DNA from: Paenibacillus donghaensis
GTDB taxonomy: Bacteria; Bacillota; Bacilli; Paenibacillales; Paenibacillaceae
Length of the DNA stretch: 64,000 bases
Reading direction: 5' to 3'
Assembly (NCBI RefSeq): GCF_002192415.1
Contig: NZ_CP021780.1
Location: 4,898,001 to 4,962,000, forward strand
This document shows, piece after piece, positions 1 through 64,000 of this stretch (positions are counted from its first letter, which is position 1; every line of letters begins with the position of its first letter). The notes beneath the pieces are model-generated. The model had not been told where the DNA came from and searched no databases. It saw only the letters and a list, made by a program, of their open reading frames with translations. Position numbers and translations under genes: made by a program.

Positions 1-3000
1 CCATGCGGTAGCCAGCTTGCCTTCAATGGAATTCAGATCGAATTGCAGATAGCTTCTCGCCGATTCGCTATCTTCTCCGCCTTTAATCTGTAAGAGATCC
101 GCAACCGGGGCGTTCTGAGCATTTTTCTGTACGCTTGCCGCCTTGGTTGCCGGCAGCAGTTCGGAAACCGCCACTTGATTCTCATAATCCGTCCCGGTAT
201 TTCCGCTGATCTCATTGCCGGAGAGACGAATATTCGTGCCGTCCGAGATCATAACGCCATTCGTATTCCCCGTAACATGATTGTCCTGAATGACAATATT
301 CTCGGGAATGCCCGCGCCGTTCCCGGCGTTGGTCGGATCGCCGTCGTCTTTCATGGCAATTATGCCCCAGAAGTCGGAAGCCGTATTGTTCACGATCTGA
401 TTGCCCTTCACAATCGTTCCGGGCGCATTTTTCAGACGTATTCCCTGGCTCCCCGCGTTCGTAAATCCGGTAATGGTATTATTCTCGATAATCGTATCGG
501 GAGATCCCAAATACACCTGCACCCCATACCGTTTCACATTCTCGATTAAATTGTTATGAATGTAATTGCCTGGTCCCGCGGCATCATGCGTAGCGCCCGG
601 ATTGCCGACGCCGACAGCCGCTTCGCCGCCGCCAACGATATGGTTGCCGCTTACTTCATTCATATACTCGTCTTCTCCGTGGAAATCGATAGCGTCTAAT
701 GCCGAGTTCAAGTAGTAGTTGTTTTCAATGAGATTGTTATGCGTGTAAGAATGCGCCAGCGTTCCGTGACGCAGATAGGGACCGATAAACTCGTTGTTGC
801 GAACGACATTGAAACGAGAGTCGTCCTCTCTGCCGAGTCGGCTTTCCTTGGACTTGCCTTCGATGGAAACGCCGTATCCGTTTCCGCCCTCGGCTAAGTC
901 CGTCGCGTTGCGAAAAAGCGAATTTTCCACGATAACATCATGACTGTTCGTAATTACAACGCCGATCCGTTGAAACTTCTCGATCGTCAGTCCGTCCAGC
1001 ATAATGTTATAGGACGGTTTGCCGGAAGCGGAGGTAATCATGATCACCTGCTTAGGTCCGCCCCGATCCGGATTCGCAACCGACGTACTTGTTGAATAAT
1101 TTAAGTCCCAGCTGGACGTAATCGTCATGTTGCTGATCTTAATATTGTTTTGTCCGGCCATGCGGAATACGATGCCTTCAACCGTAGCATATTCTTCCTG
1201 TTCGTTAGCATGGTCGGAGACCAGCAGAACGCCATCCTGGTTCTCGCCGCGCACCTGCACGCCGGATTTCATAATGAAATGGGTAACTCCGTCCTTATCT
1301 GTGCTCGTTAATTGATAGTGTCCGTTCGGAATATACACTTCGTCCCCAAGCGCCGCTGCAGCCAGTGCAGCCCGGATAGCTTGAGCGTCATCTATTCCGT
1401 TGTCGGCAGGATCGGCGCCGAAGTCCAGGACATTATACGTAGAGCCGGTCACTGTCTGAGCCTCATGCGGCACATGCGGTGTGCCATCCGCATAATAGAG
1501 ACCTGCCTTTGTCGGAATTGGGGAATCCGGATCCGGTCCCGTTGGCGGAATCTCCACATCACTTAATATAAACCCGTCCACATGGGGAGGGTAAACCTGA
1601 ATTTCCGTTATGCTTGTCCATTCGCTTGCTCCGCGCCCGACAACCCGTACATAACGGGCGGTGACGGCTTCAAAACCAAAGGCTTCAACCTGGATCGTCG
1701 TGCCGCTGCTGTCGCCGCTGTATACGCGGGTCCAGTTGGTCTGGTCGTTCGAAACCTCGATATCAATGGTCTTGCGGCGATTGTCTCCCCGGTAGAAAGC
1801 GACTCCCAGATAAGAAACCAGTTGTTCCGAGCCCAGATCCAGTTCGATCCATTGCCCGTCATCATACGCCGACCACCTTGTCTGAATATCGTCGTCAATG
1901 GCATATTCCGGAATATTGGAATCGCTGCCGCTGGCCCGATAACCCGCGACCGTCAGCGGGGTTGCTGAAGCTCCGCTAAGAGCCGGTGTGGATACGATCA
2001 CCTCATTGCTCGGCACAGAGGTCAGCTCAGTCGTCGTATGCGCTCTTATGGTAAAGGCATATTCGGTGCTAGGCTCCAGATTGAACACAAGCGCGCTATA
2101 TAAACCGCCATTCGCATCATAAGTGGAAGAACTTACGGAAACCGCAGGGCTGTCGCCGTTGTAGATCACATATTGGCTTACATCCGAGCTTGGCAACGGA
2201 TTCCACTGCAGCTTGACAGTTGTGCTCGTCGTCTCCATAACGTGAACAGCGAATGGCGGTTCCGGCCCAACCGCCGCCTCCTCAGTTGTCACTTGAACTG
2301 CTGCACTGTCTTCGGATATCAGACCATTGCTTCCCACCGACCTGACCGTAAAGGAGTACGCCGTCTCCGGAGTCAAATTGCGCGCTGTGGCGCTCCAGGT
2401 GTCCGTATCGGAATCCAAAACCGGACTCGTAGCATCTTCAACCTGAGCCCCGTTGTTAAACAGCTGGTACGATTGTACCTCTTCACTCGGCGAAGGATTC
2501 CATCGCAAGGTCACGGTTGAACTCGTTTTCTCGGACATGCTCAGGCCGGACGGAGCTTCCGGCACTTCCACTGGCGTAGCGTCGTACACCGCGAAATTAT
2601 CATAATCCACATTCGTCCGCAGCGCGAACAACCCCGGGTATCCCGATGTCAGCGGATTATTGCTGTCGACAACGTCAAGCAGCAGTACTTCGTCCACATA
2701 AAGCCGAATCCGGCTGCCGATTATTTCGCCCCTCACCTTGTAGACTTTATTCGTATTGAAATTTGTCGGCGCACTCATCGCCAAGTACGATGTCGTATTG
2801 TTATAGCGCTTGCGAATATGGAACTTGGCGGAAGCTGAGCCGCCGCTTTTCTTGTAACCGATTTCATAATAGTTGTCGGCATCCGCATACTTCAGTAACA
2901 GCCCAGGAACGGCAGGAGTCAAACCGCCCCAAGAGTCAAGACTTATATCCGCCTCAACACTGTAATCGTCCGGCAAGTCATCCTTTTTGTAGTAAGCATA

Positions 3001-3249
3001 CTGCTTGTCACTGGAATTAAAATTTCTGTAAACGTGATTCCCATCATCCGTCTGAACAACCGAGTATGGGGCTGATACGGAATCGAGAACAAACTCATCC
3101 GGAGCGCCGTTCTCGAAATCCTCGAATACGATTCGGTTGGCAGACTCCGCATCGGCTTCGGCCTGCACGCGGCTCGAGCCCATCAAACCCGTGAACAGCA
3201 TACTCAGGATTAATAATAACGCTGTAGATCTTTTTGTAGGACTAGACAT
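1..3249 (-). CDS. Secreted multidomain beta-helix (pectate-lyase-like) protein, C-terminus beyond window
   Basis: The frame is open from an ATG at 3249 to the window edge (1083 codons). A GGATGTGATGG ribosome site precedes the start. Residues 1-31 form a signal peptide (KR, hydrophobic core, VQAEA). A laminin-G/concanavalin-like region follows at about 35-215, then two fibronectin type III domains (about 224-317 and 324-420) and an F5/8 type C sugar-binding domain (about 428-553). A Pectate_lyase_3-type start (NVLDFGADP near 596) leads into a long right-handed beta helix with NNxI/ENN turn repeats to about 1023. The last residues (LLQIKGGEDSESARSYLQFD) resemble the start of a CBM96-type module. 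Such proteins are extracellular polysaccharide lyases or hydrolases; the substrate is unknown. The adjacent YesN/YesM pair probably controls it. Confidence 0.85.
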   Translation of the reverse strand, partial: MSSPTKRSTALLLILSMLFTGLMGSSRVQAEADAESANRIVFEDFENGAPDEFVLDSVSAPYSVVQTDDGNHVYRNFNSSDKQYAYYKKDDLPDDYSVEADISLDSWGGLTPAVPGLLLKYADADNYYEIGYKKSGGSASAKFHIRKRYNNTTSYLAMSAPTNFNTNKVYKVRGEIIGSRIRLYVDEVLLLDVVDSNNPLTSGYPGLFALRTNVDYDNFAVYDATPVEVPEAPSGLSMSEKTSSTVTLRWNPSPSEEVQSYQLFNNGAQVEDATSPVLDSDTDTWSATARNLTPETAYSFTVRSVGSNGLISEDSAAVQVTTEEAAVGPEPPFAVHVMETTSTTVKLQWNPLPSSDVSQYVIYNGDSPAVSVSSSTYDANGGLYSALVFNLEPSTEYAFTIRAHTTTELTSVPSNEVIVSTPALSGASATPLTVAGYRASGSDSNIPEYAIDDDIQTRWSAYDDGQWIELDLGSEQLVSYLGVAFYRGDNRRKTIDIEVSNDQTNWTRVYSGDSSGTTIQVEAFGFEAVTARYVRVVGRGASEWTSITEIQVYPPHVDGFILSDVEIPPTGPDPDSPIPTKAGLYYADGTPHVPHEAQTVTGSTYNVLDFGADPADNGIDDAQAIRAALAAAALGDEVYIPNGHYQLTSTDKDGVTHFIMKSGVQVRGENQDGVLLVSDHANEQEEYATVEGIVFRMAGQNNIKISNMTITSSWDLNYSTSTSVANPDRGGPKQVIMITSASGKPSYNIMLDGLTIEKFQRIGVVITNSHDVIVENSLFRNATDLAEGGNGYGVSIEGKSKESRLGREDDSRFNVVRNNEFIGPYLRHGTLAHSYTHNNLIENNYYLNSALDAIDFHGEDEYMNEVSGNHIVGGGEAAVGVGNPGATHDAAGPGNYIHNNLIENVKRYGVQVYLGSPDTIIENNTITGFTNAGSQGIRLKNAPGTIVKGNQIVNNTASDFWGIIAMKDDGDPTNAGNGAGIPENIVIQDNHVTGNTNGVMISDGTNIRLSGNEISGNTGTDYENQVAVSELLPATKAASVQKNAQNAPVADLLQIKGGEDSESARSYLQFDLNSIEGKLATAW

Positions 3250-3401
3250 TATCCATCACATCCTTTCTTTCATTTCATTTGCTCTTCTCTTGCAGGTTAT
3301 TTGTAAGCGCAGCCAATACAACCTAACCCAAGCTTTCACTAATACCTCCCGAACATCCGAATGTAATCATTCTGTCGCAATACATGAAGTCTCAGCACCA
3401 A

Positions 3402-3415
3402 TTGGAAGCGCTTAA
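3402..3415 (-). promoter_or_regulatory. Candidate catabolite-responsive element (cre)
   Basis: TTGGAAGCGCTTAA lies about 150 bp upstream of the beta-helix gene and matches the GAAGCGCTT core of CcpA sites. A weaker partial match, TGTAAGCGCAGCCA, lies near 3301. Carbon catabolite control of a polysaccharide gene is plausible but inferred. Confidence 0.35.
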
Positions 3416-3521
3416 TAATAAGTATACAAGTCAGCCTGTCAGTGAAAAACAACGCATTTTCGAGAAAAACTACGATATTCATAGCATCTGTTTTGTTTTG
3501 TGCTCAATGATCTGAACGGCC

Positions 3522-4259
3522 TTAACTCAGCGGCCTTTTTCTATATTCGGTAGGCTTCACTCCGCAATGCTGCCGGAACACGGCCATAAAGTGATTGGCG
3601 CTGGCATAGCCGCAAAGGTTGGCGATCTCGTATATTTTCAGATGTGTATGGGTCAACAGCTCCCTGGCTTTACTCATCCGGCAGGCCGTCACATAATCAG
3701 AATAATTTTGTCCGGTCTTCACTTTAAACAACGTGGATAAATATTGATGATTCAAATGCACCTGCTCCGCGATGAATGGAAGTGAAACATCCTGATCCAG
3801 ACAAGAGACGACCAGTTCCTTTACTCTTCGAATCGTCAGATCTTCATGGGCTGCTTCGGCGTTAGGCGTCTCTACCGCCCGCTCGCGGTCCAGCCGCGCT
3901 TTCAAATTCAATAGAAAATGGGAAAGCTCAATCCGGTCCACCGGCTTCAGGATGTAATCCGACGCATTGTGACGCATCGCCGCCTTGGCATAAGTGAAAT
4001 CTTCATGCCCGCTGATGATTAATACGGGAAGGTCGGGATACAGCCCCCGGACATGCCGCAATAACTCGATTCCGTTCATCTGGGGCATACGGATATCCGA
4101 AATCAGCAAATCTACCGATTGCATTCTGAGAAGCTCCAGCGCAGCGAAACCGTGCTCCGCTTCCGCGGTTACCCTATAACTGCCGATCACTTCCTCGATC
4201 ATTATCTTTAACCCTTCCTGAATTTTCTTCTCGTCTTCTACCAGCATCACATTGTACAT
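3522..4259 (-). CDS. YesN-type response regulator (receiver + AraC HTH)
   Basis: The 245-residue protein has an N-terminal receiver with acidic pocket E8/D9, phospho-acceptor D55 (LISDIRMPQMNG) and the conserved Lys in YILKPVD. A C-terminal AraC double HTH covers about the last 100 residues (CGYASANHF, FRQHCGVKPTEYRK). The linker is shorter than in most 500-residue YesN proteins. ATG 4259 is preferred over the upstream 4298 start because a GGGGGG ribosome site sits just before it. The start overlaps the kinase stop by 13 bp, so the two are translationally coupled. It probably activates the neighbouring glycan-degradation genes when phosphorylated. Confidence 0.88.
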   Translation of the reverse strand: MYNVMLVEDEKKIQEGLKIMIEEVIGSYRVTAEAEHGFAALELLRMQSVDLLISDIRMPQMNGIELLRHVRGLYPDLPVLIISGHEDFTYAKAAMRHNASDYILKPVDRIELSHFLLNLKARLDRERAVETPNAEAAHEDLTIRRVKELVVSCLDQDVSLPFIAEQVHLNHQYLSTLFKVKTGQNYSDYVTACRMSKARELLTHTHLKIYEIANLCGYASANHFMAVFRQHCGVKPTEYRKRPLS

Positions 4260-6025
4260 TCCAATTCCCCCCATCGTAATGGCAGCCGGATTCTCCATAG
4301 TGTTCCGGAAGCCTCATCGCTCTCCACGCTTAAGCCGTATTCCACGCCATAAAGCAGTTGAATGCGATGGTGAATATTTTTGATGGCATAGCCTTTAAGT
4401 GTATCTCCAAACTTTGGACGGCTGCCGTCCCGCTCCGGCTTACACAACATCTGCTCGCGAACCTCCAATAAACGTTGCGGCGGCATCCCCACCCCATTAT
4501 CCTGTACAGTCAGGAGCAAATCCTGATCCAGCACGGATGCCCTGATCGTTATCGTTAATCCGCTATTCCCCATTCCGTGCTCCAATGCATTCTCAACCAG
4601 TGGCTGAAGCAGCAGCTTTGGTACAAGACAAGATTCGAAGGACGGATCCACATACATTTCCGAACTCAGCTTCTCGCCATGCCTGGATAACTGAATTTGC
4701 AAATAAGCGTGAACGAACCGTATCTCCTCCTTCAATTGCACCGGCCGTTCCTGCTTGTCAACCGTGTATCTCAGCATTTTTCCCAAGCTGGCAACAATGT
4801 CGCTGATTTCGAGATTTCTCTCCTTCAGCGCCTGCATGCTTACCAATTCCAACGTGTTGTACAGAAAATGCGGATTAATCTGGCTTTGCAGAGCCGACAG
4901 CTCGGCTTCGCGTTCGCGCAGTTTCGTTTCATATACCTCCTTGACCAGTCGCTCCACTTCCGTCACCATCAGATTGAAACCCTGGGCCAATTGCCCGATT
5001 TCATCGCGATTCATCAAGCTCAAATCTGCCCGTTCGCTGAAAGCCCCGTCCTTTACCCGCCGCATGCGCGACTGAAGATAACGAATCGGCCTGACCAGCC
5101 GCTCTGACGTAAAGATCGCAAGCAAATAGGCAATGATAAGCGATATGACTGAAATGAGGATCGTAAATCCGACGATTTCCTTGCCGCCCCGTTGCAAATC
5201 GGCCATCGGGATAAGTCCGTGAATATTCACTTTCGTTGATTTGGAGTGCATGGTTGTGTACAGATAAGTCTGGCCGTTCCAATCTATCGTTCCGTCCCCC
5301 GGACCGGTATCCGGGAAATTAACCAGTTCATCCGGAAATAACAGCTCGCCGTTATCCTTTGTCAAGTAAAACTGGCTGTTGTCGCTCAACCACACTTCTG
5401 ACAATAACGCTTCGAGCTCTTTCATGTTAAAATCAATTTTGACAACCCCGATGCTTTGGCCTGTTGCAGGGTGATTCAATGCTCTGGCAGCGGAAATAAC
5501 CCGCTCCGTTCGTTTGTAATAAGTCGTCTCGTGAGGTTCGATAATGACAAGCCTTCCTTCCGCATTCAGCACCTCCTGCATCCAGCTATTCCCTTTCTCG
5601 TTCCAATAACGCTGCGTCAGTTTTTCTTCGACGCTGTACATAATGCCGTCGCCAGTGAAAAAGATCATTCGTTCAATTCCGGGCTGATCCAATGTAAGCG
5701 AAGCTGCTACTCTTGCCATTTTGGTAATTTCCGCCGACGGAATAAGCTTCTCTTCGCCTGGTTCTTCATAACTGTGCTTCTCCAAAATACGCAGCACGTC
5801 TTCGTTATACAAGGGAGCCACAGTTATTCTGTCCGCGTCTTTTATCGTATTTTCCAAATTAATTTTCACTTGATTCATAATTTGCATGGAGTACGCCCTG
5901 GAGTTTTTTTCGGTTTCCTCCGCAAATTTATTGTAAGTGCTGATTCCGCTTATCAGGAATGGAATGGTGATAAGCAGAACGAACAGGGTTATAAATTTGG
6001 CTCGTATCGAAATATACCGCTTCAT
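4247..6025 (-). CDS. YesM-type sensor histidine kinase
   Basis: The 592-residue membrane kinase has TM1 at about 11-28, an extracellular Cache-like sensor, TM2 near 280-303 (ILISVISLIIAYLLAIF), a HAMP region, a His_kinase domain with the phospho-His in QINPHFLYN (about 386), and an HATPase with N box (VENALEHG) and G1 box (DNGVGM). ATG 6025 has AGGAGG nine bases upstream; the longer upstream frame lacks a comparable site. It pairs with the overlapping YesN regulator. YesM/YesN pairs usually sense extracellular oligosaccharides in Bacillaceae and Paenibacillaceae; the ligand here is unknown. Confidence 0.9.
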   Translation of the reverse strand: MKRYISIRAKFITLFVLLITIPFLISGISTYNKFAEETEKNSRAYSMQIMNQVKINLENTIKDADRITVAPLYNEDVLRILEKHSYEEPGEEKLIPSAEITKMARVAASLTLDQPGIERMIFFTGDGIMYSVEEKLTQRYWNEKGNSWMQEVLNAEGRLVIIEPHETTYYKRTERVISAARALNHPATGQSIGVVKIDFNMKELEALLSEVWLSDNSQFYLTKDNGELLFPDELVNFPDTGPGDGTIDWNGQTYLYTTMHSKSTKVNIHGLIPMADLQRGGKEIVGFTILISVISLIIAYLLAIFTSERLVRPIRYLQSRMRRVKDGAFSERADLSLMNRDEIGQLAQGFNLMVTEVERLVKEVYETKLREREAELSALQSQINPHFLYNTLELVSMQALKERNLEISDIVASLGKMLRYTVDKQERPVQLKEEIRFVHAYLQIQLSRHGEKLSSEMYVDPSFESCLVPKLLLQPLVENALEHGMGNSGLTITIRASVLDQDLLLTVQDNGVGMPPQRLLEVREQMLCKPERDGSRPKFGDTLKGYAIKNIHHRIQLLYGVEYGLSVESDEASGTLWRIRLPLRWGELECTM

Positions 6026-6213
6026 TTCACCGATTCCTCCTGACAGATTGTAAGCGAATACATATACTATCACATGGTAAAAAAGGCCGCTCATCCGGTA
6101 GAATGTTCGTTTTCCAACAAACTTCCGATACGAGGCGACCTTATGAGAAAGTCTACCATGTTCCAATTATATCTTCAATTGAATTTGGCCGTTATCTTGC
6201 TGGCGGATACGCG

Positions 6214-7569
6214 CTATACAGTCTGCCCGCTGCGAAGCAGCGCGCCGTTATGAATTAGCCGCTCCTGCAGCAGTCCAATGTCGATTTTTCCCGGCGATAT
6301 ACCCTGCTCCCATGCAATTGCTGCCGCCGTACCCGCAGCCTGTCCTGTCGCCATGCAGCTAGGTGTCAGACGCGTCGTTGCCAGCGCCTCATGCGTCGTC
6401 GAGATGCAGCGGCCTGCCACGAGCAGATTGTCAATCCGCTTCGGCAGCAAACAGCGGTAAGGAATATCGTATGCCCCATCTCCCTGGACCCATGCGGCCT
6501 GTACGCCCTTGCCGGACGGATCGTGAATGTCGATGGGATAGCCGCTTCGTGCAATGCAATCGTCGAACGCGCGTCCATCCACAACATCCTGTACCTGGAG
6601 TGAATAGCAGCCGTCTATTCTGCGGCTCTCGCGTATGCCGATTTGCGCTCCGACCGAAGAGATGGAAGCGTTCTCGAAGCCTGGCAAGCAGCGGGCCATG
6701 AAATCCGCGACCATGCGCACCTGCTTCCTGCCCTGCACCTCTCCTTCCGTCAAATCCTCCAGTTCAGTTCCGTCCAGCCCTTGAACACGAGTCGTATTGA
6801 CAAGCACCTCGTCCGGTCCCGGACCTGTGAAGAACAGGACCTGGTCTCTGTTAATAGGCAGGTCAGCCTCCTTCCAATGCTTGAAGTAACCCAATACGCC
6901 GGACAATGGCAGTTCCTCCAGTTCATCGAAAGGTGTCTTCTTGTAAAACTCGTCCGGATGCTCGATCATATACCGTTTCACCTTCGCCAGATCAACGCCT
7001 CTCATTCGGAACTTCATCGTCATCGGCTGCGTCAAATTGTCGCTGTCGCGTCCCTGCAAGCACGGCGCGCCTGACAGATAGGCCAGATCGGCGTCCCCTG
7101 TCGCATCGATGAACTGCTTCGCCGAAATTTCGTACTTCCCGGACTTGGTAGCCAATCGTACCGTTTCAATGAGGCCGTCCCTGGTCTGCACTTCGTCCAT
7201 GAAGCTGTGCAGCAGCACCTTCACGCCCGCCTCGCGCAGCATATCGATGATTAACACCTTATACACTTCAGGATCATAAGGGGTGATCGTCTTTACAAAG
7301 CCTACCGTATCGCGAACGTGACCGGGTGAAGCTCCCTCGGCCATCAAGCGGTCTACAATTTCCTGCGCTGTTCCGGCAATGACCTGCTTGCCATCCATCG
7401 TGTGAAAGGTCATCCATGGATAGACCAGAGCTGCAGTCGACATGCCGCCAAGAAAACCGTATCGTTCAATCAGCAGCGTTCGAGCCCCGCTTCTTCCAGC
7501 TGCCAGCGCCGCATTGATCCCCGCCGGCCCTCCGCCGCATACCACAATATCCGTCTCTATTTTTCTCAT
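6214..7569 (-). CDS. FAD-dependent oxidoreductase (FAD_oxidored family)
   Basis: The 451-residue protein starts with a Rossmann ADP-binding motif (VVCGGGPAGINAALAAGRSG, about 9-28) followed by LLIERYGFLGGMSTAA, typical of the FAD_oxidored family. A C-terminal FAD-contact region reads LLVAGRCIS and MATGQAAGTAAA. ATG 7569 follows GAGGAGGGG by six bases and is preferred to the upstream 7599 start. Family members oxidise sugars or other small metabolites and often sit in carbohydrate operons; the substrate is not evident. It is divergent from the lacI-type gene, which may regulate it. Confidence 0.8.
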   Translation of the reverse strand: MRKIETDIVVCGGGPAGINAALAAGRSGARTLLIERYGFLGGMSTAALVYPWMTFHTMDGKQVIAGTAQEIVDRLMAEGASPGHVRDTVGFVKTITPYDPEVYKVLIIDMLREAGVKVLLHSFMDEVQTRDGLIETVRLATKSGKYEISAKQFIDATGDADLAYLSGAPCLQGRDSDNLTQPMTMKFRMRGVDLAKVKRYMIEHPDEFYKKTPFDELEELPLSGVLGYFKHWKEADLPINRDQVLFFTGPGPDEVLVNTTRVQGLDGTELEDLTEGEVQGRKQVRMVADFMARCLPGFENASISSVGAQIGIRESRRIDGCYSLQVQDVVDGRAFDDCIARSGYPIDIHDPSGKGVQAAWVQGDGAYDIPYRCLLPKRIDNLLVAGRCISTTHEALATTRLTPSCMATGQAAGTAAAIAWEQGISPGKIDIGLLQERLIHNGALLRSGQTV

Positions 7570-7724
7570 GCTTAACCCCTCCTCTGAAAGTATTTTCATT
7601 ATAGGAGCCGGGGGACTTCTAAAGTAGTTGAACTTTAGTTTAAAATAGAACTGTCAAGCGTTAGCGTGGACGATAGCTTTACGTTCGTATCCCCTAACCA
7701 CACGGAGAAAAGAGGAAGGCGGTT

Positions 7725-8753
7725 TTGAAGTTGGGGACTCGTAAATCAATTACTCTGCACGATCTTTCCAAAGAACTTGGTCTTTCGATTCAGACCATAT
7801 CCAAAGCGCTGAGCGGACGAGCCGGCATGTCCGAGGAAACGCGGAGCCGCATTATCCGAACAGCCTCCGTACGCGGCTATTTGACTGTATCTCAGGCACG
7901 TGAGATGGTCAGCCGCGGCATCGCGCCCTATCCTACCTTCCAATTTCGATTTGTATTGATACAATCCCGGCAATCTATGAATTACAACGTATTGTTGACA
8001 GAGGGGTTAAGAGAGAGGCTCGATCAATTGGATCATCGACTGGAAAGCTATGTGCTGGATGAGGATGTGCCGGATCACGCATTCTCAGACTGGATGGAGA
8101 AGCGAAATTTGCCGACGGCGGACGGTCTGTTCATCGCGCCCCGGCTGCTCTCGGACTCCACGGAGCGTAAGCTGTTCGAGCTGCCTTTACCTAAGGTGCT
8201 GATTAATTATCCGAGACCGCTTTCCCGGATCGACAGCGTAATCTGGGATGTGTTCGAAGCCGTCTGCATGGCCGTGGACCGGCTCGCGCAGCTTGGCCAT
8301 ACCCGTATTATGTACGTAGGAGATATTCACAGTCAGCGGGGGTATACAAGAAGATGGCAGGCGTTTGAGGAAATGATGGGTGAGCTTCAGTTGGATCATG
8401 ACGCAGAACTGCATATAACGGACGTTTGGGACGAGTGCATGCTGATCGACAAGCTGCGCAGCAGCCAACCAACAGCAATCATTGCCGGCATCGATGAAGA
8501 TATCGTAAGGCTGCACGACAGCCTTACCACCCTGGGCTATCGCATCCCGGAGGACATCTCCCTAGTCGGATTGGCCAACGGACCGGTGGCGGCGCTGCCG
8601 CATTTAAGCCGCCCCCAGCTTCTGATCAGGGAGACCGGATATAAAGCGGCTGAGAAAATGCTGTGGCGCCTCGCCAACCAGGGCGAGCCATGCGAGCATA
8701 TCCGTATTGCCGGCCCTTTCTATAACGGGCAAACCATCCGGCGCTTCAGCTGA
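7725..8753 (+). CDS. LacI-family transcriptional regulator
   Basis: The 342-residue protein has an N-terminal LacI HTH (ITLHDLSKELGLSIQTISKA, hinge SEETRSRI) and a periplasmic-binding-protein-like effector domain ending in LVGLANGP and a ligand-binding C-terminus. It starts with TTG at 7725 behind AGAGGAAGG; an in-frame TTG two codons later is an alternative. The gene is divergent from the FAD oxidoreductase with about 155 bp between them, so it probably acts on that intergenic region. The inducer is probably a sugar from the locus, which is inference. Confidence 0.88.
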   Translation: MKLGTRKSITLHDLSKELGLSIQTISKALSGRAGMSEETRSRIIRTASVRGYLTVSQAREMVSRGIAPYPTFQFRFVLIQSRQSMNYNVLLTEGLRERLDQLDHRLESYVLDEDVPDHAFSDWMEKRNLPTADGLFIAPRLLSDSTERKLFELPLPKVLINYPRPLSRIDSVIWDVFEAVCMAVDRLAQLGHTRIMYVGDIHSQRGYTRRWQAFEEMMGELQLDHDAELHITDVWDECMLIDKLRSSQPTAIIAGIDEDIVRLHDSLTTLGYRIPEDISLVGLANGPVAALPHLSRPQLLIRETGYKAAEKMLWRLANQGEPCEHIRIAGPFYNGQTIRRFS

Positions 8754-8769
8754 GAAGCGCGGATGGTTT
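8731..8769 (+). terminator. Strong hairpin over the lacI-type stop codon
   Basis: AAACCATCCGGCGCTTC pairs with GAAGCGCGGATGGTTT around the loop AGCTGA, with one bulge. The stop codon lies in the loop. No T-run follows, so termination is likely but not certain. Confidence 0.5.
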
Positions 8770-8873
8770 GATGTTCGGACGAGCTGTCCTCTCTCTACAA
8801 AAAAAGCCAGCAAAGCTGTTCCGGTTGTTCGATTCGCGGCTCACTGAGGTCCGCCCATTCGGCAGTTGCGTTC

Positions 8874-9659
8874 TCAGGCTTCACCGAACAGATTCGGTTG
8901 CAGATTTGACATTAAATTATATAGATTGGTAAAGCTAGTTTGCACGCAGTCCATCGGTGCTGTTCTGCAAACATCCTGTTCTACTACGTACCACTCGACT
9001 CCGTTCTCCTCTCCCCAGCGAATAATCGGTTCGAATTCAATCGATCCTGTACCGATTTCCGCAAATGCCTGCTCACCGTCTGCGGTCATATCCTTCATAT
9101 GTACAATCGGCATCCTGTCCGCATATGGCTTGAAGAATGTTACTGGCTCTAAACCGCACTTCTGAAGCCAGTATACATCCAGCTCTGCAAGGATTTCATT
9201 GTCTACAGCAGCCTCAAGCAAGTACGAAAGCGCGTTCTGCCCCTCTATCACCGTTTCAAATTCAAAAGCATGATTGTGATAGCTGATTCGGAAGCCTTCG
9301 CCCTTCAAATGCTTCGCAATACCGTTCAAATCTTTCTTCAGTTGTTTGTATCCGCCTTCATTTCGCAGCTCAGCGGGAATACTCGGGCAAATAATATCCC
9401 GTGTGTCGAACAGCCTGGCGTCCGAGACCACTTTGCCTGTGTTCGCAACAATGTCATGGAAACCAACATGCATGCCCGCGGTCTTCAACCCAACTTCGTC
9501 CAAAACCGCTTTGAGTTCCTGCGGGTCATAGCCTTGAAAGCCCGCAAACTGTACGCCGCCATAGCCAATTTGACTTATTTTACGAAGAACTCCCGGGAAA
9601 TCTGCATGGCATTCCTCGCGAAGCGTATACAATTGAACCGCAATCTTATCTTTTAACAA
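8874..9659 (-). CDS. Sugar phosphate isomerase/epimerase (AP_endonuc_2 TIM barrel)
   Basis: This is a TIM-barrel protein of about 261 residues in the xylose-isomerase-like family. Metal-site segments are recognisable: YHNHAFEFE, LAELDVYWL, IVHMKDM and AEIGTGSIEF. TTG 9659 is chosen because GGGAG lies a suitable distance upstream; the ATG at 9677 would put that site inside the gene. Members interconvert keto and aldo sugars or epimerise them, often beside FAD or Gfo/Idh oxidoreductases. It is transcribed divergently from the AraC gene at 9800, with which it shares about 140 bp of promoter region. Confidence 0.8.
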   Translation of the reverse strand: MLKDKIAVQLYTLREECHADFPGVLRKISQIGYGGVQFAGFQGYDPQELKAVLDEVGLKTAGMHVGFHDIVANTGKVVSDARLFDTRDIICPSIPAELRNEGGYKQLKKDLNGIAKHLKGEGFRISYHNHAFEFETVIEGQNALSYLLEAAVDNEILAELDVYWLQKCGLEPVTFFKPYADRMPIVHMKDMTADGEQAFAEIGTGSIEFEPIIRWGEENGVEWYVVEQDVCRTAPMDCVQTSFTNLYNLMSNLQPNLFGEA

Positions 9660-9799
9660 ACTACCATCTCCCTTCACTTCATTAATCCCCAGTATAGTGA
9701 CAACTGATTTAGAAGTGAATATCCGATTCTCTGCTTGTTGACTTATTTTGCAACATTTAGGATAGTAGAAATAGTTTACTCACTTGGAGGTGACAGCAA

Positions 9800-10642
9800 A
9801 TGATGGACACATCGTGGATCGATTGCCTGTTGATCGGTTATTCTCATCATACTTCCCCATTCACCGGCTCCTTGCAAAAGGGCACAGCCGACAATCGCTT
9901 GCTCCTGCGCTTCCAGGTAAAAGGGACATGCCGTGTCGAGATTAACGATCAGACACATGTTGTGCAGCCCGGCGATCTGATCATCCGCAAGCCAGGGGAA
10001 TACTACCGGTTAGTGGTTGAGGCCGATAAAGACGCTGACGTCTCTCAGCCAATTGAGAGCGCCGATTACTACTTATCCTGCAGCGGAGCATGGGTTCAGC
10101 AGTGGTGCAGCCGGAACGATTTTCCAAGCAAGGTTCATCTGGATCCGGCGGAAGACTTCTTGGCATTGTGGAGAAAACTGATCTATGAGAAGCGGAATAT
10201 TCATGGGGATAATGCGGAGATGATGGACGCTTTGATCAAAGTTTTATGTCTAACTATCGAGAGGTATGTACGGAAGCAGACGGCGGCGGCCTCCAGGCCG
10301 GAGCTCAACATTCCTTACAAAATGAAGCAGTATTTGGAGAAGCATGCTACCGAACCGCTGACGCTGACCCATATCGCCGAACGTTATGGCATCAGCGTAT
10401 CGACTGCCTCCCACTTGTTCAAGCAAGCGTTCGGGCAATCTCCAATGCGTTATGTCATCGAGATCAGGCTGTCTATTGCCTCGGAGAGAATTCTATACAG
10501 CGACATGAAACTGGAAGATATCGCCGAAGCCTCCGGGTTTCGCAGCTATCCTTATTTCTGCCGCGCCTTCCGGGCTCATTTTCACGCCAGTCCCAGCAAA
10601 TACCGCGTTCAGAACCAGCTTCGCAAGGTAGAGAATCCTTAA
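9800..10642 (+). CDS. AraC-family transcriptional regulator
   Basis: The 280-residue protein has an N-terminal cupin-like sensing domain (VQPGDLIIRKPGEYYRL) and a C-terminal AraC double HTH. HTH1 covers ITLTHIAERYGISVSTAS-type residues at about 188-210, and HTH2 covers EDIAEASGFRSYPYFCRAFR near 238-258. ATG 9800 follows TTGGAGGTGACAG. It is divergent from the isomerase gene, its likely target, and convergent with the next AraC gene across a shared terminator. Confidence 0.85.
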   Translation: MMDTSWIDCLLIGYSHHTSPFTGSLQKGTADNRLLLRFQVKGTCRVEINDQTHVVQPGDLIIRKPGEYYRLVVEADKDADVSQPIESADYYLSCSGAWVQQWCSRNDFPSKVHLDPAEDFLALWRKLIYEKRNIHGDNAEMMDALIKVLCLTIERYVRKQTAAASRPELNIPYKMKQYLEKHATEPLTLTHIAERYGISVSTASHLFKQAFGQSPMRYVIEIRLSIASERILYSDMKLEDIAEASGFRSYPYFCRAFRAHFHASPSKYRVQNQLRKVENP

Positions 10643-10649
10643 TTGGAAC

Positions 10650-10677
10650 GAAGCAGCTATTATATTACCGCTGCTTC
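10650..10677. terminator. Bidirectional terminator between two AraC genes
   Basis: GAAGCAGC and GCTGCTTC form a perfect 8-bp stem between the convergent stops at 10642 and 10682. Confidence 0.6.
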
Positions 10678-10681
10678 CCCG

Positions 10682-11545
10682 CTACAGTCTCAGGCGGTAT
10701 TGATGCGGAGACACGCCCATAATCCGTTTGAACAGGCTAATAAAATAAGAGGTGCTCGTAAACCCTACCTGCCCGCCGATCACTTCTACGGATTTGTTCG
10801 TCGTTTGAAGCAGACTGCAAGCCTGCTGCATTCTGCGGGCTGTCAAATAGCCCGTAATATTGCTACCCGTCTCTTGCCGAAACAGCCGGGACAAATAAGA
10901 TTTTGACATATGGAGCTCGTCCGCAAGCAGCTCCAGCTGAAAGGGCTCCCCGTAATGATTTTCAATCCATGCCATAACACGTTCCGATTGGCGAATCGGC
11001 TTCATATGCTCCTCCTGCTTGGGTCCCGGAATAACCTTTCGTATAATTAACGACAGCACCTTCAACAAATAAAGCGCGCTCTGCTCGTCCTTGCTGCTGG
11101 CGGAGGAAGCGAGCAGGCTATTCTGGAATGCGGAGCAAGCGGCATTCAACTCTTCATTGCAATCGATCATATCTATGCCCTGCAAAGCGATAAGCCCTTG
11201 AAGCATTCGTTTATAGACGTCATAAAGAGCCGGAAACGTCCTTAAGTAGCCCTTCATAAATACAGGGTCGAAATGAAAGACGCTGCGTTCATACGGCCGG
11301 CTTTCATCCACTTCCGCATAAACATTATGCAGCTGGTAGGGTTGGAAATAAAACAGCATGCCGGGCTTAAGCTCGTACGTCTTCTGATTGACGGTAACCG
11401 AGCCGTGTCCCTGATGCACAGCCAGCACCTCGAAGCCCCGATGCCAATGGTAATACCCCTCGAAATCTTGCTGCGACCAGTTGCGGTATGACCAAAGAAA
11501 AGTCAGTCCCCCGTAATCCATTTCCTGAAACAGCGTCCCCTTCAC
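10682..11545 (-). CDS. AraC-family transcriptional regulator
   Basis: The protein of about 287 residues has an N-terminal cupin (HRGFEVLAVHQGHGSV, then PGMLFYFQPYQLHN) and a C-terminal AraC HTH pair (LADELHMSKSYLSRLFRQ and GGQVGFTSTSYFISLFKR). GTG 11545 is preferred to GTG 11554 because AAGGGG lies eight bases before it. It is divergent from the GH88 gene across about 140 bp and is the most likely direct regulator of that gene. The inducer is unknown. Confidence 0.85.
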   Translation of the reverse strand: MKGTLFQEMDYGGLTFLWSYRNWSQQDFEGYYHWHRGFEVLAVHQGHGSVTVNQKTYELKPGMLFYFQPYQLHNVYAEVDESRPYERSVFHFDPVFMKGYLRTFPALYDVYKRMLQGLIALQGIDMIDCNEELNAACSAFQNSLLASSASSKDEQSALYLLKVLSLIIRKVIPGPKQEEHMKPIRQSERVMAWIENHYGEPFQLELLADELHMSKSYLSRLFRQETGSNITGYLTARRMQQACSLLQTTNKSVEVIGGQVGFTSTSYFISLFKRIMGVSPHQYRLRL

Positions 11546-11686
11546 TGATTGCACCCCTTCATTTTAACAAGTCAACAGAACAACATTTTTAACCATTGTA
11601 GCGTAACTTTGCCCATTTGTCAGAGACTATAATGTTAGCAAGCAGCTTAACCACAATCATGGGTCAACGAGGAGGCTTACTACAAA

Positions 11687-12802
11687 ATGAATCAGGCATA
11701 CAAAGAAAAAATATTGGCGCAATTAACCGAAAAGGTAGAGCGTATGATAAACCAAATTGGAGATAAAACGCCACATGTGGCAAAAGCCAACGGCATCTAT
11801 GACAGTACAGACGATAACTGGTGGACGTCCGGCTTCTGGCCCGGCCTGCTCTGGGTTATGCATGATGTAACAGGGAAAGAGTCATTCAAGGCAGCCACTT
11901 GGGAATGGGACGCCAAGCTGGAGCGCTGCTTCTGCGAGCATCCCGTACAATTGCATCACGATGTCGGCTTTCAGTTTCTGCCGACTGCTGTCATCAAATA
12001 CGAATTAACGGGCGATCAGGAAGGTCTGCGAATTGGCTTGAAGGCGGCAAACTTCCTCGCGGGCCGCTTCAACGTGAATGGCGAGTTTATTCGTGCGTGG
12101 AACGGGCAAGAGGCGCTCGGCTGGGCCATTGTTGATTGCATGATGAATATCCCCCTGTTGTTCTGGGCAAGCCGCACGACCGGCGACCCGCGTTACAAGC
12201 ATATCGCGATACGTCACGCGGACACCTTCCTCCGTTACGCCATTCGCGAGGACAGCTCGGTATGTCATATTTTATCTTTTGATCCGGAGACGGGCGCGTT
12301 TATAGAACCGCTGGGCGGTCAAGGCTTTTCCGGCTCCTCGGCGTGGAGCCGAGGCAATGCCTGGGCGCTTCATGGCCTCGCGATTGCTTACCGATGCACC
12401 GGACTTGAGCGTTATTTGGACGCTGCGAAGCGGGTAGCGCATTACTTTGTCGCCGCCCTGCCGGAAGACTATGTGCCGTATTGGGATTTCCGCGTAGAAA
12501 ACATAGAAAACGAGCCGCGCGATACTTCCGCTGCCGCCATCGCAGCATCCGGTCTGCTCGAACTTGCTGAGCTGGTTCCATCCACGGAACGCCGGATCTA
12601 TAACGCGGCTGCCGAGAGAATCCTGTATTCACTAAGCGAGAATTATGCGACCTGGGACAATCCGGACCATGAAGCGATTCTTCTCCAAGGCACCGGACAT
12701 AAGCCTGAGAACGCCAACATCAACGTATCGCTTATATACGGAGACTACTACTTCGTGGAGGCATTCGCCAAGCTTAACGGCTGGAGCCATCGAATCTTTT
12801 AG
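11687..12802 (+). CDS. GH88 unsaturated glucuronyl hydrolase
   Basis: The 371-residue (alpha/alpha)6-barrel protein has both catalytic aspartates of family GH88 in context: D92 in HHDVGF and D150 in WAIVDCMMN. The substrate groove motif WWTSGFWPG is also present. It has no signal peptide, so it acts in the cytoplasm. GH88 enzymes hydrate the unsaturated uronic acid left by polysaccharide lyases and release a 5-keto sugar. That fits the secreted lyase-like protein at the left edge and the isomerase and oxidoreductase between. The start follows CGAGGAGGC, and a terminator follows the gene. Confidence 0.9.
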   Translation: MNQAYKEKILAQLTEKVERMINQIGDKTPHVAKANGIYDSTDDNWWTSGFWPGLLWVMHDVTGKESFKAATWEWDAKLERCFCEHPVQLHHDVGFQFLPTAVIKYELTGDQEGLRIGLKAANFLAGRFNVNGEFIRAWNGQEALGWAIVDCMMNIPLLFWASRTTGDPRYKHIAIRHADTFLRYAIREDSSVCHILSFDPETGAFIEPLGGQGFSGSSAWSRGNAWALHGLAIAYRCTGLERYLDAAKRVAHYFVAALPEDYVPYWDFRVENIENEPRDTSAAAIAASGLLELAELVPSTERRIYNAAAERILYSLSENYATWDNPDHEAILLQGTGHKPENANINVSLIYGDYYFVEAFAKLNGWSHRIF

Positions 12803-12877
12803 TCTGCCTCATGCCGTTTATTTTAGAGTCATTTTTTGATCTTTGCCCACTATGGTATACGAATCATAAGAAAATAT

Positions 12878-12918
12878 AGCCTCCATCACAACTCTCACTG
12901 AGGTTTTGGAGGCTTTCT
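12878..12918 (+). terminator. Terminator after GH88 gene
   Basis: AGCCTCCA pairs with TGGAGGCT across a 21-base loop and is followed by TTCTCATT. It lies 75 bp after the GH88 stop. Confidence 0.6.
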
Positions 12919-13016
12919 CATTACAGAAATAATAATGGTTGTGCAATTCGCTCTGTAGTAGTCAGGCAAAGCATTAGCTGGCTTCGATTTCGTAATCGCC
13001 GAGAATAACGCAACCT

Positions 13017-13252
13017 TCATGCCGATTGCACAAAAAACATGTGCTTTTCTTGTTTGTTGGAGTATAATACAGTTTTCGAATGCACTAACTTATGAAGATT
13101 TTTCTCAATCAACCGAACGGCATCCTGGGTCTGTTATCCCTCTAAATAATGCTCCACCGCCTCTTCGTGAAATCCACTATTTTCCATCCAATTCGCCGCA
13201 TGAATATGTACTCGCATCCATTTGTCCGGATCTGTTCTGAACAACATTTGTT
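13017..13252 (-). pseudogene. Fragment of a MalT/LuxR-type regulator
   Basis: The minus strand reads WMRVHIHAANWMENSGFHEE, then AVEHYLEG, a stop, then QTQDAVRLIEKNLHKL. This is the helical repeat pattern of large ATP-dependent MalT/LuxR regulators (xxHxxAAxWxxxxGxxxEAxEHxLxG). There is an in-frame stop and neither end of the gene is present. It marks the decayed border between the chromosome and the island. Confidence 0.5.
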
Positions 13253-13512
13253 GCAAAAAAATCGGAAAGCATAGACAGGATGCATCCGGTGAAAAACTTT
13301 TTAGGAGTGTTATCTAATAATTATAGTGTATCAGTTGAGACAGCATTAAAATACGGAAGGATGCTATTCCTTCCGCTGTACTTTCCCTATCATTTTACAT
13401 AGTCTTCTTTTAAAATACTGTACATTTCTAAATCGACGATTCCTTTGCCTGACGTGCTGCTTGTCTTAGCGTTCCTCCTTTGATGAAGCCGTTTTTCAAT
13501 AACACGTTCTTT

Positions 13513-14620
13513 GAACATTGTCGAAACAAAGGACGAGTCCGGGAAGCGGAAGCAAAAATGGATTAATACCAAGTGCGAGAAAAAATCGATGCCGAGAAAG
13601 TTCTACGAGAAACACTTACGAAGATAGATAATAACAACTTCGTTTTACCGCAGCGTAAGCTTAAGTTCACCGATTTTATGCTAGATTGGCTTCATAACGT
13701 TTAAAAGCGAGGTCGAGGAAACTACTTGAGAAGGCTATGAGATGGTCGTAACAAAGCATATCATCCCCTACTTCAAGAGTAAGAATAATATACTGCTACA
13801 AGAATTACAGCCCATGCATCTGCAAAAATATTACGAGACAAAATGTCAAGACGATCAAACGACAGGCAAAAAAGGATTATCCGCTAAAACATTACGAAGA
13901 CACCACGCCAATATCAGGAGCGCATTGAATTTTGCAGTGCGAATGAATCTGATTCCGTTTAATCCCGCTGATCGAAACGTGCTTCCAAAGCAGGAAAAGT
14001 ACAATGCAAGCTATTACACTGTCGAACAGCTCGAAAAACCACCGATAGAATCGGCAGTATATCTCGTGGCTCATTATGGACTTCGGCGTTCCGAGGTGCT
14101 TGGGTTGAAGTGGGATTGTATCAATTTCGAAGAAAAGACAATCTCGATTAAAGAGGTTCGCGTGAAGTACGGCAAAACGGTTGTCGTAAAGAAACCTAAA
14201 AGTGAAAGCAGCCAGCGCATTTTGCCTTTGATGGAAAAACTCGAGGATTACTTACTACATCTAAAGAAACAGCGGAAGAAAAACAAACAGTTATACGGCA
14301 AAGATTACGTCGATAGCGGTCTTGTATGTTGCTGGCCTGACGGCAGTCCCATGAAGACGGAATACCTGAACCACAAATTCAAGGACATACTCGCAAAGAA
14401 CGGATTGCCGCACATCAGATTTCATGATCTCAGGCACTCGACAGCCAGCTACTTGATTAAACATGGCGTAAGCCTGAAAGAAATTCAGGTATGGCTGGGA
14501 CATTCAACCATCGGCATTACAGCCAATACTTATACTCACATTGATATGGAGACTAAAAAAGATACAGCACAAAAGATCAACGATCTATTTTCCAAAAAAG
14601 CAAAGGAAGCGGCTCAATGA
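13513..14620 (+). pseudogene. Decayed tyrosine integrase, paralogue of the gene at 44349
   Basis: The DNA aligns closely with the intact integrase at 44349-45518 but lacks its first ~14 codons. A 1-nt deletion lies near 13590, a 2-nt loss near 13700 and a TGG-to-TGA change near 13730. A 21-nt in-frame deletion after CTCGAAAA near 14038 removes about seven residues. The catalytic end is still open from 13742 (LRRSEVLG, HDLRHS, LGHSTIG, TYTH). It sits just left of an attachment site, as the intact copy does, and marks the right end of an older element of the same family. Confidence 0.9.
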
Positions 14621-14810
14621 AGTACACCGCTTGGCGATCATTAGATGATGCAGCAATCACTTCCGCGCTACTGGACATAGCCAGTCTCCTGTAAGACTTA
14701 CTTTGGAGCACAGCGACAAGAATACTTTACCTTGTCGTAAAGAAGCCATCAAAGCAGAAATTCAGCGGCTGAGAATGGAACGTGACAGAATCCTCGAACG
14801 CAGAGTCTGA
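14617..14810 (+). pseudogene. Broken copy of the small post-integrase gene
   Basis: ATGAAGTACACCGCTTGG overlaps the integrase stop and matches the intact 64-codon gene at 45515. A stop arises after IASLL, followed by a frameshift. The 3' part (IQRLRMERDRILER-like) is still recognisable in another frame. Confidence 0.75.
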
Positions 14811-14894
14811 ACAAGAACCGCTCATCGTGAAGTCAGTACAAACATCATTCCGAGCGTACCCGAAAACCTCGAATCTACACGAAAAAGAAGCGGC

Positions 14895-14914
14895 GTTAGC
14901 AAAATGTTAGCAAA
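14895..14914 (+). repeat. Direct repeat pair, candidate integrase arm sites (right end, element A)
   Basis: GTTAGCAAAAT is followed directly by GTTAGCAAA. The same pair occurs at 15160, 29126 and 45793, always 60-140 bp from a 56-bp att copy. This suits arm-type sites of a Tn916-like integrase. Confidence 0.55.
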
Positions 14915-14930
14915 CCCGCTTAAAAACAAA

Positions 14931-14964
14931 CAAGGGTTTCAGCCCAAGTGAGCTGAAACCCTTG
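14931..14964. terminator. Terminator hairpin at right end of element A
   Basis: CAAGGGTTTCAGC pairs perfectly with GCTGAAACCCTTG. A near-identical hairpin lies at 45829 beside the intact integrase. Confidence 0.7.
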
Positions 14965-14974
14965 ATTTCACTAG

Positions 14975-15030
14975 TGCCGAGGACGGGGGTCAAACCCGTA
15001 CGGTACTCACGTACCGCAGGATTTTAAGTC
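14975..15030 (-). repeat. att copy 1: 3' half of tRNA-Leu
   Basis: On the minus strand this reads as the anticodon loop (GACTTAAAATC, TAA anticodon), variable arm, T arm and acceptor 3' strand (CCTCGGCA) of a leucine tRNA. No 5' half is attached. One base in the T loop differs from the other copies (GTCAAACCC). It is the duplicated attachment site between elements A and B. Confidence 0.85.
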
Positions 15031-15230
15031 CTGAAGTAGTCCACTTAGCCCCTCTTCTGCACCACGGAAAGCTCGAACATAAATCCTTTAACCACGCGGG
15101 TTAAAGGCACCTTTTGTGTTCTATACTCTCTGCGTTCAGAAATTTGTATATGCAGCCATGTTAGCAAAAATGTTAGCACAAAGATTTGAGCAGAAGCTTT
15201 ACGCCCCTGCTCTTTTTTACGTCCAATCAA
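15031..15230. repeat. Left-end segment of an element, homologous to 28996-29190
   Basis: About 200 bp immediately right of att copy 1 matches the segment right of att copy 4 (shared ATACTCTCTGCGTTCAGA, GTTAGCAAAAATGTTAGC and TTTGAGCAGA). Element B was therefore a relative of element E. A candidate arm-site pair lies at 15160-15180. Confidence 0.75.
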
Positions 15231-15422
15231 ATCACTGTTTGATTAGGGATTAACGCGTCAAATATCAAGGATTTTAAATCTATAGGACAGATGGGGTTCG
15301 AAACCATGACTCCTACCCTTTCAGGATGAAAAGACGGTTCTGAATCGCAAGGACTATTTGAGAGCATAGAGGGAGAAGACGAGGAATAAAAAAATACAGC
15401 CCTTATATGGACTGTTTTAAGC

Positions 15423-15728
15423 TTATTTTGATGGCAAAAGTTTTATTCGGGGAGTATCCTCTTTCATATAAATCGGAAGGAGTTGAACAGGACCCTTGTC
15501 TTCGTCAACAACCGGAACTTCAATCGGATTCCGATATGAAACTTCCTTGTCCTGTTGGGTGAGCTTGTTTTCAGTTGGAATGTGGTAATCAGAAACTAAT
15601 TCCGAGCTAATATTGTTTATTTTTGGTGATTCTACAAATTGTTCATTGTGCGTATCCAACTTTCCAAAGACGAAAACAGCAGAAAATAGTATGGCACTCA
15701 AGCCTATATACTTGATACGTAATTTCAT
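15423..15728 (-). CDS. Small secreted or membrane-anchored protein of unknown function
   Basis: The 101-residue protein has a hydrophobic N-terminus (YIGLSAILFSAVFVFG) that acts as signal peptide or anchor, followed by a polar, proline-containing tail with no recognised domain. ATG 15728 follows GGAGGTGGGA; an ATG one codon earlier is an alternative. It is the only intact-looking gene in relic element B. I do not recognise the family. Confidence 0.6.
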   Translation of the reverse strand: MKLRIKYIGLSAILFSAVFVFGKLDTHNEQFVESPKINNISSELVSDYHIPTENKLTQQDKEVSYRNPIEVPVVDEDKGPVQLLPIYMKEDTPRIKLLPSK

Positions 15729-15849
15729 CATTCCCACCTCCATAAACGATTAGATTGAAGCTTAACTATATTCTACATTAAAGTGAGTGAGGATACTATT
15801 TAAAATAAGCAACAGCCAGCATGAGGAGCTGGCTGTCGTTTGGCTATTC

Positions 15850-16464
15850 TAAGTATATATCATCCAGTGGTGAATACATGTTGAGCTATAAGCTGGAGAG
15901 CAAGAGCAAAACCATTTTCATCTTCAGGATGTCCAATTAATTCTATCCCTACATGTTTCTGATCCGGGTGAATTTGTCTGGATGCCTGATCTACTTTAAA
16001 GTGGAACCCAGTTGCTGATGACTTAATTACCCCGTACTGACCGAGGGATAGGTATATAAATGTACCAGCTGCTCCGGTTCCACTGAACACAGTGGTATCT
16101 TGGTACATTAAGGTATTGTATTGTATCGGCGTGGTTTGCCGAATTTGTTCTGTTACAGAAAATGAAGATGCACAAATAGATCTGCAAGCCATTCTGGAGA
16201 GCAACATATACATGCATGGATTCAAGGATGCCCTTCGTCTTGTAAATGATCTACAAATGCGCTCACAACCATAATCATATTCTATCAATTAGTACTCTAC
16301 TTGTGGTACTCCACTCTGTACATTCGTCTCCGCAATCCCAATTTCCTCTTTATGTAATTAGCCAAAAGACAGATCGCCAACAATAGGGACCTGCCATCTT
16401 TTGCATATAAAAAAGAAAGAGCACATTCGTTAGAATGCCCTCTCTTCTTCCTAAAACCTATATA
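15850..16464. other. Decayed mosaic with short coding fragments
   Basis: About 600 bp holds no convincing gene. A minus-strand frame ends in HVGIELIGHPEDENGFALAL and looks protein-like but has no clear start. A plus-strand frame at about 16131-16274 ends in YMHGFKDALRLVNDLQ and looks like a gene tail. These appear to be debris of element B. Confidence 0.4.
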
Positions 16465-16520
16465 TGCCGAGGACGGGGGTCGAACCCGTACGGTACTCAC
16501 GTACCGCAGGATTTTGAGTC
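16465..16520 (-). repeat. att copy 2: chimeric tRNA-Leu 3' half
   Basis: The variable arm, T arm and acceptor match copies 1, 4 and 5. The anticodon loop reads GACTCAAAATC (CAA anticodon), and the flank to the right is shared with the different Leu fragment at 21080. The join lies in GATTTT(A/G)AGTC, which places the integrase crossover at the anticodon loop. Confidence 0.8.
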
Positions 16521-16538
16521 GCACATGCTATTCGGAAG

Positions 16539-16640
16539 ATGGCAGAAGATAAGCCCAAGACGACTGTCATCACTATTGCAAATCAAAAAGGTATAACAGG
16601 AAAAACCACTACTGCCTACAATAATCGATATTTATTTTGA
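16539..16640 (+). pseudogene. parA stub (first ~28 codons) joined to the siderophore operon
   Basis: ATG 16539 opens 33 codons. Residues KTTVITIANQKGITGKTTTA match the start of ParA at 46190, whose Walker motif reads KGGTGKTT; here one Gly is Ile. Homology stops near 16623 and the frame runs out in unrelated DNA that overlaps the end of the permease gene. It is a deletion scar joining an ICE left end to siderophore DNA. Confidence 0.8.
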
Positions 16641-17639
16641 ACGCATCAATAGATATAGGAAGTAAGGCACACTCAGCATTGTTACAATAATCCCTGCGGG
16701 AATATCTGACTTAAAGCTGACCGTCCGAGCAATCGTATCCGCTACAAGCAGCAATAGCGCACCAATAAGCGCTGAAGTTGGTAGAAGTACTTTGTAGTCG
16801 TGACCTACCAGCTTGCGAGCCACATGCGGACTAATCAATCCAATAAAGAAGATCGAGCCCCCGAGCGCTACACAGCCAGAAGCAATGCCTACAGCCGCAA
16901 TCGCCAAACGCAAAAATTTCTTCTTTACAGCGACTCCTAATCCTATCGAAATTTCGTTGCCTAGCACCAAGACGTTCAATGTCCTAAAATTGGAAAGAAT
17001 ATATGCGAATAGCAGCAATACCCAAGGTGCCAACAAGCTGATATAAGACCACTTGTCCCCCCATAAATATCCGGCTTGCCAACGCTGCGCAAACTCATAC
17101 TTCTGGTCATCAAGCTTTAAGGTCAGGAATAACGACAGCGCACTTAACCCCATATTGATCGCAACACCAGTCAAGACAAGTCGTGTAGAAGAAATCATAC
17201 GACGTTTTCTATAGGCTAGAACATAAATCAGAGCTGCTGCCAGCAAACCACCCAAGAATGCCATAGATGGTAGTAATAATGTTATAGCGGTGCCTTGAAT
17301 GCTTACAGTTGAGATAATCAGCAACACCATAAGACCTGAACCTGAGCTAATACCAAGCATGCCGGGATCAGCCAGATCATTGCGCAGCAACGCCTGCATA
17401 ACAGCACCTGCCAGTGCCATCCCAAATCCAACAAGTATCGCTAATACAATCCGAGGAAGACGAAACTTATAAACAACGAGATTATGCTCATCTGGACCTT
17501 GTCCAAGCAATACTTGAAATACTTCAAGTGGATTGAGAGACACCTTTCCCATATTAAGACTAAGAATAGCTCCTGCAATAAGCAGTATTAAGAGAGATAG
17601 AATCCATATTGTAGCCTTATGCGATTTAACAACATTCAT
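16632..17639 (-). CDS. FecCD-type siderophore ABC permease
   Basis: The 335-residue polytopic membrane protein belongs to the BtuC/FecCD family. It shows family landmarks: RLPRIVLAILVGFGMALAGA, DPGMLGISSGSG, GSIFFIGLISPHVARKLVG and SDIPAGIIVTMLSVPYF. It carries ferric-siderophore across the cytoplasmic membrane as a heterodimer with the next gene. The start overlaps the upstream stop (ATGA). It is the last gene of the operon. No ATPase gene follows; the DNA after it is the parA scar. Confidence 0.92.
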   Translation of the reverse strand: MNVVKSHKATIWILSLLILLIAGAILSLNMGKVSLNPLEVFQVLLGQGPDEHNLVVYKFRLPRIVLAILVGFGMALAGAVMQALLRNDLADPGMLGISSGSGLMVLLIISTVSIQGTAITLLLPSMAFLGGLLAAALIYVLAYRKRRMISSTRLVLTGVAINMGLSALSLFLTLKLDDQKYEFAQRWQAGYLWGDKWSYISLLAPWVLLLFAYILSNFRTLNVLVLGNEISIGLGVAVKKKFLRLAIAAVGIASGCVALGGSIFFIGLISPHVARKLVGHDYKVLLPTSALIGALLLLVADTIARTVSFKSDIPAGIIVTMLSVPYFLYLLMRSK

Positions 17640-18685
17640 TTGAAGGCTCTCCTCTCTTTGCTCGCAATTAGCAAGAAGAAAGGAACACCAATCATTGCAA
17701 AAATAATGCCCAGTGCAGTCTCTGCCGGACGATTAATCAGCCTTCCTGCGATATCCGCCACAACCATAAGTGCGCCGCCGTAAATGGCTGATGCCGGAAT
17801 AATATAACGATAATCTACACCTACAAAAAAACGCATGATATGCGGTATAATCAGCCCTACAAAGCCGATTGGCCCTACAAGTGCAACAGCTACACCCGCT
17901 AGTAAAAGGACCGCAAGCGTAGCTATCATCTTAACGAGAACGATCCGTTGCCCGAAGCCTTTCGCGATCTCTTCCCCCAAGTTTAAAACAGTGATAGAGC
18001 GTGCAATAAATAGTGACAAAGCCAGCCCACCTAAGAACCAAGGTATAACTAGCCTAATTTCCACCCATGTTGCTCCAGCCACACTACCCGAAGTCCAATA
18101 AGCAAGGGCACGACCAATTCCATAGTTTAATGAGATAAATGATCCCACAGCTCCAAATAGCATTGTAATTGATATTCCAGCTAGCACCAGTCTTTGAGGT
18201 GTCATTCCTGAACGATTCAATGAAGCGGCAAGATACGTTAGTCCTGCACCAAGTCCTGCGCCAATAAAGCTAACTAGCAAGGTTGTCGTCTGCAGTTGCC
18301 CTGGAAGGAAAACTAGTGTAACGGCCATTGCAAGAGCTGCTCCTGCATTTACTCCCATTAATCCCGAATCGGCTAAGGGATTTCGCGTATATCCCTGCAT
18401 AACCGCTCCTGCTACCGCGAGACACATGCCCGCAATAATATCAGCCGCTATACGCGGAATACGAAGGGCATGAATAATCTGATGCTCGGTCAGTTCAGGA
18501 TCAAAATTAAAAATCGCTGTCCATGCCATCTTCAGGCTCATGGAAGCTGAGCCAAAAGAGATAGAAGCTGCTACTGAAAGCAGCAGCAGCAATATCCCTA
18601 GGAGTAAAAACAGACCGAAATACGATTTCCCTCTTAAATCAGGGATAACGGTTGTTCTATCATCTAGCTTTTTATTTTTTTTCAT
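17636..18685 (-). CDS. FecCD-type siderophore ABC permease
   Basis: The 349-residue BtuC/FecCD protein shows ALRIPRIAADIIAGMCLAVA, NPLADSGLMGVNAGAA, GPIGFVGLIIPHIMRF and PAETALGIIFAMIGVPFF. It partners the downstream permease. ATG 18685 overlaps the end of the upstream fusion gene by 14 bp, so translation is coupled. It is predicted to be Fur-controlled through the boxes at 20723 and 19731. Confidence 0.92.
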   Translation of the reverse strand: MKKNKKLDDRTTVIPDLRGKSYFGLFLLLGILLLLLSVAASISFGSASMSLKMAWTAIFNFDPELTEHQIIHALRIPRIAADIIAGMCLAVAGAVMQGYTRNPLADSGLMGVNAGAALAMAVTLVFLPGQLQTTTLLVSFIGAGLGAGLTYLAASLNRSGMTPQRLVLAGISITMLFGAVGSFISLNYGIGRALAYWTSGSVAGATWVEIRLVIPWFLGGLALSLFIARSITVLNLGEEIAKGFGQRIVLVKMIATLAVLLLAGVAVALVGPIGFVGLIIPHIMRFFVGVDYRYIIPASAIYGGALMVVADIAGRLINRPAETALGIIFAMIGVPFFLLIASKERRAFK

Positions 18686-20657
18686 ATGCTGACACTAGCT
18701 TCTCAACTACAAAATCTAGCTGCTTATCAAGAGAGTAGATATCGGAATAATATGAAAAATCAAACCCAATTTCGATCAATCTACCTTCTTTGATTGCTGG
18801 AATGCTGTTCCAAATTGGATTGTCCGACAAATCATCAGCCCCATCCCATACAGAGCGGAACACGAAGTCTCCTATATACTCAGGTAACACCTCTAAGGAA
18901 ACAAACCCTCCAGTAGCCTTCTCTCTGCCATCAATCTTTTTCTGAAGAATCTCTGGTGCTTTTAGCCCTAAATATTCATAAATGATCTGAGAACCCCTTC
19001 CGTAAAGCTTGCTATCGATCACCGCCATCTCTTTTTTGCCGCCCTCGATAATGGTTACTGTCTTATCCAAAATTCCAAGTTCATCAAGCTTCTGCTTACT
19101 CCTCTCCAACTTCTCGTGGAAATTATTTAATAGAGCCTGTGCCTCCTGCTCCTTGCCAAATACCTCGGCAATCTTCATTACACGTTCATCCGTCGCCATT
19201 TTTTCATAAGGAATTGGAACGGTCGGTGCAATATCCTTAAGGATTTCGTAAGTTTCTTCAGAAGCAGCTATGATCAAGTCCGGCTTTACTGCCATAATAG
19301 CCTCTGGATTAGGCTCATACCATGAACCTAGATCTTCAATCCCCCCCAGCTCTTCTGCAAAGGCCGCTCCTTCAAAGACACTCGAAGTACCTACTGGCTT
19401 AATGCCGAGGGCAACAAGATCCCCTTGAAGGTATAACACGACAACCCTCTCTGGATTAGCTGGAACGACAATATCTCCCTTTATCGTAGAGATGGTTCTT
19501 GTCTGAGCCTCCTTATTGGTATTGTCAGTTGCAGTTGAATTATTGGCTGGTGATGATGTAACTTCAGAAGCTTTGGATCCATTAGAATTCGTGGCATTAG
19601 AACCCACGTTTGCAGATCCACATGCACTCAAAAGCAAGGTAAAGCTAAGCAGCATCGCTACAATAAAACTTGATGTCTTTGTTATTCTCATAGGTGAAGA
19701 CCCTCCGGTTATTTCATTATGGTAATAGTATTGATAATGATTATCATATTCAATAATATTATATCGGGAGGATATGTGCTCGCCAATGGAGAATTTGGCG
19801 GTGGTTAATGGACGATTGTCCGATGAGCTCACCTGACTGCTTTCCTTGCGGAATCGGATGGGAGATTGACCATTATATTTACTGAATATACGACTGAAGT
19901 AATATACATCGCTATATCCAACTTCTTCTGCAATATCGCGAAGTGGAGCATCGGTACATCGTAATAGCTCTTCTGCATGTTTAAGCCGGAATCGTATCAA
20001 ATATTCAATCAAGCTGAACCCCGTCTCCCCTTTAAAGCGGGTTGATAAATGACGAGGGCTATAATTAAATTGCTCCGCTATAGATTCTAGTGATAAATTG
20101 TGACGATAATGCTCCTCAATATAACGGACAACCTGCCCAATGACATCCGGTTGCCTGAGGTTAATTCCATCCTTTGTGAACTGCTTCAATAATTCATGTA
20201 TAAACTGATAGAACAAGCCTTTAACTTGAATTCTTTCCAATAGGTTTCCTTGTGCCCAGAGTTGTTCCATTGCCATTAGTTGATAGTGCAGTGGCAATGG
20301 CTCCAAAGACTCGAAGCTATACTGCATCCGAAATGGATTGCTGCGTTCCAAAAGTCTTGCTAAATCCTTTCTTCCTGGTAAGGAGGCTCTATAGAATAAT
20401 AAATAGTATTCAAAAATCTTCCCTGCCTCTATGCTTAGTCTCATGCCCTTGCCACCATGCACAATAAAATGACGGTCGGCGTCGTAATCTATGCCGTTGA
20501 GACTCAAACTGGCCGTACCCCGCACACAGTAGATAAATCCACATGCTGGTAATATATAGCCTTGCAGCTTGTCCCCAGGCTCCATCAGAGCATGTCGAAT
20601 ATCAAGTACTTTAACAGCAGCATAATTCCATGCGAAAATATGATCTTCCAGCTTCAT
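18672..20657 (-). CDS. AraC regulator fused in frame to a siderophore-binding lipoprotein
   Basis: One open frame of 661 codons encodes an N-terminal AraC sensing domain (about 1-165) and an AraC double HTH (about 175-275; LSLESIAEQFNYSPRHLS and LRDIAEEVGYSDVYYFSRIF). A ~45-residue linker leads to an internal lipoprotein signal (M323, RITK, hydrophobic core, lipobox LSAC). The C-terminal part is a FepB/FhuD-type Fe-siderophore-binding domain (EVLPEYIGDFVF). The internal ATG at 19691 has its own GGAGGG site and a Fur box 40 bp upstream. A separate 339-residue lipoprotein is therefore likely to be made as well. B. subtilis Btr joins similar domains but without an exported signal. ATG 20657 is preferred to TTG 20687. 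Confidence 0.85.
   Translation of the reverse strand: MKLEDHIFAWNYAAVKVLDIRHALMEPGDKLQGYILPACGFIYCVRGTASLSLNGIDYDADRHFIVHGGKGMRLSIEAGKIFEYYLLFYRASLPGRKDLARLLERSNPFRMQYSFESLEPLPLHYQLMAMEQLWAQGNLLERIQVKGLFYQFIHELLKQFTKDGINLRQPDVIGQVVRYIEEHYRHNLSLESIAEQFNYSPRHLSTRFKGETGFSLIEYLIRFRLKHAEELLRCTDAPLRDIAEEVGYSDVYYFSRIFSKYNGQSPIRFRKESSQVSSSDNRPLTTAKFSIGEHISSRYNIIEYDNHYQYYYHNEITGGSSPMRITKTSSFIVAMLLSFTLLLSACGSANVGSNATNSNGSKASEVTSSPANNSTATDNTNKEAQTRTISTIKGDIVVPANPERVVVLYLQGDLVALGIKPVGTSSVFEGAAFAEELGGIEDLGSWYEPNPEAIMAVKPDLIIAASEETYEILKDIAPTVPIPYEKMATDERVMKIAEVFGKEQEAQALLNNFHEKLERSKQKLDELGILDKTVTIIEGGKKEMAVIDSKLYGRGSQIIYEYLGLKAPEILQKKIDGREKATGGFVSLEVLPEYIGDFVFRSVWDGADDLSDNPIWNSIPAIKEGRLIEIGFDFSYYSDIYSLDKQLDFVVEKLVSAYEKK
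19731..19747 (-). promoter_or_regulatory. Internal Fur box in the AraC-lipoprotein linker
   Basis: TTGATAATGATTATCAT contains a perfect 7-1-7 Fur site (TGATAATGATTATCA). It lies inside the reading frame, about 40 bp upstream of the internal lipoprotein ATG at 19691. Confidence 0.85.
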
Positions 20658-20722
20658 CTTTGCATTACACTCCGATCTGCTCCACAATCTATTTGAGTTA
20701 ATTATATCTTAAAACAATGATA

Positions 20723-20739
20723 TTGATAATGATTATCAA
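20723..20739 (-). promoter_or_regulatory. Fur box upstream of siderophore operon 1
   Basis: TTGATAATGATTATCAA is a perfect 17-bp palindrome with the 7-1-7 Fur core. It lies about 65 bp upstream of ATG 20657. Confidence 0.9.
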
Positions 20740-20828
20740 TTAGTATTAGGCAGTTCCTCAATTTTGTCAATCGCTGTTTAGTATCGTGCTTGCTTATTAC
20801 TTCGCATGAACTTTGAGAGTCATTAAAA

Positions 20829-20955
20829 ACATCGCCATGGATCTATGACCCTAATAGCGATGTTTCGTTTAGAAGTGGCGCTTCCTCAGGAATGCCTCTA
20901 TCTCATCCACATATCCTTTACTGTAATCTGTCTCGGTGCAACTAAATCCAATTTC
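20829..20955 (-). pseudogene. Unidentified gene tail with its terminator
   Basis: The minus strand encodes TDYSKGYVDEIEAFLRKRHF followed by a stop at 20869. A hairpin with a T-run (CATCGC/GCGATGTTTTT, about 20829-20862) follows. The upstream frame is broken. The parent family is not recognised. Confidence 0.35.
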
Positions 20956-21030
20956 TTATTCACGCTTGAAGTATGTTTCAAAAGTTTTCTCGGCACAGAC
21001 CATGAACGGAATTTTAAAAAAACATACAAA

Positions 21031-21063
21031 AAAGTTCATCAGAAATAGTATCTGATGAACTTT
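21031..21063 (-). terminator. Terminator downstream of the tRNA-Leu fragment
   Basis: AAAGTTCATCAGA pairs perfectly with TCTGATGAACTTT, with a T-rich run after it on the minus strand. It resembles the hairpin after tRNA-Lys at 28256. Confidence 0.65.
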
Positions 21064-21079
21064 GAGTTGATTTAGTTAA

Positions 21080-21129
21080 TACTGGTGAGAGGACTCGAAC
21101 CTCCACGGTTTCCCTCTCGATTTTGAGTC
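21080..21129 (-). pseudogene. 3' half of a second tRNA-Leu (CAA), att copy 3
   Basis: The minus strand reads GACTCAAAATC, a long variable arm, GGTTCGAGTCC and the acceptor CTCACCAGTA. Only the 3' half remains. The flank to the right (GCACATGCTATTCGGAAG) is shared with att copy 2 at 16521. It marks the border between segments C and D. Confidence 0.7.
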
Positions 21130-21324
21130 GCACATGCTATTCGGAAGATAGCAGAAGATCAGTCCAAGAAGAGGAATATAAAACCCGCGAAAAGCCTTGC
21201 AAAATCAAGGTTTTTTGTGGGTTTATATGTTTTTATCAAGCCCCGTAAGGGTTCGTGGCAATAACTCAAAAAGAAGCCGTTTTTAGACGACGGAAAGAAC
21301 TTTTGATAGAACAGCCCCGCTCCC

Positions 21325-21335
<11 letters not shown>
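21130..21335 (+). repeat. Left-end relic of the parA-type element
   Basis: The segment matches the parA leader at 45928-46160 in blocks, including GGAATATA, the short hairpin around CAAGG, and CCGCTCCCTACCATTGAC just before the break. Homology ends where the reductase remnant begins. It shows that segment D began as an element-F relative. Confidence 0.7.
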
Positions 21336-22792
<1,457 letters not shown>

Positions 22793-22796
<4 letters not shown>

Positions 22797-23650
22797 GTGG
22801 CAATCGACTCCATCTGTTCCTTAGCTTTTAGGAATCCTTGATCCACTTCTTGGTCTCTACGCTTATCACGCAATAGCTCGTACGTCACATACACCGGTCG
22901 CCCTGTTCGTGGTTCCAGCATAATCTCGGCATCAATGGCAAACACCTCACGCAGCGTCCGTACCGTCATTACACGCTCTGGCGAGCCATGCTCCACCACC
23001 TGGCCCTCACGAATCGCCACCATATAGTCGGAGAAGCGCGCTGCCAGATTCAGGTCATGCAGCACCATCACAATCGTCACCTGCTGACTGCGATTCAGTT
23101 CATAGAGCAGTTCCAGCACTTCAAGCTGATGCGCCAGGTCCAGATAGGTGGTGGGTTCATCCAGCAGGATCAGATCGGTCTGCTGGGTGAGCGCCATCGC
23201 AATCCATACGCGCTGACGCTGACCGCCAGAGAGCGTATCGACCTCACGATGCTCAAACGCTGTAAGCTGTGTAACCGATAGGGCCCAGGTGACTACTTGC
23301 TTATCCTCTTTGGAGAGCTTGCCGAAACCTCGTTGATGAGGAAAACGCCCATAGGCGACTAATTGACCGACCGTCAAACCGCTAGGTGCGGTTGGCGTCT
23401 GCGGCAGAATCGCCATCTGCTTGGCCACTTCCTTGGTGGACAGTGTGCGGATATCGGCACCATTCAGATAAACCGTGCCATTTTTCGTCTTGAGCAGCCG
23501 ACCGACTGCCTTTAGTACGGTTGATTTGCCGCATCCATTGGGACCAATAATCGAGGTAATCTGTCCACGCGGAATCTGCAAATCCAGTTCTTTTACGATA
23601 AGCGTGTCATTATAGGCAATATCGATTTGTTGCGCTGTAATACTTTCCAT
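22793..23650 (-). CDS. FecE-type siderophore ABC ATPase
   Basis: The 285-residue ATPase has Walker A GPNGCGKST (about 34-42), the Q-loop in MAILPQTP, signature LSGGQRQRVWIAMAL, Walker B LILLDEPTTYLDL and switch His VLHDLN. It powers the two upstream FecCD permeases of operon 2. It is the only complete importer ATPase in the window and could also serve operon 1, which lacks one. The start follows the permease stop by nine bases. Confidence 0.93.
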
Positions 23651-23659
23651 GACGTCCTC

Positions 23660-24673
23660 CTAATTAGCCTTCGCTAGTAAATAAAGAAAGTACGGAACAC
23701 TGATGACCGTAATGACGATTCCCGTCGGCACATCTCCCCCCAGGCTAACCGTGCGCGTAATCGTGTCAGCCAGCACCACGACTAATCCCCCGGTCAGGCT
23801 GGCAGCCGGAACGAGCAATTTGTGATCGGGCCCGACCAGTTTTCTTGCCATATGCGGAGCGATCAAGCCAACGAAGAAGAAGCTTCCGCCAACAGCTACA
23901 CTGCCAGAGGATAAAGCAACAGCAGCGATCGACAACCCCAAAAACTGCCGCTTCACGGAAAGACCCAGCCCTTCTGCCGTCTGATTGCCCAGATGGAGGG
24001 TGTTCAGCATGCGAGCCTTGTAGAAAATATAGCCGAGTAAAATCAAGACCCATGGTGCCAGTACGGAAATATAGCGCCAATCATCGCCCCACAAGCTCCC
24101 CGCCAGCCAGTGCAGCATGAAGTTCATCTGCGAATCATCCAGCTTGAGTGTCAGGAAGGTGGTCAGCGCCCCATACCCGCTTCCGAGCGCGACCCCGGTT
24201 AAGATCAAACCGATTGGCGAGATGTTTCGCCCACGGCGATACGATAATAAGAAGATCAATCCCGCCGCCAGCAGGCCGCCAACAAAGGCCAGCAGTGGCA
24301 GGGCAATAAAGGAACTCTTTCCTGTCGATGCGATGAATACGACGAAGAACAGGACAAACAAACCCGATCCCGAACTAATCCCCAGTGTCCCCGGACTAGC
24401 CATGTCATTGCGCAGCAAACTCTGCATCACGACCCCAGCCGCTCCCATTCCCAGACCTACCAAGATCGACAGTACGATTCGTGGCATTCGAAAATCGAAC
24501 AGGATCAGATTTTGCTTGTCGGTGCCGTTTCCCAGGAGAACGTTCAGCACTTCTAGCGGTGAAAGATTCATCTTGCCAGAATTCATGCTAATGACAGCAA
24601 ACATAAGGATGAGCACCATAAGCACTACATTGACGATGATACCCCGTTGCACCGTATAACGCTGCTTGATCAT
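23660..24673 (-). CDS. FecCD-type siderophore ABC permease
   Basis: The 337-residue BtuC/FecCD protein shows DFRMPRIVLSILVGLGMGAA, SPGTLGISSGSG, GSFFFVGLIAPHMARKLVG and GDVPTGIVITVISVPYF. It overlaps the upstream permease by four bases and pairs with it. It is clearly similar to the operon-1 permease at 16632, so the two operons are related duplicates. Confidence 0.93.
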   Translation of the reverse strand: MIKQRYTVQRGIIVNVVLMVLILMFAVISMNSGKMNLSPLEVLNVLLGNGTDKQNLILFDFRMPRIVLSILVGLGMGAAGVVMQSLLRNDMASPGTLGISSGSGLFVLFFVVFIASTGKSSFIALPLLAFVGGLLAAGLIFLLSYRRGRNISPIGLILTGVALGSGYGALTTFLTLKLDDSQMNFMLHWLAGSLWGDDWRYISVLAPWVLILLGYIFYKARMLNTLHLGNQTAEGLGLSVKRQFLGLSIAAVALSSGSVAVGGSFFFVGLIAPHMARKLVGPDHKLLVPAASLTGGLVVVLADTITRTVSLGGDVPTGIVITVISVPYFLYLLAKAN

Positions 24674-25695
24674 TCAAATCCCCTCCTTTGCCTGCGAGCC
24701 AGGAAGAGAAAGTACGGCACACCAATGATAGAAAATATAATGCCAATCGGTGTTTCGAACGGCTTATTGATCAAGCGGCCAGCCAGATCGGCCGATACGG
24801 TCAGCAACGCACCATATAGCGCAGCCGCCGGAATGATGTACCGATAGTCGACACCGATTATGTATCGCACAATATGCGGGGTAATCAGACCAACAAAACC
24901 GATCGGGCCAACCACGACAACAGCCAATCCAGTCAGCACGAGCACGATAATCGTCGATAAACCCTTGACCAGTCCGCTGCGAATACCGAGTCCACTTGCC
25001 ACATCATCCCCCAAACTGAGCAGTGTAACGGAAGGAGATAGCGCCAGCGCCAGCAGTACACCACCAACAAATAGGGGTGAGATAATCAGTAATTCCCCCC
25101 ACTTGGCCCCCGCTGTACTGCCTGCCGTCCAGAATGCCAATGCTCGACCCAGGTTGTAATTGATCGCCAAATACTGACTGAGTGCGCCAAACAGCATGGA
25201 GATGGACAGTCCTGCCAGTACCAGCCGCTGAGGTGTCATCCCGCGCTTGCCCAGTGACGCGATGAAGTAAGTGATCCCGGTCGCGAGCGCTGCTCCCAGA
25301 CAAGCAAACAGCATCATCTGCCCATACGAATAACCCGGTAGAAAGGCCAGGCAAAGCGCAATCGCGAATGCTGCCCCAGAGCTGATCCCCATCAGCCCGG
25401 AGTCGGCCAGCGGATTGCGCGTCGTCCCCTGCATGATCGCACCACAAACCGCAAGGCTGCACCCGACGATCAGATCGGCTACGGTACGCGGAAGACGTAG
25501 GGTTTGAATAATTTGATGTTCAGTGAGCGTTGGATCAAATCGGAAAATAGCCTCCCATGCAGTCGCTAACCTCATATCGGCGGCGCCCAAGCTAATCGAC
25601 GACGCCGACATGAGAACCGTTAATCCAAGCCCTACCACCATGTACATGGTGAAGTTCACCGCCCCACGGCGATTTTGTTCAGGCTTGTTTTTCAT
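24670..25695 (-). CDS. FecCD-type siderophore ABC permease
   Basis: The 341-residue BtuC/FecCD protein shows TLRLPRTVADLIVGCSLAVC, NPLADSGLMGISSGAA, GPIGFVGLITPHIVRY and PFETPIGIIFSIIGVPYF. It is homologous to the operon-1 permease at 17636. It starts about 80 bp after the fusion gene and is translationally coupled to the next permease. Confidence 0.93.
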   Translation of the reverse strand: MKNKPEQNRRGAVNFTMYMVVGLGLTVLMSASSISLGAADMRLATAWEAIFRFDPTLTEHQIIQTLRLPRTVADLIVGCSLAVCGAIMQGTTRNPLADSGLMGISSGAAFAIALCLAFLPGYSYGQMMLFACLGAALATGITYFIASLGKRGMTPQRLVLAGLSISMLFGALSQYLAINYNLGRALAFWTAGSTAGAKWGELLIISPLFVGGVLLALALSPSVTLLSLGDDVASGLGIRSGLVKGLSTIIVLVLTGLAVVVVGPIGFVGLITPHIVRYIIGVDYRYIIPAAALYGALLTVSADLAGRLINKPFETPIGIIFSIIGVPYFLFLARRQRRGFE

Positions 25696-25775
25696 CGTAT
25701 TTTCCTTCCCTCACCTATTGACAGCCTAGTTTGAACCAAGGCCTATAAATCGTTAAACACATCAGGATCAATCCC

Positions 25776-27743
25776 TTATTTAGCTAATGCCAGCAATTGA
25801 TTGACAATATGATCAATCAATGCACTGGAAGTCATTATATCCGTGGACCAAGATAGCGATGAACCCACCGTTACGATCCGATTATGTTGCACAGCAGGTA
25901 GCGATTTCCAAACCGCATTATCAGCAGGAACTTCCGTATCTCCTAAGGAGATCAAATAATCCCCCATGTAAGCGGCCAAGACCTCCATAGAGATCTCTCC
26001 CCAATATTTATCTGCGTCAATAATATCAGTTTGAACTTTTGACGGTGCCTGCATTTGAAGTTCATTATAAATAAGCTCGCCAACCGCATGCTTGGCTCCA
26101 GCGATGGCGTTAATTTTATCACTGAATTCTCCCATAGTAATCGTCACGTCTGAAAGGCCTGCATTCTGAAGGGCTAGCTTCGCTTCTTCGATTTTGTTGG
26201 CATAAGTATTCAAAACAGCCTCAGCCTCTTCCGGCTTATTCAAAACATCGCCAATAAAATGGATCCGCTCTTCTGTAGTCATATCACCATAAGGGACATA
26301 AATTGTCGGGGAAATTTTGGATAAATCTTCATAATTCTCTTCGCCCCATGCTAATATGATCAGATCAGGCTCAAGAGTCATGACATCTTCCGGCTCCATT
26401 TTTATGTTAATTGAATCTTTAATCTGGTTAGAATAAACAGCCTCTGTCTCGCCCCTTGTCGCTCTCGCCACACCTAGAGGAGTTACACCTAAAGCTACCA
26501 CATCACCAACCAGATAATCGACTACAACACGCTGAGGGTTGTTAGGTACCTCAACATCACCCTTTACTGTGGATATCGTTCTGGTCTGCGAGACTGCTTC
26601 TGAAGCTTTCGTCTCCGGTACTTCCGGTTGTGTCGTCTGTTGTGTCTCCGCAGGCGGATTCACCGTTCCCCTGTTATTCGCTGGCGTCCCCGACGTACAT
26701 GCCGTCAACAACAGCATCAAGCTCATCGCCGCCACAAAGATCATTTCTTTACTTCTTACTTGTCCAAACATGCTTGATTCCCCATCTCTATAAGACTTGA
26801 CTAGATTCGCCAGTTCCCTCTCATTGTAATGAAGATGAGAATCATTATCAATACCATCAACCTGCATGGATAGTGCGTTTATTTTCCGATAATCACTCGG
26901 CGTCATCTTGTAATACTTCTTAAACATCCGAAACAGGTTCTTCTCATCAGCAAAACCAGATCCTGTTGCTATCTCTTTAATGGTTGCTTCTGTATACTTC
27001 AAGTCATGACAGGCAGCTTCAATCCTTCTCTGAATGAGGTACTCCTGTAAGCTCATCCCTTCCTTCTTTTTGAACAACCGCGTCAATTGCCCACCACTGA
27101 TCCCAAACATGGCGGCAATATCCTGAAACATAATCGGTTCCCTGTAATGTTTATCAAGATATATTTTGGCAGAACTGGCTGGAATGGGCTGGAGATAGCG
27201 AATCTCACCACCCTCAAAATCTCTGTACACCCCATGAATCAATTGATATAGAAAACTTTTGGCCTGAAGCTGATCCATCGCCTTGCCGCGGTTCCAGTCA
27301 TTCAACATTTGTTGAAACCAATCGAGCAGCAAGATGGGATTACTTGGTGTATAACCAAACTGTTGAACAAATGGATTTACTTGCTCCAGTAATTGCTGCA
27401 GGTGCTTCTTGAAAAAAAGAGGTGATTCTGCTTTATAAAAGACCATAAAGGTCTTCACAATCTCCCTTTTAGGCGAAATACTGAGCAGGCTCCCCTTCCC
27501 GCCATGAACTAAACCGAAGCGTTCCATTCCAAATGTGGTTTCATTCAGTTGAATTTGCGCTTCACCTCCACAGGCATAGATAAACATGCTACTAGGCATT
27601 TTATACTGCTCCAAAGGGTATTGGGACGCTATATTCTGAAAGCGTACATCTATTAATGTAATGATCGAACGTGTCCAAATGCGGGCCATCGTATCGATCA
27701 TCTCCGGTGTAAATACCTGGCTTGCTTCTGCTTCTTCTTGCAT
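25776..27743 (-). CDS. AraC regulator fused in frame to a siderophore-binding lipoprotein (paralogue)
   Basis: The single 655-codon frame has the same layout as the gene at 18672. An AraC sensing domain is followed by a double HTH (IMFQDIAAMFGISGGQLTRL and IKEIATGSGFADEKNLFRMF), a linker, an internal lipoprotein signal starting at M325 (lipobox LTAC) and a Fe-siderophore-binding domain. The internal ATG 26771 has a modest GATGGGG site and a Fur box 65-79 bp upstream. ATG 27743 is preferred because GGGAG precedes it. Reaching the lipoprotein start at nearly the same residue (323 and 325) in both paralogues suggests the open linker is maintained. Confidence 0.85.
   Translation of the reverse strand: MQEEAEASQVFTPEMIDTMARIWTRSIITLIDVRFQNIASQYPLEQYKMPSSMFIYACGGEAQIQLNETTFGMERFGLVHGGKGSLLSISPKREIVKTFMVFYKAESPLFFKKHLQQLLEQVNPFVQQFGYTPSNPILLLDWFQQMLNDWNRGKAMDQLQAKSFLYQLIHGVYRDFEGGEIRYLQPIPASSAKIYLDKHYREPIMFQDIAAMFGISGGQLTRLFKKKEGMSLQEYLIQRRIEAACHDLKYTEATIKEIATGSGFADEKNLFRMFKKYYKMTPSDYRKINALSMQVDGIDNDSHLHYNERELANLVKSYRDGESSMFGQVRSKEMIFVAAMSLMLLLTACTSGTPANNRGTVNPPAETQQTTQPEVPETKASEAVSQTRTISTVKGDVEVPNNPQRVVVDYLVGDVVALGVTPLGVARATRGETEAVYSNQIKDSINIKMEPEDVMTLEPDLIILAWGEENYEDLSKISPTIYVPYGDMTTEERIHFIGDVLNKPEEAEAVLNTYANKIEEAKLALQNAGLSDVTITMGEFSDKINAIAGAKHAVGELIYNELQMQAPSKVQTDIIDADKYWGEISMEVLAAYMGDYLISLGDTEVPADNAVWKSLPAVQHNRIVTVGSSLSWSTDIMTSSALIDHIVNQLLALAK
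26836..26850 (-). promoter_or_regulatory. Internal Fur box in the second AraC-lipoprotein linker
   Basis: TGAGAATCATTATCA matches the 7-1-7 Fur consensus with one mismatch. It lies inside the open frame, about 65 bp upstream of the lipoprotein start. Confidence 0.75.
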
Positions 27744-27801
27744 CAATCCGCGCTCCCTCATCTCACTTTTCCCAATTTATATACCGACCATAAATTGATT
27801 T

Positions 27802-27816
27802 TGATTATCATTATCA
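27802..27816 (-). promoter_or_regulatory. Fur box upstream of siderophore operon 2
   Basis: TGATTATCATTATCA lies about 60 bp upstream of ATG 27743. It sits within overlapping GATTATC/GATAAT hexamers typical of Fur sites. Confidence 0.8.
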
Positions 27817-28015
27817 TAATTCATAAGGTAAGTATATCATCATTAAGTGACATTGGGGGAGCAGGCAACGGACGTTATGCTTTTCATCATCTTTTTAGCA
27901 TTTTACTGACTCAACCAAGTCCTTATACAATTAGCAATGCTATTCACTTGCTCGCAATAATGCTTCGGTTACATATTAATCTGAGCAGTAGTCGAATAAA
28001 TGTCAGTGTAATAAT

Positions 28016-28182
28016 TTAATCCGAATTCCATATCGATGTCACGGTTTCATATACAATGCCTCCCGCGCCATATTTGCCACCATGAACGGTCATCGTTGCA
28101 TCAGCCCCGCCTTCAAACACTGATACGGTGTGCTCTTCAAAGCCAGCTTGGGAAAGTTTGGTTTTGGCGTCTTCCAAAATTC
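28016..28182 (-). pseudogene. Fragment of a third siderophore-binding protein
   Basis: The minus-strand frame reads EDAKTKLSQAGFEEHTVSVF, then EGGADATMTVHGGKYGAGG, then IVYE and a stop. It aligns with the middle of the operon-1 binding protein (LDELGILDKTVTIIEGGKKE, then YGRGSQIIYE). Both ends are missing. Confidence 0.6.
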
Positions 28183-28247
28183 ACTCTCACTTAGATTACA
28201 GATCCAAGCTTTCTTAGCAATGCTATGTATGGAGTCTTAAAATAAAA

Positions 28248-28284
28248 TAAAAAAAGGCCCACCAGATAAATTATCTGATGAACC
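28248..28284 (-). terminator. Terminator of tRNA-Lys
   Basis: On the minus strand, GGTTCATCAGAT pairs with ATCTGGTGGGCC (including G-T pairs), followed by seven T. It lies 17 bp after the tRNA. Confidence 0.75.
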
Positions 28285-28300
28285 ATTATCTTTAATGTGA

Positions 28301-28373
28301 TACCGGCGAGAGGACTCGAACCTTCGACACCCTGATTAAAAGTCAGGTGCTCAACCAACTGAGCTACACCAGC
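28301..28373 (-). tRNA. tRNA-Lys (TTT)
   Basis: The 73-nt sequence folds as a cloverleaf: acceptor GCTGGTG, D arm GCTCAGTTGGTTGAGC, anticodon stem-loop CCTGACTTTTAATCAGG (anticodon TTT) and T loop TTCGAGT. CCA is not encoded. The acceptor needs three G-T pairs and the T stem has an A-C mismatch. The 3' part is nearly identical to that of the Leu fragment at 21080, so the 3' end may have been exchanged. It is probably a tRNA gene, but its functionality is uncertain. Confidence 0.75.
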
Positions 28374-28392
28374 GTATTACAGGTGTTATAAA

Positions 28393-28771
28393 TGGTGGCT
28401 CAGGCCTTTGAGGAATTACTGTTACGAATTCGTGAGCTTCAAGCACTTAACAAGGCCATATGTGGTAAATCCTACTGCACTGATTATGAGGAGTATATCT
28501 ATTTGGATAAGTTGGGACAACGAGTTAAACCCGGCTATATCACACAAAACTTTACTAGAACTCTTAAAAAAATGGTTTACGTCATATTCGCTATCACGAC
28601 CTGCGTCATAGTTGTGCAAGCCTCTTACTCGCCAATGGAGTCAGCATGAAAGAAATTCAAGAATGGTTGGGACACAGCAACTATTCCACAACAGCTAACA
28701 TATATTCTCATTTGAAATACAGCTCTAAAGTATCATCAGCTTCAACGATGAGCAATGTTCTGGTCTTTTAA
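28393..28771 (+). pseudogene. C-terminal fragment of a second type of tyrosine integrase
   Basis: The translation runs from MVAQAFEELLLRIRELQ to LKKMVY. A one-base loss in the A-run near 28565 shifts the frame, which then continues RHIRYHDLRHSCASLLLANG, VSMKEIQEWLGHSNYSTT and TSHLKY-like residues to a stop at 28771. The active-site HxxR and H/Y regions are visible. The first half is missing. It differs from the integrase family at 13513 and 44349. It lies left of att copy 4, like the other integrase relics. Confidence 0.8.
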
Positions 28772-28777
28772 TAAAAA

Positions 28778-28822
28778 AGATCGCATTGCCCTCAATACTC
28801 CATGAGAGTCATGCGATCTTCT
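28778..28822. terminator. Inverted repeat after the integrase fragment
   Basis: AAGATCGCAT pairs with ATGCGATCTT across about 25 bases. It is probably the old integrase terminator. Confidence 0.45.
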
Positions 28823-28939
28823 CCTCGTTCTCTCCTTCGGAAAAAGGAGAGAACTGAAGGAGAGAACTCGATAAAAAGTTCTCTCCTAATCTGTTTCAAA
28901 AACCAAGGTTTTTCGGAAAAAACCCTTATAAATCAAGGA

Positions 28940-28995
28940 TGCCGAGGACGGGGGTCGAACCCGTACGGTACTCACGTACCGCAGGATTTTAAGTC
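28940..28995 (-). repeat. att copy 4: 3' half of tRNA-Leu (left end of element E)
   Basis: The sequence is identical in length and nearly identical in bases to the copies at 14975 and 45872, with the TAA-anticodon loop. With the copy at 45872 it brackets an integrase, an excisionase and cargo, so these two are the presumed attL and attR of element E. Confidence 0.85.
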
Positions 28996-29190
28996 TTGAA
29001 ACAGCCTTCTTAGTACCTTTTCTACACTACGGGAAGGTCGAGCATAAAGCCTTTAACCATGCGGGTAAACGGCTCTTTTTTGTGTTCCATACTCTCTGCG
29101 TTCAGAGATTTGGATATGCAGCCATGTTAGCAAAAATGTTAGCAAACAGATTTGAGCAGAGGCCTTACAACTCTACTTATTTTTACATTG
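28996..29190. repeat. Left end of element E with candidate arm sites
   Basis: The segment is homologous to 15031-15230. The pair GTTAGCAAAAAT, GTTAGCAAA lies at 29126-29147 and mirrors the pair at the right end (45793). No gene is seen. Confidence 0.7.
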
Positions 29191-29200
29191 AAAGAGTAAA

Positions 29201-29260
29201 ATTTTTCTGAATTTGACCAAATCCAATTTGCATGTCCCTCACATAAGCAGATGTAAAAGT
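29201..29260 (+). repeat. Direct repeat, left border of the defence cargo
   Basis: TCCAATTTGCATGTCCCTCA, then CATAAGCAGATGTAAAA, matches the bases after the radC stop (39599-39656) with few changes. The similarity extends back to the radC end (TTTTTCTGAATTT against TTTCTAAATTT). The stretch from here to 29561 otherwise contains no gene that I can identify. Confidence 0.6.
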
Positions 29261-29561
29261 ATCCAGGTCTAAATTCTCAAAGAGCGATAAGGTCCAAAGC
29301 CATCTCCTCTCTTCAAGGTATAAGTACGCTTTTAAGCCGTAAAGAAATTGAAAAAGAAAACTTAGCAGAGCAAGGTATTGAGAAATGAATTACGTATTAA
29401 ACAATAGGGACATAAAGAATATTTAGACCATTAGGCATGAGAAAATAATCGTTTTTTGTAACAAAATCTCAGAAAGTTCACATAAATAGGAAGGTAAATT
29501 CTATCAGGAATAGAATTTCAAGAATATGCAGGAGAATATACTCAGTGAAGGAGAGAATTAT

Positions 29562-30593
29562 ATGACTTATTACCCAATACTTAAAATCTCAAATGCAGAA
29601 ATGGGAGCTTTGGAGCATTTAAAAGAAGAGACTATCGATTGGATAACTCCAATTCTAGAATCTAAAATAATTGCTAAAGATAAAATTGAACAATGGTGGA
29701 CTACTTTTCGAACATTAGGAAAGTACTTAAGGGGAAAAATAGGAGAAATGACTTTTATTTATGATTTCTCTTCAGCCTTTGAAAAGATAGGAGAGATTCG
29801 TCAATTAAAAGATCAAAATGGTTTTGATTTAGTTCAGCATTGTATTATGGCAATGGAGGAAGCACAGTTAAATTTTATTCCTTGTGTACATTTCGATTCC
29901 CCTGAATGGTTTATAAATTCTGTGTTGACATCAAATTCTGAAGTAATAGCAGTTAGAATTCGATGTCATGCTTTTAATTCTCCTATGGAGGAGATTGTTC
30001 AAAAGCGGATTCTTGAAGAAATTATTGGACTAAACAATGAAAAAAAGTATATTCTCATACTTGATTTTTATAATTCTCCAATAAGCCTCACTCGTATGGA
30101 AACTTCAATCAAAGTTTTTTCCAGTCTCCCCTTTCAAAGAATTGTATTTGCATTGACTTCTTGTCCAGAAGATGCAAACAAAGCAGCCCCAAATTCATTT
30201 ACTCTAATCTGTCAAAGAGAAGACTTGAAAACGTTTAGAAAGTTACAAGAAGGCTATCCATATATTGAGTATGGAGATTATACCGTAAGATTAAAGCCAG
30301 AATTTGAAGGAAATGATATAAATTACTATAATACTTATTTGAAATTATTCTATACCACAGAAGATGATTACTATATTGCCAAATCTAGTATATTAGAAAA
30401 AAATGGAGTAGAGAGTTTTATAGCCATATGTCAGGAAATAATAGAAAGTGATGTTTATTCAGGGGCAGACTTTTCATACGGCGATTGGGCAATTAAAGAA
30501 TGTGCTGAGAAAAAACTCATTATCAGTAACCATCCCAAACCAATTGAGTTTGGGATAAATCATCATATTGAACTTACTGCAAGGTTGTTATAA
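29562..30593 (+). CDS. Beta family protein (phage T4 beta-protein-like)
   Basis: The 343-residue protein begins TYYPILKISNAEMGALEHL, the signature start of the Beta_protein family, which is also paired with sce7726-type proteins. ATG 29562 follows AAGGAGAGAATTAT; the longer frame from 29526 has a poorer context. No signal peptide or membrane segment is seen. The family is common in defence and prophage islands but its biochemical role is not established. It converges on the sce7726 gene with a 6-bp overlap of the stop regions. Confidence 0.7.
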   Translation: MTYYPILKISNAEMGALEHLKEETIDWITPILESKIIAKDKIEQWWTTFRTLGKYLRGKIGEMTFIYDFSSAFEKIGEIRQLKDQNGFDLVQHCIMAMEEAQLNFIPCVHFDSPEWFINSVLTSNSEVIAVRIRCHAFNSPMEEIVQKRILEEIIGLNNEKKYILILDFYNSPISLTRMETSIKVFSSLPFQRIVFALTSCPEDANKAAPNSFTLICQREDLKTFRKLQEGYPYIEYGDYTVRLKPEFEGNDINYYNTYLKLFYTTEDDYYIAKSSILEKNGVESFIAICQEIIESDVYSGADFSYGDWAIKECAEKKLIISNHPKPIEFGINHHIELTARLL

Positions 30594-31157
30594 TTCCTTT
30601 CGCCAATTTGGACGATTTTTAAGAGCTTGGTATGTGTATTCCCTAAGTAAATTCAAGTCAGCTTCTTGCGAAAAAATCTCAAGAAGTTGATTTTTTTTTA
30701 GATTTTTAATTTTTTTAGGAAGGCTAAGAAAATCCACTAATCCCTCTAAATCTTTTTTCCATAATAATCTTAATAATAACTCTTTATCCTGATTATTTTG
30801 TAACCTACCTTTTCTCTTTTCAATCAAACGAGTGCTATCAGCACTTATAATTTTTATTCCCCACCACTCCGGAACCATTTCACAAATTGGTTCATAATAT
30901 TTTCTAGACGATACTATGGTCATTCGTTGAAATAATCTATTATAAAAACTAATTTGTCTTGGTAACCGATTTAGATTGTCTTTATCACTTTTAATTTCAT
31001 ATCCATGAATTATTCCATTCACAACTGCGACATCTACTCTGGAAGCTCCAAAGTCGATCCCTAACTCATTAATAATTCTTGTGTTTAAGTCATTACCATG
31101 ATTTATCTTTAGTTCATTTATAAGCATTGCTCTAACATATTGGTCATTAACAAGCAT
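30588..31157 (-). CDS. sce7726 family protein, nuclease-like
   Basis: The 189-residue protein matches the sce7726 pattern: NTRIINELGIDFGASRVDVA, then VVNGIIHGYEIKSDKDNL, then PRQI and PEWWGI. The D...ExK arrangement (RVDVAVV, then YEIKSD) suggests a PD-(D/E)XK fold. ATG 31157 follows AGGTGAT. The family usually accompanies a beta or sce7725 protein, as here. A function in defence or DNA processing is inferred from context. Confidence 0.75.
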   Translation of the reverse strand: MLVNDQYVRAMLINELKINHGNDLNTRIINELGIDFGASRVDVAVVNGIIHGYEIKSDKDNLNRLPRQISFYNRLFQRMTIVSSRKYYEPICEMVPEWWGIKIISADSTRLIEKRKGRLQNNQDKELLLRLLWKKDLEGLVDFLSLPKKIKNLKKNQLLEIFSQEADLNLLREYTYQALKNRPNWRKEL

Positions 31158-31439
31158 TAGTATCACCTGAATTATAGATTCTTAAATCTTAAGTTTAATA
31201 CATACCCATCAGACATTGTAAGAATACTTTATTAAGACTCATAACGTCAAATGGAAACGCAATCTAAATAAAAGCATTAATTACTCAGTCTTGAGTTCAC
31301 CTTTTAATTATCGATCAGCTCACTTCATGACTACGTTAAATAATTTTACAACTACCAAGATAGTAAATCCCTTTTTTTAGGGTTGCTTGAATATTATGTT
31401 CATCTGATATCTATGCCCTTGTGAAAAAAATTAATAATA

Positions 31440-32441
31440 TCAACTTTCCTGTAAATATGTTTTTAAGTACTCAAATATCCCCAATGAAATTTCTTTATTA
31501 ATTTCTAGGCTTAGTTTATTTTCTTCTGTATAGATATTGAGGTTAATGTAATTCTTTTCTATAATTTTTTTCAAATCATGCCTATCAAACTCTGCCAAAT
31601 ATCCTTCATCACTTTTTACTGTCTTAATTTTCCTGCAGTAAGAGTGCATAAGTAATGTTAATCCAGTATTCATTTCACGAGTATCCAAAAAGTAAAACCA
31701 TGGAATCCCTACCTCAACTGATTTTTTTAGCCAGTCCATTATCTCTGGTATTTGGAATATTTCTCTATCATCTTCATCATAGGCTGGGAAAAAAATATCT
31801 AGAGTTGATCTTGATTTTATCAGAATGTCTTTATTCTTCGATAGTCGTTCTATAAAATTTATAATATAGTCAAAGCTGCCAGTAAGTATTTCTTTTTTTG
31901 GAATTGCTACAACTCTGAAACTGGCACCTTGAAGGGTGGCGTCAATAGCCCAATTATATTTTATTTGATCTTCGTAATTAATAATTGGACCTACAGTTTG
32001 AAAAAGTTCATCTTGAAAATTACTTATAAGTAAATTATCTTCTGGGACTTCTATCCACCAGCCATCGCCACTATTCGGTGAGGTTTTATCAATTTCAAAC
32101 ATTACCCAATTCATTCGTTGAAAATCCCCATCCATTATTACAATATAAACTGGAGATTGACTATTTAAATAGTAGTTCAAATGCTTAGTCTCACCAACAA
32201 ACTTATATCCCCCACTAGTTTTTGATCTAAAAAAGGAATCTCCATGCTTCAATTGAATGCCAATAAGCTTTCCAGAGACATTATCATTTTCCACAAGTTC
32301 AATATACCCATCAATTCCAAAATCATTTTCTTGGTTGATTGGGTGATAAATACAATTAAGTTCAGCATTCACATAGTGCTGGAAAAATGTCTGGCCAACA
32401 GTTCCCTTTAATTGATTTTTATTTCTTTTTGGAAAAGACAT
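31440..32441 (-). CDS. DUF4365 domain protein, PD-(D/E)XK-like
   Basis: The 333-residue protein has an N-terminal DUF4365 region with nuclease-like residues: GQTFFQHYV (E/Q motif), NDFGIDGYIEL (catalytic Asp) and GKLIGIQLKHGDSF (QxK), within residues 15-75. Residues 90-130 continue the fold (YIVIMD). The C-terminal 200 residues are unassigned. ATG 32441 follows GGGGAAATTC. DUF4365 proteins are frequent in defence islands; whether this one acts alone is unknown. Confidence 0.7.
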   Translation of the reverse strand: MSFPKRNKNQLKGTVGQTFFQHYVNAELNCIYHPINQENDFGIDGYIELVENDNVSGKLIGIQLKHGDSFFRSKTSGGYKFVGETKHLNYYLNSQSPVYIVIMDGDFQRMNWVMFEIDKTSPNSGDGWWIEVPEDNLLISNFQDELFQTVGPIINYEDQIKYNWAIDATLQGASFRVVAIPKKEILTGSFDYIINFIERLSKNKDILIKSRSTLDIFFPAYDEDDREIFQIPEIMDWLKKSVEVGIPWFYFLDTREMNTGLTLLMHSYCRKIKTVKSDEGYLAEFDRHDLKKIIEKNYINLNIYTEENKLSLEINKEISLGIFEYLKTYLQES

Positions 32442-32947
32442 CTTGAATTTCCCCTATCATAAGTAGCATTTAGCATTGATTTCATCTAATTTCCTCTAAC
32501 GTTCTCGTATTCACGACGCTTGGTGAATGCCAAGTGTGTCCGACTGCTCCCTCTTCCTCGAAGTCCCTCAAACCAAACCGAGGGCGTATATCTGATGCGT
32601 AAACACTATGTTAGATGAAGCATGAAAATCCCTTGAATAATCTTTAAAATCGTAGAAAAACATTCTACAATTTTATTATTTAAAAATACAATATTCATTC
32701 TTGTATACATAGGTCTTATGAAACTCTGGAAGAAAACAATAACTAAAGATACAAGAAAGAGAATCTTAAGGTTTTCCTGAATGAATTTAACAAATTCCAA
32801 TTATTACTAACATAATATTCTGCATTTGGATCTGAACCATATACTGAAACTTATTTTTAAATTGGACTTTTAGTTTCATAACGCTCTCCTAGAAGATTTA
32901 AAAAAAGGCATTTTTCTTTTAGAGACTTCAAGACTACTTGACTCTTA
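32442..32947. other. AT-rich intergenic stretch
   Basis: The 500 bp has no frame with a convincing ribosome site. A short GC-richer patch at about 32505-32590 differs from its surroundings and may be inserted debris. Confidence 0.4.
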
Positions 32948-33898
32948 CTATATCAATAAGCTTACACTTACAAAAGGCTCCGACTCAATGTTAAACTTAG
33001 CAATTTTATTTTGTAATAAATCGATTAGAGATATTTCTTGTGACAATACCTTTCTCAAATCGTAACCATCCATTAGAAAAACCGATTTGTCAGGATGTTG
33101 TTTCATTAACGGTATAACATGATTTGACCAACCACTTATTGAAACAAACAAGCCCATGGTTTGTTTTCCAGAACGAGCTACTTTTCCATATAACGAATCC
33201 AATTGTCTAATATCTGTTAATTGGGTAGTCCATTTAATTTCAACTATGTAATGCCAGCCATCTATTTTAAAGGCTCCATCAATTTGTTCTCCACCATCAT
33301 TTCTACGAAAACTTTCCATAAGAGCAATATCATAAACATTAAAAAGCATGTTCATGAGTTCTTCTAACATAAATCCTCTCTTTTGTGGATTTTCTTTCAT
33401 GACAACAAGATCGTCGTACATCAATAATAAAAGTTCAGAACCTTTCTTTATTTCAAGTTCCTTTTCTATTTTTGCTTTCTGTTTTTTTTCATTCAATAAT
33501 CTCTTTTCTTTTTCACGTTCCTCATTTAAAATACGTACTTCTTTTTCTTCCATGATTTCAATTAAATTGAGAACTTCTCTAGCTTTCTGTACTGTGGCCC
33601 TTGCCTGCATCTCATTACCCGCCAAATGAAATTGTGACCAATGCGCACCAATACTTATTATCTTTCGTATACTTTTTTGATTCTCTGGTTTTTCTTCCAA
33701 AGCATCTAGAATGATAGCCCCCATTTCTCTTTTAGTTAATTGTTTTCCATCTGGATTTCGCCTCTTTAATAAGTCTGCAAAATATTGTTTATTTATACCG
33801 GCAGGTTTAAGTATATACTCGTACATTTGATTTTTTATATTTACAAGAGTTGCAATTATTTCAATTGCTAGTTTTTTCATTTCAATGTTAGTCTGCAT
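32948..33898 (-). CDS. Putative restriction-endonuclease-like protein with coiled coil
   Basis: The 316-residue protein has an N-terminal helical region (about 10-100), a highly charged coiled coil (about 112-165, EEKEVRILNEEREKEKR) and a C-terminal nuclease-like domain. In that domain RGFMLEELMNMLF, EQIDGAFKIDGWHYIVEIKW and LFVSISGW fit the E...D...ExK layout of Mrr-type PD-(D/E)XK enzymes. ATG 33898 follows GGGAG; an upstream in-frame start at 33970 lacks a good site. It lies directly downstream of the Qat operon, separated by a hairpin. Confidence 0.65.
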   Translation of the reverse strand: MQTNIEMKKLAIEIIATLVNIKNQMYEYILKPAGINKQYFADLLKRRNPDGKQLTKREMGAIILDALEEKPENQKSIRKIISIGAHWSQFHLAGNEMQARATVQKAREVLNLIEIMEEKEVRILNEEREKEKRLLNEKKQKAKIEKELEIKKGSELLLLMYDDLVVMKENPQKRGFMLEELMNMLFNVYDIALMESFRRNDGGEQIDGAFKIDGWHYIVEIKWTTQLTDIRQLDSLYGKVARSGKQTMGLFVSISGWSNHVIPLMKQHPDKSVFLMDGYDLRKVLSQEISLIDLLQNKIAKFNIESEPFVSVSLLI

Positions 33899-33953
33899 AT
33901 AGAATATCTCCCAACTTAATTTAGAATGTCCTAACATCAATAATGAGCTGGAT

Positions 33954-33994
33954 AAGCAACAAAACTCCACCGTTTGGTAGGAGTTTTGTTGCTT
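33954..33994 (-). terminator. Hairpin between the Qat operon and the nuclease gene
   Basis: AAGCAACAAAACTCC pairs perfectly with GGAGTTTTGTTGCTT (15 bp). It lies 44 bp after the qatD stop. Confidence 0.65.
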
Positions 33995-34037
33995 AAGATT
34001 TTTATGAATAATGGGATATCAGTTACTCTTTCTTTAT

Positions 34038-34775
34038 CTATGCATCTAATAGTTGCTTAAAATTATTTTTCAAAATATCATTTACTGAATCTAATTCGAT
34101 CCCTTTGATTTTTGATAAGCCTTCTTCAATTCTTATTATAAAATCTAAATTATATAGCTTTTTAGTAGCTTTAGTAAATGGCGCATCACTCTCAATTAAA
34201 ATTCTATCTAAAGGCATGTTTTTTATTAATTCCATTCCTTTCTTACTATTAACCATGTCTAAGTTAACAGAAAAATAATGTCCATTATTTATGGCTAACT
34301 TTAACTCAGTAATATTTCCACTGAACCAGTGCATTATTACCTTACCATTAAACGAATCACCTATTATTGATAGTACATCATTGACTGCTTTTCTACTATG
34401 AACAGTTAATATTTTTTCTCCATATTTATTACACTGGGCAATCAACTCTGCGAAGGCATTACGTTGCACTTCTCTGTTATTAAGATCTTCTTTAACATAA
34501 TCTAATCCCACTTCCCCAATATATTTAGAATTCTTTATATTTTTAATCAGGAGTGGTAACTGGTTTTTATATTGAAAAGCTAATTGCGGATGTAAACCTA
34601 AAGCGAAACGAATGTACTTTAAATTTAGATATTCTCTACAATATTTTTCATATAAGGAAGGTAGGTTTGTCACTGCTATTGTATATGATTTATTTAACTC
34701 AATGTAATCAATAACTTCATTAATATTTTTGTATAAATCTAAATGCATATGTGTATCAAATTTAAAGTTATTCAT
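34038..34775 (-). CDS. qatD: QatD, TatD-like DNase of the Qat system
   Basis: The 245-residue TIM-barrel metal hydrolase shows TatD motifs: FDTHMHLDL (HxH), IGEVGLDY, TVHSRKA, MHWFSG and ESDAPF. It is the fourth gene of a four-gene operon in canonical order A-B-C-D and overlaps qatC by four bases. QatABCD is an established antiphage system. The TatD-like component is thought to act on nucleic acid, but its exact role in defence is not known. Confidence 0.9.
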   Translation of the reverse strand: MNNFKFDTHMHLDLYKNINEVIDYIELNKSYTIAVTNLPSLYEKYCREYLNLKYIRFALGLHPQLAFQYKNQLPLLIKNIKNSKYIGEVGLDYVKEDLNNREVQRNAFAELIAQCNKYGEKILTVHSRKAVNDVLSIIGDSFNGKVIMHWFSGNITELKLAINNGHYFSVNLDMVNSKKGMELIKNMPLDRILIESDAPFTKATKKLYNLDFIIRIEEGLSKIKGIELDSVNDILKNNFKQLLDA

Positions 34776-36073
34776 TTAATCCTATTCAGCACCTCTCCCA
34801 ATTCCTCCATACCTCTTATGTAAATTTGTGCATATTTATCAATATCTGCTTTTATTGGACCTGACTTTTGCACAGATAAAAACGCAGTTTTTTCTTGATA
34901 CTTGTTTAATCCCAACATATAGGAATTAAAATTCACCTTGGCAGTCTCACCACTTTTAAAGTCAATATCTCTGTAAACAGTATAATCCTTAAATCCTGAT
35001 TTAAGAATTGCCGCCCTTCTAATAACACAGGGCAAACAATTTCCACAGTGACATGCTTCCTTTTCACCTAACATCCTACCATGATCTGGATGTGAACAAG
35101 ACATTGTATTAGATATATTTCTCTTTAAAAAATTCATATTTTTACACTCTAAAATCATTTCACCCTTTGTTTTAAATTGGTACGGATTACGAATACTAAT
35201 GGATAATCCCAACTTTTGAATAAGTGTTTGTAACATATCTAAGTAATAAGGATGGGTTGTACGTGTACTACTACTTCCTAGTCGTGAATTTGTTAGTGGT
35301 ATATTTAATGAAATTAAGCCATTCTCAGGTATTAATAATTCAATGCTTGTATTAATACTTGTAGCTAGAGCTATCGCATGGCAAAAAAACATAAATGATC
35401 GTGTTCTAGTTGTATCTTCTTTACCATCCCTAGCTGCTGCATGGAAACTGAAAAACTGATCCTCATTAACCGTATATTTTTTATACAATTTAGCCTTTAA
35501 TAGATCCTGGTATTCCTTTACACCTTTTCCTCCACCATAGTGACTGACAAATAAAACGTTATCACAACATTCTTCCAATGCGTCAATAGCTCCGATAAAG
35601 GAGTCCAAGCCTCCAGAAAACATACAAATTTTTTTTACATCAAGCTCTTTTTCAACACTTCTTTTTTTATATTTCTCTCTAGCTCTAATTTCCATTTGAG
35701 TATACTCTCTACTTCTAAAAATAATATTCCACTTATCTCCACTTAAATAATTCAGCATTTGTTCGAGCAATTCTTTATTATTATTCCATTTATCCAATTC
35801 TAGTACGGGTATATATAAATTATACACTCGTGTCCATGAGTCATAAGTAGAATTTCTGTCGCTAATTCTATCTGCACCAAATACAAATAAGGAAATATAT
35901 AAAAAATCCAACCCAATGTTAGAAATAAAATTCGGTAAGTTTATTAATTTTTTTATAGACTCTTTACTCCAAAATGTATAAGTGTATTGTCCGCTGTTAT
36001 TAACATTATATTCAATAAAATGAGAGTCTATAACAAAATCATCCGCTTCACTTAATTTGCAAACAATATTCAC
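34772..36073 (-). CDS. qatC: QatC, QueC-like ATPase of the Qat system
   Basis: The 433-residue protein has the PP-loop motif MFSGGLDSFIGA (about 150-161) and a C-terminal zinc motif (CSHPDHGR, then ACHCGNCLPC) as in the 7-cyano-7-deazaguanine synthase QueC. Its N-terminal 145 residues are an extra domain absent from housekeeping QueC. QueC-like proteins in defence operons may adenylate or modify protein termini or nucleobases; the target here is unknown. It overlaps qatD and qatB by four bases each. Confidence 0.9.
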   Translation of the reverse strand: MNIVCKLSEADDFVIDSHFIEYNVNNSGQYTYTFWSKESIKKLINLPNFISNIGLDFLYISLFVFGADRISDRNSTYDSWTRVYNLYIPVLELDKWNNNKELLEQMLNYLSGDKWNIIFRSREYTQMEIRAREKYKKRSVEKELDVKKICMFSGGLDSFIGAIDALEECCDNVLFVSHYGGGKGVKEYQDLLKAKLYKKYTVNEDQFFSFHAAARDGKEDTTRTRSFMFFCHAIALATSINTSIELLIPENGLISLNIPLTNSRLGSSSTRTTHPYYLDMLQTLIQKLGLSISIRNPYQFKTKGEMILECKNMNFLKRNISNTMSCSHPDHGRMLGEKEACHCGNCLPCVIRRAAILKSGFKDYTVYRDIDFKSGETAKVNFNSYMLGLNKYQEKTAFLSVQKSGPIKADIDKYAQIYIRGMEELGEVLNRIK

Positions 36074-36888
36074 AAACTCACCTCCAGCACTTCATAGCAT
36101 TCTCTATACAAATTGCCAATGATACTATCAATACTTTTATCGTTATAATCCAATTTACTCATTTTAATATCATCGAACTTTATTTCAACGGAAACCTTAA
36201 CGTATTCTCTTATTTCTTTTTCTTTTTGCAACGCTATTTGAGCATTATCCGCATATCTTTCAAATCTACTTTGCAAATCGTTTAACATTCTTTCGAATAT
36301 GTAAGTACTAACGTAACTTCTCATAATTTCATCAAATATGACTTCATTCATTCTATCTAACGACGTAATATCCATTTGATTTTCCTCGATAAACTCATAG
36401 ATCATACACTGAACCTCAATAGTAGCATTTCTAGCTATAATATCTTCTTTTGTGTCAGAATTCGGCGATATCAGATTTACTATTTCGGACAACAACGTTT
36501 CAATACTTTTACCGATATAATCGATGTGCAGCTTCTCAAAAGTTCTTAGTATACCTATTTGACTAATACTTAAAAGTAGTCTTCCAAGTTGTACAGTTGA
36601 GCTTTTTCCTGAGATAGCTTGATTTGAAGCAGCTCTTGAACCTCCTGATGCTTTAACATAATTACTTACAACTCTTCCTCTACTATTAGAACTTCCGGTT
36701 ATATACTGAGACATTGCTTTTTTTGTTTCTTGCCAAGAACCTTTTACTGGAGTATCCTCCTTTTCAGGATTATTACTATTTTCATCATCAGCTTTGCTTT
36801 CTTGGTCATTATCCAAATCATCATTGAATCCTTCTGGTAGTAATGGATTTCTATCGTTTGGACCTCCATATATACTTGATGTCCCCAT
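36070..36888 (-). CDS. qatB: QatB component of the Qat system
   Basis: The 272-residue protein has a low-complexity polar N-terminus (about 1-75, rich in D, N, E and S) and Gly/Ser/Ala-rich segments such as KASGGSRAASN. The C-terminal half is helical and ends LYRECYEVLEV. It has no catalytic motif. Identity rests on size and on its position between the KAP ATPase and the QueC-like gene. It may be the substrate or scaffold of QatC. Confidence 0.82.
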   Translation of the reverse strand: MGTSSIYGGPNDRNPLLPEGFNDDLDNDQESKADDENSNNPEKEDTPVKGSWQETKKAMSQYITGSSNSRGRVVSNYVKASGGSRAASNQAISGKSSTVQLGRLLLSISQIGILRTFEKLHIDYIGKSIETLLSEIVNLISPNSDTKEDIIARNATIEVQCMIYEFIEENQMDITSLDRMNEVIFDEIMRSYVSTYIFERMLNDLQSRFERYADNAQIALQKEKEIREYVKVSVEIKFDDIKMSKLDYNDKSIDSIIGNLYRECYEVLEVSL

Positions 36889-36899
36889 GTTCTCCCTCC

Positions 36900-38717
36900 T
36901 TATCTTCTAAACTCTCTTTGTATCATAGCTGATAAAGACGTATTTTCTACTGACCAACGCTCAGTTATTTCTAAAACCTCGAGCTGTTTATTAGATTTAT
37001 CCATGAAATCCTTTACTAACTTTATTAGTGCAGGAGTTAACCGCTCTCCAGACAGTCCGGTTAGATTACTTAAAACATTTGAATATAAAATCTCCTTGGT
37101 CTTTCCCCAATCTAAAAAAGCTTTAAAATTATCTGTATCTATGCTAGTGTCTGAAACAATCTTTGTAAAAACAGCTTGGAGTATTTCACCCGATTCAGAA
37201 TCATTGATTTCTGTCGACATTTGAAGAGCTTCAGTTGTGCCCGTCCTTGTTTTACTTAACAATTTTCCAAGGACTTTTTGAGCCTTCGGACTTAATTTTA
37301 CAACACTTGTATCAAATCTTTCGTCTAAAGAGGATCTTGAAAAATAAAAGTAAGGCATCAGATCTATATCAGATAAATAAGGATCGATATTACACCAATC
37401 CTGTACCCATGCGTCGTCCTTCCACAACTTTAATTCATTAGACTCAGTTAATTGTTTAGATTCCAGTAGTTTCAGCTCTTGAGGTTTACCTTGTTCACTA
37501 GATGCTAATTGGGCTATTTGGCGAAATAATGGAGACTTAAAATACTCAAGCATCATTATTTTCGCAAGTATCTTTCTATCTAATTGGACATCCTTGTACC
37601 AAGCCATTTTTTCTCTCATAACCAAAGAATTTAGAAACCTTTTGCAATGCCTTGGGTTACCATTTAGTCCATTGGCTAGAACAGAAGAGAGTTGTTTAGC
37701 AACTGATAAGCTATCCTTTACTTTCTCAGCTAATTCGGGCAGTGAAGCACTGAGTACTGAATAATCTATAGAGAAATTAAGAAAATTGCTTCTTTTTTCG
37801 GCATTTATAAAATTCATCATTTCTTTAAATTCATCATTAGTTAAGTCCTTTTCAAATAATAGGCAGGTAATATACAGTTCAACTTCTTTTGAATTAAGCC
37901 TTGGAATCCTAATTGGATACTGAATAATTTTTTCAAGGTATTCTTTGCCTATGTCAATTTGATGACCTTCTATTTTATCAAATTTTCTCTTGACGGCATA
38001 AGAAATATGTCTTTCATCAGCCCCAACAATAAATATTGAATTACCTGTAAACAAAAATAGCCTAATCGCTTCTAGCGTCTCAAGAATTGTTTCTGGACTA
38101 CAACGGTCTAATTCGTCAATAAATATTACCAATCTTTTAATGCTTGTTTCTTTTAACAACACTGAAAAGTTCTTTTGGAATTCCTTTATATCTTCTCTTA
38201 TTTCTTTATTGCTTAATTCATCTTTCATTCCTTCAATAATACTCTCTGTTTCTAAGTCTTCTGATTTTTCTTTAACTTTCGAAATTACATTATTCAAAGT
38301 TATATCTGCTACTGTTCCGATTCCTCCAGTTAAAAAAAAATCCGCACCATATTTCAGACCGTTTTTTAACAGTTTTAATTTATCAACACTCTTGTATAGC
38401 CCTTTTATACATTTTAAAGCCTTCTCGCTCAACTTTGTTTTTTGCTGAATAGTATCTAAAATACTCCCCATCAATGCAGTCTTAGCATCTTCGTATCCTT
38501 CAAAGAGCCATCCATTAAACACCATACATATTGTATCTTTATCATCTTCAAAGCTTTTCATGCTCATACTTATTAAACTGGATTTTCCACTTCCCCAATC
38601 ACCATACACCCCCACGCTGGAAGGCAATAATGTTTCATCAGCAATAATATCTTTAAGAATATTGATTAAATAATCAAAATCTAAAAAGTCAAGTTCTGTT
38701 TCACTATCTTTCCACAT
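36900..38717 (-). CDS. qatA: QatA, KAP-family P-loop ATPase of the Qat system
   Basis: The 605-residue KAP NTPase has Walker A YGDWGSGKSSLI (about 40-51) and Walker B RLVIFIDELDRCSPETI near 205-221, characteristic of the family. A region after Walker A (about 85-125) may associate with membrane. It is the first gene of the operon, with ATG 38717 behind GGGGGATAG. The four-gene set appears complete and uninterrupted, so it should be functional. Confidence 0.9.
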   Translation of the reverse strand: MWKDSETELDFLDFDYLINILKDIIADETLLPSSVGVYGDWGSGKSSLISMSMKSFEDDKDTICMVFNGWLFEGYEDAKTALMGSILDTIQQKTKLSEKALKCIKGLYKSVDKLKLLKNGLKYGADFFLTGGIGTVADITLNNVISKVKEKSEDLETESIIEGMKDELSNKEIREDIKEFQKNFSVLLKETSIKRLVIFIDELDRCSPETILETLEAIRLFLFTGNSIFIVGADERHISYAVKRKFDKIEGHQIDIGKEYLEKIIQYPIRIPRLNSKEVELYITCLLFEKDLTNDEFKEMMNFINAEKRSNFLNFSIDYSVLSASLPELAEKVKDSLSVAKQLSSVLANGLNGNPRHCKRFLNSLVMREKMAWYKDVQLDRKILAKIMMLEYFKSPLFRQIAQLASSEQGKPQELKLLESKQLTESNELKLWKDDAWVQDWCNIDPYLSDIDLMPYFYFSRSSLDERFDTSVVKLSPKAQKVLGKLLSKTRTGTTEALQMSTEINDSESGEILQAVFTKIVSDTSIDTDNFKAFLDWGKTKEILYSNVLSNLTGLSGERLTPALIKLVKDFMDKSNKQLEVLEITERWSVENTSLSAMIQREFRR

Positions 38718-38995
38718 GATCCTCTATCCCCCAATTCAAATGCAATTCTACTTTAATTCTATTTCATGCGACAATTTTCCTGCTTTTGGATAAAAACGCA
38801 GTCAAAAAAGACTATTTATTGTCGAGTAGAATCCCAATACTAATCGTTTATCCCTAAATTTTAATTCTATATTATATCTCTGATACCTATACATGATAGG
38901 TAGTCCTCGAGAGTGGTCAAACTGAATGCAGAATCAGGAAACATTAAATTGTGTCCGACTCTTTGTTTCTCCCAAATACTATCAGGAGGCGTTAT

Positions 38996-39607
38996 ATGAA
39001 TCACCATAACAATGAAGAACTAAAGAAACTGATATCTGAATCCTTAAGAGAACGACCTGATAGCTATCCTATACAGCAACTCTTTGAGGAGTTCCCTACA
39101 ACCTCAGAATTAATGGATGTATCTGAACAACAATTAGTAAGAATAAAAGGTATTGGTATGGGAAAAGCTCGACAAATCACCTCAATGTTGAAGCTGGCCA
39201 AACTGCTCACGATTCCATCATCCCAAGAGCAAGTTAAAATACGTAGTCCTAAAGATGCATTTGAACTGCTTGAGCCTGATTTCAAATTTTCTACAAAAGA
39301 ATATTTCATCTGTCTATTCCTCAATACAAAAAACTATGTAATTTCTAAGGAGATCATCTCCATAGGCTCTCTGAACGCCGCTATCGTCCATCCTAGAGAA
39401 GTATTTTATGCAGCGATAAGACGCTGTAGCGCCTCGATCATATGCGCTCATAACCACCCGAGCAGAGACCCGGAGCCATCCATTGAGGACGTTAATCTAA
39501 CAAAACGACTCATAGCCGCTGGGGAAATCATAGGAATAGAAGTCCTTGATCATGTAATTATTGGTGGCAACCGCTTCTACAGTTTGAAAGAACACGGTCA
39601 TTTCTAA
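38996..39607 (+). CDS. radC: RadC family protein (JAB/MPN domain)
   Basis: The 203-residue protein has N-terminal helix-hairpin-helix residues (LVRIKGIGMGKARQI) and a C-terminal MPN domain with the metal motif HNHPSRDPEPSIED. ATG 38996 follows AGGAGG, so the upstream in-frame ATG at 38951 is rejected. RadC-like proteins are common on mobile elements; despite the name, a DNA-repair role is not established. It is divergent from qatA. The bases after its stop are repeated at 29201, so it marks the right cargo border. Confidence 0.88.
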   Translation: MNHHNNEELKKLISESLRERPDSYPIQQLFEEFPTTSELMDVSEQQLVRIKGIGMGKARQITSMLKLAKLLTIPSSQEQVKIRSPKDAFELLEPDFKFSTKEYFICLFLNTKNYVISKEIISIGSLNAAIVHPREVFYAAIRRCSASIICAHNHPSRDPEPSIEDVNLTKRLIAAGEIIGIEVLDHVIIGGNRFYSLKEHGHF

Positions 39608-39656
39608 ATTTCATTAACTCCAATTTGAACGTCCCTCACATAAGTAGGTGTGAAAA
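39599..39656 (+). repeat. Direct repeat, right border of the defence cargo
   Basis: This is the partner of 29201-29260. TCCAATTTGAACGTCCCTCA, then CATAAGTAGGTGTGAAAA, starts at the radC stop. Element backbone genes follow. Confidence 0.6.
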
Positions 39657-39791
39657 ACCATTTTTAAATGCTTTTATCCACGGTTTAACCACACTCCGTA
39701 TCAATTCTCTACTATAGGCGTTGAAATCCGCACTATATCCTGTTGAGCCTCCTACCAAAAAATTCTATCGTTTGATTAGGGGTGAAGGGAA

Positions 39792-40133
39792 ATGAACAGC
39801 ATCGAATCTATTGGGGAAAATATCAGGATTTTACGGTTAAAAAATGGTTTCAGTCAGGAGCAGCTTGCACTAAGTGCAGGGGTAAACACATCTTACATTG
39901 GGCAGATTGAGCGTGGAGAGAAGAACCCTACAATCAAAATAATAGAACAAATCTCGGTTGCTCTGGAGATCACCTTAGTTGATTTATTGACGTTCTATGA
40001 TCCGAAGGGAGGTGTGAAAAGCAGTTGCTATCCTTCAACTTTAACTATAACCCCTGAAACCATTAAGCAGTGTCTACTGGAAGTACTGATGGACAATACA
40101 AATATGATTATTAAAAACAATAAAGTAACTTAA
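39792..40133 (+). CDS. XRE-family HTH regulator
   Basis: The 113-residue protein has an N-terminal HTH (IRILRLKNGFSQEQLALSAG, then SYIGQIERGEKNPTI) within residues 8-62 and a short C-terminal region. The start follows GGGGTGAAGGGAA. It leads a run of small same-strand genes and may control them and element excision. No operator was identified. Confidence 0.85.
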   Translation: MNSIESIGENIRILRLKNGFSQEQLALSAGVNTSYIGQIERGEKNPTIKIIEQISVALEITLVDLLTFYDPKGGVKSSCYPSTLTITPETIKQCLLEVLMDNTNMIIKNNKVT

Positions 40134-40192
40134 AGAGCCGTTAGTCTTTTAGTTATTGAATTAGCTTAATCTATAAAATTGGAGGAAAAATA

Positions 40193-40762
40193 ATGATGAA
40201 CAGTGCTTCAGGCAAGCATATATTTGCCCAAGAACCTATAGTCTTAAAGAACCCTATGAATGGCTATAGAAAATGGTACTACGGCTTAATTCCTGTATCA
40301 TGCATTGCTTTTATGATAATCGGGGGTCTGGGCTTTGGTTTGTTTATTGGTTTTATTATTGGATGGGCTTTAGCCTATATGATTGTAAACGGAATAGCCG
40401 GAGTGAGATTATTGAAGTTAAACTTCGCAAATCATCCTATGTCAGCACTGATTACAAATGAACAGTTATACGGGCGGTTGAGTACTTTCGCCCATCCTGA
40501 TTTCACAGTTGAAAAAGGGCAGGGACGTGTTCGCTTTGTTTTTAAAAATAAGACTGTGCATACAATCTGGATTGACGAGAAAAAACAGACGTATTCTGTC
40601 ATTTCAAAATTCAAGAAAAAGAGTATGATCACTAATCGGCATAATTCAGGTATCAAAGAATACATACATGCCTATAATGCCAACCCTTTTGTTCAAAATG
40701 CCATTAATTCAGCAACTCTATCCTTCAAAAAACAAGAAGGTACTATTCTTCAAAAAGCATAA
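40193..40762 (+). CDS. Membrane protein of unknown function
   Basis: The 189-residue protein has two closely spaced TM segments in residues 27-70 (LIPVSCIAFMIIGGLGF; LFIGFIIGWALAYMIV) and a C-terminal cytoplasmic part. The start follows TTGGAGGAAAAATA. The topology resembles small TcpE-like conjugation or membrane proteins, but I do not recognise the family. It is transcribed with the three small genes downstream. Confidence 0.7.
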   Translation: MMNSASGKHIFAQEPIVLKNPMNGYRKWYYGLIPVSCIAFMIIGGLGFGLFIGFIIGWALAYMIVNGIAGVRLLKLNFANHPMSALITNEQLYGRLSTFAHPDFTVEKGQGRVRFVFKNKTVHTIWIDEKKQTYSVISKFKKKSMITNRHNSGIKEYIHAYNANPFVQNAINSATLSFKKQEGTILQKA

Positions 40763-40789
40763 TTCAGATTTATTGGAGGATATAAAGCC

Positions 40790-41017
40790 ATGATTGAAAT
40801 ATATATTCTTCTTTCTATACCATTTGGTTGGAAGTTCATAAGCAAACTACAACGTAACATCACAGTATTTACAACAATCTCTAATTATATCGTTTACAAA
40901 ATCATCTTATCTGTATTTGTTGGCTGGGCAGTAACGCCGTTTTACTTGATCGGGTATCTATTAAAGTTAGTTCGAGTGTTCAAACCACCTTTAAGCAAAA
41001 AGCAGCAAACAAAATAA
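40790..41017 (+). CDS. Small membrane protein of unknown function
   Basis: The 75-residue protein has one or two hydrophobic segments (IYILLSIPFGWKF; VYKIILSVFVGWAVTPFYLI) and a basic C-terminus. It is preceded by TTGGAGGATATAAAGCC. It lies 27 bp after the previous gene in what looks like one operon. Confidence 0.6.
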   Translation: MIEIYILLSIPFGWKFISKLQRNITVFTTISNYIVYKIILSVFVGWAVTPFYLIGYLLKLVRVFKPPLSKKQQTK

Positions 41018-41090
41018 AATCATCAGTAGACGGGGGAGCATTAGCTCTTCCCGTTTATTTTGCGTTAATCCCTGAGAGGAGGTGAGAATC

Positions 41091-41270
41091 ATGGATAAAG
41101 TAATTGAAACTGCCGGGAAGACAGCGCTGACCGCAGCTGGCGCACTAATCGGAGGAGGAGCAGGAGCAGCACTTGGCACTACAATATTCCCCGGCGCTGG
41201 AACAGCCGTTGGTTACTTATTTGGTGTTGGATATGGAACACTCAGCGGCCTTAAAGCTTGGAAACATTAA
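41091..41270 (+). CDS. Glycine-rich membrane peptide (bacteriocin- or holin-like)
   Basis: The 59-residue peptide has a hydrophobic Gly/Ala core (AGALIGGGAGAALGTTIFPG, then AGTAVGYLFGVGYG) and a short basic tail. The Gly-Ala repeat resembles glycine-zipper membrane peptides and class II bacteriocins. There is no double-glycine leader processing site or transporter gene nearby. The ribosome site GAGAGGAGGTGAG is very strong, so high translation is expected. The function is unknown. Confidence 0.65.
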   Translation: MDKVIETAGKTALTAAGALIGGGAGAALGTTIFPGAGTAVGYLFGVGYGTLSGLKAWKH

Positions 41271-41299
41271 TCAAAATAAATTATTGGAGGAATTAAACG

Positions 41300-41425
41300 A
41301 TGAGTGATTTTTGGGAACGTGTAGTAGAGTCTGCTGTAGATGCAGTGAGCCAAACGATTGAAAACAAATTTGATGTGGTCGAAACTGCACAAGATTTGTA
41401 CGATATGTACAGTGAAGAAGAATAA
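41300..41425 (+). CDS. 41-residue acidic helical peptide
   Basis: ATG 41300 lies behind TTGGAGGAATTAAACG and 29 bp after the membrane-peptide gene. The product starts MSDFWERVVESAVDAVSQTI and ends DLYDMYSEEE. It is strongly acidic and predicted helical. Its position after a membrane-active peptide would fit an immunity or antitoxin partner, but this is only inference. Confidence 0.6.
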   Translation: MSDFWERVVESAVDAVSQTIENKFDVVETAQDLYDMYSEEE

Positions 41426-41442
41426 CTAGAATTAGCTCACTT

Positions 41443-41473
41443 GAAGCCCGTGAATTAATTTATCGCGGGCTTC
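41443..41473. terminator. Bidirectional terminator
   Basis: GAAGCCCG pairs with CGGGCTTC between the convergent ends of the small-peptide operon (41425) and the Rep-like gene (41477). T-rich bases lie on both sides. Confidence 0.75.
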
Positions 41474-41476
41474 ATT

Positions 41477-42505
41477 TTATTCAAATCCCTCCTCAATTTC
41501 CGCATAAAGATTTTCAATAAAATCAATATCCCAATCTTCAGGAATTAGAACAGGATTAATATTCAAATCCCTAAGCTTCTTAAGAAGCTTACCAAATTTA
41601 TCAGCAGATTTCTTAGCATTTTCACCATTAATATAAACTTCTTTTGCTTTAGTGATTCCACCGCAATGTTCGATGAATTTAAGCAAAGAAATGAGTGTTC
41701 GACGCTTCAGAAAATTGGGCACCCTTAGATTTATTATTTGCTCTGCCTTCTTTAAGGTATGATAATCACCTTTCCCAACGATTAGTTTGTAAAACTTTAT
41801 GACTTCATTTTTCAATCTTTCTTGGCTTAATAATTCCTTCACAGTTTCTTTTCCATCTCGAACTTGAGTTTCAAATCGGAGTATTCCCTTTGTCATTGTA
41901 AAATCTCTGAATTTCTTGCTTGATTCCTTCTCTTTGATTAAAAGTGTCTCATAACGATTATACCAATTGACCGTTTTATTCTCTGACATCAAGTAACAGT
42001 TAGTAATGGAAGAGAAGTATGCCTTGGTTTTATGATTATTCCAGAAGTAATCTGGAATGAATCCCTTTTTAAATAAGGATAAATATTTGGGAATTAACTG
42101 TTCTGGTAGCTTTATATCCACAGCAGCTTCTATTCTTTTAGCTGTCCAATCAAAAAAATCGGGGACTTTCAAGGAGAGAATATCCTGTAATACATAATTA
42201 AAGACATTACGAACCCCTTCAAATTCAGATACTTTTGTTACGCAATAGTATCCATCTTTATCAATAGTAAGTTTGGGACGTAAACGCACCTCTATAGAAT
42301 AGTGGCCCCAAGACGCAGCTCGCAGTCGAATTTCTTGAAAACCAAACTCAGAGAATGCATTTGTGATACGGGCATTTTTATCATACTTATCTTTACGGAG
42401 TTGGCCCGTATTGAAGTATTTTTTTAAGTATGTCTGCATTAATGTAAAGGCTCTATCATGTTCTCTCTTAGTCATTGCATATACCAGATACATCATATCC
42501 ACCAT
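41477..42505 (-). CDS. Rep-like replication initiator (phage gene II/X type)
   Basis: This protein of about 342 residues shows features of gpII/RstA-like initiators: RIEAAVDIKLP, NKTVNWYNRYETLL and GILRFETQVRD. It ends in an acidic tail (EDWDIDFIENLYAEIEEG). ATG 42505 follows TTGGAGGTG, whereas the frame upstream from 42550 has none. A Rep on an integrative element would allow replication after excision. Assignment is by motif pattern only; catalytic Tyr residues cannot be placed with certainty. Confidence 0.5.
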   Translation of the reverse strand: MVDMMYLVYAMTKREHDRAFTLMQTYLKKYFNTGQLRKDKYDKNARITNAFSEFGFQEIRLRAASWGHYSIEVRLRPKLTIDKDGYYCVTKVSEFEGVRNVFNYVLQDILSLKVPDFFDWTAKRIEAAVDIKLPEQLIPKYLSLFKKGFIPDYFWNNHKTKAYFSSITNCYLMSENKTVNWYNRYETLLIKEKESSKKFRDFTMTKGILRFETQVRDGKETVKELLSQERLKNEVIKFYKLIVGKGDYHTLKKAEQIINLRVPNFLKRRTLISLLKFIEHCGGITKAKEVYINGENAKKSADKFGKLLKKLRDLNINPVLIPEDWDIDFIENLYAEIEEGFE

Positions 42506-42608
42506 GAATGAACAGCACCTCCAACACCCCCAAAGCCTACATGACAACATCTAGTTGGCGGAGGGGTATTATTATCTAAGTCAAAGTACTGTTACAAGAA
42601 AAATAAAA

Positions 42609-42644
42609 AAGTACATTTCAGCAGGCTATTGCTGTCATGTACTT
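42609..42644 (-). terminator. Terminator after the gene at 42652
   Basis: On the minus strand, AAGTACAT..AGCA pairs with TGCT..ATGTACTT, followed by TTTTATTTTT. It lies 8 bp after the stop. Confidence 0.75.
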
Positions 42645-42651
42645 CATTTAT

Positions 42652-43716
42652 TTATTCTATAATATGTTGGTTTTCCTCTATAAACTCATGGAACCGCATT
42701 TTATCTAAAACTAAAGCTCTTTTGTTAGCACTCCCAATTTTGGCATCAGGTCGAAAAACGCCTTCAACATCCCCTTCAATAGATAGTATGCCTTGTTTAA
42801 AAAGGAAAGCGTAAAGCTTGTTGTCGATTTTGAAATTCCGTCCCGTCCTTTTCAGTTCGTTCGTAACATGAGGCTTAATCAAACTGTATTTTATTGCCCA
42901 AATGTTTTCATTTTCCCATCCAATAAAGTCTTCTTGAAGCTTTGAGCTATTATCCATTTCAAGGAATTCAGATTTATGAATAAGCCCCTGAACAGCGTTT
43001 AAAAAGATAACCGCATTGAATTTCATGGGATCAATCTCAATTGACATATCTTCTGATTCCATCCATTTATAACCTCTGGAATCTTTTATATATCGCAAAT
43101 AGCCCGAATTGTCTCTTCCATAAAAGTTGTCTACCCAACCAATTTCATCATTAAATATAACTTTTGCATCATCGTCATCTAACAACCGAGTGGCAAGTCT
43201 AATAGCCCGTAATAAATAAGGATATATATTCTCTCTATAGAGAAAGAAATCATAATCAAGATAATTGGGGTCAATCCATTTCGAGTTAGCCAACGTTTCG
43301 TTAAGTAAGTCAAGTTGGATACACTTATATTCTTTTTTGTTGATTCGGGTATAGACTTTAACATTAAGCCCTACTTCTGTAGTCTTCTGTTTCTGCAAAT
43401 CGTAAACGCGAAGGCGGTTTATTGGAACAACAAAGAAGTTGCAAATAAATGCACCTTGTGTTAATCCTTTACCTTTCTTCACCTCCGAATTCGGTTCATC
43501 TATATTCTCTATTTCGTCCCTCGCTTGATTAATTCTTTTACGTACTACTTTCATCATCTTGTGATCTTCAATCAGAAAATCCTCGCTCATTTCCGAGAAA
43601 ATAGCATTCATCACACCCATGGTCTCTTCAACTCTTCTGAATTCTTCTGGGTTCTTTTTCCGATTGATATAATACACATACTTTTCAGAGCAATGGATAC
43701 CTACGTCATTAACCAT
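42652..43716 (-). CDS. Unrecognised protein upstream of the Rep-like gene
   Basis: The 354-residue cytoplasmic protein has no signal or TM segment. Segments such as TRINKKEYKCIQLDLL and DDDDAKVIFNDEIGWVDNFY recall the region preceding the helicase core in DUF927-type replication proteins, but no Walker motif follows. The start follows AAGGGTGACATT. It could be a replication accessory of element E. I do not recognise the family. Confidence 0.55.
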   Translation of the reverse strand: MVNDVGIHCSEKYVYYINRKKNPEEFRRVEETMGVMNAIFSEMSEDFLIEDHKMMKVVRKRINQARDEIENIDEPNSEVKKGKGLTQGAFICNFFVVPINRLRVYDLQKQKTTEVGLNVKVYTRINKKEYKCIQLDLLNETLANSKWIDPNYLDYDFFLYRENIYPYLLRAIRLATRLLDDDDAKVIFNDEIGWVDNFYGRDNSGYLRYIKDSRGYKWMESEDMSIEIDPMKFNAVIFLNAVQGLIHKSEFLEMDNSSKLQEDFIGWENENIWAIKYSLIKPHVTNELKRTGRNFKIDNKLYAFLFKQGILSIEGDVEGVFRPDAKIGSANKRALVLDKMRFHEFIEENQHIIE

Positions 43717-44067
43717 AATGTCACCCTTTTGTCGTCGTGAGTAAAAAAGAATATATCCTATTACATTAAGATAATCGAATCAGATTTACGTCTGTAAGCA
43801 TATTATCGTATACATTTTACAGCAATAGCAGATGCACAAATCTTTTTGGGAATTCCGGGATACTTGGGATTTTTGGGAATCTGTAATTTTACTATAACTT
43901 GATATGTTTTTGAAGTCCATGACGTATAGACAATAACCGAGAAAGGTGAAAAATAACAACGTTAGGCATGAACAGATAACATAAGGTACGGGATAACAAT
44001 TTCAGAAGTGTACTGTCGTAGCAGACAAATATATATTATTACCACGAACAGGAGGTGATTAGCATTT
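43717..44067. other. Regulatory/possible origin region with direct repeats
   Basis: This gap lies between divergent genes. TTTTTGGGAAT occurs twice, at 43843-43853 and 43870-43880 (27-bp spacing), with related GGGAT units between them. It probably holds the promoters of the Rep operon and xis. The repeats could be iterons or operators. Confidence 0.4.
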
Positions 44068-44268
44068 ATGCTGCAAGATTATCCAGAAGTTATTACCGTC
44101 GAAGAGCTTTTAGACATATTGTTAATTGGCAGAAACTCTGCCTATAGACTACTGAAATCCGGCGAAATTAAGTCCATAAAAATTGGACATACGTACAGAA
44201 TTCCTATACTAAGTGTAAAAGAATATATTCTAAGCAAAGCGCGAATGGATTTATCTAAATACATGTAA
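44068..44268 (+). CDS. Excisionase-family DNA-binding protein
   Basis: The 66-residue winged-helix protein of the excisionase (MerR-like HTH_17) type reads ITVEELLDILLIGRNSAYRL, then KSGEIKSIKIGHTYRIPI. The start follows ACAGGAGGTGATT. It lies 80 bp upstream of the integrase, the usual xis-int order, and is expected to direct excision of element E. Confidence 0.85.
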   Translation: MLQDYPEVITVEELLDILLIGRNSAYRLLKSGEIKSIKIGHTYRIPILSVKEYILSKARMDLSKYM

Positions 44269-44348
44269 TCAAATAGCAGTTTCGCAGGCAGGGGCAATTA
44301 CGCTCCTGTCTTTTTCATATTCAATAAAACCATTGGAGGTCGAAGCAC

Positions 44349-45518
44349 ATGAAAGGCAGCTTACGTAAACGCAATCAATACTGGTACATCATTGTTGAAA
44401 CAAAGGACGAGTCCGGGAACCGGAAGCAAAAGTGGATTAATACCAAATGCGAGAAGAAAACAGATGCAGAGAAATTCCTGAGAGAAACGCTTACGAAGAT
44501 AGACAACAACAGTTTCGTTCAGCCACAGCGAAAACTCAAATTCACTGAATTTATGCTGAATTGGCTTAATAACGTTATTAAAAGTGAGGTGGAGGAAACG
44601 ACTTGGGAAGGTTATGAGATGATTGTAACAAAGCATATCATCCCATACTTCATAAGTAAGAATGATATACTCCTACAAGAATTACAACCCATGCATCTGC
44701 AAAAATATTATGAGACAAAGTATCAAGATGATCCATCGACTGGCAAAAAAGGATTATCCGCTAAAACATTAAGAAGACACCACGCTAATATCAGAAGTGC
44801 ATTAAAATTCGCATTACGAATGAACTTGATCCTCTTTAATCCCGCTGATCGAATCGTACTTCCGAAGCAGGAGAAGTTCAATGCCAGCTACTACACTGTC
44901 GAACAGCTCGAAAAGCTATTCGAGGTTTGTTTGGGTACACCGATAGAATCGGCAGTATATCTCGCAGCTCATTATGGACTTCGACGTTCTGAGGTGCTTG
45001 GATTGAAGTGGGATTGCATCGATTTCGAAGAAAAGACAATCTCAATTAAAGAGGTTCGCGTAAAGTACGGCAAAGAGGTCGTCGTAAAGAAACCTAAAAG
45101 CGAAAGCAGCCAGCGTATTTTGCCCTTGATGGAAAAACTCGAAGATTACTTATTACATCTCAAGAAACAAAGGAAGAAAAACAAGCAGCTATATTGCAAA
45201 GATTACGTCGATAGCGGTCTTGTATGCTGCTGGCCTGATGGCAGTCCCATGAAGACAGAATACCTGAACCACAAATTCAAGGACATACTCGCAAAGAACG
45301 AATTGCCGCACATCAGATTTCATGATCTTAGACACTCAACAGCCAGCTATTTGATTAAACATGGAGTAAGCCTGAAAGAAATTCAGGTATGGCTTGGTCA
45401 TTCTACAATTAGTATTACAGCCAATACTTATACCCACATTGATATGGAGACAAAAAAAGATACCGCGCAAAAGATCAACGAACTTTTCTCCAAAAAAGCA
45501 AAGGAAGCCACTCAATGA
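44349..45518 (+). CDS. Tyrosine integrase of element E (Tn916-like)
   Basis: The 389-residue integrase has an N-terminal arm-binding domain (about 1-60), a SAM-like core-binding domain (about 65-165) and a C-terminal catalytic domain. Catalytic residues are visible in AAHYGLRRSEVLGLKW (Arg), HDLRHSTASYL (HxxR), WLGHSTISIT (His) and NTYTHID (Tyr). The start follows TTGGAGGTCG. It abuts attR (45872) and is complete, so element E may still be mobile. The relic at 13513 is a close paralogue. Confidence 0.93.
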   Translation: MKGSLRKRNQYWYIIVETKDESGNRKQKWINTKCEKKTDAEKFLRETLTKIDNNSFVQPQRKLKFTEFMLNWLNNVIKSEVEETTWEGYEMIVTKHIIPYFISKNDILLQELQPMHLQKYYETKYQDDPSTGKKGLSAKTLRRHHANIRSALKFALRMNLILFNPADRIVLPKQEKFNASYYTVEQLEKLFEVCLGTPIESAVYLAAHYGLRRSEVLGLKWDCIDFEEKTISIKEVRVKYGKEVVVKKPKSESSQRILPLMEKLEDYLLHLKKQRKKNKQLYCKDYVDSGLVCCWPDGSPMKTEYLNHKFKDILAKNELPHIRFHDLRHSTASYLIKHGVSLKEIQVWLGHSTISITANTYTHIDMETKKDTAQKINELFSKKAKEATQ

Positions 45519-45709
45519 AACACACAGCCTGGTTAGCATTAGATGATGTGGCAATCCATTCCTTGCTGCTGGACATAGCCAGACTCCATGTAAAGTTTGC
45601 TTTGGAGCATAGCGACAAGAATACATTACCTAGTCGTAAAGAAGTCATTAGAGCAGAAATCCAGCGACTGAGAATGGAGCGTGACAGAATTCTCGAACGC
45701 AAAGCATGA
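45515..45709 (+). CDS. Small conserved gene after the integrase
   Basis: The 64-residue protein overlaps the integrase stop (ATGA). The C-terminus is a charged helix (RAEIQRLRMERDRILER). A broken copy follows the integrase relic at 14617, so it travels with this integrase family. It may be a recombination cofactor; no family is recognised. Confidence 0.6.
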   Translation: MKHTAWLALDDVAIHSLLLDIARLHVKFALEHSDKNTLPSRKEVIRAEIQRLRMERDRILERKA

Positions 45710-45792
45710 GCTTGAACCGTTCGTCGTAAAGTCAGTACAAACATCATTCCGAGCATATCGGAAACCTCGAATCTACACGAAAAAGAGGCGCC

Positions 45793-45812
45793 GTTAGCAA
45801 AATGTTAGCAAA
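45793..45812 (+). repeat. Candidate integrase arm sites (right end, element E)
   Basis: GTTAGCAAAAT, GTTAGCAAA. This matches the left-end pair at 29126 and the relic pairs at 14895 and 15160. Confidence 0.55.
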
Positions 45813-45828
45813 TCCGTTTAAAAAGAAA

Positions 45829-45862
45829 CAAGGGTTCCAGCTCTAATGAGCTGAAACCCTTG
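45829..45862. terminator. Terminator at right end of element E
   Basis: CAAGGGTTCCAGCT pairs with AGCTGAAACCCTTG, followed by TTGTTCT. It is the same hairpin as at 14931. Confidence 0.7.
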
Positions 45863-45871
45863 TTGTTCTAG

Positions 45872-45927
45872 TGCCGAGGACGGGGGTCGAACCCGTACGG
45901 TACTCACGTACCGCAGGATTTTAAGTC
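45872..45927 (-). repeat. att copy 5: 3' half of tRNA-Leu (E/F junction)
   Basis: This is a 56-bp copy with the TAA-anticodon loop and no tRNA 5' half to its right. It separates element E from the parA-bearing element F. Because the fragment's 5' side faces right, the intact tRNA-Leu is expected beyond 64,000. Confidence 0.85.
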
Positions 45928-46189
45928 TTAGAAGTCATTCGGACTTTAACCCCCTGCAGTGGAATATAAGGGAACCTACAATCCGCAAAAAACCTTGTAG
46001 AATCAAGGGTTTTTACGGTTTTTCGTGTTTTCCTTAGAGCCACAAGGGTTTCCGGCAACAAGTAAAAAGAAGAGCAAATTTAGGCATAGGAGAGAACTAC
46101 GAGAGAACTCGGAGAGAAAAATGAGAGAACCAGCCCGCTCCCTACCATTGACAATATGTTCGGAGCAAACCTCCGGGGAGGTTTTTACA

Positions 46190-46981
46190 ATGACACAAAC
46201 AACCGTTATCACCATTGCCAATCAGAAAGGTGGCACAGGCAAGACTACCACCGCCTATAATCTGGCGTGCGCCTTATCCCATGAAGATAAAAAAGTGCTG
46301 CTGGTTGATTTCGACCCACAAGGCAATCTGAGCATGTGCTTTGGAATTGAAAATCCAGATCAGCTTAAGTTTTCAATGTTCAATATTATGAATGCCCTCA
46401 TGAGCGACGAACCACTGCCGGATCCTAAAGAATACATTCATAATCATGGCAATATAGACATTATCCCCAGCAACATTGAACTATCCGTTGCTGAGATTAA
46501 TTTAAGAGATGAAATGGGTGGAGAAAAAACTCTCACCACATTGCTGGAATCCATGAAGCAAAGGTATGACTATATCATTATAGACACAAACCCCTCTCTT
46601 GGTCTACTAACTATAAACGCCCTTGCGGCCAGTAACAGTGTGTTAATTCCGGTAAACCCTCAACTGTGGTCAGCAACAGGCCTAACTCAGCTTCTAAAAA
46701 TTATCATTAAGGTAAAGAAACGAATTAATCCGGGGATTAGCATAGCGGGTATTTTAATGACCATGTGTGATACCCGAACCAATTTATATAAAGAGGCCTT
46801 TCGGTTGGTAAAAGCTTATTACCAGGAAACCGTCCGCATCTTTGATGTTCAAATCCCCCTCTCAGTCAAAGTCGGAGAGGCGAATTTTTATAGTCAAAGC
46901 ATTATTGAATTCAATCCTAAGTCGAAGGTAGCCACAGCTTATTGCAGTTTAGCGAAGGAGCTGATGCAAGGTGAGCAATAA
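46190..46981 (+). CDS. ParA-family partition ATPase
   Basis: The 263-residue protein has a deviant Walker A (IANQKGGTGKTTTAYNLA), A' LLVDFDPQGNLS and Walker B YIIIDTNPSLG. It is expected to partition or stabilise the excised element, with ParB. ATG 46190 follows GGGGAGG; the frame is open upstream but without a site. The leader between attL and this start is duplicated in decayed form at 21130, and a 5' stub of the gene is at 16539. Confidence 0.92.
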   Translation: MTQTTVITIANQKGGTGKTTTAYNLACALSHEDKKVLLVDFDPQGNLSMCFGIENPDQLKFSMFNIMNALMSDEPLPDPKEYIHNHGNIDIIPSNIELSVAEINLRDEMGGEKTLTTLLESMKQRYDYIIIDTNPSLGLLTINALAASNSVLIPVNPQLWSATGLTQLLKIIIKVKKRINPGISIAGILMTMCDTRTNLYKEAFRLVKAYYQETVRIFDVQIPLSVKVGEANFYSQSIIEFNPKSKVATAYCSLAKELMQGEQ

Positions 46982-48011
46982 GCGACCTACGCCTAAGCTT
47001 TCAAGCATTGATGAGCTTTTACTTTTGTCTGAAGGGCCCAACCTTACAACATCATCCCCTGAAAATTCAGGAGTCACTTCTCTTCTACTCTCCAGCCTTA
47101 TTCCCTTTCATAAACATCCATTCAAGCTCTATGAGGGCAAAAAACTGGATGACCTAATCGAAAGCGTCTTGGAGAACGGTGTCCTAATTCCTGTTATAGT
47201 CCGTCCAATGGAACAAGATTCCTATGAAATTCTTTCTGGGCATAATCGCGTCAATGCCGCTAAAGCCGCTGGGTTACTTTATATCCCTTCCATTGTTAAA
47301 GAACAATTGACGGAAGCAGAAGCTGTAATTATCGTGGTGGACACCAATTTTCATCAACGTTCCATTCAGGATATGTTGCCCAGTGAACTTGCTCGTGCTC
47401 TGAAGATGCAGCTTGAAGCTTGCAAAGAAGCTAAGCAAAAACAAAGTAAAATAACTCAGCTTGAAAACGGCGAGATCCCTTATAACACCGAGGATTCTGA
47501 GTCCACTGTCCCAGTGGGACAGCGAACTTGGAGTGTGGATCAAGTTTCCGAGAAAAACGATATGAGCCCAACCAATATCAAACGATATTTGCGCTTGAAT
47601 CATCTTCTACCAGAACTCATGGAAAGAGTCGATCAAGGTGAAATCAAACTTCGCCCGGCCGTCGATCTCTCTTACCTGAAACCGCAAGAACAACAAACCG
47701 TGGAATCTTTAATTCATGAACAAGGCTTTAAAGTAGATATGAAAAAATCCGAGCTGCTTCGAGCAAAATCAGAAAATCGCAATTTCACTGAGCAAGCCGC
47801 ATCAGCGATCCTTTCCGGTGGGTCTAGCCGGAAGCCAAAAAGTAAGATTCCTGCTCCATTCAAGCTAAAGCATAAAGTATATGCCAAATATTTCTCTCCT
47901 GAGAGTAAATCCGCAGAAGTTGAGGAAATCATCGATAAAGCTTTAACCCTATATTTTTCGCTCCAGTCAGAGCCTGAACAACATCCCTTAATTGAAGAGG
48001 AGGAAATTTAA
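46971..48011 (+). CDS. ParB-family protein
   Basis: The 346-residue protein has a ParB/Srx nucleotide-binding domain (LIPVIVRP, then ILSGHNRVNAAKAAG, the ParB box) at about 40-110 and a KorB-like HTH region near 180-220 (WSVDQVSEKNDMSPTNIKRY). It starts with GTG 46971 behind GGAG, inside the end of parA (11-bp overlap). It is expected to bind centromere sites on element F, which were not located. Confidence 0.9.
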   Translation: MSNKRPTPKLSSIDELLLLSEGPNLTTSSPENSGVTSLLLSSLIPFHKHPFKLYEGKKLDDLIESVLENGVLIPVIVRPMEQDSYEILSGHNRVNAAKAAGLLYIPSIVKEQLTEAEAVIIVVDTNFHQRSIQDMLPSELARALKMQLEACKEAKQKQSKITQLENGEIPYNTEDSESTVPVGQRTWSVDQVSEKNDMSPTNIKRYLRLNHLLPELMERVDQGEIKLRPAVDLSYLKPQEQQTVESLIHEQGFKVDMKKSELLRAKSENRNFTEQAASAILSGGSSRKPKSKIPAPFKLKHKVYAKYFSPESKSAEVEEIIDKALTLYFSLQSEPEQHPLIEEEEI

Positions 48012-48439
48012 TGGTATTCAAAGATCTGGCCCATGAACAGTTTTATGAAGGTAATGTCATTCGAGCTGAGCGTCAACATGATCCTTACCGATCCGCTCTG
48101 TTTTATCTGTTAGGCCTTACAGAAGATACTCGCAGTCACATTAATAATCTCTATGATTTCAGAGAAGACAACATTAGGCTAGAGGGCTTAAACAACGGCT
48201 GGCAGACAGGAACAACGGTCCGTCTTACCCGTCTCGCATTTAACCTCTATTCGGGCTATACGGGAGAACATGAAGATGAGACCCACTCTTTCAGCCCCTA
48301 TTATCTGTTCGATAATGGACTCATGCCATATTTCTTTGAAGGAATCAAGCTTCGCTATCCAGCCTATGCCGTGGATATCAAACGAGATTGGCTTCCCTTT
48401 GTACCAGACAAAGATATCTATGATGAGCTGGAACAATAA
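48011..48439 (+). CDS. DUF6075 family protein
   Basis: The 142-residue protein typical of Firmicute ICE backbones reads FKDLAHEQFYEGNV, then ALFYLLGLTEDTR, then TRLAFNLYSG. The start follows GAGGAGGAAATTT and overlaps the parB stop by one base. It belongs to the conserved parA-parB-DUF6075-helicase block. The function is unknown. Confidence 0.75.
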   Translation: MVFKDLAHEQFYEGNVIRAERQHDPYRSALFYLLGLTEDTRSHINNLYDFREDNIRLEGLNNGWQTGTTVRLTRLAFNLYSGYTGEHEDETHSFSPYYLFDNGLMPYFFEGIKLRYPAYAVDIKRDWLPFVPDKDIYDELEQ

Positions 48440-48475
48440 GAGTCACACGATCCATAGGAAGGGAGGATAACCATC

Positions 48476-51400
48476 GTGGCTCGTGTTGATATGCTCCAGG
48501 CAATCTATACATCTGCTGTATCACAAATTTCACACTCATCGAAAAATTGGATGGATTATTTGGAATTCGCTGCTGGAATCTATAAATACTCCTTTGATAA
48601 TAGTCTGCTGATCTATTCTCAGAAACCAACTGCCACCATGCTGGCTCCTCTCCCCCTTTGGAATCAGATAGGTCGTTATGTGAACAAGGGTGAAAAGAGC
48701 ATTGCCGTTTGCGATTTTCAGCTGGGGAGTCCTGTGCTGAATCACCTGTTTGATATCACTCAAACTACAGGGAAATCGGCTCCTGCACTCTGGAATCTGG
48801 AACAAATTGACCAAGTTGAATTAGCAGGACGCTTGACTTCATATGACACCATGGACCTTACCAATGCCATCTTCGATCTGACCAAAGCATCTGTTGGTTC
48901 TGCTTGGGATGAGCTGCTGCAAGACTTCGAGCATGATGTCGAGAATCACTTTCTTGGTACACTCCCCCTGCATGGCTTAGAGCAACATATGGCTGATCTA
49001 ATAATGGACAGCGTTCGCTATCTTATCCACCTCCGCTGCCGGCTGCCGGAGCCTAATGGAATTGATTTCGCCACCATTACGCATTTGGATACTCTTCCTC
49101 TTGTCGCTCGTTTGGGCTATCAGGTAAATGACATCGCCCGCAGCTTGCTTAACGATATTGCCCGATATATTAAAATCATGGAAAACGAAAGGAGTACCTT
49201 TTATGAACAAGAAGGAACATCCGAGCCTAACCTATCACGAGATCGACGGTCTGCTATATCCCGACCTGCAAATCTCGGGCAATCCGGAAGCGAACCAGCA
49301 GCCGCTAGGCAAGTATGGGCGGATGGCACTGAACCATCTACGCAACCATCACCCACAGCGCTTCCTAATTCTTCAAATGCAAGGCGATCTGATGGAGAAA
49401 ATACACCAAGTCGAAAAGGAAGCGCTGGAACGGTTAGAGCAGTTGAGCGAGCAACTGCTTCGGCTCCAGCCGATGCCGCAGACCGAGGATACCCTAGTGC
49501 GGACGCGCCATCTGAATCAGATCAAATCGACAGCAGAAGAACTGGTGCTGAACGAAATCGTGCTGAGACCGAGATAACCGCACCTTCACCTCCCGCTATT
49601 CTTAAGCAACCCCCTTCCCCGGAGCCGCCTGCAAGCGGTTCTTTTTTTACGCCTGAAATTGACGACGGTGCAGAAAAACATACTGCCGAGGAAATGCTGG
49701 AGTACTTGTTGCGTAGTGATCAGGGAAAATCAGTGATTAAACCACGCATTTACCAATTTGTGACCGAGCAGCATCCCGTTAAACCTGCCGCTCTTGTCCC
49801 ACTGCTCAAAGTAGTCTATGGAATTGGGGGCGCATGGGCCAGCTTTGACAATGACCTGAAAGGATATATGACGACTAGCAAAGGAATGGAATTGGAATGG
49901 AAGGAAGCTGATGGACCCCATCGAGAAGGGCTTACCTGGAATAGGATAGCAGCTATGATTTTAAGGCTGATTGGGGAAGGACGTTATGATGAACAATTCT
50001 CCCCCTTCCCGCTGCAAGAAATGGAGTGGACTTTATTCGACTTTGCCGAACAACAATCCCACGAAGAAAAACAGGAACTAGACATCCACTCTATGGAGTC
50101 AGTTGAAATCTTGCCTAAACTGTCTGAAGAAGATACATCTACTGTTCCAACACCTCCTACCAAGGCTAAGGGGACCGCTTTTGAGGAAGATACGTTCAAC
50201 ATAGTTCCCCCTTCTACCGCCGATCCTATCCATGCCGTCAACTATCACTTTAATCCTGAAGCCTCTCCCTATGTGTCCGGCCCCAAAAGCAAGTATAAGC
50301 GAAATGTAGAAGCAATCCGCTTGCTTAAACATCTTGAAGCCGACCAGCGTCAGGCTACAGCGGAAGAACAACAGATCCTGGCCGGTTATGTGGGCTGGGG
50401 CGGATTAGCGAATGCTTTCCACCCTACGGCATCTGGGTGGGAGGGTGAATATACCGAGTTGAAACAATTACTTGATAATGAAGAGTACGACGCAGCACGT
50501 AATTCTACAATTACTGCCTTTTACACCGAACAATCGGTTATTCAACCGATTTATACTACCTTACAGCGGTTTGGGCTAACAAATGGAATTGGACGCAAGC
50601 TGTTAGAGCCATCCATGGGTACAGGCAATTTCTTCTCTGTACTGCCGCCGGAATGGGAGCAAGCCGAGCTTCACGGGGTGGAATTGGACCAACTGACCGG
50701 CAGAATTTCTCGACAGTTGTACCCTCAAGCCACAGTTCACCTCCAGGGCTTCGAAACAGTAGATTGGAGAAATACTCGTTTTGATGCGGTGTTTTCCAAT
50801 ATTCCGTTCAACAATATTCGCATCTTTGACCAGCACTACCAAAGCAATCATTTAATTCACGATTACTTTTTCATTAAAGCTCTAGATCTGTTGAAACCCG
50901 GTGGTGTTCTCGCCTTCATTGTCAGCAAGGGAACGATGGACAAACAGGATTCTTCAGTTCGAGAAATTCTGGCCCAAAAAGCTGACCTTATCGGTGCTGT
51001 TCGGCTACCTAATACAACCTTTCAAGTTCTGGCTGGAGCTACCGTAACCACGGATATTGTCTTTTTGCAAAAACGGGAGCAGCCGCTTTCACTGAATAAA
51101 GAAGACATGCCAGAATGGGTGTTCATCGGGACAACGTCAGACGGAATTCCTATAAATCGCTATTACCTCAGTAACCCCGACCAATTGTTGGGTCGGATGA
51201 TTTGGGATCGTGGGATGCACGGGGTCGAGCAAACCGCTTGCGTGCCGGATGAGAACCAACAATTATACGACGTACTGGAGCAGGCGCTGGAAAGAATGCA
51301 GGCTGTCATCCCTTCTCTTCCACCTTCGGTGAGTGAGTCAAAACCATCGGTGCTGATAGACACGGATGAACCGAAGCGCTTAGAAGCACCAGCCGGCACC

Positions 51401-54400
51401 AAAAACTTTACTTATATCATCGAGCAGGGACAGATCTATTATTGCGAAAAGGGCGAGTTGTTACCCCAAGACATTAAGGGAAAAAAGGCAGAACGCATCA
51501 AAGGATTATGCGAGATCCGAACTTCGCTGCTGGAAGTGATTTCACTGCAGTCCCGTGAATATGGCTATGAAGAAACTGAACTGACAGCAGCCCAGCATAC
51601 ATTAAATAATGCATATGACCGCTTTGTCCATTCCTGCGGTTATATTAATGATCGAGCCAATACAGCCGCTTTTGCCGACGATGATCAACTGCCGCTACTT
51701 CGTTCCATCGAAGACCTGAATCCAGAGAAAACATGGAGTAAAGCAGCTATCTTTTTTCGCCCTACCATCCGTTCCAACCATCTCCCCGATCACGCAGAGT
51801 CTGCGATTGAAGCATTGCAAATCTGTCTGAATCAGCGGCTGCGCATTGACTTGCCCTACATGGCTCATTTGTGCCGTACAACGACAGCCGAAATCCGTGA
51901 GGAATTGGGAGGGCGTATCTTTTTAAACCCACAGAACTATACAGGTGATGAAGAAGAAGGTTGGGAGCTGGATGAGGATTACCTATCAGGTAACGTTAAG
52001 GACAAGTTAGCCTACGCCATCCTTAAAGCGAAAGAGCTCCCAGATCTGTTTCAGCGCAACGTATCTGCACTAACCGCTGTTCAACCCGCCCCTCTGCTTC
52101 CCGGCGAAATTGATTTTCGCATTGGCAGTCCATGGATTCCGGTACGGCATTACCGGGAATTTATGTATGAAACCTTCGGCACCGCTAAGGTGCTGCAGAC
52201 CACGCAAACTGTCGACGTAGATTATCTAGAATTCACTAACCTATGGCGTGTATCAGGCAAATCACTGGAGCGCGATTCCATCAAAGTGAACCAAACCTAT
52301 GGAACACGCCGCACCAGCGCCTATGAGATTTACGAATCCAGCTTGAACCTGCAAAGCATCACTATCCGCGATCCTTTTACCTTCGTGGACTCTAGTGGCA
52401 ACGAACAAATCAAGTATGTCGTGAATGCTAAGGAAACGATGATTGCCCGTGCTAAGCAGCAGCAGATGAAGGAAGCCTTTGCTTCCTGGTTATTCCGGGA
52501 TAAGGACCGCGCTGACAATCTGCTAGCGATCTATAACGATAAGTTCAACAATATTCGTCCCCGCCATTACAACGGTGATCATCTCGTATTCGCAGGGATG
52601 AATGAGGAAATGCAGCTCCGAAAGCATCAAAAAGATGTGGTGGCCCGAATTCTTTACTCCGGTACGGCGCTTATGGCCCATGAAGTCGGCGCAGGCAAAA
52701 CCGCCGCAATGATTACTGCCGGCATGATGTTGAAGCGCATCGGAGCAATTCAAAAACCAATGTACTGTGTACCTAATCACCTCACAGAGCAGTGGGAGAA
52801 TGAGTTTTTGCGTTTCTTCCCTGCAGCGAACATTCTCGTGACTACGAAAAAGGATTTTGCCCTGGCCAACCGTCAACGCTTCGTCTCCCGTATTGCCATG
52901 GGCAACTACGATGCAGTTATTATCGGACATAGCCAGTTTGAGAAGATCCCTATTTCTAGTGAACGTCAGGAGCAGCTCCTACAAGATGAAATTCGCAATG
53001 TGTCTCAAACCATTGACCAGGTGAAAAAGGAAAAGGGAGACAACTGGAGCATCAAGCAGATGGTGGTGTTTGAAAACAATCTGAAATCCCGTTTAGAGCG
53101 TCTGGCGAATGAAGGCAAAAAGGATGATCTGCTCACCTTTGAACAATTAGGAGTAGATATGCTATTTGTGGATGAGGCTCATGCCTACAAGAACTGCTTT
53201 ACATTCACGAAGATGAGAAATGTCGCTGGAATCGGCAAAACCAGTAGCCAGCGGGCCACCGATATGCTACTTAAATGCCAGTATCTACAGGAAATGAACA
53301 GTGGTCGTGGCGTGGTCTTTGCAACAGGTACACCGATCAGCAACAGCATGTCGGAAATGTATGTGATGCAGCGTTTTCTCCAACCGCATTTGCTGCAAAA
53401 ACTGGGACTCAACTTTTTTGACAACTGGGCGGCGACCTTTGGTGAAGTGGTATCCTCCCTGGAAATCACACCAGAAGGCAGCGGCTATCGGATGAAATCC
53501 CGCTTTGCCAAGTTTCATAACCTGCCGGAACTAATGAATCTATTTCGCTTAGTGGCGGATATTCAAACCGCAGATATGCTACAATTGCCCACGCCAAAAC
53601 TCGAAGGTGATAAAGCCACCGTAATTATCAGTGAGTGTTCTCCGTTTCAGCAGCAGCTAATGGACGAGTTTGTGGTGCGTGCCGAGCAGATCCGTAACAA
53701 TGATGTGGACGCTTCTGAGGATAACATGCTCAAGCTGACACATGAAGCCAAACTGATGTCCATTGATCCCAGGTTAGTTCATGAAGACGCTCCCGTTGAT
53801 CCCGACTCTAAATTAAATCGCTGCATCCATAACCTCTACGAAATTTGGCAGCAAACAGAGGCTGAAAAACTGACCCAAGTGGTATTTTGCGATAGCGGCA
53901 CACCCAAGCCGGGAATCTTTAACGTGTACGATGAGGTGAAGAGTCAACTGACACTTCGCGGCGTACCTGAGGACGAAATCGCCTTTATCCATGATGCCAA
54001 AACGGATGCTCAGCGGGAAGAATTGTTTGAACGAGTCCGCCGCGGCGAAGTTCGTGTTCTGCTCGGCTCCACCTCTAAGCTTGGGACCGGAACCAACATT
54101 CAGGATCGTCTCATTGCTGCACATCATACTGATTGTCCCTGGCGCCCCTCTGACATTATCCAGCGTGATGGCCGAATTCTGCGGCAGGGTAATCGCAATC
54201 CAATAGTGCAGATTTTCCGTTATGTTACAAAGGGAACCTTCGACTCATACTTGTGGCAAATTCAGGAGCAGAAGTTACGCTACATCTCCCAAGTGATGAC
54301 CGGCAAAAGTATCTCCCGCTCCTGTGAAGATACGGATGAAACGGTACTATCTGCTGCCGAAGTCAAGGCCGTAGCTACCGGTAATCCCATGCTTGCCGAA

Positions 54401-55084
54401 AAGATGCAGGTGGATAACGATGTCTCCCGCCTCAAGCTTCTGAAGGCCAATTGGCAAAATGAACAGGTGATGTTGGAGCAGCGTATCCATAAGCAGTATC
54501 CTTTAATGCTCAGAGTGTGTGAGGAGAAAGTGGAGAAGCTCGAGGCGGATATTCAAATAGCTGAGCAAAATCGCCAACTGGATTTCTTGATTCAACTAGA
54601 TGGAATCAACTATGAAGAAAGAACGCAAGCCGGGGAAGTGCTTCTTCTGTTAGCCAAACTAACCGAGAGGGATCAACCATCTAAAGTTATTGGCCAGTTT
54701 CGCGGTTTTCCGCTCTCCTTGTTCCGTTCAATTTATGATAACGTCCACATACGGGCCCAAGGAACAGAAACACACTCCGCAGAGCTTGGGGGATCAGTAC
54801 TGGGGAATATTTCTCGTCTCGAAAATCTGATCGAGAAATTGCCTTCATTGCTTCAAGCTACAAAACAGAATCAGGAAGAGACGATGGAGCAGCTTGCCGC
54901 AGCGAAAAATGAAATAGGAAAACCATTCGAGGAGGAACAAAAACTGCAACAACTGGTCATGCGACAATCCGAGATAAATTCGGCGCTGGAGTTTAAGGAA
55001 TTGCAAGGACAGGAGATTGTCATGGAGGAGCAAATAGGAGCCAAGGATTGGGAGCCAGAGAGGGAGTTGGAACCTGAGATATAA
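48476..55084 (+). CDS. Giant N6-methylase/SNF2-like helicase of the conjugative element
   Basis: The 2202-residue protein starts at GTG 48476 behind AAGGGAGGATAACC. Residues 1-240 are an N-terminal ICE-specific domain. Residues 240-400 are a disordered Ser/Pro/Arg/Ala-rich linker encoded by the same DNA as tnpV. An N6-methylase-like domain follows, with SAM motif LLEPSMGTGNFFS (about 707-719) and motif IV as NIPF rather than NPPF. A superfamily 2 helicase follows: Walker A VGAGKTAAM near 1405, DEAH near 1566, ATGTPISNS and RDGRILRQGN. Such proteins are hallmark ICE genes and may protect or remodel transferred DNA. The altered NPPF motif makes methylation uncertain. Confidence 0.88.
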   Translation: MARVDMLQAIYTSAVSQISHSSKNWMDYLEFAAGIYKYSFDNSLLIYSQKPTATMLAPLPLWNQIGRYVNKGEKSIAVCDFQLGSPVLNHLFDITQTTGKSAPALWNLEQIDQVELAGRLTSYDTMDLTNAIFDLTKASVGSAWDELLQDFEHDVENHFLGTLPLHGLEQHMADLIMDSVRYLIHLRCRLPEPNGIDFATITHLDTLPLVARLGYQVNDIARSLLNDIARYIKIMENERSTFYEQEGTSEPNLSRDRRSAISRPANLGQSGSEPAAARQVWADGTEPSTQPSPTALPNSSNARRSDGENTPSRKGSAGTVRAVERATASAPADAADRGYPSADAPSESDQIDSRRTGAERNRAETEITAPSPPAILKQPPSPEPPASGSFFTPEIDDGAEKHTAEEMLEYLLRSDQGKSVIKPRIYQFVTEQHPVKPAALVPLLKVVYGIGGAWASFDNDLKGYMTTSKGMELEWKEADGPHREGLTWNRIAAMILRLIGEGRYDEQFSPFPLQEMEWTLFDFAEQQSHEEKQELDIHSMESVEILPKLSEEDTSTVPTPPTKAKGTAFEEDTFNIVPPSTADPIHAVNYHFNPEASPYVSGPKSKYKRNVEAIRLLKHLEADQRQATAEEQQILAGYVGWGGLANAFHPTASGWEGEYTELKQLLDNEEYDAARNSTITAFYTEQSVIQPIYTTLQRFGLTNGIGRKLLEPSMGTGNFFSVLPPEWEQAELHGVELDQLTGRISRQLYPQATVHLQGFETVDWRNTRFDAVFSNIPFNNIRIFDQHYQSNHLIHDYFFIKALDLLKPGGVLAFIVSKGTMDKQDSSVREILAQKADLIGAVRLPNTTFQVLAGATVTTDIVFLQKREQPLSLNKEDMPEWVFIGTTSDGIPINRYYLSNPDQLLGRMIWDRGMHGVEQTACVPDENQQLYDVLEQALERMQAVIPSLPPSVSESKPSVLIDTDEPKRLEAPAGTKNFTYIIEQGQIYYCEKGELLPQDIKGKKAERIKGLCEIRTSLLEVISLQSREYGYEETELTAAQHTLNNAYDRFVHSCGYINDRANTAAFADDDQLPLLRSIEDLNPEKTWSKAAIFFRPTIRSNHLPDHAESAIEALQICLNQRLRIDLPYMAHLCRTTTAEIREELGGRIFLNPQNYTGDEEEGWELDEDYLSGNVKDKLAYAILKAKELPDLFQRNVSALTAVQPAPLLPGEIDFRIGSPWIPVRHYREFMYETFGTAKVLQTTQTVDVDYLEFTNLWRVSGKSLERDSIKVNQTYGTRRTSAYEIYESSLNLQSITIRDPFTFVDSSGNEQIKYVVNAKETMIARAKQQQMKEAFASWLFRDKDRADNLLAIYNDKFNNIRPRHYNGDHLVFAGMNEEMQLRKHQKDVVARILYSGTALMAHEVGAGKTAAMITAGMMLKRIGAIQKPMYCVPNHLTEQWENEFLRFFPAANILVTTKKDFALANRQRFVSRIAMGNYDAVIIGHSQFEKIPISSERQEQLLQDEIRNVSQTIDQVKKEKGDNWSIKQMVVFENNLKSRLERLANEGKKDDLLTFEQLGVDMLFVDEAHAYKNCFTFTKMRNVAGIGKTSSQRATDMLLKCQYLQEMNSGRGVVFATGTPISNSMSEMYVMQRFLQPHLLQKLGLNFFDNWAATFGEVVSSLEITPEGSGYRMKSRFAKFHNLPELMNLFRLVADIQTADMLQLPTPKLEGDKATVIISECSPFQQQLMDEFVVRAEQIRNNDVDASEDNMLKLTHEAKLMSIDPRLVHEDAPVDPDSKLNRCIHNLYEIWQQTEAEKLTQVVFCDSGTPKPGIFNVYDEVKSQLTLRGVPEDEIAFIHDAKTDAQREELFERVRRGEVRVLLGSTSKLGTGTNIQDRLIAAHHTDCPWRPSDIIQRDGRILRQGNRNPIVQIFRYVTKGTFDSYLWQIQEQKLRYISQVMTGKSISRSCEDTDETVLSAAEVKAVATGNPMLAEKMQVDNDVSRLKLLKANWQNEQVMLEQRIHKQYPLMLRVCEEKVEKLEADIQIAEQNRQLDFLIQLDGINYEERTQAGEVLLLLAKLTERDQPSKVIGQFRGFPLSLFRSIYDNVHIRAQGTETHSAELGGSVLGNISRLENLIEKLPSLLQATKQNQEETMEQLAAAKNEIGKPFEEEQKLQQLVMRQSEINSALEFKELQGQEIVMEEQIGAKDWEPERELEPEI
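49203..49577 (+). CDS. tnpV: TnpV-family protein nested out of frame inside the helicase gene
   Basis: The complete 124-codon frame has its own ribosome site (AAAGGAG) and ATG. The product matches the TnpV family: LTYHEIDGLLYPDLQISG, QQPLGKYGRMALNHL, HPQRFLILQMQGDLMEKIHQ, LLRLQPMPQTEDTLVRTRHL and STAEELVLNEIV. It lies entirely within the helicase gene in the +1 frame, opposite the helicase's low-complexity linker. TnpV is known from Clostridial conjugative transposons; its function is not established. Confidence 0.85.
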   Translation: MNKKEHPSLTYHEIDGLLYPDLQISGNPEANQQPLGKYGRMALNHLRNHHPQRFLILQMQGDLMEKIHQVEKEALERLEQLSEQLLRLQPMPQTEDTLVRTRHLNQIKSTAEELVLNEIVLRPR

Positions 55085-55215
55085 TTCATCTAACAACTAA
55101 TATATTGACCTGACTTCCAATCAACCCTTTTGCTATGGTACTGATCGAGGGTACTTAATACATGTCTATAGAACTAAATAATGATAGTACCATGTAGAAA
55201 ATTCTGGTATATTAT

Positions 55216-55404
55216 CTAAGAAGGAAGCTCCTCAACCTCCATATTAATAAATGGAAGTTCCTCTTCCGTAAACGAATACTGATCAATAAGTTCTCGTTTA
55301 GATGATCGTGCAAGTTCTAATGCCATTTCACTGTTGTCTGCCTGAAATGTTCCAAAGGAATGCCATGTATCTTCATGTTCAATAAATACTTTGAATTGTT
55401 TCAT
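55216..55404 (-). CDS. Small acidic protein of unknown function
   Basis: The protein of about 62 residues (MKQFKVFIEHEDTWHSFGTF, then ADNSEMALELARSS) has an alpha/beta pattern like phenylacetic-acid PaaB or small repeat proteins. It has no strong ribosome site (GGTGAT about 11 bases upstream). It lies at the left edge of the AT-rich cargo in element F. Confidence 0.5.
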   Translation of the reverse strand: MKQFKVFIEHEDTWHSFGTFQADNSEMALELARSSKRELIDQYSFTEEELPFINMEVEELPS

Positions 55405-55501
55405 AAGTATTAAATCACCGTCCATTCATATTCTTTATTGTACTTCAATAAACTGAAATTATTCGCGGCGTAAGTTGCAATCTAAGGGGAGAGCATGAGT
55501 A

Positions 55502-56569
55502 ATGCTAAAGGTTGAAAAGCTACAGGTACATTCCGCCATAATCCATCGTCTTGATAACCAAAAGGAGAATAGCACTGGACTCGATTTATCTGACCTTTCT
55601 TTGCAGATGGATGATGAATTAAAAACACTGTTAGAAACCCATACTAAAAGTGGATTTGAAGACGGGAGAATACGTTACGCAAACTTCTTGGACAAAGATA
55701 TTAACCAAGTATTATCTGAATGCTACAAAGTACTTGATGACCCTGAATATTTGTTTGTCGATGGTTCAAAAATATTAGCTAGGCTACTATTTTCAGCTAT
55801 GACTAATAAGTCCATATCCGCTGCTGATATTGCTATTTGTTTGGCTAATTGCAACGACGTTGAGTATCTCTGTTTACTGAAATTGGACTACAAGGATAAC
55901 TACATCTCTGAATCAACAGATACTCCAGAAGGAAGGTATATTGGTATAAAAAAACTAGGAAGTGGCTGGCCACAATTGGGGACAAAGCTCCAAAAGGCGG
56001 CCTTTATTAAGCGAACAAATGATGAGTATGAATTGATTATTTTAGATAGACAGAAAAACAAGACAGACAAAAGTGATATATCTTTATTCTTCCAAAAAAG
56101 CTTTCTTAATGTTGAACTTATTGATGATTCTAAACTAAACACAAATGGTTTTATCAAAGGTGTAAAAGAATTTGTTAAAACATCTTCGATAACTCCCGAA
56201 AAAAAACGCTCTATTGTTGATAATGCAATCAATCTGGTAGTAAACACTGAAAATATAAACCTTAGACAATTTGCCGAATCACAATTTAGTGAAGACCTGC
56301 CAGAAGAAGAGCGGAAATTATTTATGGACTCACTTATTACGGAGTTCGAACGAAATGGTGTCAGACGTTTAGAGTTTGTCAAATCGCAAGATGTAGCTCA
56401 AGTATACGCAAAAAAAAGAAGAATAACACTTGATGGAATAAAGCTTGAAATTGATCCTGCAATCTATGCAGATCCAGACAAATTTATATTCACACCCCGC
56501 TTCAACGCATCTGGTGAAGAAGTAGCAGACATTACGATTAAAGGACTGAAAATAAATAAAATGGACTGA
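55502..56569 (+). CDS. Nucleoid-associated protein (NdpA/YejK family)
   Basis: The 355-residue protein carries the 37-kDa nucleoid-associated family pattern: AIIHRLDNQKE at the N-terminus, a central region with LLKLDYKD and LGSGWPQLGTKLQKAAFI, and C-terminal ITLDGIKLEIDPAIY. Family members bind DNA and the nucleoid. The start follows AGGGGAGAGCATG. It forms a tight pair with the downstream membrane protein (5-bp gap), which suggests a joint function. Confidence 0.8.
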   Translation: MLKVEKLQVHSAIIHRLDNQKENSTGLDLSDLSLQMDDELKTLLETHTKSGFEDGRIRYANFLDKDINQVLSECYKVLDDPEYLFVDGSKILARLLFSAMTNKSISAADIAICLANCNDVEYLCLLKLDYKDNYISESTDTPEGRYIGIKKLGSGWPQLGTKLQKAAFIKRTNDEYELIILDRQKNKTDKSDISLFFQKSFLNVELIDDSKLNTNGFIKGVKEFVKTSSITPEKKRSIVDNAINLVVNTENINLRQFAESQFSEDLPEEERKLFMDSLITEFERNGVRRLEFVKSQDVAQVYAKKRRITLDGIKLEIDPAIYADPDKFIFTPRFNASGEEVADITIKGLKINKMD

Positions 56570-56574
56570 TCTAT

Positions 56575-58071
56575 ATGGAATGGTTAGAATTCTTAAAAAT
56601 AAAAGGTTTTTTTCATCGAGATGAAACCCTTAATAATGTTATTTATTCAAGCCGTGTTCAAAAGGTGCTTATTGAAGAACTAACATCAGAATTTGCAGTT
56701 GTGTGGTCAAAGGACTTTTCTTTATATATGGATGATGAGCCTATACTTTCTTTACCATCAGAAAACCATTTATTAACGAGTACGATTGATCTTTGTAATG
56801 ATGAAGTCGAAATAAAAATTGAATTAAAGAAATCTAAAATCATCACTTCAACTATTCTTGATGAACATAATGTTATCGTCTATTCTCAAGCAGATATACT
56901 ATTAAATAATTTGCAAGACCTTAGTCTCTCTGCCCTTGAACGATTTGTTTTTATTAATCCTAATCAATTGACTTATATTATTGTTTATGACGATCCAAAT
57001 TATTCGAACGCTATTTCAAACAATTTTATCACAATTGGTGATATAAATGCTTTAAACAATTCTTTCAATGAGCCTGAGAAACAATATAAGATAATTAAAG
57101 ACAGAATCAAGGAACGGAATGAAAATGTCCGCTGGTACCGGGAAACAAGCTTTCTTCCGCCTGATGTATTTTATTTTTATGATAATGAATCAAATAAACT
57201 AAGTGGATTTTTGAACAAAAAGGCTGCTTCGATGTGTGTTGCATTTACAGCATTGAATACAGATTATTTAGATGAAGATAAGTTGTACGAATCGACGTAT
57301 TCTGGACTTAAACAAACTAAATTTCAACTGATCGTTCCTGATTCAAGCCAAAAAGAACAAATTGATAAAATCTTCTCCCTCTACGACTGGGCATACAGTG
57401 AGAAAACAGCTGACAAACTAGGTTTGATCCAAAATATAATAAATTTGCATATCAAGGAAGAAATCAACCTGAATTTAGAGCCACTCCTAAAAAATGCATC
57501 TGAAATATTTGAAATGGTTAAAGAGAATTATCGGGTTTATATTCAAAAAAGCGTAAAAGCTTATTTAGACGAAAGAAAGCAAGTTGAGGATTTTATTAGA
57601 ACAACTTCTAATGAAATCAGCAAACAAATTTCGGGTTTGACTGATATTGTAACAAAGAATTTGTTCGGCTTACTTGCTACCGCTATTACCGCAGCCATTG
57701 GATTCAATAAACCAGAGAATCAACCATACATTCCTTGGGTTCTTTATATTTACAGTTTTTTCTCAATTGCACTTACTATTTATTACAGTACACTTGCTAA
57801 TGCCAATAAAAAAGCCATTATTGAAATCTATAATAAACGAGTTGCAGATTACAAAAAAATCTTCTTTGAAGACCGCATAGATAAAATTACAGGAAATAGT
57901 ATTGTTATGCAAACAAAAATATTCAGGAGATACCTCCATTGGACCGTTTGGCCGAGCATAGCAATTAGCTTAACTGCGATTACCTTTGGACTAATCTTAC
58001 ATGGTGTAATTAGTAAGCTATTTTCTCTCATCCAGCAAATGATTAACTTGATAATCAATGGTATTACATAA
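56575..58071 (+). CDS. Membrane protein partner of the nucleoid-associated protein
   Basis: The 498-residue protein has a large soluble N-terminal part (about 1-355). Three TM segments follow: about 363-380 (NLFGLLATAITAAIGF), 387-408 (PWVLYIYSFFSIALTIYY) and 458-482 (VWPSIAISLTAITFGLIL). A helical stretch near 320-355 (YLDERKQVEDFIRTTSNEI) precedes the membrane. I do not recognise the family. The pairing of a DNA-binding protein with a membrane protein in a defence cargo resembles sensor-effector modules. Confidence 0.7.
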   Translation: MEWLEFLKIKGFFHRDETLNNVIYSSRVQKVLIEELTSEFAVVWSKDFSLYMDDEPILSLPSENHLLTSTIDLCNDEVEIKIELKKSKIITSTILDEHNVIVYSQADILLNNLQDLSLSALERFVFINPNQLTYIIVYDDPNYSNAISNNFITIGDINALNNSFNEPEKQYKIIKDRIKERNENVRWYRETSFLPPDVFYFYDNESNKLSGFLNKKAASMCVAFTALNTDYLDEDKLYESTYSGLKQTKFQLIVPDSSQKEQIDKIFSLYDWAYSEKTADKLGLIQNIINLHIKEEINLNLEPLLKNASEIFEMVKENYRVYIQKSVKAYLDERKQVEDFIRTTSNEISKQISGLTDIVTKNLFGLLATAITAAIGFNKPENQPYIPWVLYIYSFFSIALTIYYSTLANANKKAIIEIYNKRVADYKKIFFEDRIDKITGNSIVMQTKIFRRYLHWTVWPSIAISLTAITFGLILHGVISKLFSLIQQMINLIINGIT

Positions 58072-58104
58072 GAGAAGCAAATTCATTAATGAATGCTTCT
58101 CTTA
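58071..58104 (+). terminator. Terminator after the NdpA/membrane pair
   Basis: AGAGAAGC..ATTCAT pairs with ATGAAT..GCTTCTCT, with one bulge, followed by TATTATTT. Confidence 0.8.
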
Positions 58105-58318
58105 TTATTTACATTTTACTTTTTTACACATCTGATTTTACTGATGCGGAGGTAGATGAAAATTATTAAGACTAAGCTCCATACATTTTTCTGCAACCAA
58201 GAAGACCAAACGAATTTACAGACTCTTTAACTGTAAAAACGGGCAACTTTTAAAAGAGTCTCTTAACTTTTCAAGAACAACAATAAATCCTACTACTCCT
58301 TTACCGACAACGAAGAAT
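58105..58318. other. Intergenic stretch between convergent modules
   Basis: The AT-rich 210 bp shows no convincing gene. It separates the NdpA module (+) from the OLD/UvrD module (-). Confidence 0.5.
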
Positions 58319-59074
58319 CTATCGACTTGTTCGGAACAACCTTTTTATCTTTTGCTTTAGGTTTTTCACAACTTTACTTTCTCTTCTATTTCTTTTCATT
58401 ACCATCTCTTTAAACATTAACATGAAACCAAACAGTATGGTTGCTAAAAGTAATGATAATAATGCAAAGCCAATGCTCCACCATTCAGGAACCCATTCAA
58501 TAGGGATAATCAAATGAGAAATAGTAAAATAGAAAACCAATGCACTAATCCAGAGTAAAAACACTGATAGATGATAAAAGATCCTAAATATGTTTCCCAA
58601 AATAACAAAAAATGGATTATTAAATGTATCGCTAACAAATTGCTTATAATCTTCATAGATAATATCATGAGCATTCCAATATTCATCTTCAATACTTAAA
58701 TAAAGCCCTTTTACCTTTTCCAACAACTCACGCTCGTTTGTTCTGTTAATTTCGTTTTTGTAGGTAAAAAAGGCTTCTCTTAGTTTATAGAAGTATTCCA
58801 GTATGAATGTAGAACCTATAAAACGAATTTTTGAATTAGTTCCAGAATACTCCTGCATAAAAGAATCAGTTAACTCTAGTTTCCGATTTTTATCTTCCGT
58901 TTTATTAATGACTGATAGCAGCTCAAACATCGGAAAATAGACTTCATTATAACTATTGCTCAGTTCCTTCAGGAAAACTTCTCGTTTTTTGGCGCGATGG
59001 TTAAATTGGTAGCCTATATAAGCTGTTATCACAGCAATGATAATAATAGATAAGTCTATTCCAAAGATTTTCAT
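58319..59074 (-). CDS. Membrane protein downstream of the OLD/UvrD pair
   Basis: The 251-residue protein has TM1 at about 5-24 (LSIIIIAVITAYIGYQF), a cytoplasmic helical region, then TM segments near 155-190 (VFLLWISALVFYFTISHLII) and 198-222 (IGFALLSLLLATILFGFM), and a basic tail. ATG 59074 follows GGGAGGAGG; the 59095 start is rejected. It lies 36 bp after the helicase gene on the same strand, so it is probably the third gene of that operon. No family is recognised. Confidence 0.7.
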   Translation of the reverse strand: MKIFGIDLSIIIIAVITAYIGYQFNHRAKKREVFLKELSNSYNEVYFPMFELLSVINKTEDKNRKLELTDSFMQEYSGTNSKIRFIGSTFILEYFYKLREAFFTYKNEINRTNERELLEKVKGLYLSIEDEYWNAHDIIYEDYKQFVSDTFNNPFFVILGNIFRIFYHLSVFLLWISALVFYFTISHLIIPIEWVPEWWSIGFALLSLLLATILFGFMLMFKEMVMKRNRRESKVVKNLKQKIKRLFRTSR

Positions 59075-59110
59075 ATTGCTCTTTCCTCCTCCCACAATTT
59101 TTCAATGTAA

Positions 59111-61042
59111 TTAAATATCATTAATATCTGTAATTTCTCTAACATCAACATTTGCATCTTTCAATAATTGGTATAACGATGAAATGTTCACACTGGATTG
59201 AGTCCTCACTTGAATATCCCCATAACGTAATGTTTCTCTTGAGTTACTAAATGTAAAGAAGCATTGTGTCTTCGCTCTCGATAATGCAACAAAAAAGGTA
59301 CACATATCAGCAAGTCTCTGTGTTCTAAAAGTCCAAAAAGCATCATCTTCTAACCCTAAGAATATAACTGTGTCATATTCCAAACCTTTACTCTTATGAA
59401 TTGTCATAATAGGTACACTAAAAAGTCCTAGAATATCAGCTATGGAATTGCTCCAATCTAAATATTTTTCATATGCATTAGCTAATTTCTTGACAGTATC
59501 TTTAATTAATTTATTAAAATATGATCCTTTTGAGTATTTGGGATATAATCGAAATAGCTTTTCAATTCCTATAAAAGAAAAAATCCCCTCAACAATTTCA
59601 CCAATTCTTTGCTCACAAAGTTCCAGATCGGTAGATAATTCATTTAAATCACTTTTTACTTGTGAAATATGTTTATTAAGTTCTAATTCTATACCTAGTA
59701 TTTTTTTATGGTCTAATTCTAGATCATACCCATGCACATAAGTTAACAATTCTGATACCCTTAACCACGACTCATGAGTTTTTTCCATTGTAGCCAGTTT
59801 AAAAAAATCAATGATTAGTTGCACACATTCTTCCGCAAGCAAATCTTGGTATTCCTTTTCAATTCTAGCGTGAATGCCTTGTCGTCCAAGTTCTTCAATT
59901 ACTGCTCTTGCATATATTTGTTCTTGTTGCTTTACAAGTATACAAATGTCTCGAGGAGTTATATCCCCATGCTGGATTCTTTTCACGATATTTGAAGCTA
60001 CAAAAATTGCTTCATCTATATGAGTCTGAAAATTCCAAACTTCACATTTCCCTTCTTGCTCACTGTGTGAGCTTGAAACTCTAGCATCAGTCGAATTTTC
60101 ATTTATTATTTTCGCCAAAACATTCTGAATTTCGATAAGTCTTGGTGCAGACCTGTGGTTTTGGGTCAATTCAATTTGACCTGCATTAAAGTCACATTTG
60201 AACTGTTCAAATGAATCCGAAAGTGCCCCAGCCCATCCCATAATTCGCTGTTTATCATCCCCTACACTTGTCAGTATTGAAGAAGTTCCTAAAAAAGCCG
60301 TCTTAACTAACTCATATTGGAGATAAGTCGTATCTTGGAATTCATCTAGAAAAACATGACTATAAGTCATCTGAAGCGCCTTTTTAATTAAAAGATTATG
60401 TTGTAATAAATAATCGGCAAGTTTTGAAATCATGGGAAAGGTTAATGTGCTGGAAAGTCCTTCTCTTCCATGAACTAGAATATCCCAGATTCTCACTAAA
60501 ATCCAACTATAGATGTCTTCCCCATTTTCAAAAACAGGCAATCTATCCTCAGACAAGCGTCTAAATAAAATATTAAAATTAATCTCGTATTGCCAATTAG
60601 GACGATTGGGATGTCGCTCTTTTATGTAGCCAGTGACTATATCTTGTATTTCTCTTTGGGAAAATGCTATGTTGTAATCTTTCCCTGGTCGATAGGCTTC
60701 TGGGATTCCTAATCTAAAGCGGTCTAGTAGTTGTTTAGCAAATGAATCAAATGTTCTTGATTCGAATCTCGACGCCAGTTCCTTACCACACCTTAACTCT
60801 ACCCTTTTTTTTAAGTTTTCTGCTGCGTCTGTTTTAAAACTAATCGCCAATATTTTTTGAGGTGATGGACATAAATTTGTTTGCAGCAGATAACATGCGC
60901 GTTGAGCAAGCAACTCCGTTTTCCCCGCACCTGGACCAGCTAAAATAAGATTATTCATCTCAGCTTTAACTGCTATTTCTGCAGCCGGTTCTAATGTAAA
61001 TCCATCTGCTGGACTCCAGTTTTCCGGACTAATATATGACAT
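59111..61042 (-). CDS. UvrD-like helicase, GajB-like partner of the OLD nuclease
   Basis: This superfamily 1 helicase of about 643 residues carries all core motifs: Walker A AGPGAGKTELLAQRA (about 35-49), DEFQDTT, VGDDKQRIMGWAGA, HKSKGLEYDTVIFLG and FVALSRAK. ATG 61042 (MSYISPENW) is chosen because relatives begin there; TTG 61063 and ATG 61054 are alternatives. It follows the OLD gene by four bases. OLD plus UvrD-like helicase is the Gabija (class 2 OLD) arrangement. At 643 residues it is longer than the ~494 of classical GajB, so this is a divergent subtype. Confidence 0.85.
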   Translation of the reverse strand: MSYISPENWSPADGFTLEPAAEIAVKAEMNNLILAGPGAGKTELLAQRACYLLQTNLCPSPQKILAISFKTDAAENLKKRVELRCGKELASRFESRTFDSFAKQLLDRFRLGIPEAYRPGKDYNIAFSQREIQDIVTGYIKERHPNRPNWQYEINFNILFRRLSEDRLPVFENGEDIYSWILVRIWDILVHGREGLSSTLTFPMISKLADYLLQHNLLIKKALQMTYSHVFLDEFQDTTYLQYELVKTAFLGTSSILTSVGDDKQRIMGWAGALSDSFEQFKCDFNAGQIELTQNHRSAPRLIEIQNVLAKIINENSTDARVSSSHSEQEGKCEVWNFQTHIDEAIFVASNIVKRIQHGDITPRDICILVKQQEQIYARAVIEELGRQGIHARIEKEYQDLLAEECVQLIIDFFKLATMEKTHESWLRVSELLTYVHGYDLELDHKKILGIELELNKHISQVKSDLNELSTDLELCEQRIGEIVEGIFSFIGIEKLFRLYPKYSKGSYFNKLIKDTVKKLANAYEKYLDWSNSIADILGLFSVPIMTIHKSKGLEYDTVIFLGLEDDAFWTFRTQRLADMCTFFVALSRAKTQCFFTFSNSRETLRYGDIQVRTQSSVNISSLYQLLKDANVDVREITDINDI

Positions 61043-61046
61043 AAGT

Positions 61047-63071
61047 TTATACATTCCTTTCAAGCAATTCCTTTACTCTCTCAACAAGCTTGGTAAAAAC
61101 TCCAGGCATAAATATCTGCAAATCATCATTATCTATTTTCAATAAGGCTTCAATATGAGTGCTTGGCTTACTTCTCCCAAGAAATAACGTGTTATACCAA
61201 ACCATAAGTTCATGCTGTTTTTCTGTATAAGTGTAGCCCGTTGCTTTTTCATTTTTTAATGCTGCAATAATGCCACCTTTTATTTTCTTGCTGTAATCCT
61301 CGGGATTATCAGTCCGACTGGGGATACTCGGGCCTCTAGGCACTGTTTTTTTATAGGGCTCCGGGAATGTTTCCAGCATAAGAAAGTCCAAATCAAGCGG
61401 TGCTGAATAGAACACATTGTACTTATCTTCCATTAATCTTGATATCCATAAATCATTCATTGATTTTAACCAATCAGGTTCCATAGAATATCCGTCAAAG
61501 CCTTCAATTTCAGCATCAGTAAGAATCTGTTCTCTCCATTCGTTATTATCTTCTGGATAAAATACTTTTAATAAATCTTCACGATCTCGCCCATTTAACA
61601 ATAGCTGATTGATGGCATATTTAATTCTGCTCCAACCACCGCCCCCCCGCTCACGATCCAAGTCCAATAATGTTATATGGGGAATATCTAATTCATTGAG
61701 CAGTTTCCACATGTGATTAACATGTCTTCCTCCCAGTGGTACTATCGATATTCCATAATCATCAGGATATATTTCGTTTATCTCCAATATTCTCGGTATA
61801 ACAATTTCTTCCGAATCACCTTCGCCTAAAATAACTAATCTCGAAAAATATAATTCAGGAAAGGCTCTCACGGCTTCTTTAATATAAGTGTATGCTTCTG
61901 ATGTTTTACTAGGTAGGACAATCTTCTTCACAATAGTCGTGAAGCTAGTTTTATCAATTCTCAGGTGAGCTAAATCTTCTGGATCAACTCGCTTGATTAT
62001 TGAAGCACTATGTGAGGTTAATACAACTTGTGCATTTTCCTTTTTTGAAATATCCTTTAAATTTTCCATAACTCTACCGAGTAAGTGTGGAGAGATATGA
62101 TTCTCTGGTTCTTCAACAGCAAGAAGAGTCAGAGAGGCATTCGACTTTCCAGTGATTTTCACCTCGGCTTCCAACAATGATGAAACCAAAGATAAATAGA
62201 ACAGAGACCTAAGTCCATCCCCTAATTTATCGACACTGTATTCACCCAAATCGTGAGTTGGAGAAAATGACACCTCAATCTTTTTTAATATAGAAGCTAA
62301 TGTTGAGCTATTGAAGTGTAATTTTGCATCTTGATATCGAACGTCCTTGTGGTATTTCTTCCATTCATCTCCGATAACACTTCTGATTTGAGCAACCCCA
62401 TCTATCCCATCGAATAATTCATTAACAGGTTCCATTTTTGTCTTTATGGTATTGTCAATATCGTCTGGCCAAGAAATGTTGTTTAAGATTCTCCAAAGAA
62501 TTGTACCCGAAGCATTTTTAAGTTGCATAGATGGTTCCCTTACTGCTGGTACGTAGATAACCTGTATTGCTGAACGTTGATGTGGAGTAACAGGTATAAG
62601 ATCTTCATCAGATTCATCTATTCCTTCCGCTACAGTAACGAAGTGCAGCTTTTGTTCAATTTCTCCTTCTGGTGTATTGCCGACGGTCCATTTAGCTGTT
62701 AATCTCACACGTAGATAAGGTGCCTCTCCCGTTGAACGTACAACGAGTTGATTAAAAAATGGTGGTAAACTATTTTCACTTTGACTATCTAATGAGCTAT
62801 CTACTAATTCAGGAAAATCTATTCTAGCCTCAATTGATAACCAGTGTTCCTTTATTGATTCGATTGTAGTATGAACTGAAATATGGAAATCCGATTTTTC
62901 TATCGTCCGATCATGTGAGGAAACTCCAAAAAGCTTTACTAAGCCATTTATTAATGCAGTTTTACCTGAAGAATTTTCTCCTACAAAGCCAGATATTTTA
63001 TTAAAGGTTATTGTTGTTCCTTCATAGCCAAAACTCCTAAAATTTTTTAAATACAACTTAGATATTTGCAA
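61047..63071 (-). CDS. OLD-family ATP-dependent endonuclease (GajA-like)
   Basis: The 674-residue protein has an N-terminal SMC/RecF-type ATPase with Walker A GENSSGKTALING (about 31-43), Walker B LLAVEEPENHISPHL and switch TSHSASIIKRV. A C-terminal TOPRIM nuclease follows, with ILGEGDSEEIVIPRIL (Glu) and LDLDRERGGGGW (DxD). It starts at TTG 63071 behind GGGGGAG. In Gabija, the GajA nuclease nicks DNA when nucleotide levels fall during phage replication. At 674 residues it is longer than the ~578 of classical GajA. Confidence 0.87.
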   Translation of the reverse strand: MQISKLYLKNFRSFGYEGTTITFNKISGFVGENSSGKTALINGLVKLFGVSSHDRTIEKSDFHISVHTTIESIKEHWLSIEARIDFPELVDSSLDSQSENSLPPFFNQLVVRSTGEAPYLRVRLTAKWTVGNTPEGEIEQKLHFVTVAEGIDESDEDLIPVTPHQRSAIQVIYVPAVREPSMQLKNASGTILWRILNNISWPDDIDNTIKTKMEPVNELFDGIDGVAQIRSVIGDEWKKYHKDVRYQDAKLHFNSSTLASILKKIEVSFSPTHDLGEYSVDKLGDGLRSLFYLSLVSSLLEAEVKITGKSNASLTLLAVEEPENHISPHLLGRVMENLKDISKKENAQVVLTSHSASIIKRVDPEDLAHLRIDKTSFTTIVKKIVLPSKTSEAYTYIKEAVRAFPELYFSRLVILGEGDSEEIVIPRILEINEIYPDDYGISIVPLGGRHVNHMWKLLNELDIPHITLLDLDRERGGGGWSRIKYAINQLLLNGRDREDLLKVFYPEDNNEWREQILTDAEIEGFDGYSMEPDWLKSMNDLWISRLMEDKYNVFYSAPLDLDFLMLETFPEPYKKTVPRGPSIPSRTDNPEDYSKKIKGGIIAALKNEKATGYTYTEKQHELMVWYNTLFLGRSKPSTHIEALLKIDNDDLQIFMPGVFTKLVERVKELLERNV

Positions 63072-63262
63072 TGTATTTCTCCCCCTCAGTATTGTTCTAT
63101 ATTAGTCTTTTAAGAATTAGAAAATTTACAAATTCGTGACTTTCAAATCCGCAGGACTTAAATACTATTTTCGACAATTTCCTAGTTATTCCTTTTTCTA
63201 TAATCAATTCAATGATATTTGTAGCGTTTCTTTATGGATTCTATCTATAGAGGAGGATAGGC

Positions 63263-64000
63263 ATGAAACAATATTCTCTTTTTAAATCAAAAATCACCCA
63301 AGCCAACAACACCAACCTAATCGAATTCGCCAAGTCCAATGGCTACATCCTTGAAAATGGTGGCCGCCGCGCGCTTCATGCGAAGCAAAGTGGCGGTCTT
63401 TACTTTTTCAAGGACAGCAATAAATATTATCATTTCTCCACAGACACCCGCGGCGGTCCCATCGACTTTGTGATGCAATTCTGGAATTTGAATTTTAAGG
63501 AGGCCGTTGTCTTACTCTTGGATAGCGAAACACCGCAACATATTCCCTCTCCTTCCCCTACTCATAAAGATAACAGCCAACTTTCGCTTCCAGATAAGGC
63601 CCCAAATTACAGGCGAGTAATCTGGTATCTTGTCCATGTTCGAGGTATTGATGCTGAGATCATCTCCAGCCTCATGCACGAGAGAAAGCTTTACCAACAA
63701 GACAAAACAGGAAACTGTGTTTTTGTTGCCTACGATCAAGAAGGCATCGCTAAGTATTGTTCTATGCGTGGCAGTACACCTGAGCGCCCATTTAAGCAAG
63801 ACAGAGAGTACTCAGATAAAAGCTACCCCTTTCGTATACCAGGCAACGCCAACAGTCAGCGAGTCTATGTATGTGAAAGCCCCATTGACGCAATGAGCCA
63901 CGCCACGCTCACGAAGTTAAATGGAATAGATTGGAGAGCAGATCACCGCATATCTCTCGGCTGCTTATCAGATAGCGCACTCGAACGCTTTCTCTCTCAA
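63263..64000 (+). CDS. DUF3991/TOPRIM domain protein, partial
   Basis: The frame is open to the window end (246 codons) from ATG 63263 behind GAGGAGG. The N-terminus (LIEFAKSNGYILENGGRRAL, then HFSTDTRGGPIDFVMQF) is a primase-like zinc-region remnant followed by DUF3991 (RGIDAEIISSLMHERKL). A TOPRIM start follows, with VYVCESPIDAMSHA. These proteins lie near relaxases in Firmicute ICEs and may act in DNA processing. It resumes the GC-richer backbone after the cargo. Confidence 0.82.
   Translation, partial: MKQYSLFKSKITQANNTNLIEFAKSNGYILENGGRRALHAKQSGGLYFFKDSNKYYHFSTDTRGGPIDFVMQFWNLNFKEAVVLLLDSETPQHIPSPSPTHKDNSQLSLPDKAPNYRRVIWYLVHVRGIDAEIISSLMHERKLYQQDKTGNCVFVAYDQEGIAKYCSMRGSTPERPFKQDREYSDKSYPFRIPGNANSQRVYVCESPIDAMSHATLTKLNGIDWRADHRISLGCLSDSALERFLSQ

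Follow-up and report, generated by a model that had tools for sequence, protein, structure and literature searches.

Two AraC genes continue in frame into siderophore-binding lipoproteins

The window analysed here, a 64,000-nucleotide stretch of the Paenibacillus donghaensis genome, carries two genes on the minus strand, A and B, each of which runs without a stop codon from an AraC regulator through a linker and a lipoprotein signal into a siderophore-binding domain (SBP). Both frames match HTH_18/HTH_AraC together with Peripla_BP_2 in Pfam and are open throughout. The frame of gene A spans 18672–20687, its likely start at ATG 20657 giving a protein of 661 residues (74.7 kDa), and that of gene B spans 25776–27761, with a likely start at ATG 27743 and a product of 655 residues (73.5 kDa). 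In gene A, the AraC half, comprising an N-terminal domain and the helix-turn-helix (HTH; residues 1–280, 19818–20657; Pfam and model), is followed by an in-frame open linker that is predicted to be disordered (residues 281–322, 19692–19817) and by an internal lipoprotein frame from ATG 19691 (18672–19691; 339 residues, 37.1 kDa). This frame begins with a signal peptide or transmembrane helix and a lipobox (19620–19691), whose cysteine is residue 346, and holds an FhuD-like SBP (18678–19508) recognised by Pfam, sequence profile, fold and model; the SBP matches 3hxp by sequence profile (E=1e-83) and 4b8y by fold (E=1e-19). Gene B has the same layout, with an AraC half at 26883–27743 (Pfam), an open linker at 26772–26882 and an internal lipoprotein frame from ATG 26771 (25776–26771; 331 residues, 36.0 kDa; lipobox cysteine at residue 349). 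A first-pass annotation of this DNA had described both frames as passing from regulator to lipoprotein without a stop, which translation and Pfam domains bear out, and had placed the lipoprotein starts at residues 323 (A) and 325 (B) of the full-length proteins, the positions that we recomputed. Six genes of this architecture occur in the P. donghaensis genome, A and B included, and the same gene plan is present in four Lysinibacillus species.

Both genes lead into uptake operons, also encoded on the minus strand. The end of gene A overlaps by 14 bases with a first FecCD permease gene (17636–18685), without a separate SBP gene in between, and a second FecCD gene follows (16632–17639; Pfam). 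Operon B comprises two FecCD permease genes (24670–25695 and 23660–24673) and an ABC ATPase gene (22793–23650). Among 143 fused genes, the first downstream gene was a FecCD-like match in 22, another queried gene in 7 and neither in 114, where the stretch examined was about 500 bases for many.

The linker contains Fur-like, promoter-like and start elements

Fur-like boxes lie upstream of both genes, as an exact 7-1-7 match for gene A (20724–20738, minus strand) and at 27796–27816 for gene B, where the match at 27802–27816 has one mismatch. The further claim of the first-pass annotation, that a Fur box and an internal ATG are embedded in each linker, holds for both genes: the linker box of gene A is exact (19732–19746; the coding frame reads DNHYQ) and that of gene B has one mismatch (26836–26850). 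Across the window, 13 Fur-like matches with at most three mismatches were found compared to 4.6 expected, a count reached in 1 of 100 shuffles. The linker of gene A additionally features a −35-like hexamer TTGGCG (19781–19786) 17 bases ahead of a −10-like TATAAT (19758–19763), as well as a ribosome-binding site GGAGGG (19701–19706) ahead of the internal ATG, all on the minus strand. The case is weaker for gene B, which has a weak ribosome site (GGGG, 26780–26783, minus strand; site-match score 0) and no clear internal promoter, inspection of its linker by eye revealing no −35/−10 pair as clear as that of gene A.

A survey of 98 genomes of the genus yielded 118 matches, spread over 41 of them. 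The linker Fur-like box is present in 116 of these 118 fused frames, always in the same reading frame, and 98 have a Fur-like match upstream (at most 3 mismatches of 14). The −35/−10 pattern was detected in 34 of 43 representative linkers, compared to 35 of 385 control windows and 142 of 2150 shuffles, and was absent from the other nine representatives. Taking as internal start of each representative the start codon closest to 22 residues before the lipobox cysteine, we found one 21–25 residues ahead of the cysteine in all 43 (37 ATG, 5 GTG, 1 TTG); ribosome sites of at least 5 bases precede 20 of these 43 starts, compared to 49 of 529 other in-frame ATGs. The first-pass annotation had proposed to check in homologues whether the linker stays open and shows synonymous-site constraint at the Fur box. 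Both hold in the alignment: the linker stays open, and the synonymous difference pooled over nine orthologue groups is 0.085 for the Fur-like box and 0.21 for the ribosome site, compared to about 0.45 in the flanking domains. Comparison thus shows that elements resembling a promoter and an operator, together with a ribosome site and a start, are conserved in the linker, and the consensus matches make these genes candidates for control by Fur. An AraC operator was sought in the upstream alignment of four groups, where the Fur box and promoter could be seen and nothing nameable besides.

The unbroken frame is maintained across the genus

As most linkers appear to hold a complete internal unit, the locus might be read as two ordinary neighbouring genes that produce a separate AraC protein and a separate lipoprotein, the gap between them being open by chance and the fusion serving no use. 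The frequency of stop codons speaks against this. Nine orthologue groups (96 sequences) have accumulated 997 linker substitutions, for which 39.5 nonsense changes are expected and none is observed. All 143 fused frames have a linker that is open in frame, compared to 28 open in +1 and none in +2; these frames had been preselected as single ORFs of roughly at least 600 residues, so the fairer test is provided by the 118 genus matches, which were all read across stops and contain no linker stop. The three broken matches carry their lesions elsewhere, L083 in the SBP and two others, L003 and L025, in their AraC halves. The last two, of which L003 lies in the P. donghaensis genome itself, have a stop there and an intact lipoprotein, so the lipoprotein alone can persist. 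When the AraC half alone was used as query, 78 of 81 matches at E<=1e-80 lay in frames of at least 625 residues, long enough for the fusion, and the remaining three (L164, L165 and L166, all from genome G137) are frameshifted. These three were considered as split versions and rejected, since their frameshifts also break the SBP or signal region; relatives of L164 and L165 (L176 and L177) are intact. Among 29 representatives below 55% identity, linkers stay open in a mean of 3.9% of mononucleotide shuffles. Linker indels fall into seven patterns, all of whole codons, a count that is no independent evidence because the alignment took in-frame sequences only.

The amino acids of the linker are weakly constrained, which counts in favour of two separate genes. 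Strong protein-level constraint was sought in the nine groups and not found: pooled pN/pS is 0.71 (0.62–0.84) for the linker, 0.35 for the AraC N-domain and 0.21 for the HTH. Relative to two frame controls, linker pN/pS lies above both in two groups (L001x, the group of gene A, 1.85; L032x, 0.97), is at or above one control in three further groups (L024x, L034x and L076x) and lies below both in the remaining four. The two-gene reading also gains from the outgroup locus L169, in which an AraC gene ends in a stop and is followed, in the same frame, by a similar linker and a lipoprotein. L169 is a true split version, and its AraC belongs to a distant AraC-only group. Together with L171 and L173 it shares the gene order of the fused genes and differs from them in having its AraC frame closed by a stop codon, and it alone of the three additionally shares their frame, Fur-like box and linker. 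Stops are tolerated in related pairs of an AraC or Btr-type gene and a lipoprotein gene (L163, L169, L171 and L173), which also speaks against the two-gene reading of the fused loci. The expected and observed stops, the AraC-half search and the 118 genus matches together lead us to reject a frame open by chance; on the same stop counts we rejected the accidental gap as the main reading and keep it as a very improbable rival. Comparison shows the fused, unbroken frame to be under selection at the level of sequence, in line with the earlier suggestion that its retention in both paralogues means that it is used. Frequent linker stops, named by the first-pass annotation as the finding that would contradict it, do not occur within the clade, the one linker stop being that of outgroup L169.

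The smallest clade of the AraC tree to contain all 51 fused ORFs has low support (0.33) and also includes eight untyped ORFs, one Btr-type ORF (L163) and two AraC-only ORFs, L160 and L025, both of which are broken fused genes; in L160, the second gene carries a deletion that starts at the Fur box and extends into the SBP. In the SBP tree, SBPs of the fused, free and Btr types are intermixed, so SBPs seem to have been exchanged among the gene types.

The fused proteins differ from Btr-type proteins by an export signal and a glutamate pair

Each of the 118 fused frames has a hydrophobic stretch and a lipobox-like cysteine, which lies in the sequence LSAC in 71 of them and in a close variant of it in the others, and the internal product accordingly has the signal peptide with lipobox cysteine of Peripla_BP_2 lipoproteins. 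In the full-length protein the same stretch is predicted to form a membrane helix between the DNA-binding and sensor parts, with a mean hydropathy of 1.8 and a positive N-terminal flank; over 143 frames, the mean net charge of the 16-residue flanks is +2.2 on the N side and about 0 on the C side, and the N side is the more positive in 127. With such features the full-length protein would be expected to enter the membrane. Once inserted, it could be a precursor for lipobox cleavage by signal peptidase II, yielding the lipoprotein and an AraC half that stays membrane-bound or is later released, while the internal promoter just adds lipoprotein. The cysteine present in every frame agrees with this reading and cannot separate it from one with two products, because the short product needs the cysteine anyway; as cutting would part the sensor from the regulator, we consider a precursor unlikely.

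The SBP also carries two glutamates, which we take to be the permease-docking pair from the role of such residues in BtuF and FhuD. All 176 fused SBPs and all 22 free lipoproteins examined have both, whereas none of the 11 signal-less Btr-type AraC-SBP proteins has the pair, a single one being retained in some of them (the second in 4 of 11, the first in 1 of 11). Comparison shows that the fused SBP keeps the residues that transport is expected to need. With FhuD/FeuA-type lipoproteins it has the SBP fold, signal, lipobox and glutamate pair in common, and it differs from them in being encoded, in frame, by the 3' portion of an AraC gene.

A single chain with an N-terminal domain, an AraC HTH and a domain resembling a siderophore SBP is likewise found in Btr of Bacillus subtilis (NCBIfam NF049932, TranspRegBtr) and in Btr-type proteins, and their genes, like the fused genes, adjoin siderophore-binding or uptake genes. 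The fused proteins score far below the NF049932 cut-off of 900 bits (P0001, 78 bits; P0002, 61 bits). They have HTH and SBP in one chain, whereas the Btr-type ORFs examined here join the two, often by few residues, without the signal and lipobox that stand between them in the fused genes. The Btr-like relative lacking an internal export signal, to which the first-pass annotation had pointed, is therefore real and a distinct neighbour, and the fused genes are best read as a new variant within the Btr kind of AraC-SBP regulators. No description of the AraC-linker-signal-SBP arrangement was found in the literature searched, part of it available as excerpts; databases name these proteins either AraC regulators or binding proteins.

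This kinship raises the question of whether the full-length protein acts in the cytosol on imported siderophore, as Btr would, leaving the signal stretch to serve the short product only. Btr requires bacillibactin as co-activator (PMC5504672) and has a FeuA-like sensory domain (PMC9609785). Btr-type proteins occur in the same genomes and in relatives (L007, L163 and L198), and L163 pairs a Btr-type sensor, whose SBP groups with that of gene A, with a separate lipoprotein from the SBP clade of gene A, so at that locus a cytosolic sensor can be sufficient. Yet a helix of such hydropathy and flanking charge would be expected to insert, and the glutamate pair sets the fused SBPs apart from Btr-type ones, although it might be retained just for the sake of the short product. 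On these grounds we regard a cytosolic mode of action as rather improbable.

A probable membrane-spanning sensor and transport lipoprotein from one gene

We consider it probable that one gene encodes two proteins with a common binding domain: an AraC-SBP sensor that spans the membrane, and a free lipoprotein for transport. Expression from the outer promoter, which has a Fur-like box, would yield the full-length protein, its AraC part in the cytoplasm, the disordered linker as a tether, a single helix crossing the membrane and the SBP outside. The second promoter, Fur-like box, ribosome site and start, lying in frame within the tether, would provide the lipoprotein alone, which would feed the FecCD permease. 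Low iron would open both promoters, and loaded siderophore on the tethered domain would act through the AraC half to activate the gene's own uptake operon. Fur control, the two proteins, membrane insertion, sensing outside the cell and activation of the own operon are each inferred in this scheme. Since the docking residues are kept, the receptor may sense while docked on the permease.

CadC and ToxR are membrane-spanning one-component regulators. The topology proposed here would resemble theirs, with the DNA-binding part inside, one helix and the sensor outside; their DNA-binding and sensor families are different, and here the sensor would also be made free for transport. We lean towards a widespread class of transmembrane AraC proteins in Paenibacillaceae and Lysinibacillus, in which an outside siderophore receptor and a transport lipoprotein are joined through an in-frame second, Fur-controlled promoter.

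If this is true, sensing and uptake of a siderophore are coupled in one gene via one binding domain, so the specificities of receptor and transporter cannot drift apart. The known Btr sensors would then be joined by transmembrane AraC receptors for extracellular siderophores, and these genes would be a clear example of a coding frame within which a promoter, an operator, a ribosome site and a start codon are all conserved. Either database name, AraC regulator or binding protein, conceals half of the gene, and the six copies in P. donghaensis make the question testable in a single strain.

Two regulator genes run open into lipoproteins

Two genes on the minus strand, ORF A (18672-20687) and ORF B (25776-27761), each encode an AraC regulator open into a Peripla_BP_2-family lipoprotein. 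As the first-pass annotation had proposed, no stop interrupts either frame; the internal ATG codons lie at residues 323 (A) and 325 (B), giving predicted products of ~75 and ~37 kDa. The Fur-like box it had described is likewise present in the linker of each gene, and there is also one upstream of each. Two FecCD permease genes lie downstream of gene A and of gene B, with an additional ABC ATPase gene in operon B, and no further siderophore-binding domain (SBP) gene was found between gene A and its permeases.

Beside operon B (21300-22800) lies an ABC exporter half that ends early and matches only the membrane domain, adjoining what appears by eye to be a flavoprotein reductase remnant, possibly a deletion scar. 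Elsewhere, the window carries a complete-looking Gabija pair (59111-63071; GajB-like UvrD helicase and GajA-like OLD/TOPRIM ATPase) and a Qat defence system (34038-38717), whose QatA (36900-38717) and QatC (34772-36073) match PADLOC models and whose two adjoining ORFs may be QatB and QatD. A protein at 29526-30593 with a PD-Lambda-2_C match is a candidate defence component. The region 46025-56569, which encodes a ParA-like ATPase, a ParB-like protein, a protein of 2202 aa that matches both methylase (Eco57I) and SNF2 helicase families and then an NA37 nucleoid protein, looks like a further defence or mobile cluster.

The fusion is a family

The Paenibacillus donghaensis genome (8.54 Mb, one contig) contains six fused genes, the five others sharing 34-49% identity with gene A. 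A genus search (E<=1e-90) gave 118 matches in 41 of 98 genomes, and a family search (E<=1e-75) gave matches in at least 71 of 196 genomes and at least 11 of 17 genera; among the family matches listed, one (in G177) is a separate lipoprotein and not fused. Among the best 120 of 222 listed, named records come from Paenibacillus, Cohnella and Lysinibacillus, among others, and the same gene plan is seen in the DNA of four Lysinibacillus species. Ranking by full-length score is biased towards fused genes, so a further search used only the AraC half as query (alignment A1; 59 family genomes) and gave 108 matches at E<=1e-45. At E<=1e-80, 78 of 81 lie within frames of at least 625 aa, their fusion status being judged from frame length; the remaining three, all in one genome, have frameshifts that damage the lipoprotein as well. 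Of the 27 weaker matches, nine have frames of 524-609 aa and sixteen have frames of 280-323 aa; the frames of the last two are long (681 and 662 aa). Both of the nine that were inspected (L010, L174) are Btr-type, having no signal between the HTH and the SBP, and the 681-aa frame (L175) is fused and has a lipobox. The AraC-linker-signal-SBP fusion is thus a family and not just the pair in the window.

Tandem arrangements also occur, as a trio of fused genes in one genome (L047, L075, L109; G070:C1:2316542-2322964) and a pair in Lysinibacillus (L199), with equal-sized ORFs in L200 and L201.

Stops are absent from the linker

Across nine orthologue groups (96 sequences), parsimony placed 997 substitutions in the linker, among which 39.5 stops would be expected given their positions and none was seen. 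Since these sequences had been preselected as unbroken, all 118 genus matches were also read across stops. Internal breaks occur in three, in the AraC half (L025 and the P. donghaensis paralogue L003, G000:C1:2872327-2874276, which has one in-frame TAG, an open linker and an intact lipoprotein) or in the SBP (L083); none of the 118 has a linker stop. The question raised at first pass, whether the linker stays open among homologues, is answered affirmatively for these genus matches. Among 143 fused frames without a break, 28 linkers are also open in +1 and none in +2.

Pooled linker pN/pS is 0.71 (0.62-0.84), against 0.35 and 0.21 in the AraC parts and 0.15 in the SBP. Compared with two frame controls, it falls below both in four of nine groups, is not below one in three and exceeds both in two, one of these being gene A's own group. 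The linker amino acids are thus only loosely conserved, and the case for selection on the fused frame is the absence of stops, not amino-acid conservation.

A putative internal gene start in the linker

A Fur-like box (<=3 of 14 mismatches) is present in 116 of 118 linkers, always in one same frame (116/116), read as D-N-H-Y-Q or near. Two fused loci, L133 and L135, have no recognisable linker box; in both, the frame is still open and the ribosome site and the start are retained. When 42 representative linkers were aligned on the box, TTG stood out near -40 (55-64% per base) and ATG at +40 (69-83% per base), with T-rich bases resembling TATATT near -17 and a G-rich site near +28 between them. 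Of 43 linkers, 34 carry a -35/-10 pattern, versus 35 of 385 equal-length windows elsewhere in the same genes. The gene A linker carries TTGGCG and TATAAT, 17 bases apart; the internal elements of gene B are weaker (one box mismatch, poor ribosome site, no clear promoter). Pooled synonymous difference is 0.085 at the box, where the earlier reading had proposed testing for constraint, 0.21 at the ribosome site, 0.27 in the remaining linker and ~0.45 in the domains. Pattern and conservation together suggest that the linker holds a second, internal gene start.

The fused binding domain looks built for transport

The nearest solved relatives of the fused SBP are FhuD-type ferrichrome and hydroxamate binders. 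Two SBP glutamates, which we take from their role in BtuF and FhuD to be the permease-docking residues of the superfamily, are present in 176/176 fused SBPs, 22/22 free lipoproteins and 6/6 cut or broken SBPs (all non-identical SBPs of the loci examined, many closely related). The pair is found in 0/11 Btr-type proteins, of which four keep the second alone and one the first; these 11 are spread over several SBP-tree branches. Retention of the pair in fused SBPs and its absence from Btr-type proteins make the fused SBP look fit for transport, unlike a cytosolic sensor.

Groupings differ between the AraC-half and SBP-half trees, which suggests that binding domains may have been swapped behind a common AraC-linker-signal module.

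Comparison with Btr and a proposed mechanism

Bacillibactin activates Btr (PMC5504672), which has a FeuA-like sensory domain (PMC9609785). The fused genes share the domain order of Btr but have an export signal and score far under the NF049932 cut-off. In another genus, L163 has a separate lipoprotein gene after that of a Btr-type sensor. The SBP of this lipoprotein groups with that of gene A, and two SBP copies serve there for what a single one seems to do in gene A. At L169 a stop ends the AraC part, after which a linker, Fur-like box and lipoprotein of similar kind continue in the same frame, an arrangement that illustrates how the fusion could be gained or lost. No account of an AraC-SBP fusion with an internal export signal was found in open-licence papers; as far as that literature goes, the fused genes are a new variant of the Btr kind.

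The structure model of the full-length chain (mean pLDDT 81, pTM 0.46) shows two halves folded apart from each other, a linker modelled at low confidence and a helix spanning residues 329-346. This stretch is hydrophobic, and net charge is higher on its linker side in 127 of 143 frames, so that the AraC half is predicted inside and the SBP outside. The sequence by itself fits membrane insertion, cleavage at the lipobox or a Btr-like stay in the cytosol, since the short product needs the signal anyway. We favour membrane insertion, whereby one gene would give two products, an AraC-SBP sensor spanning the membrane and a free lipoprotein.
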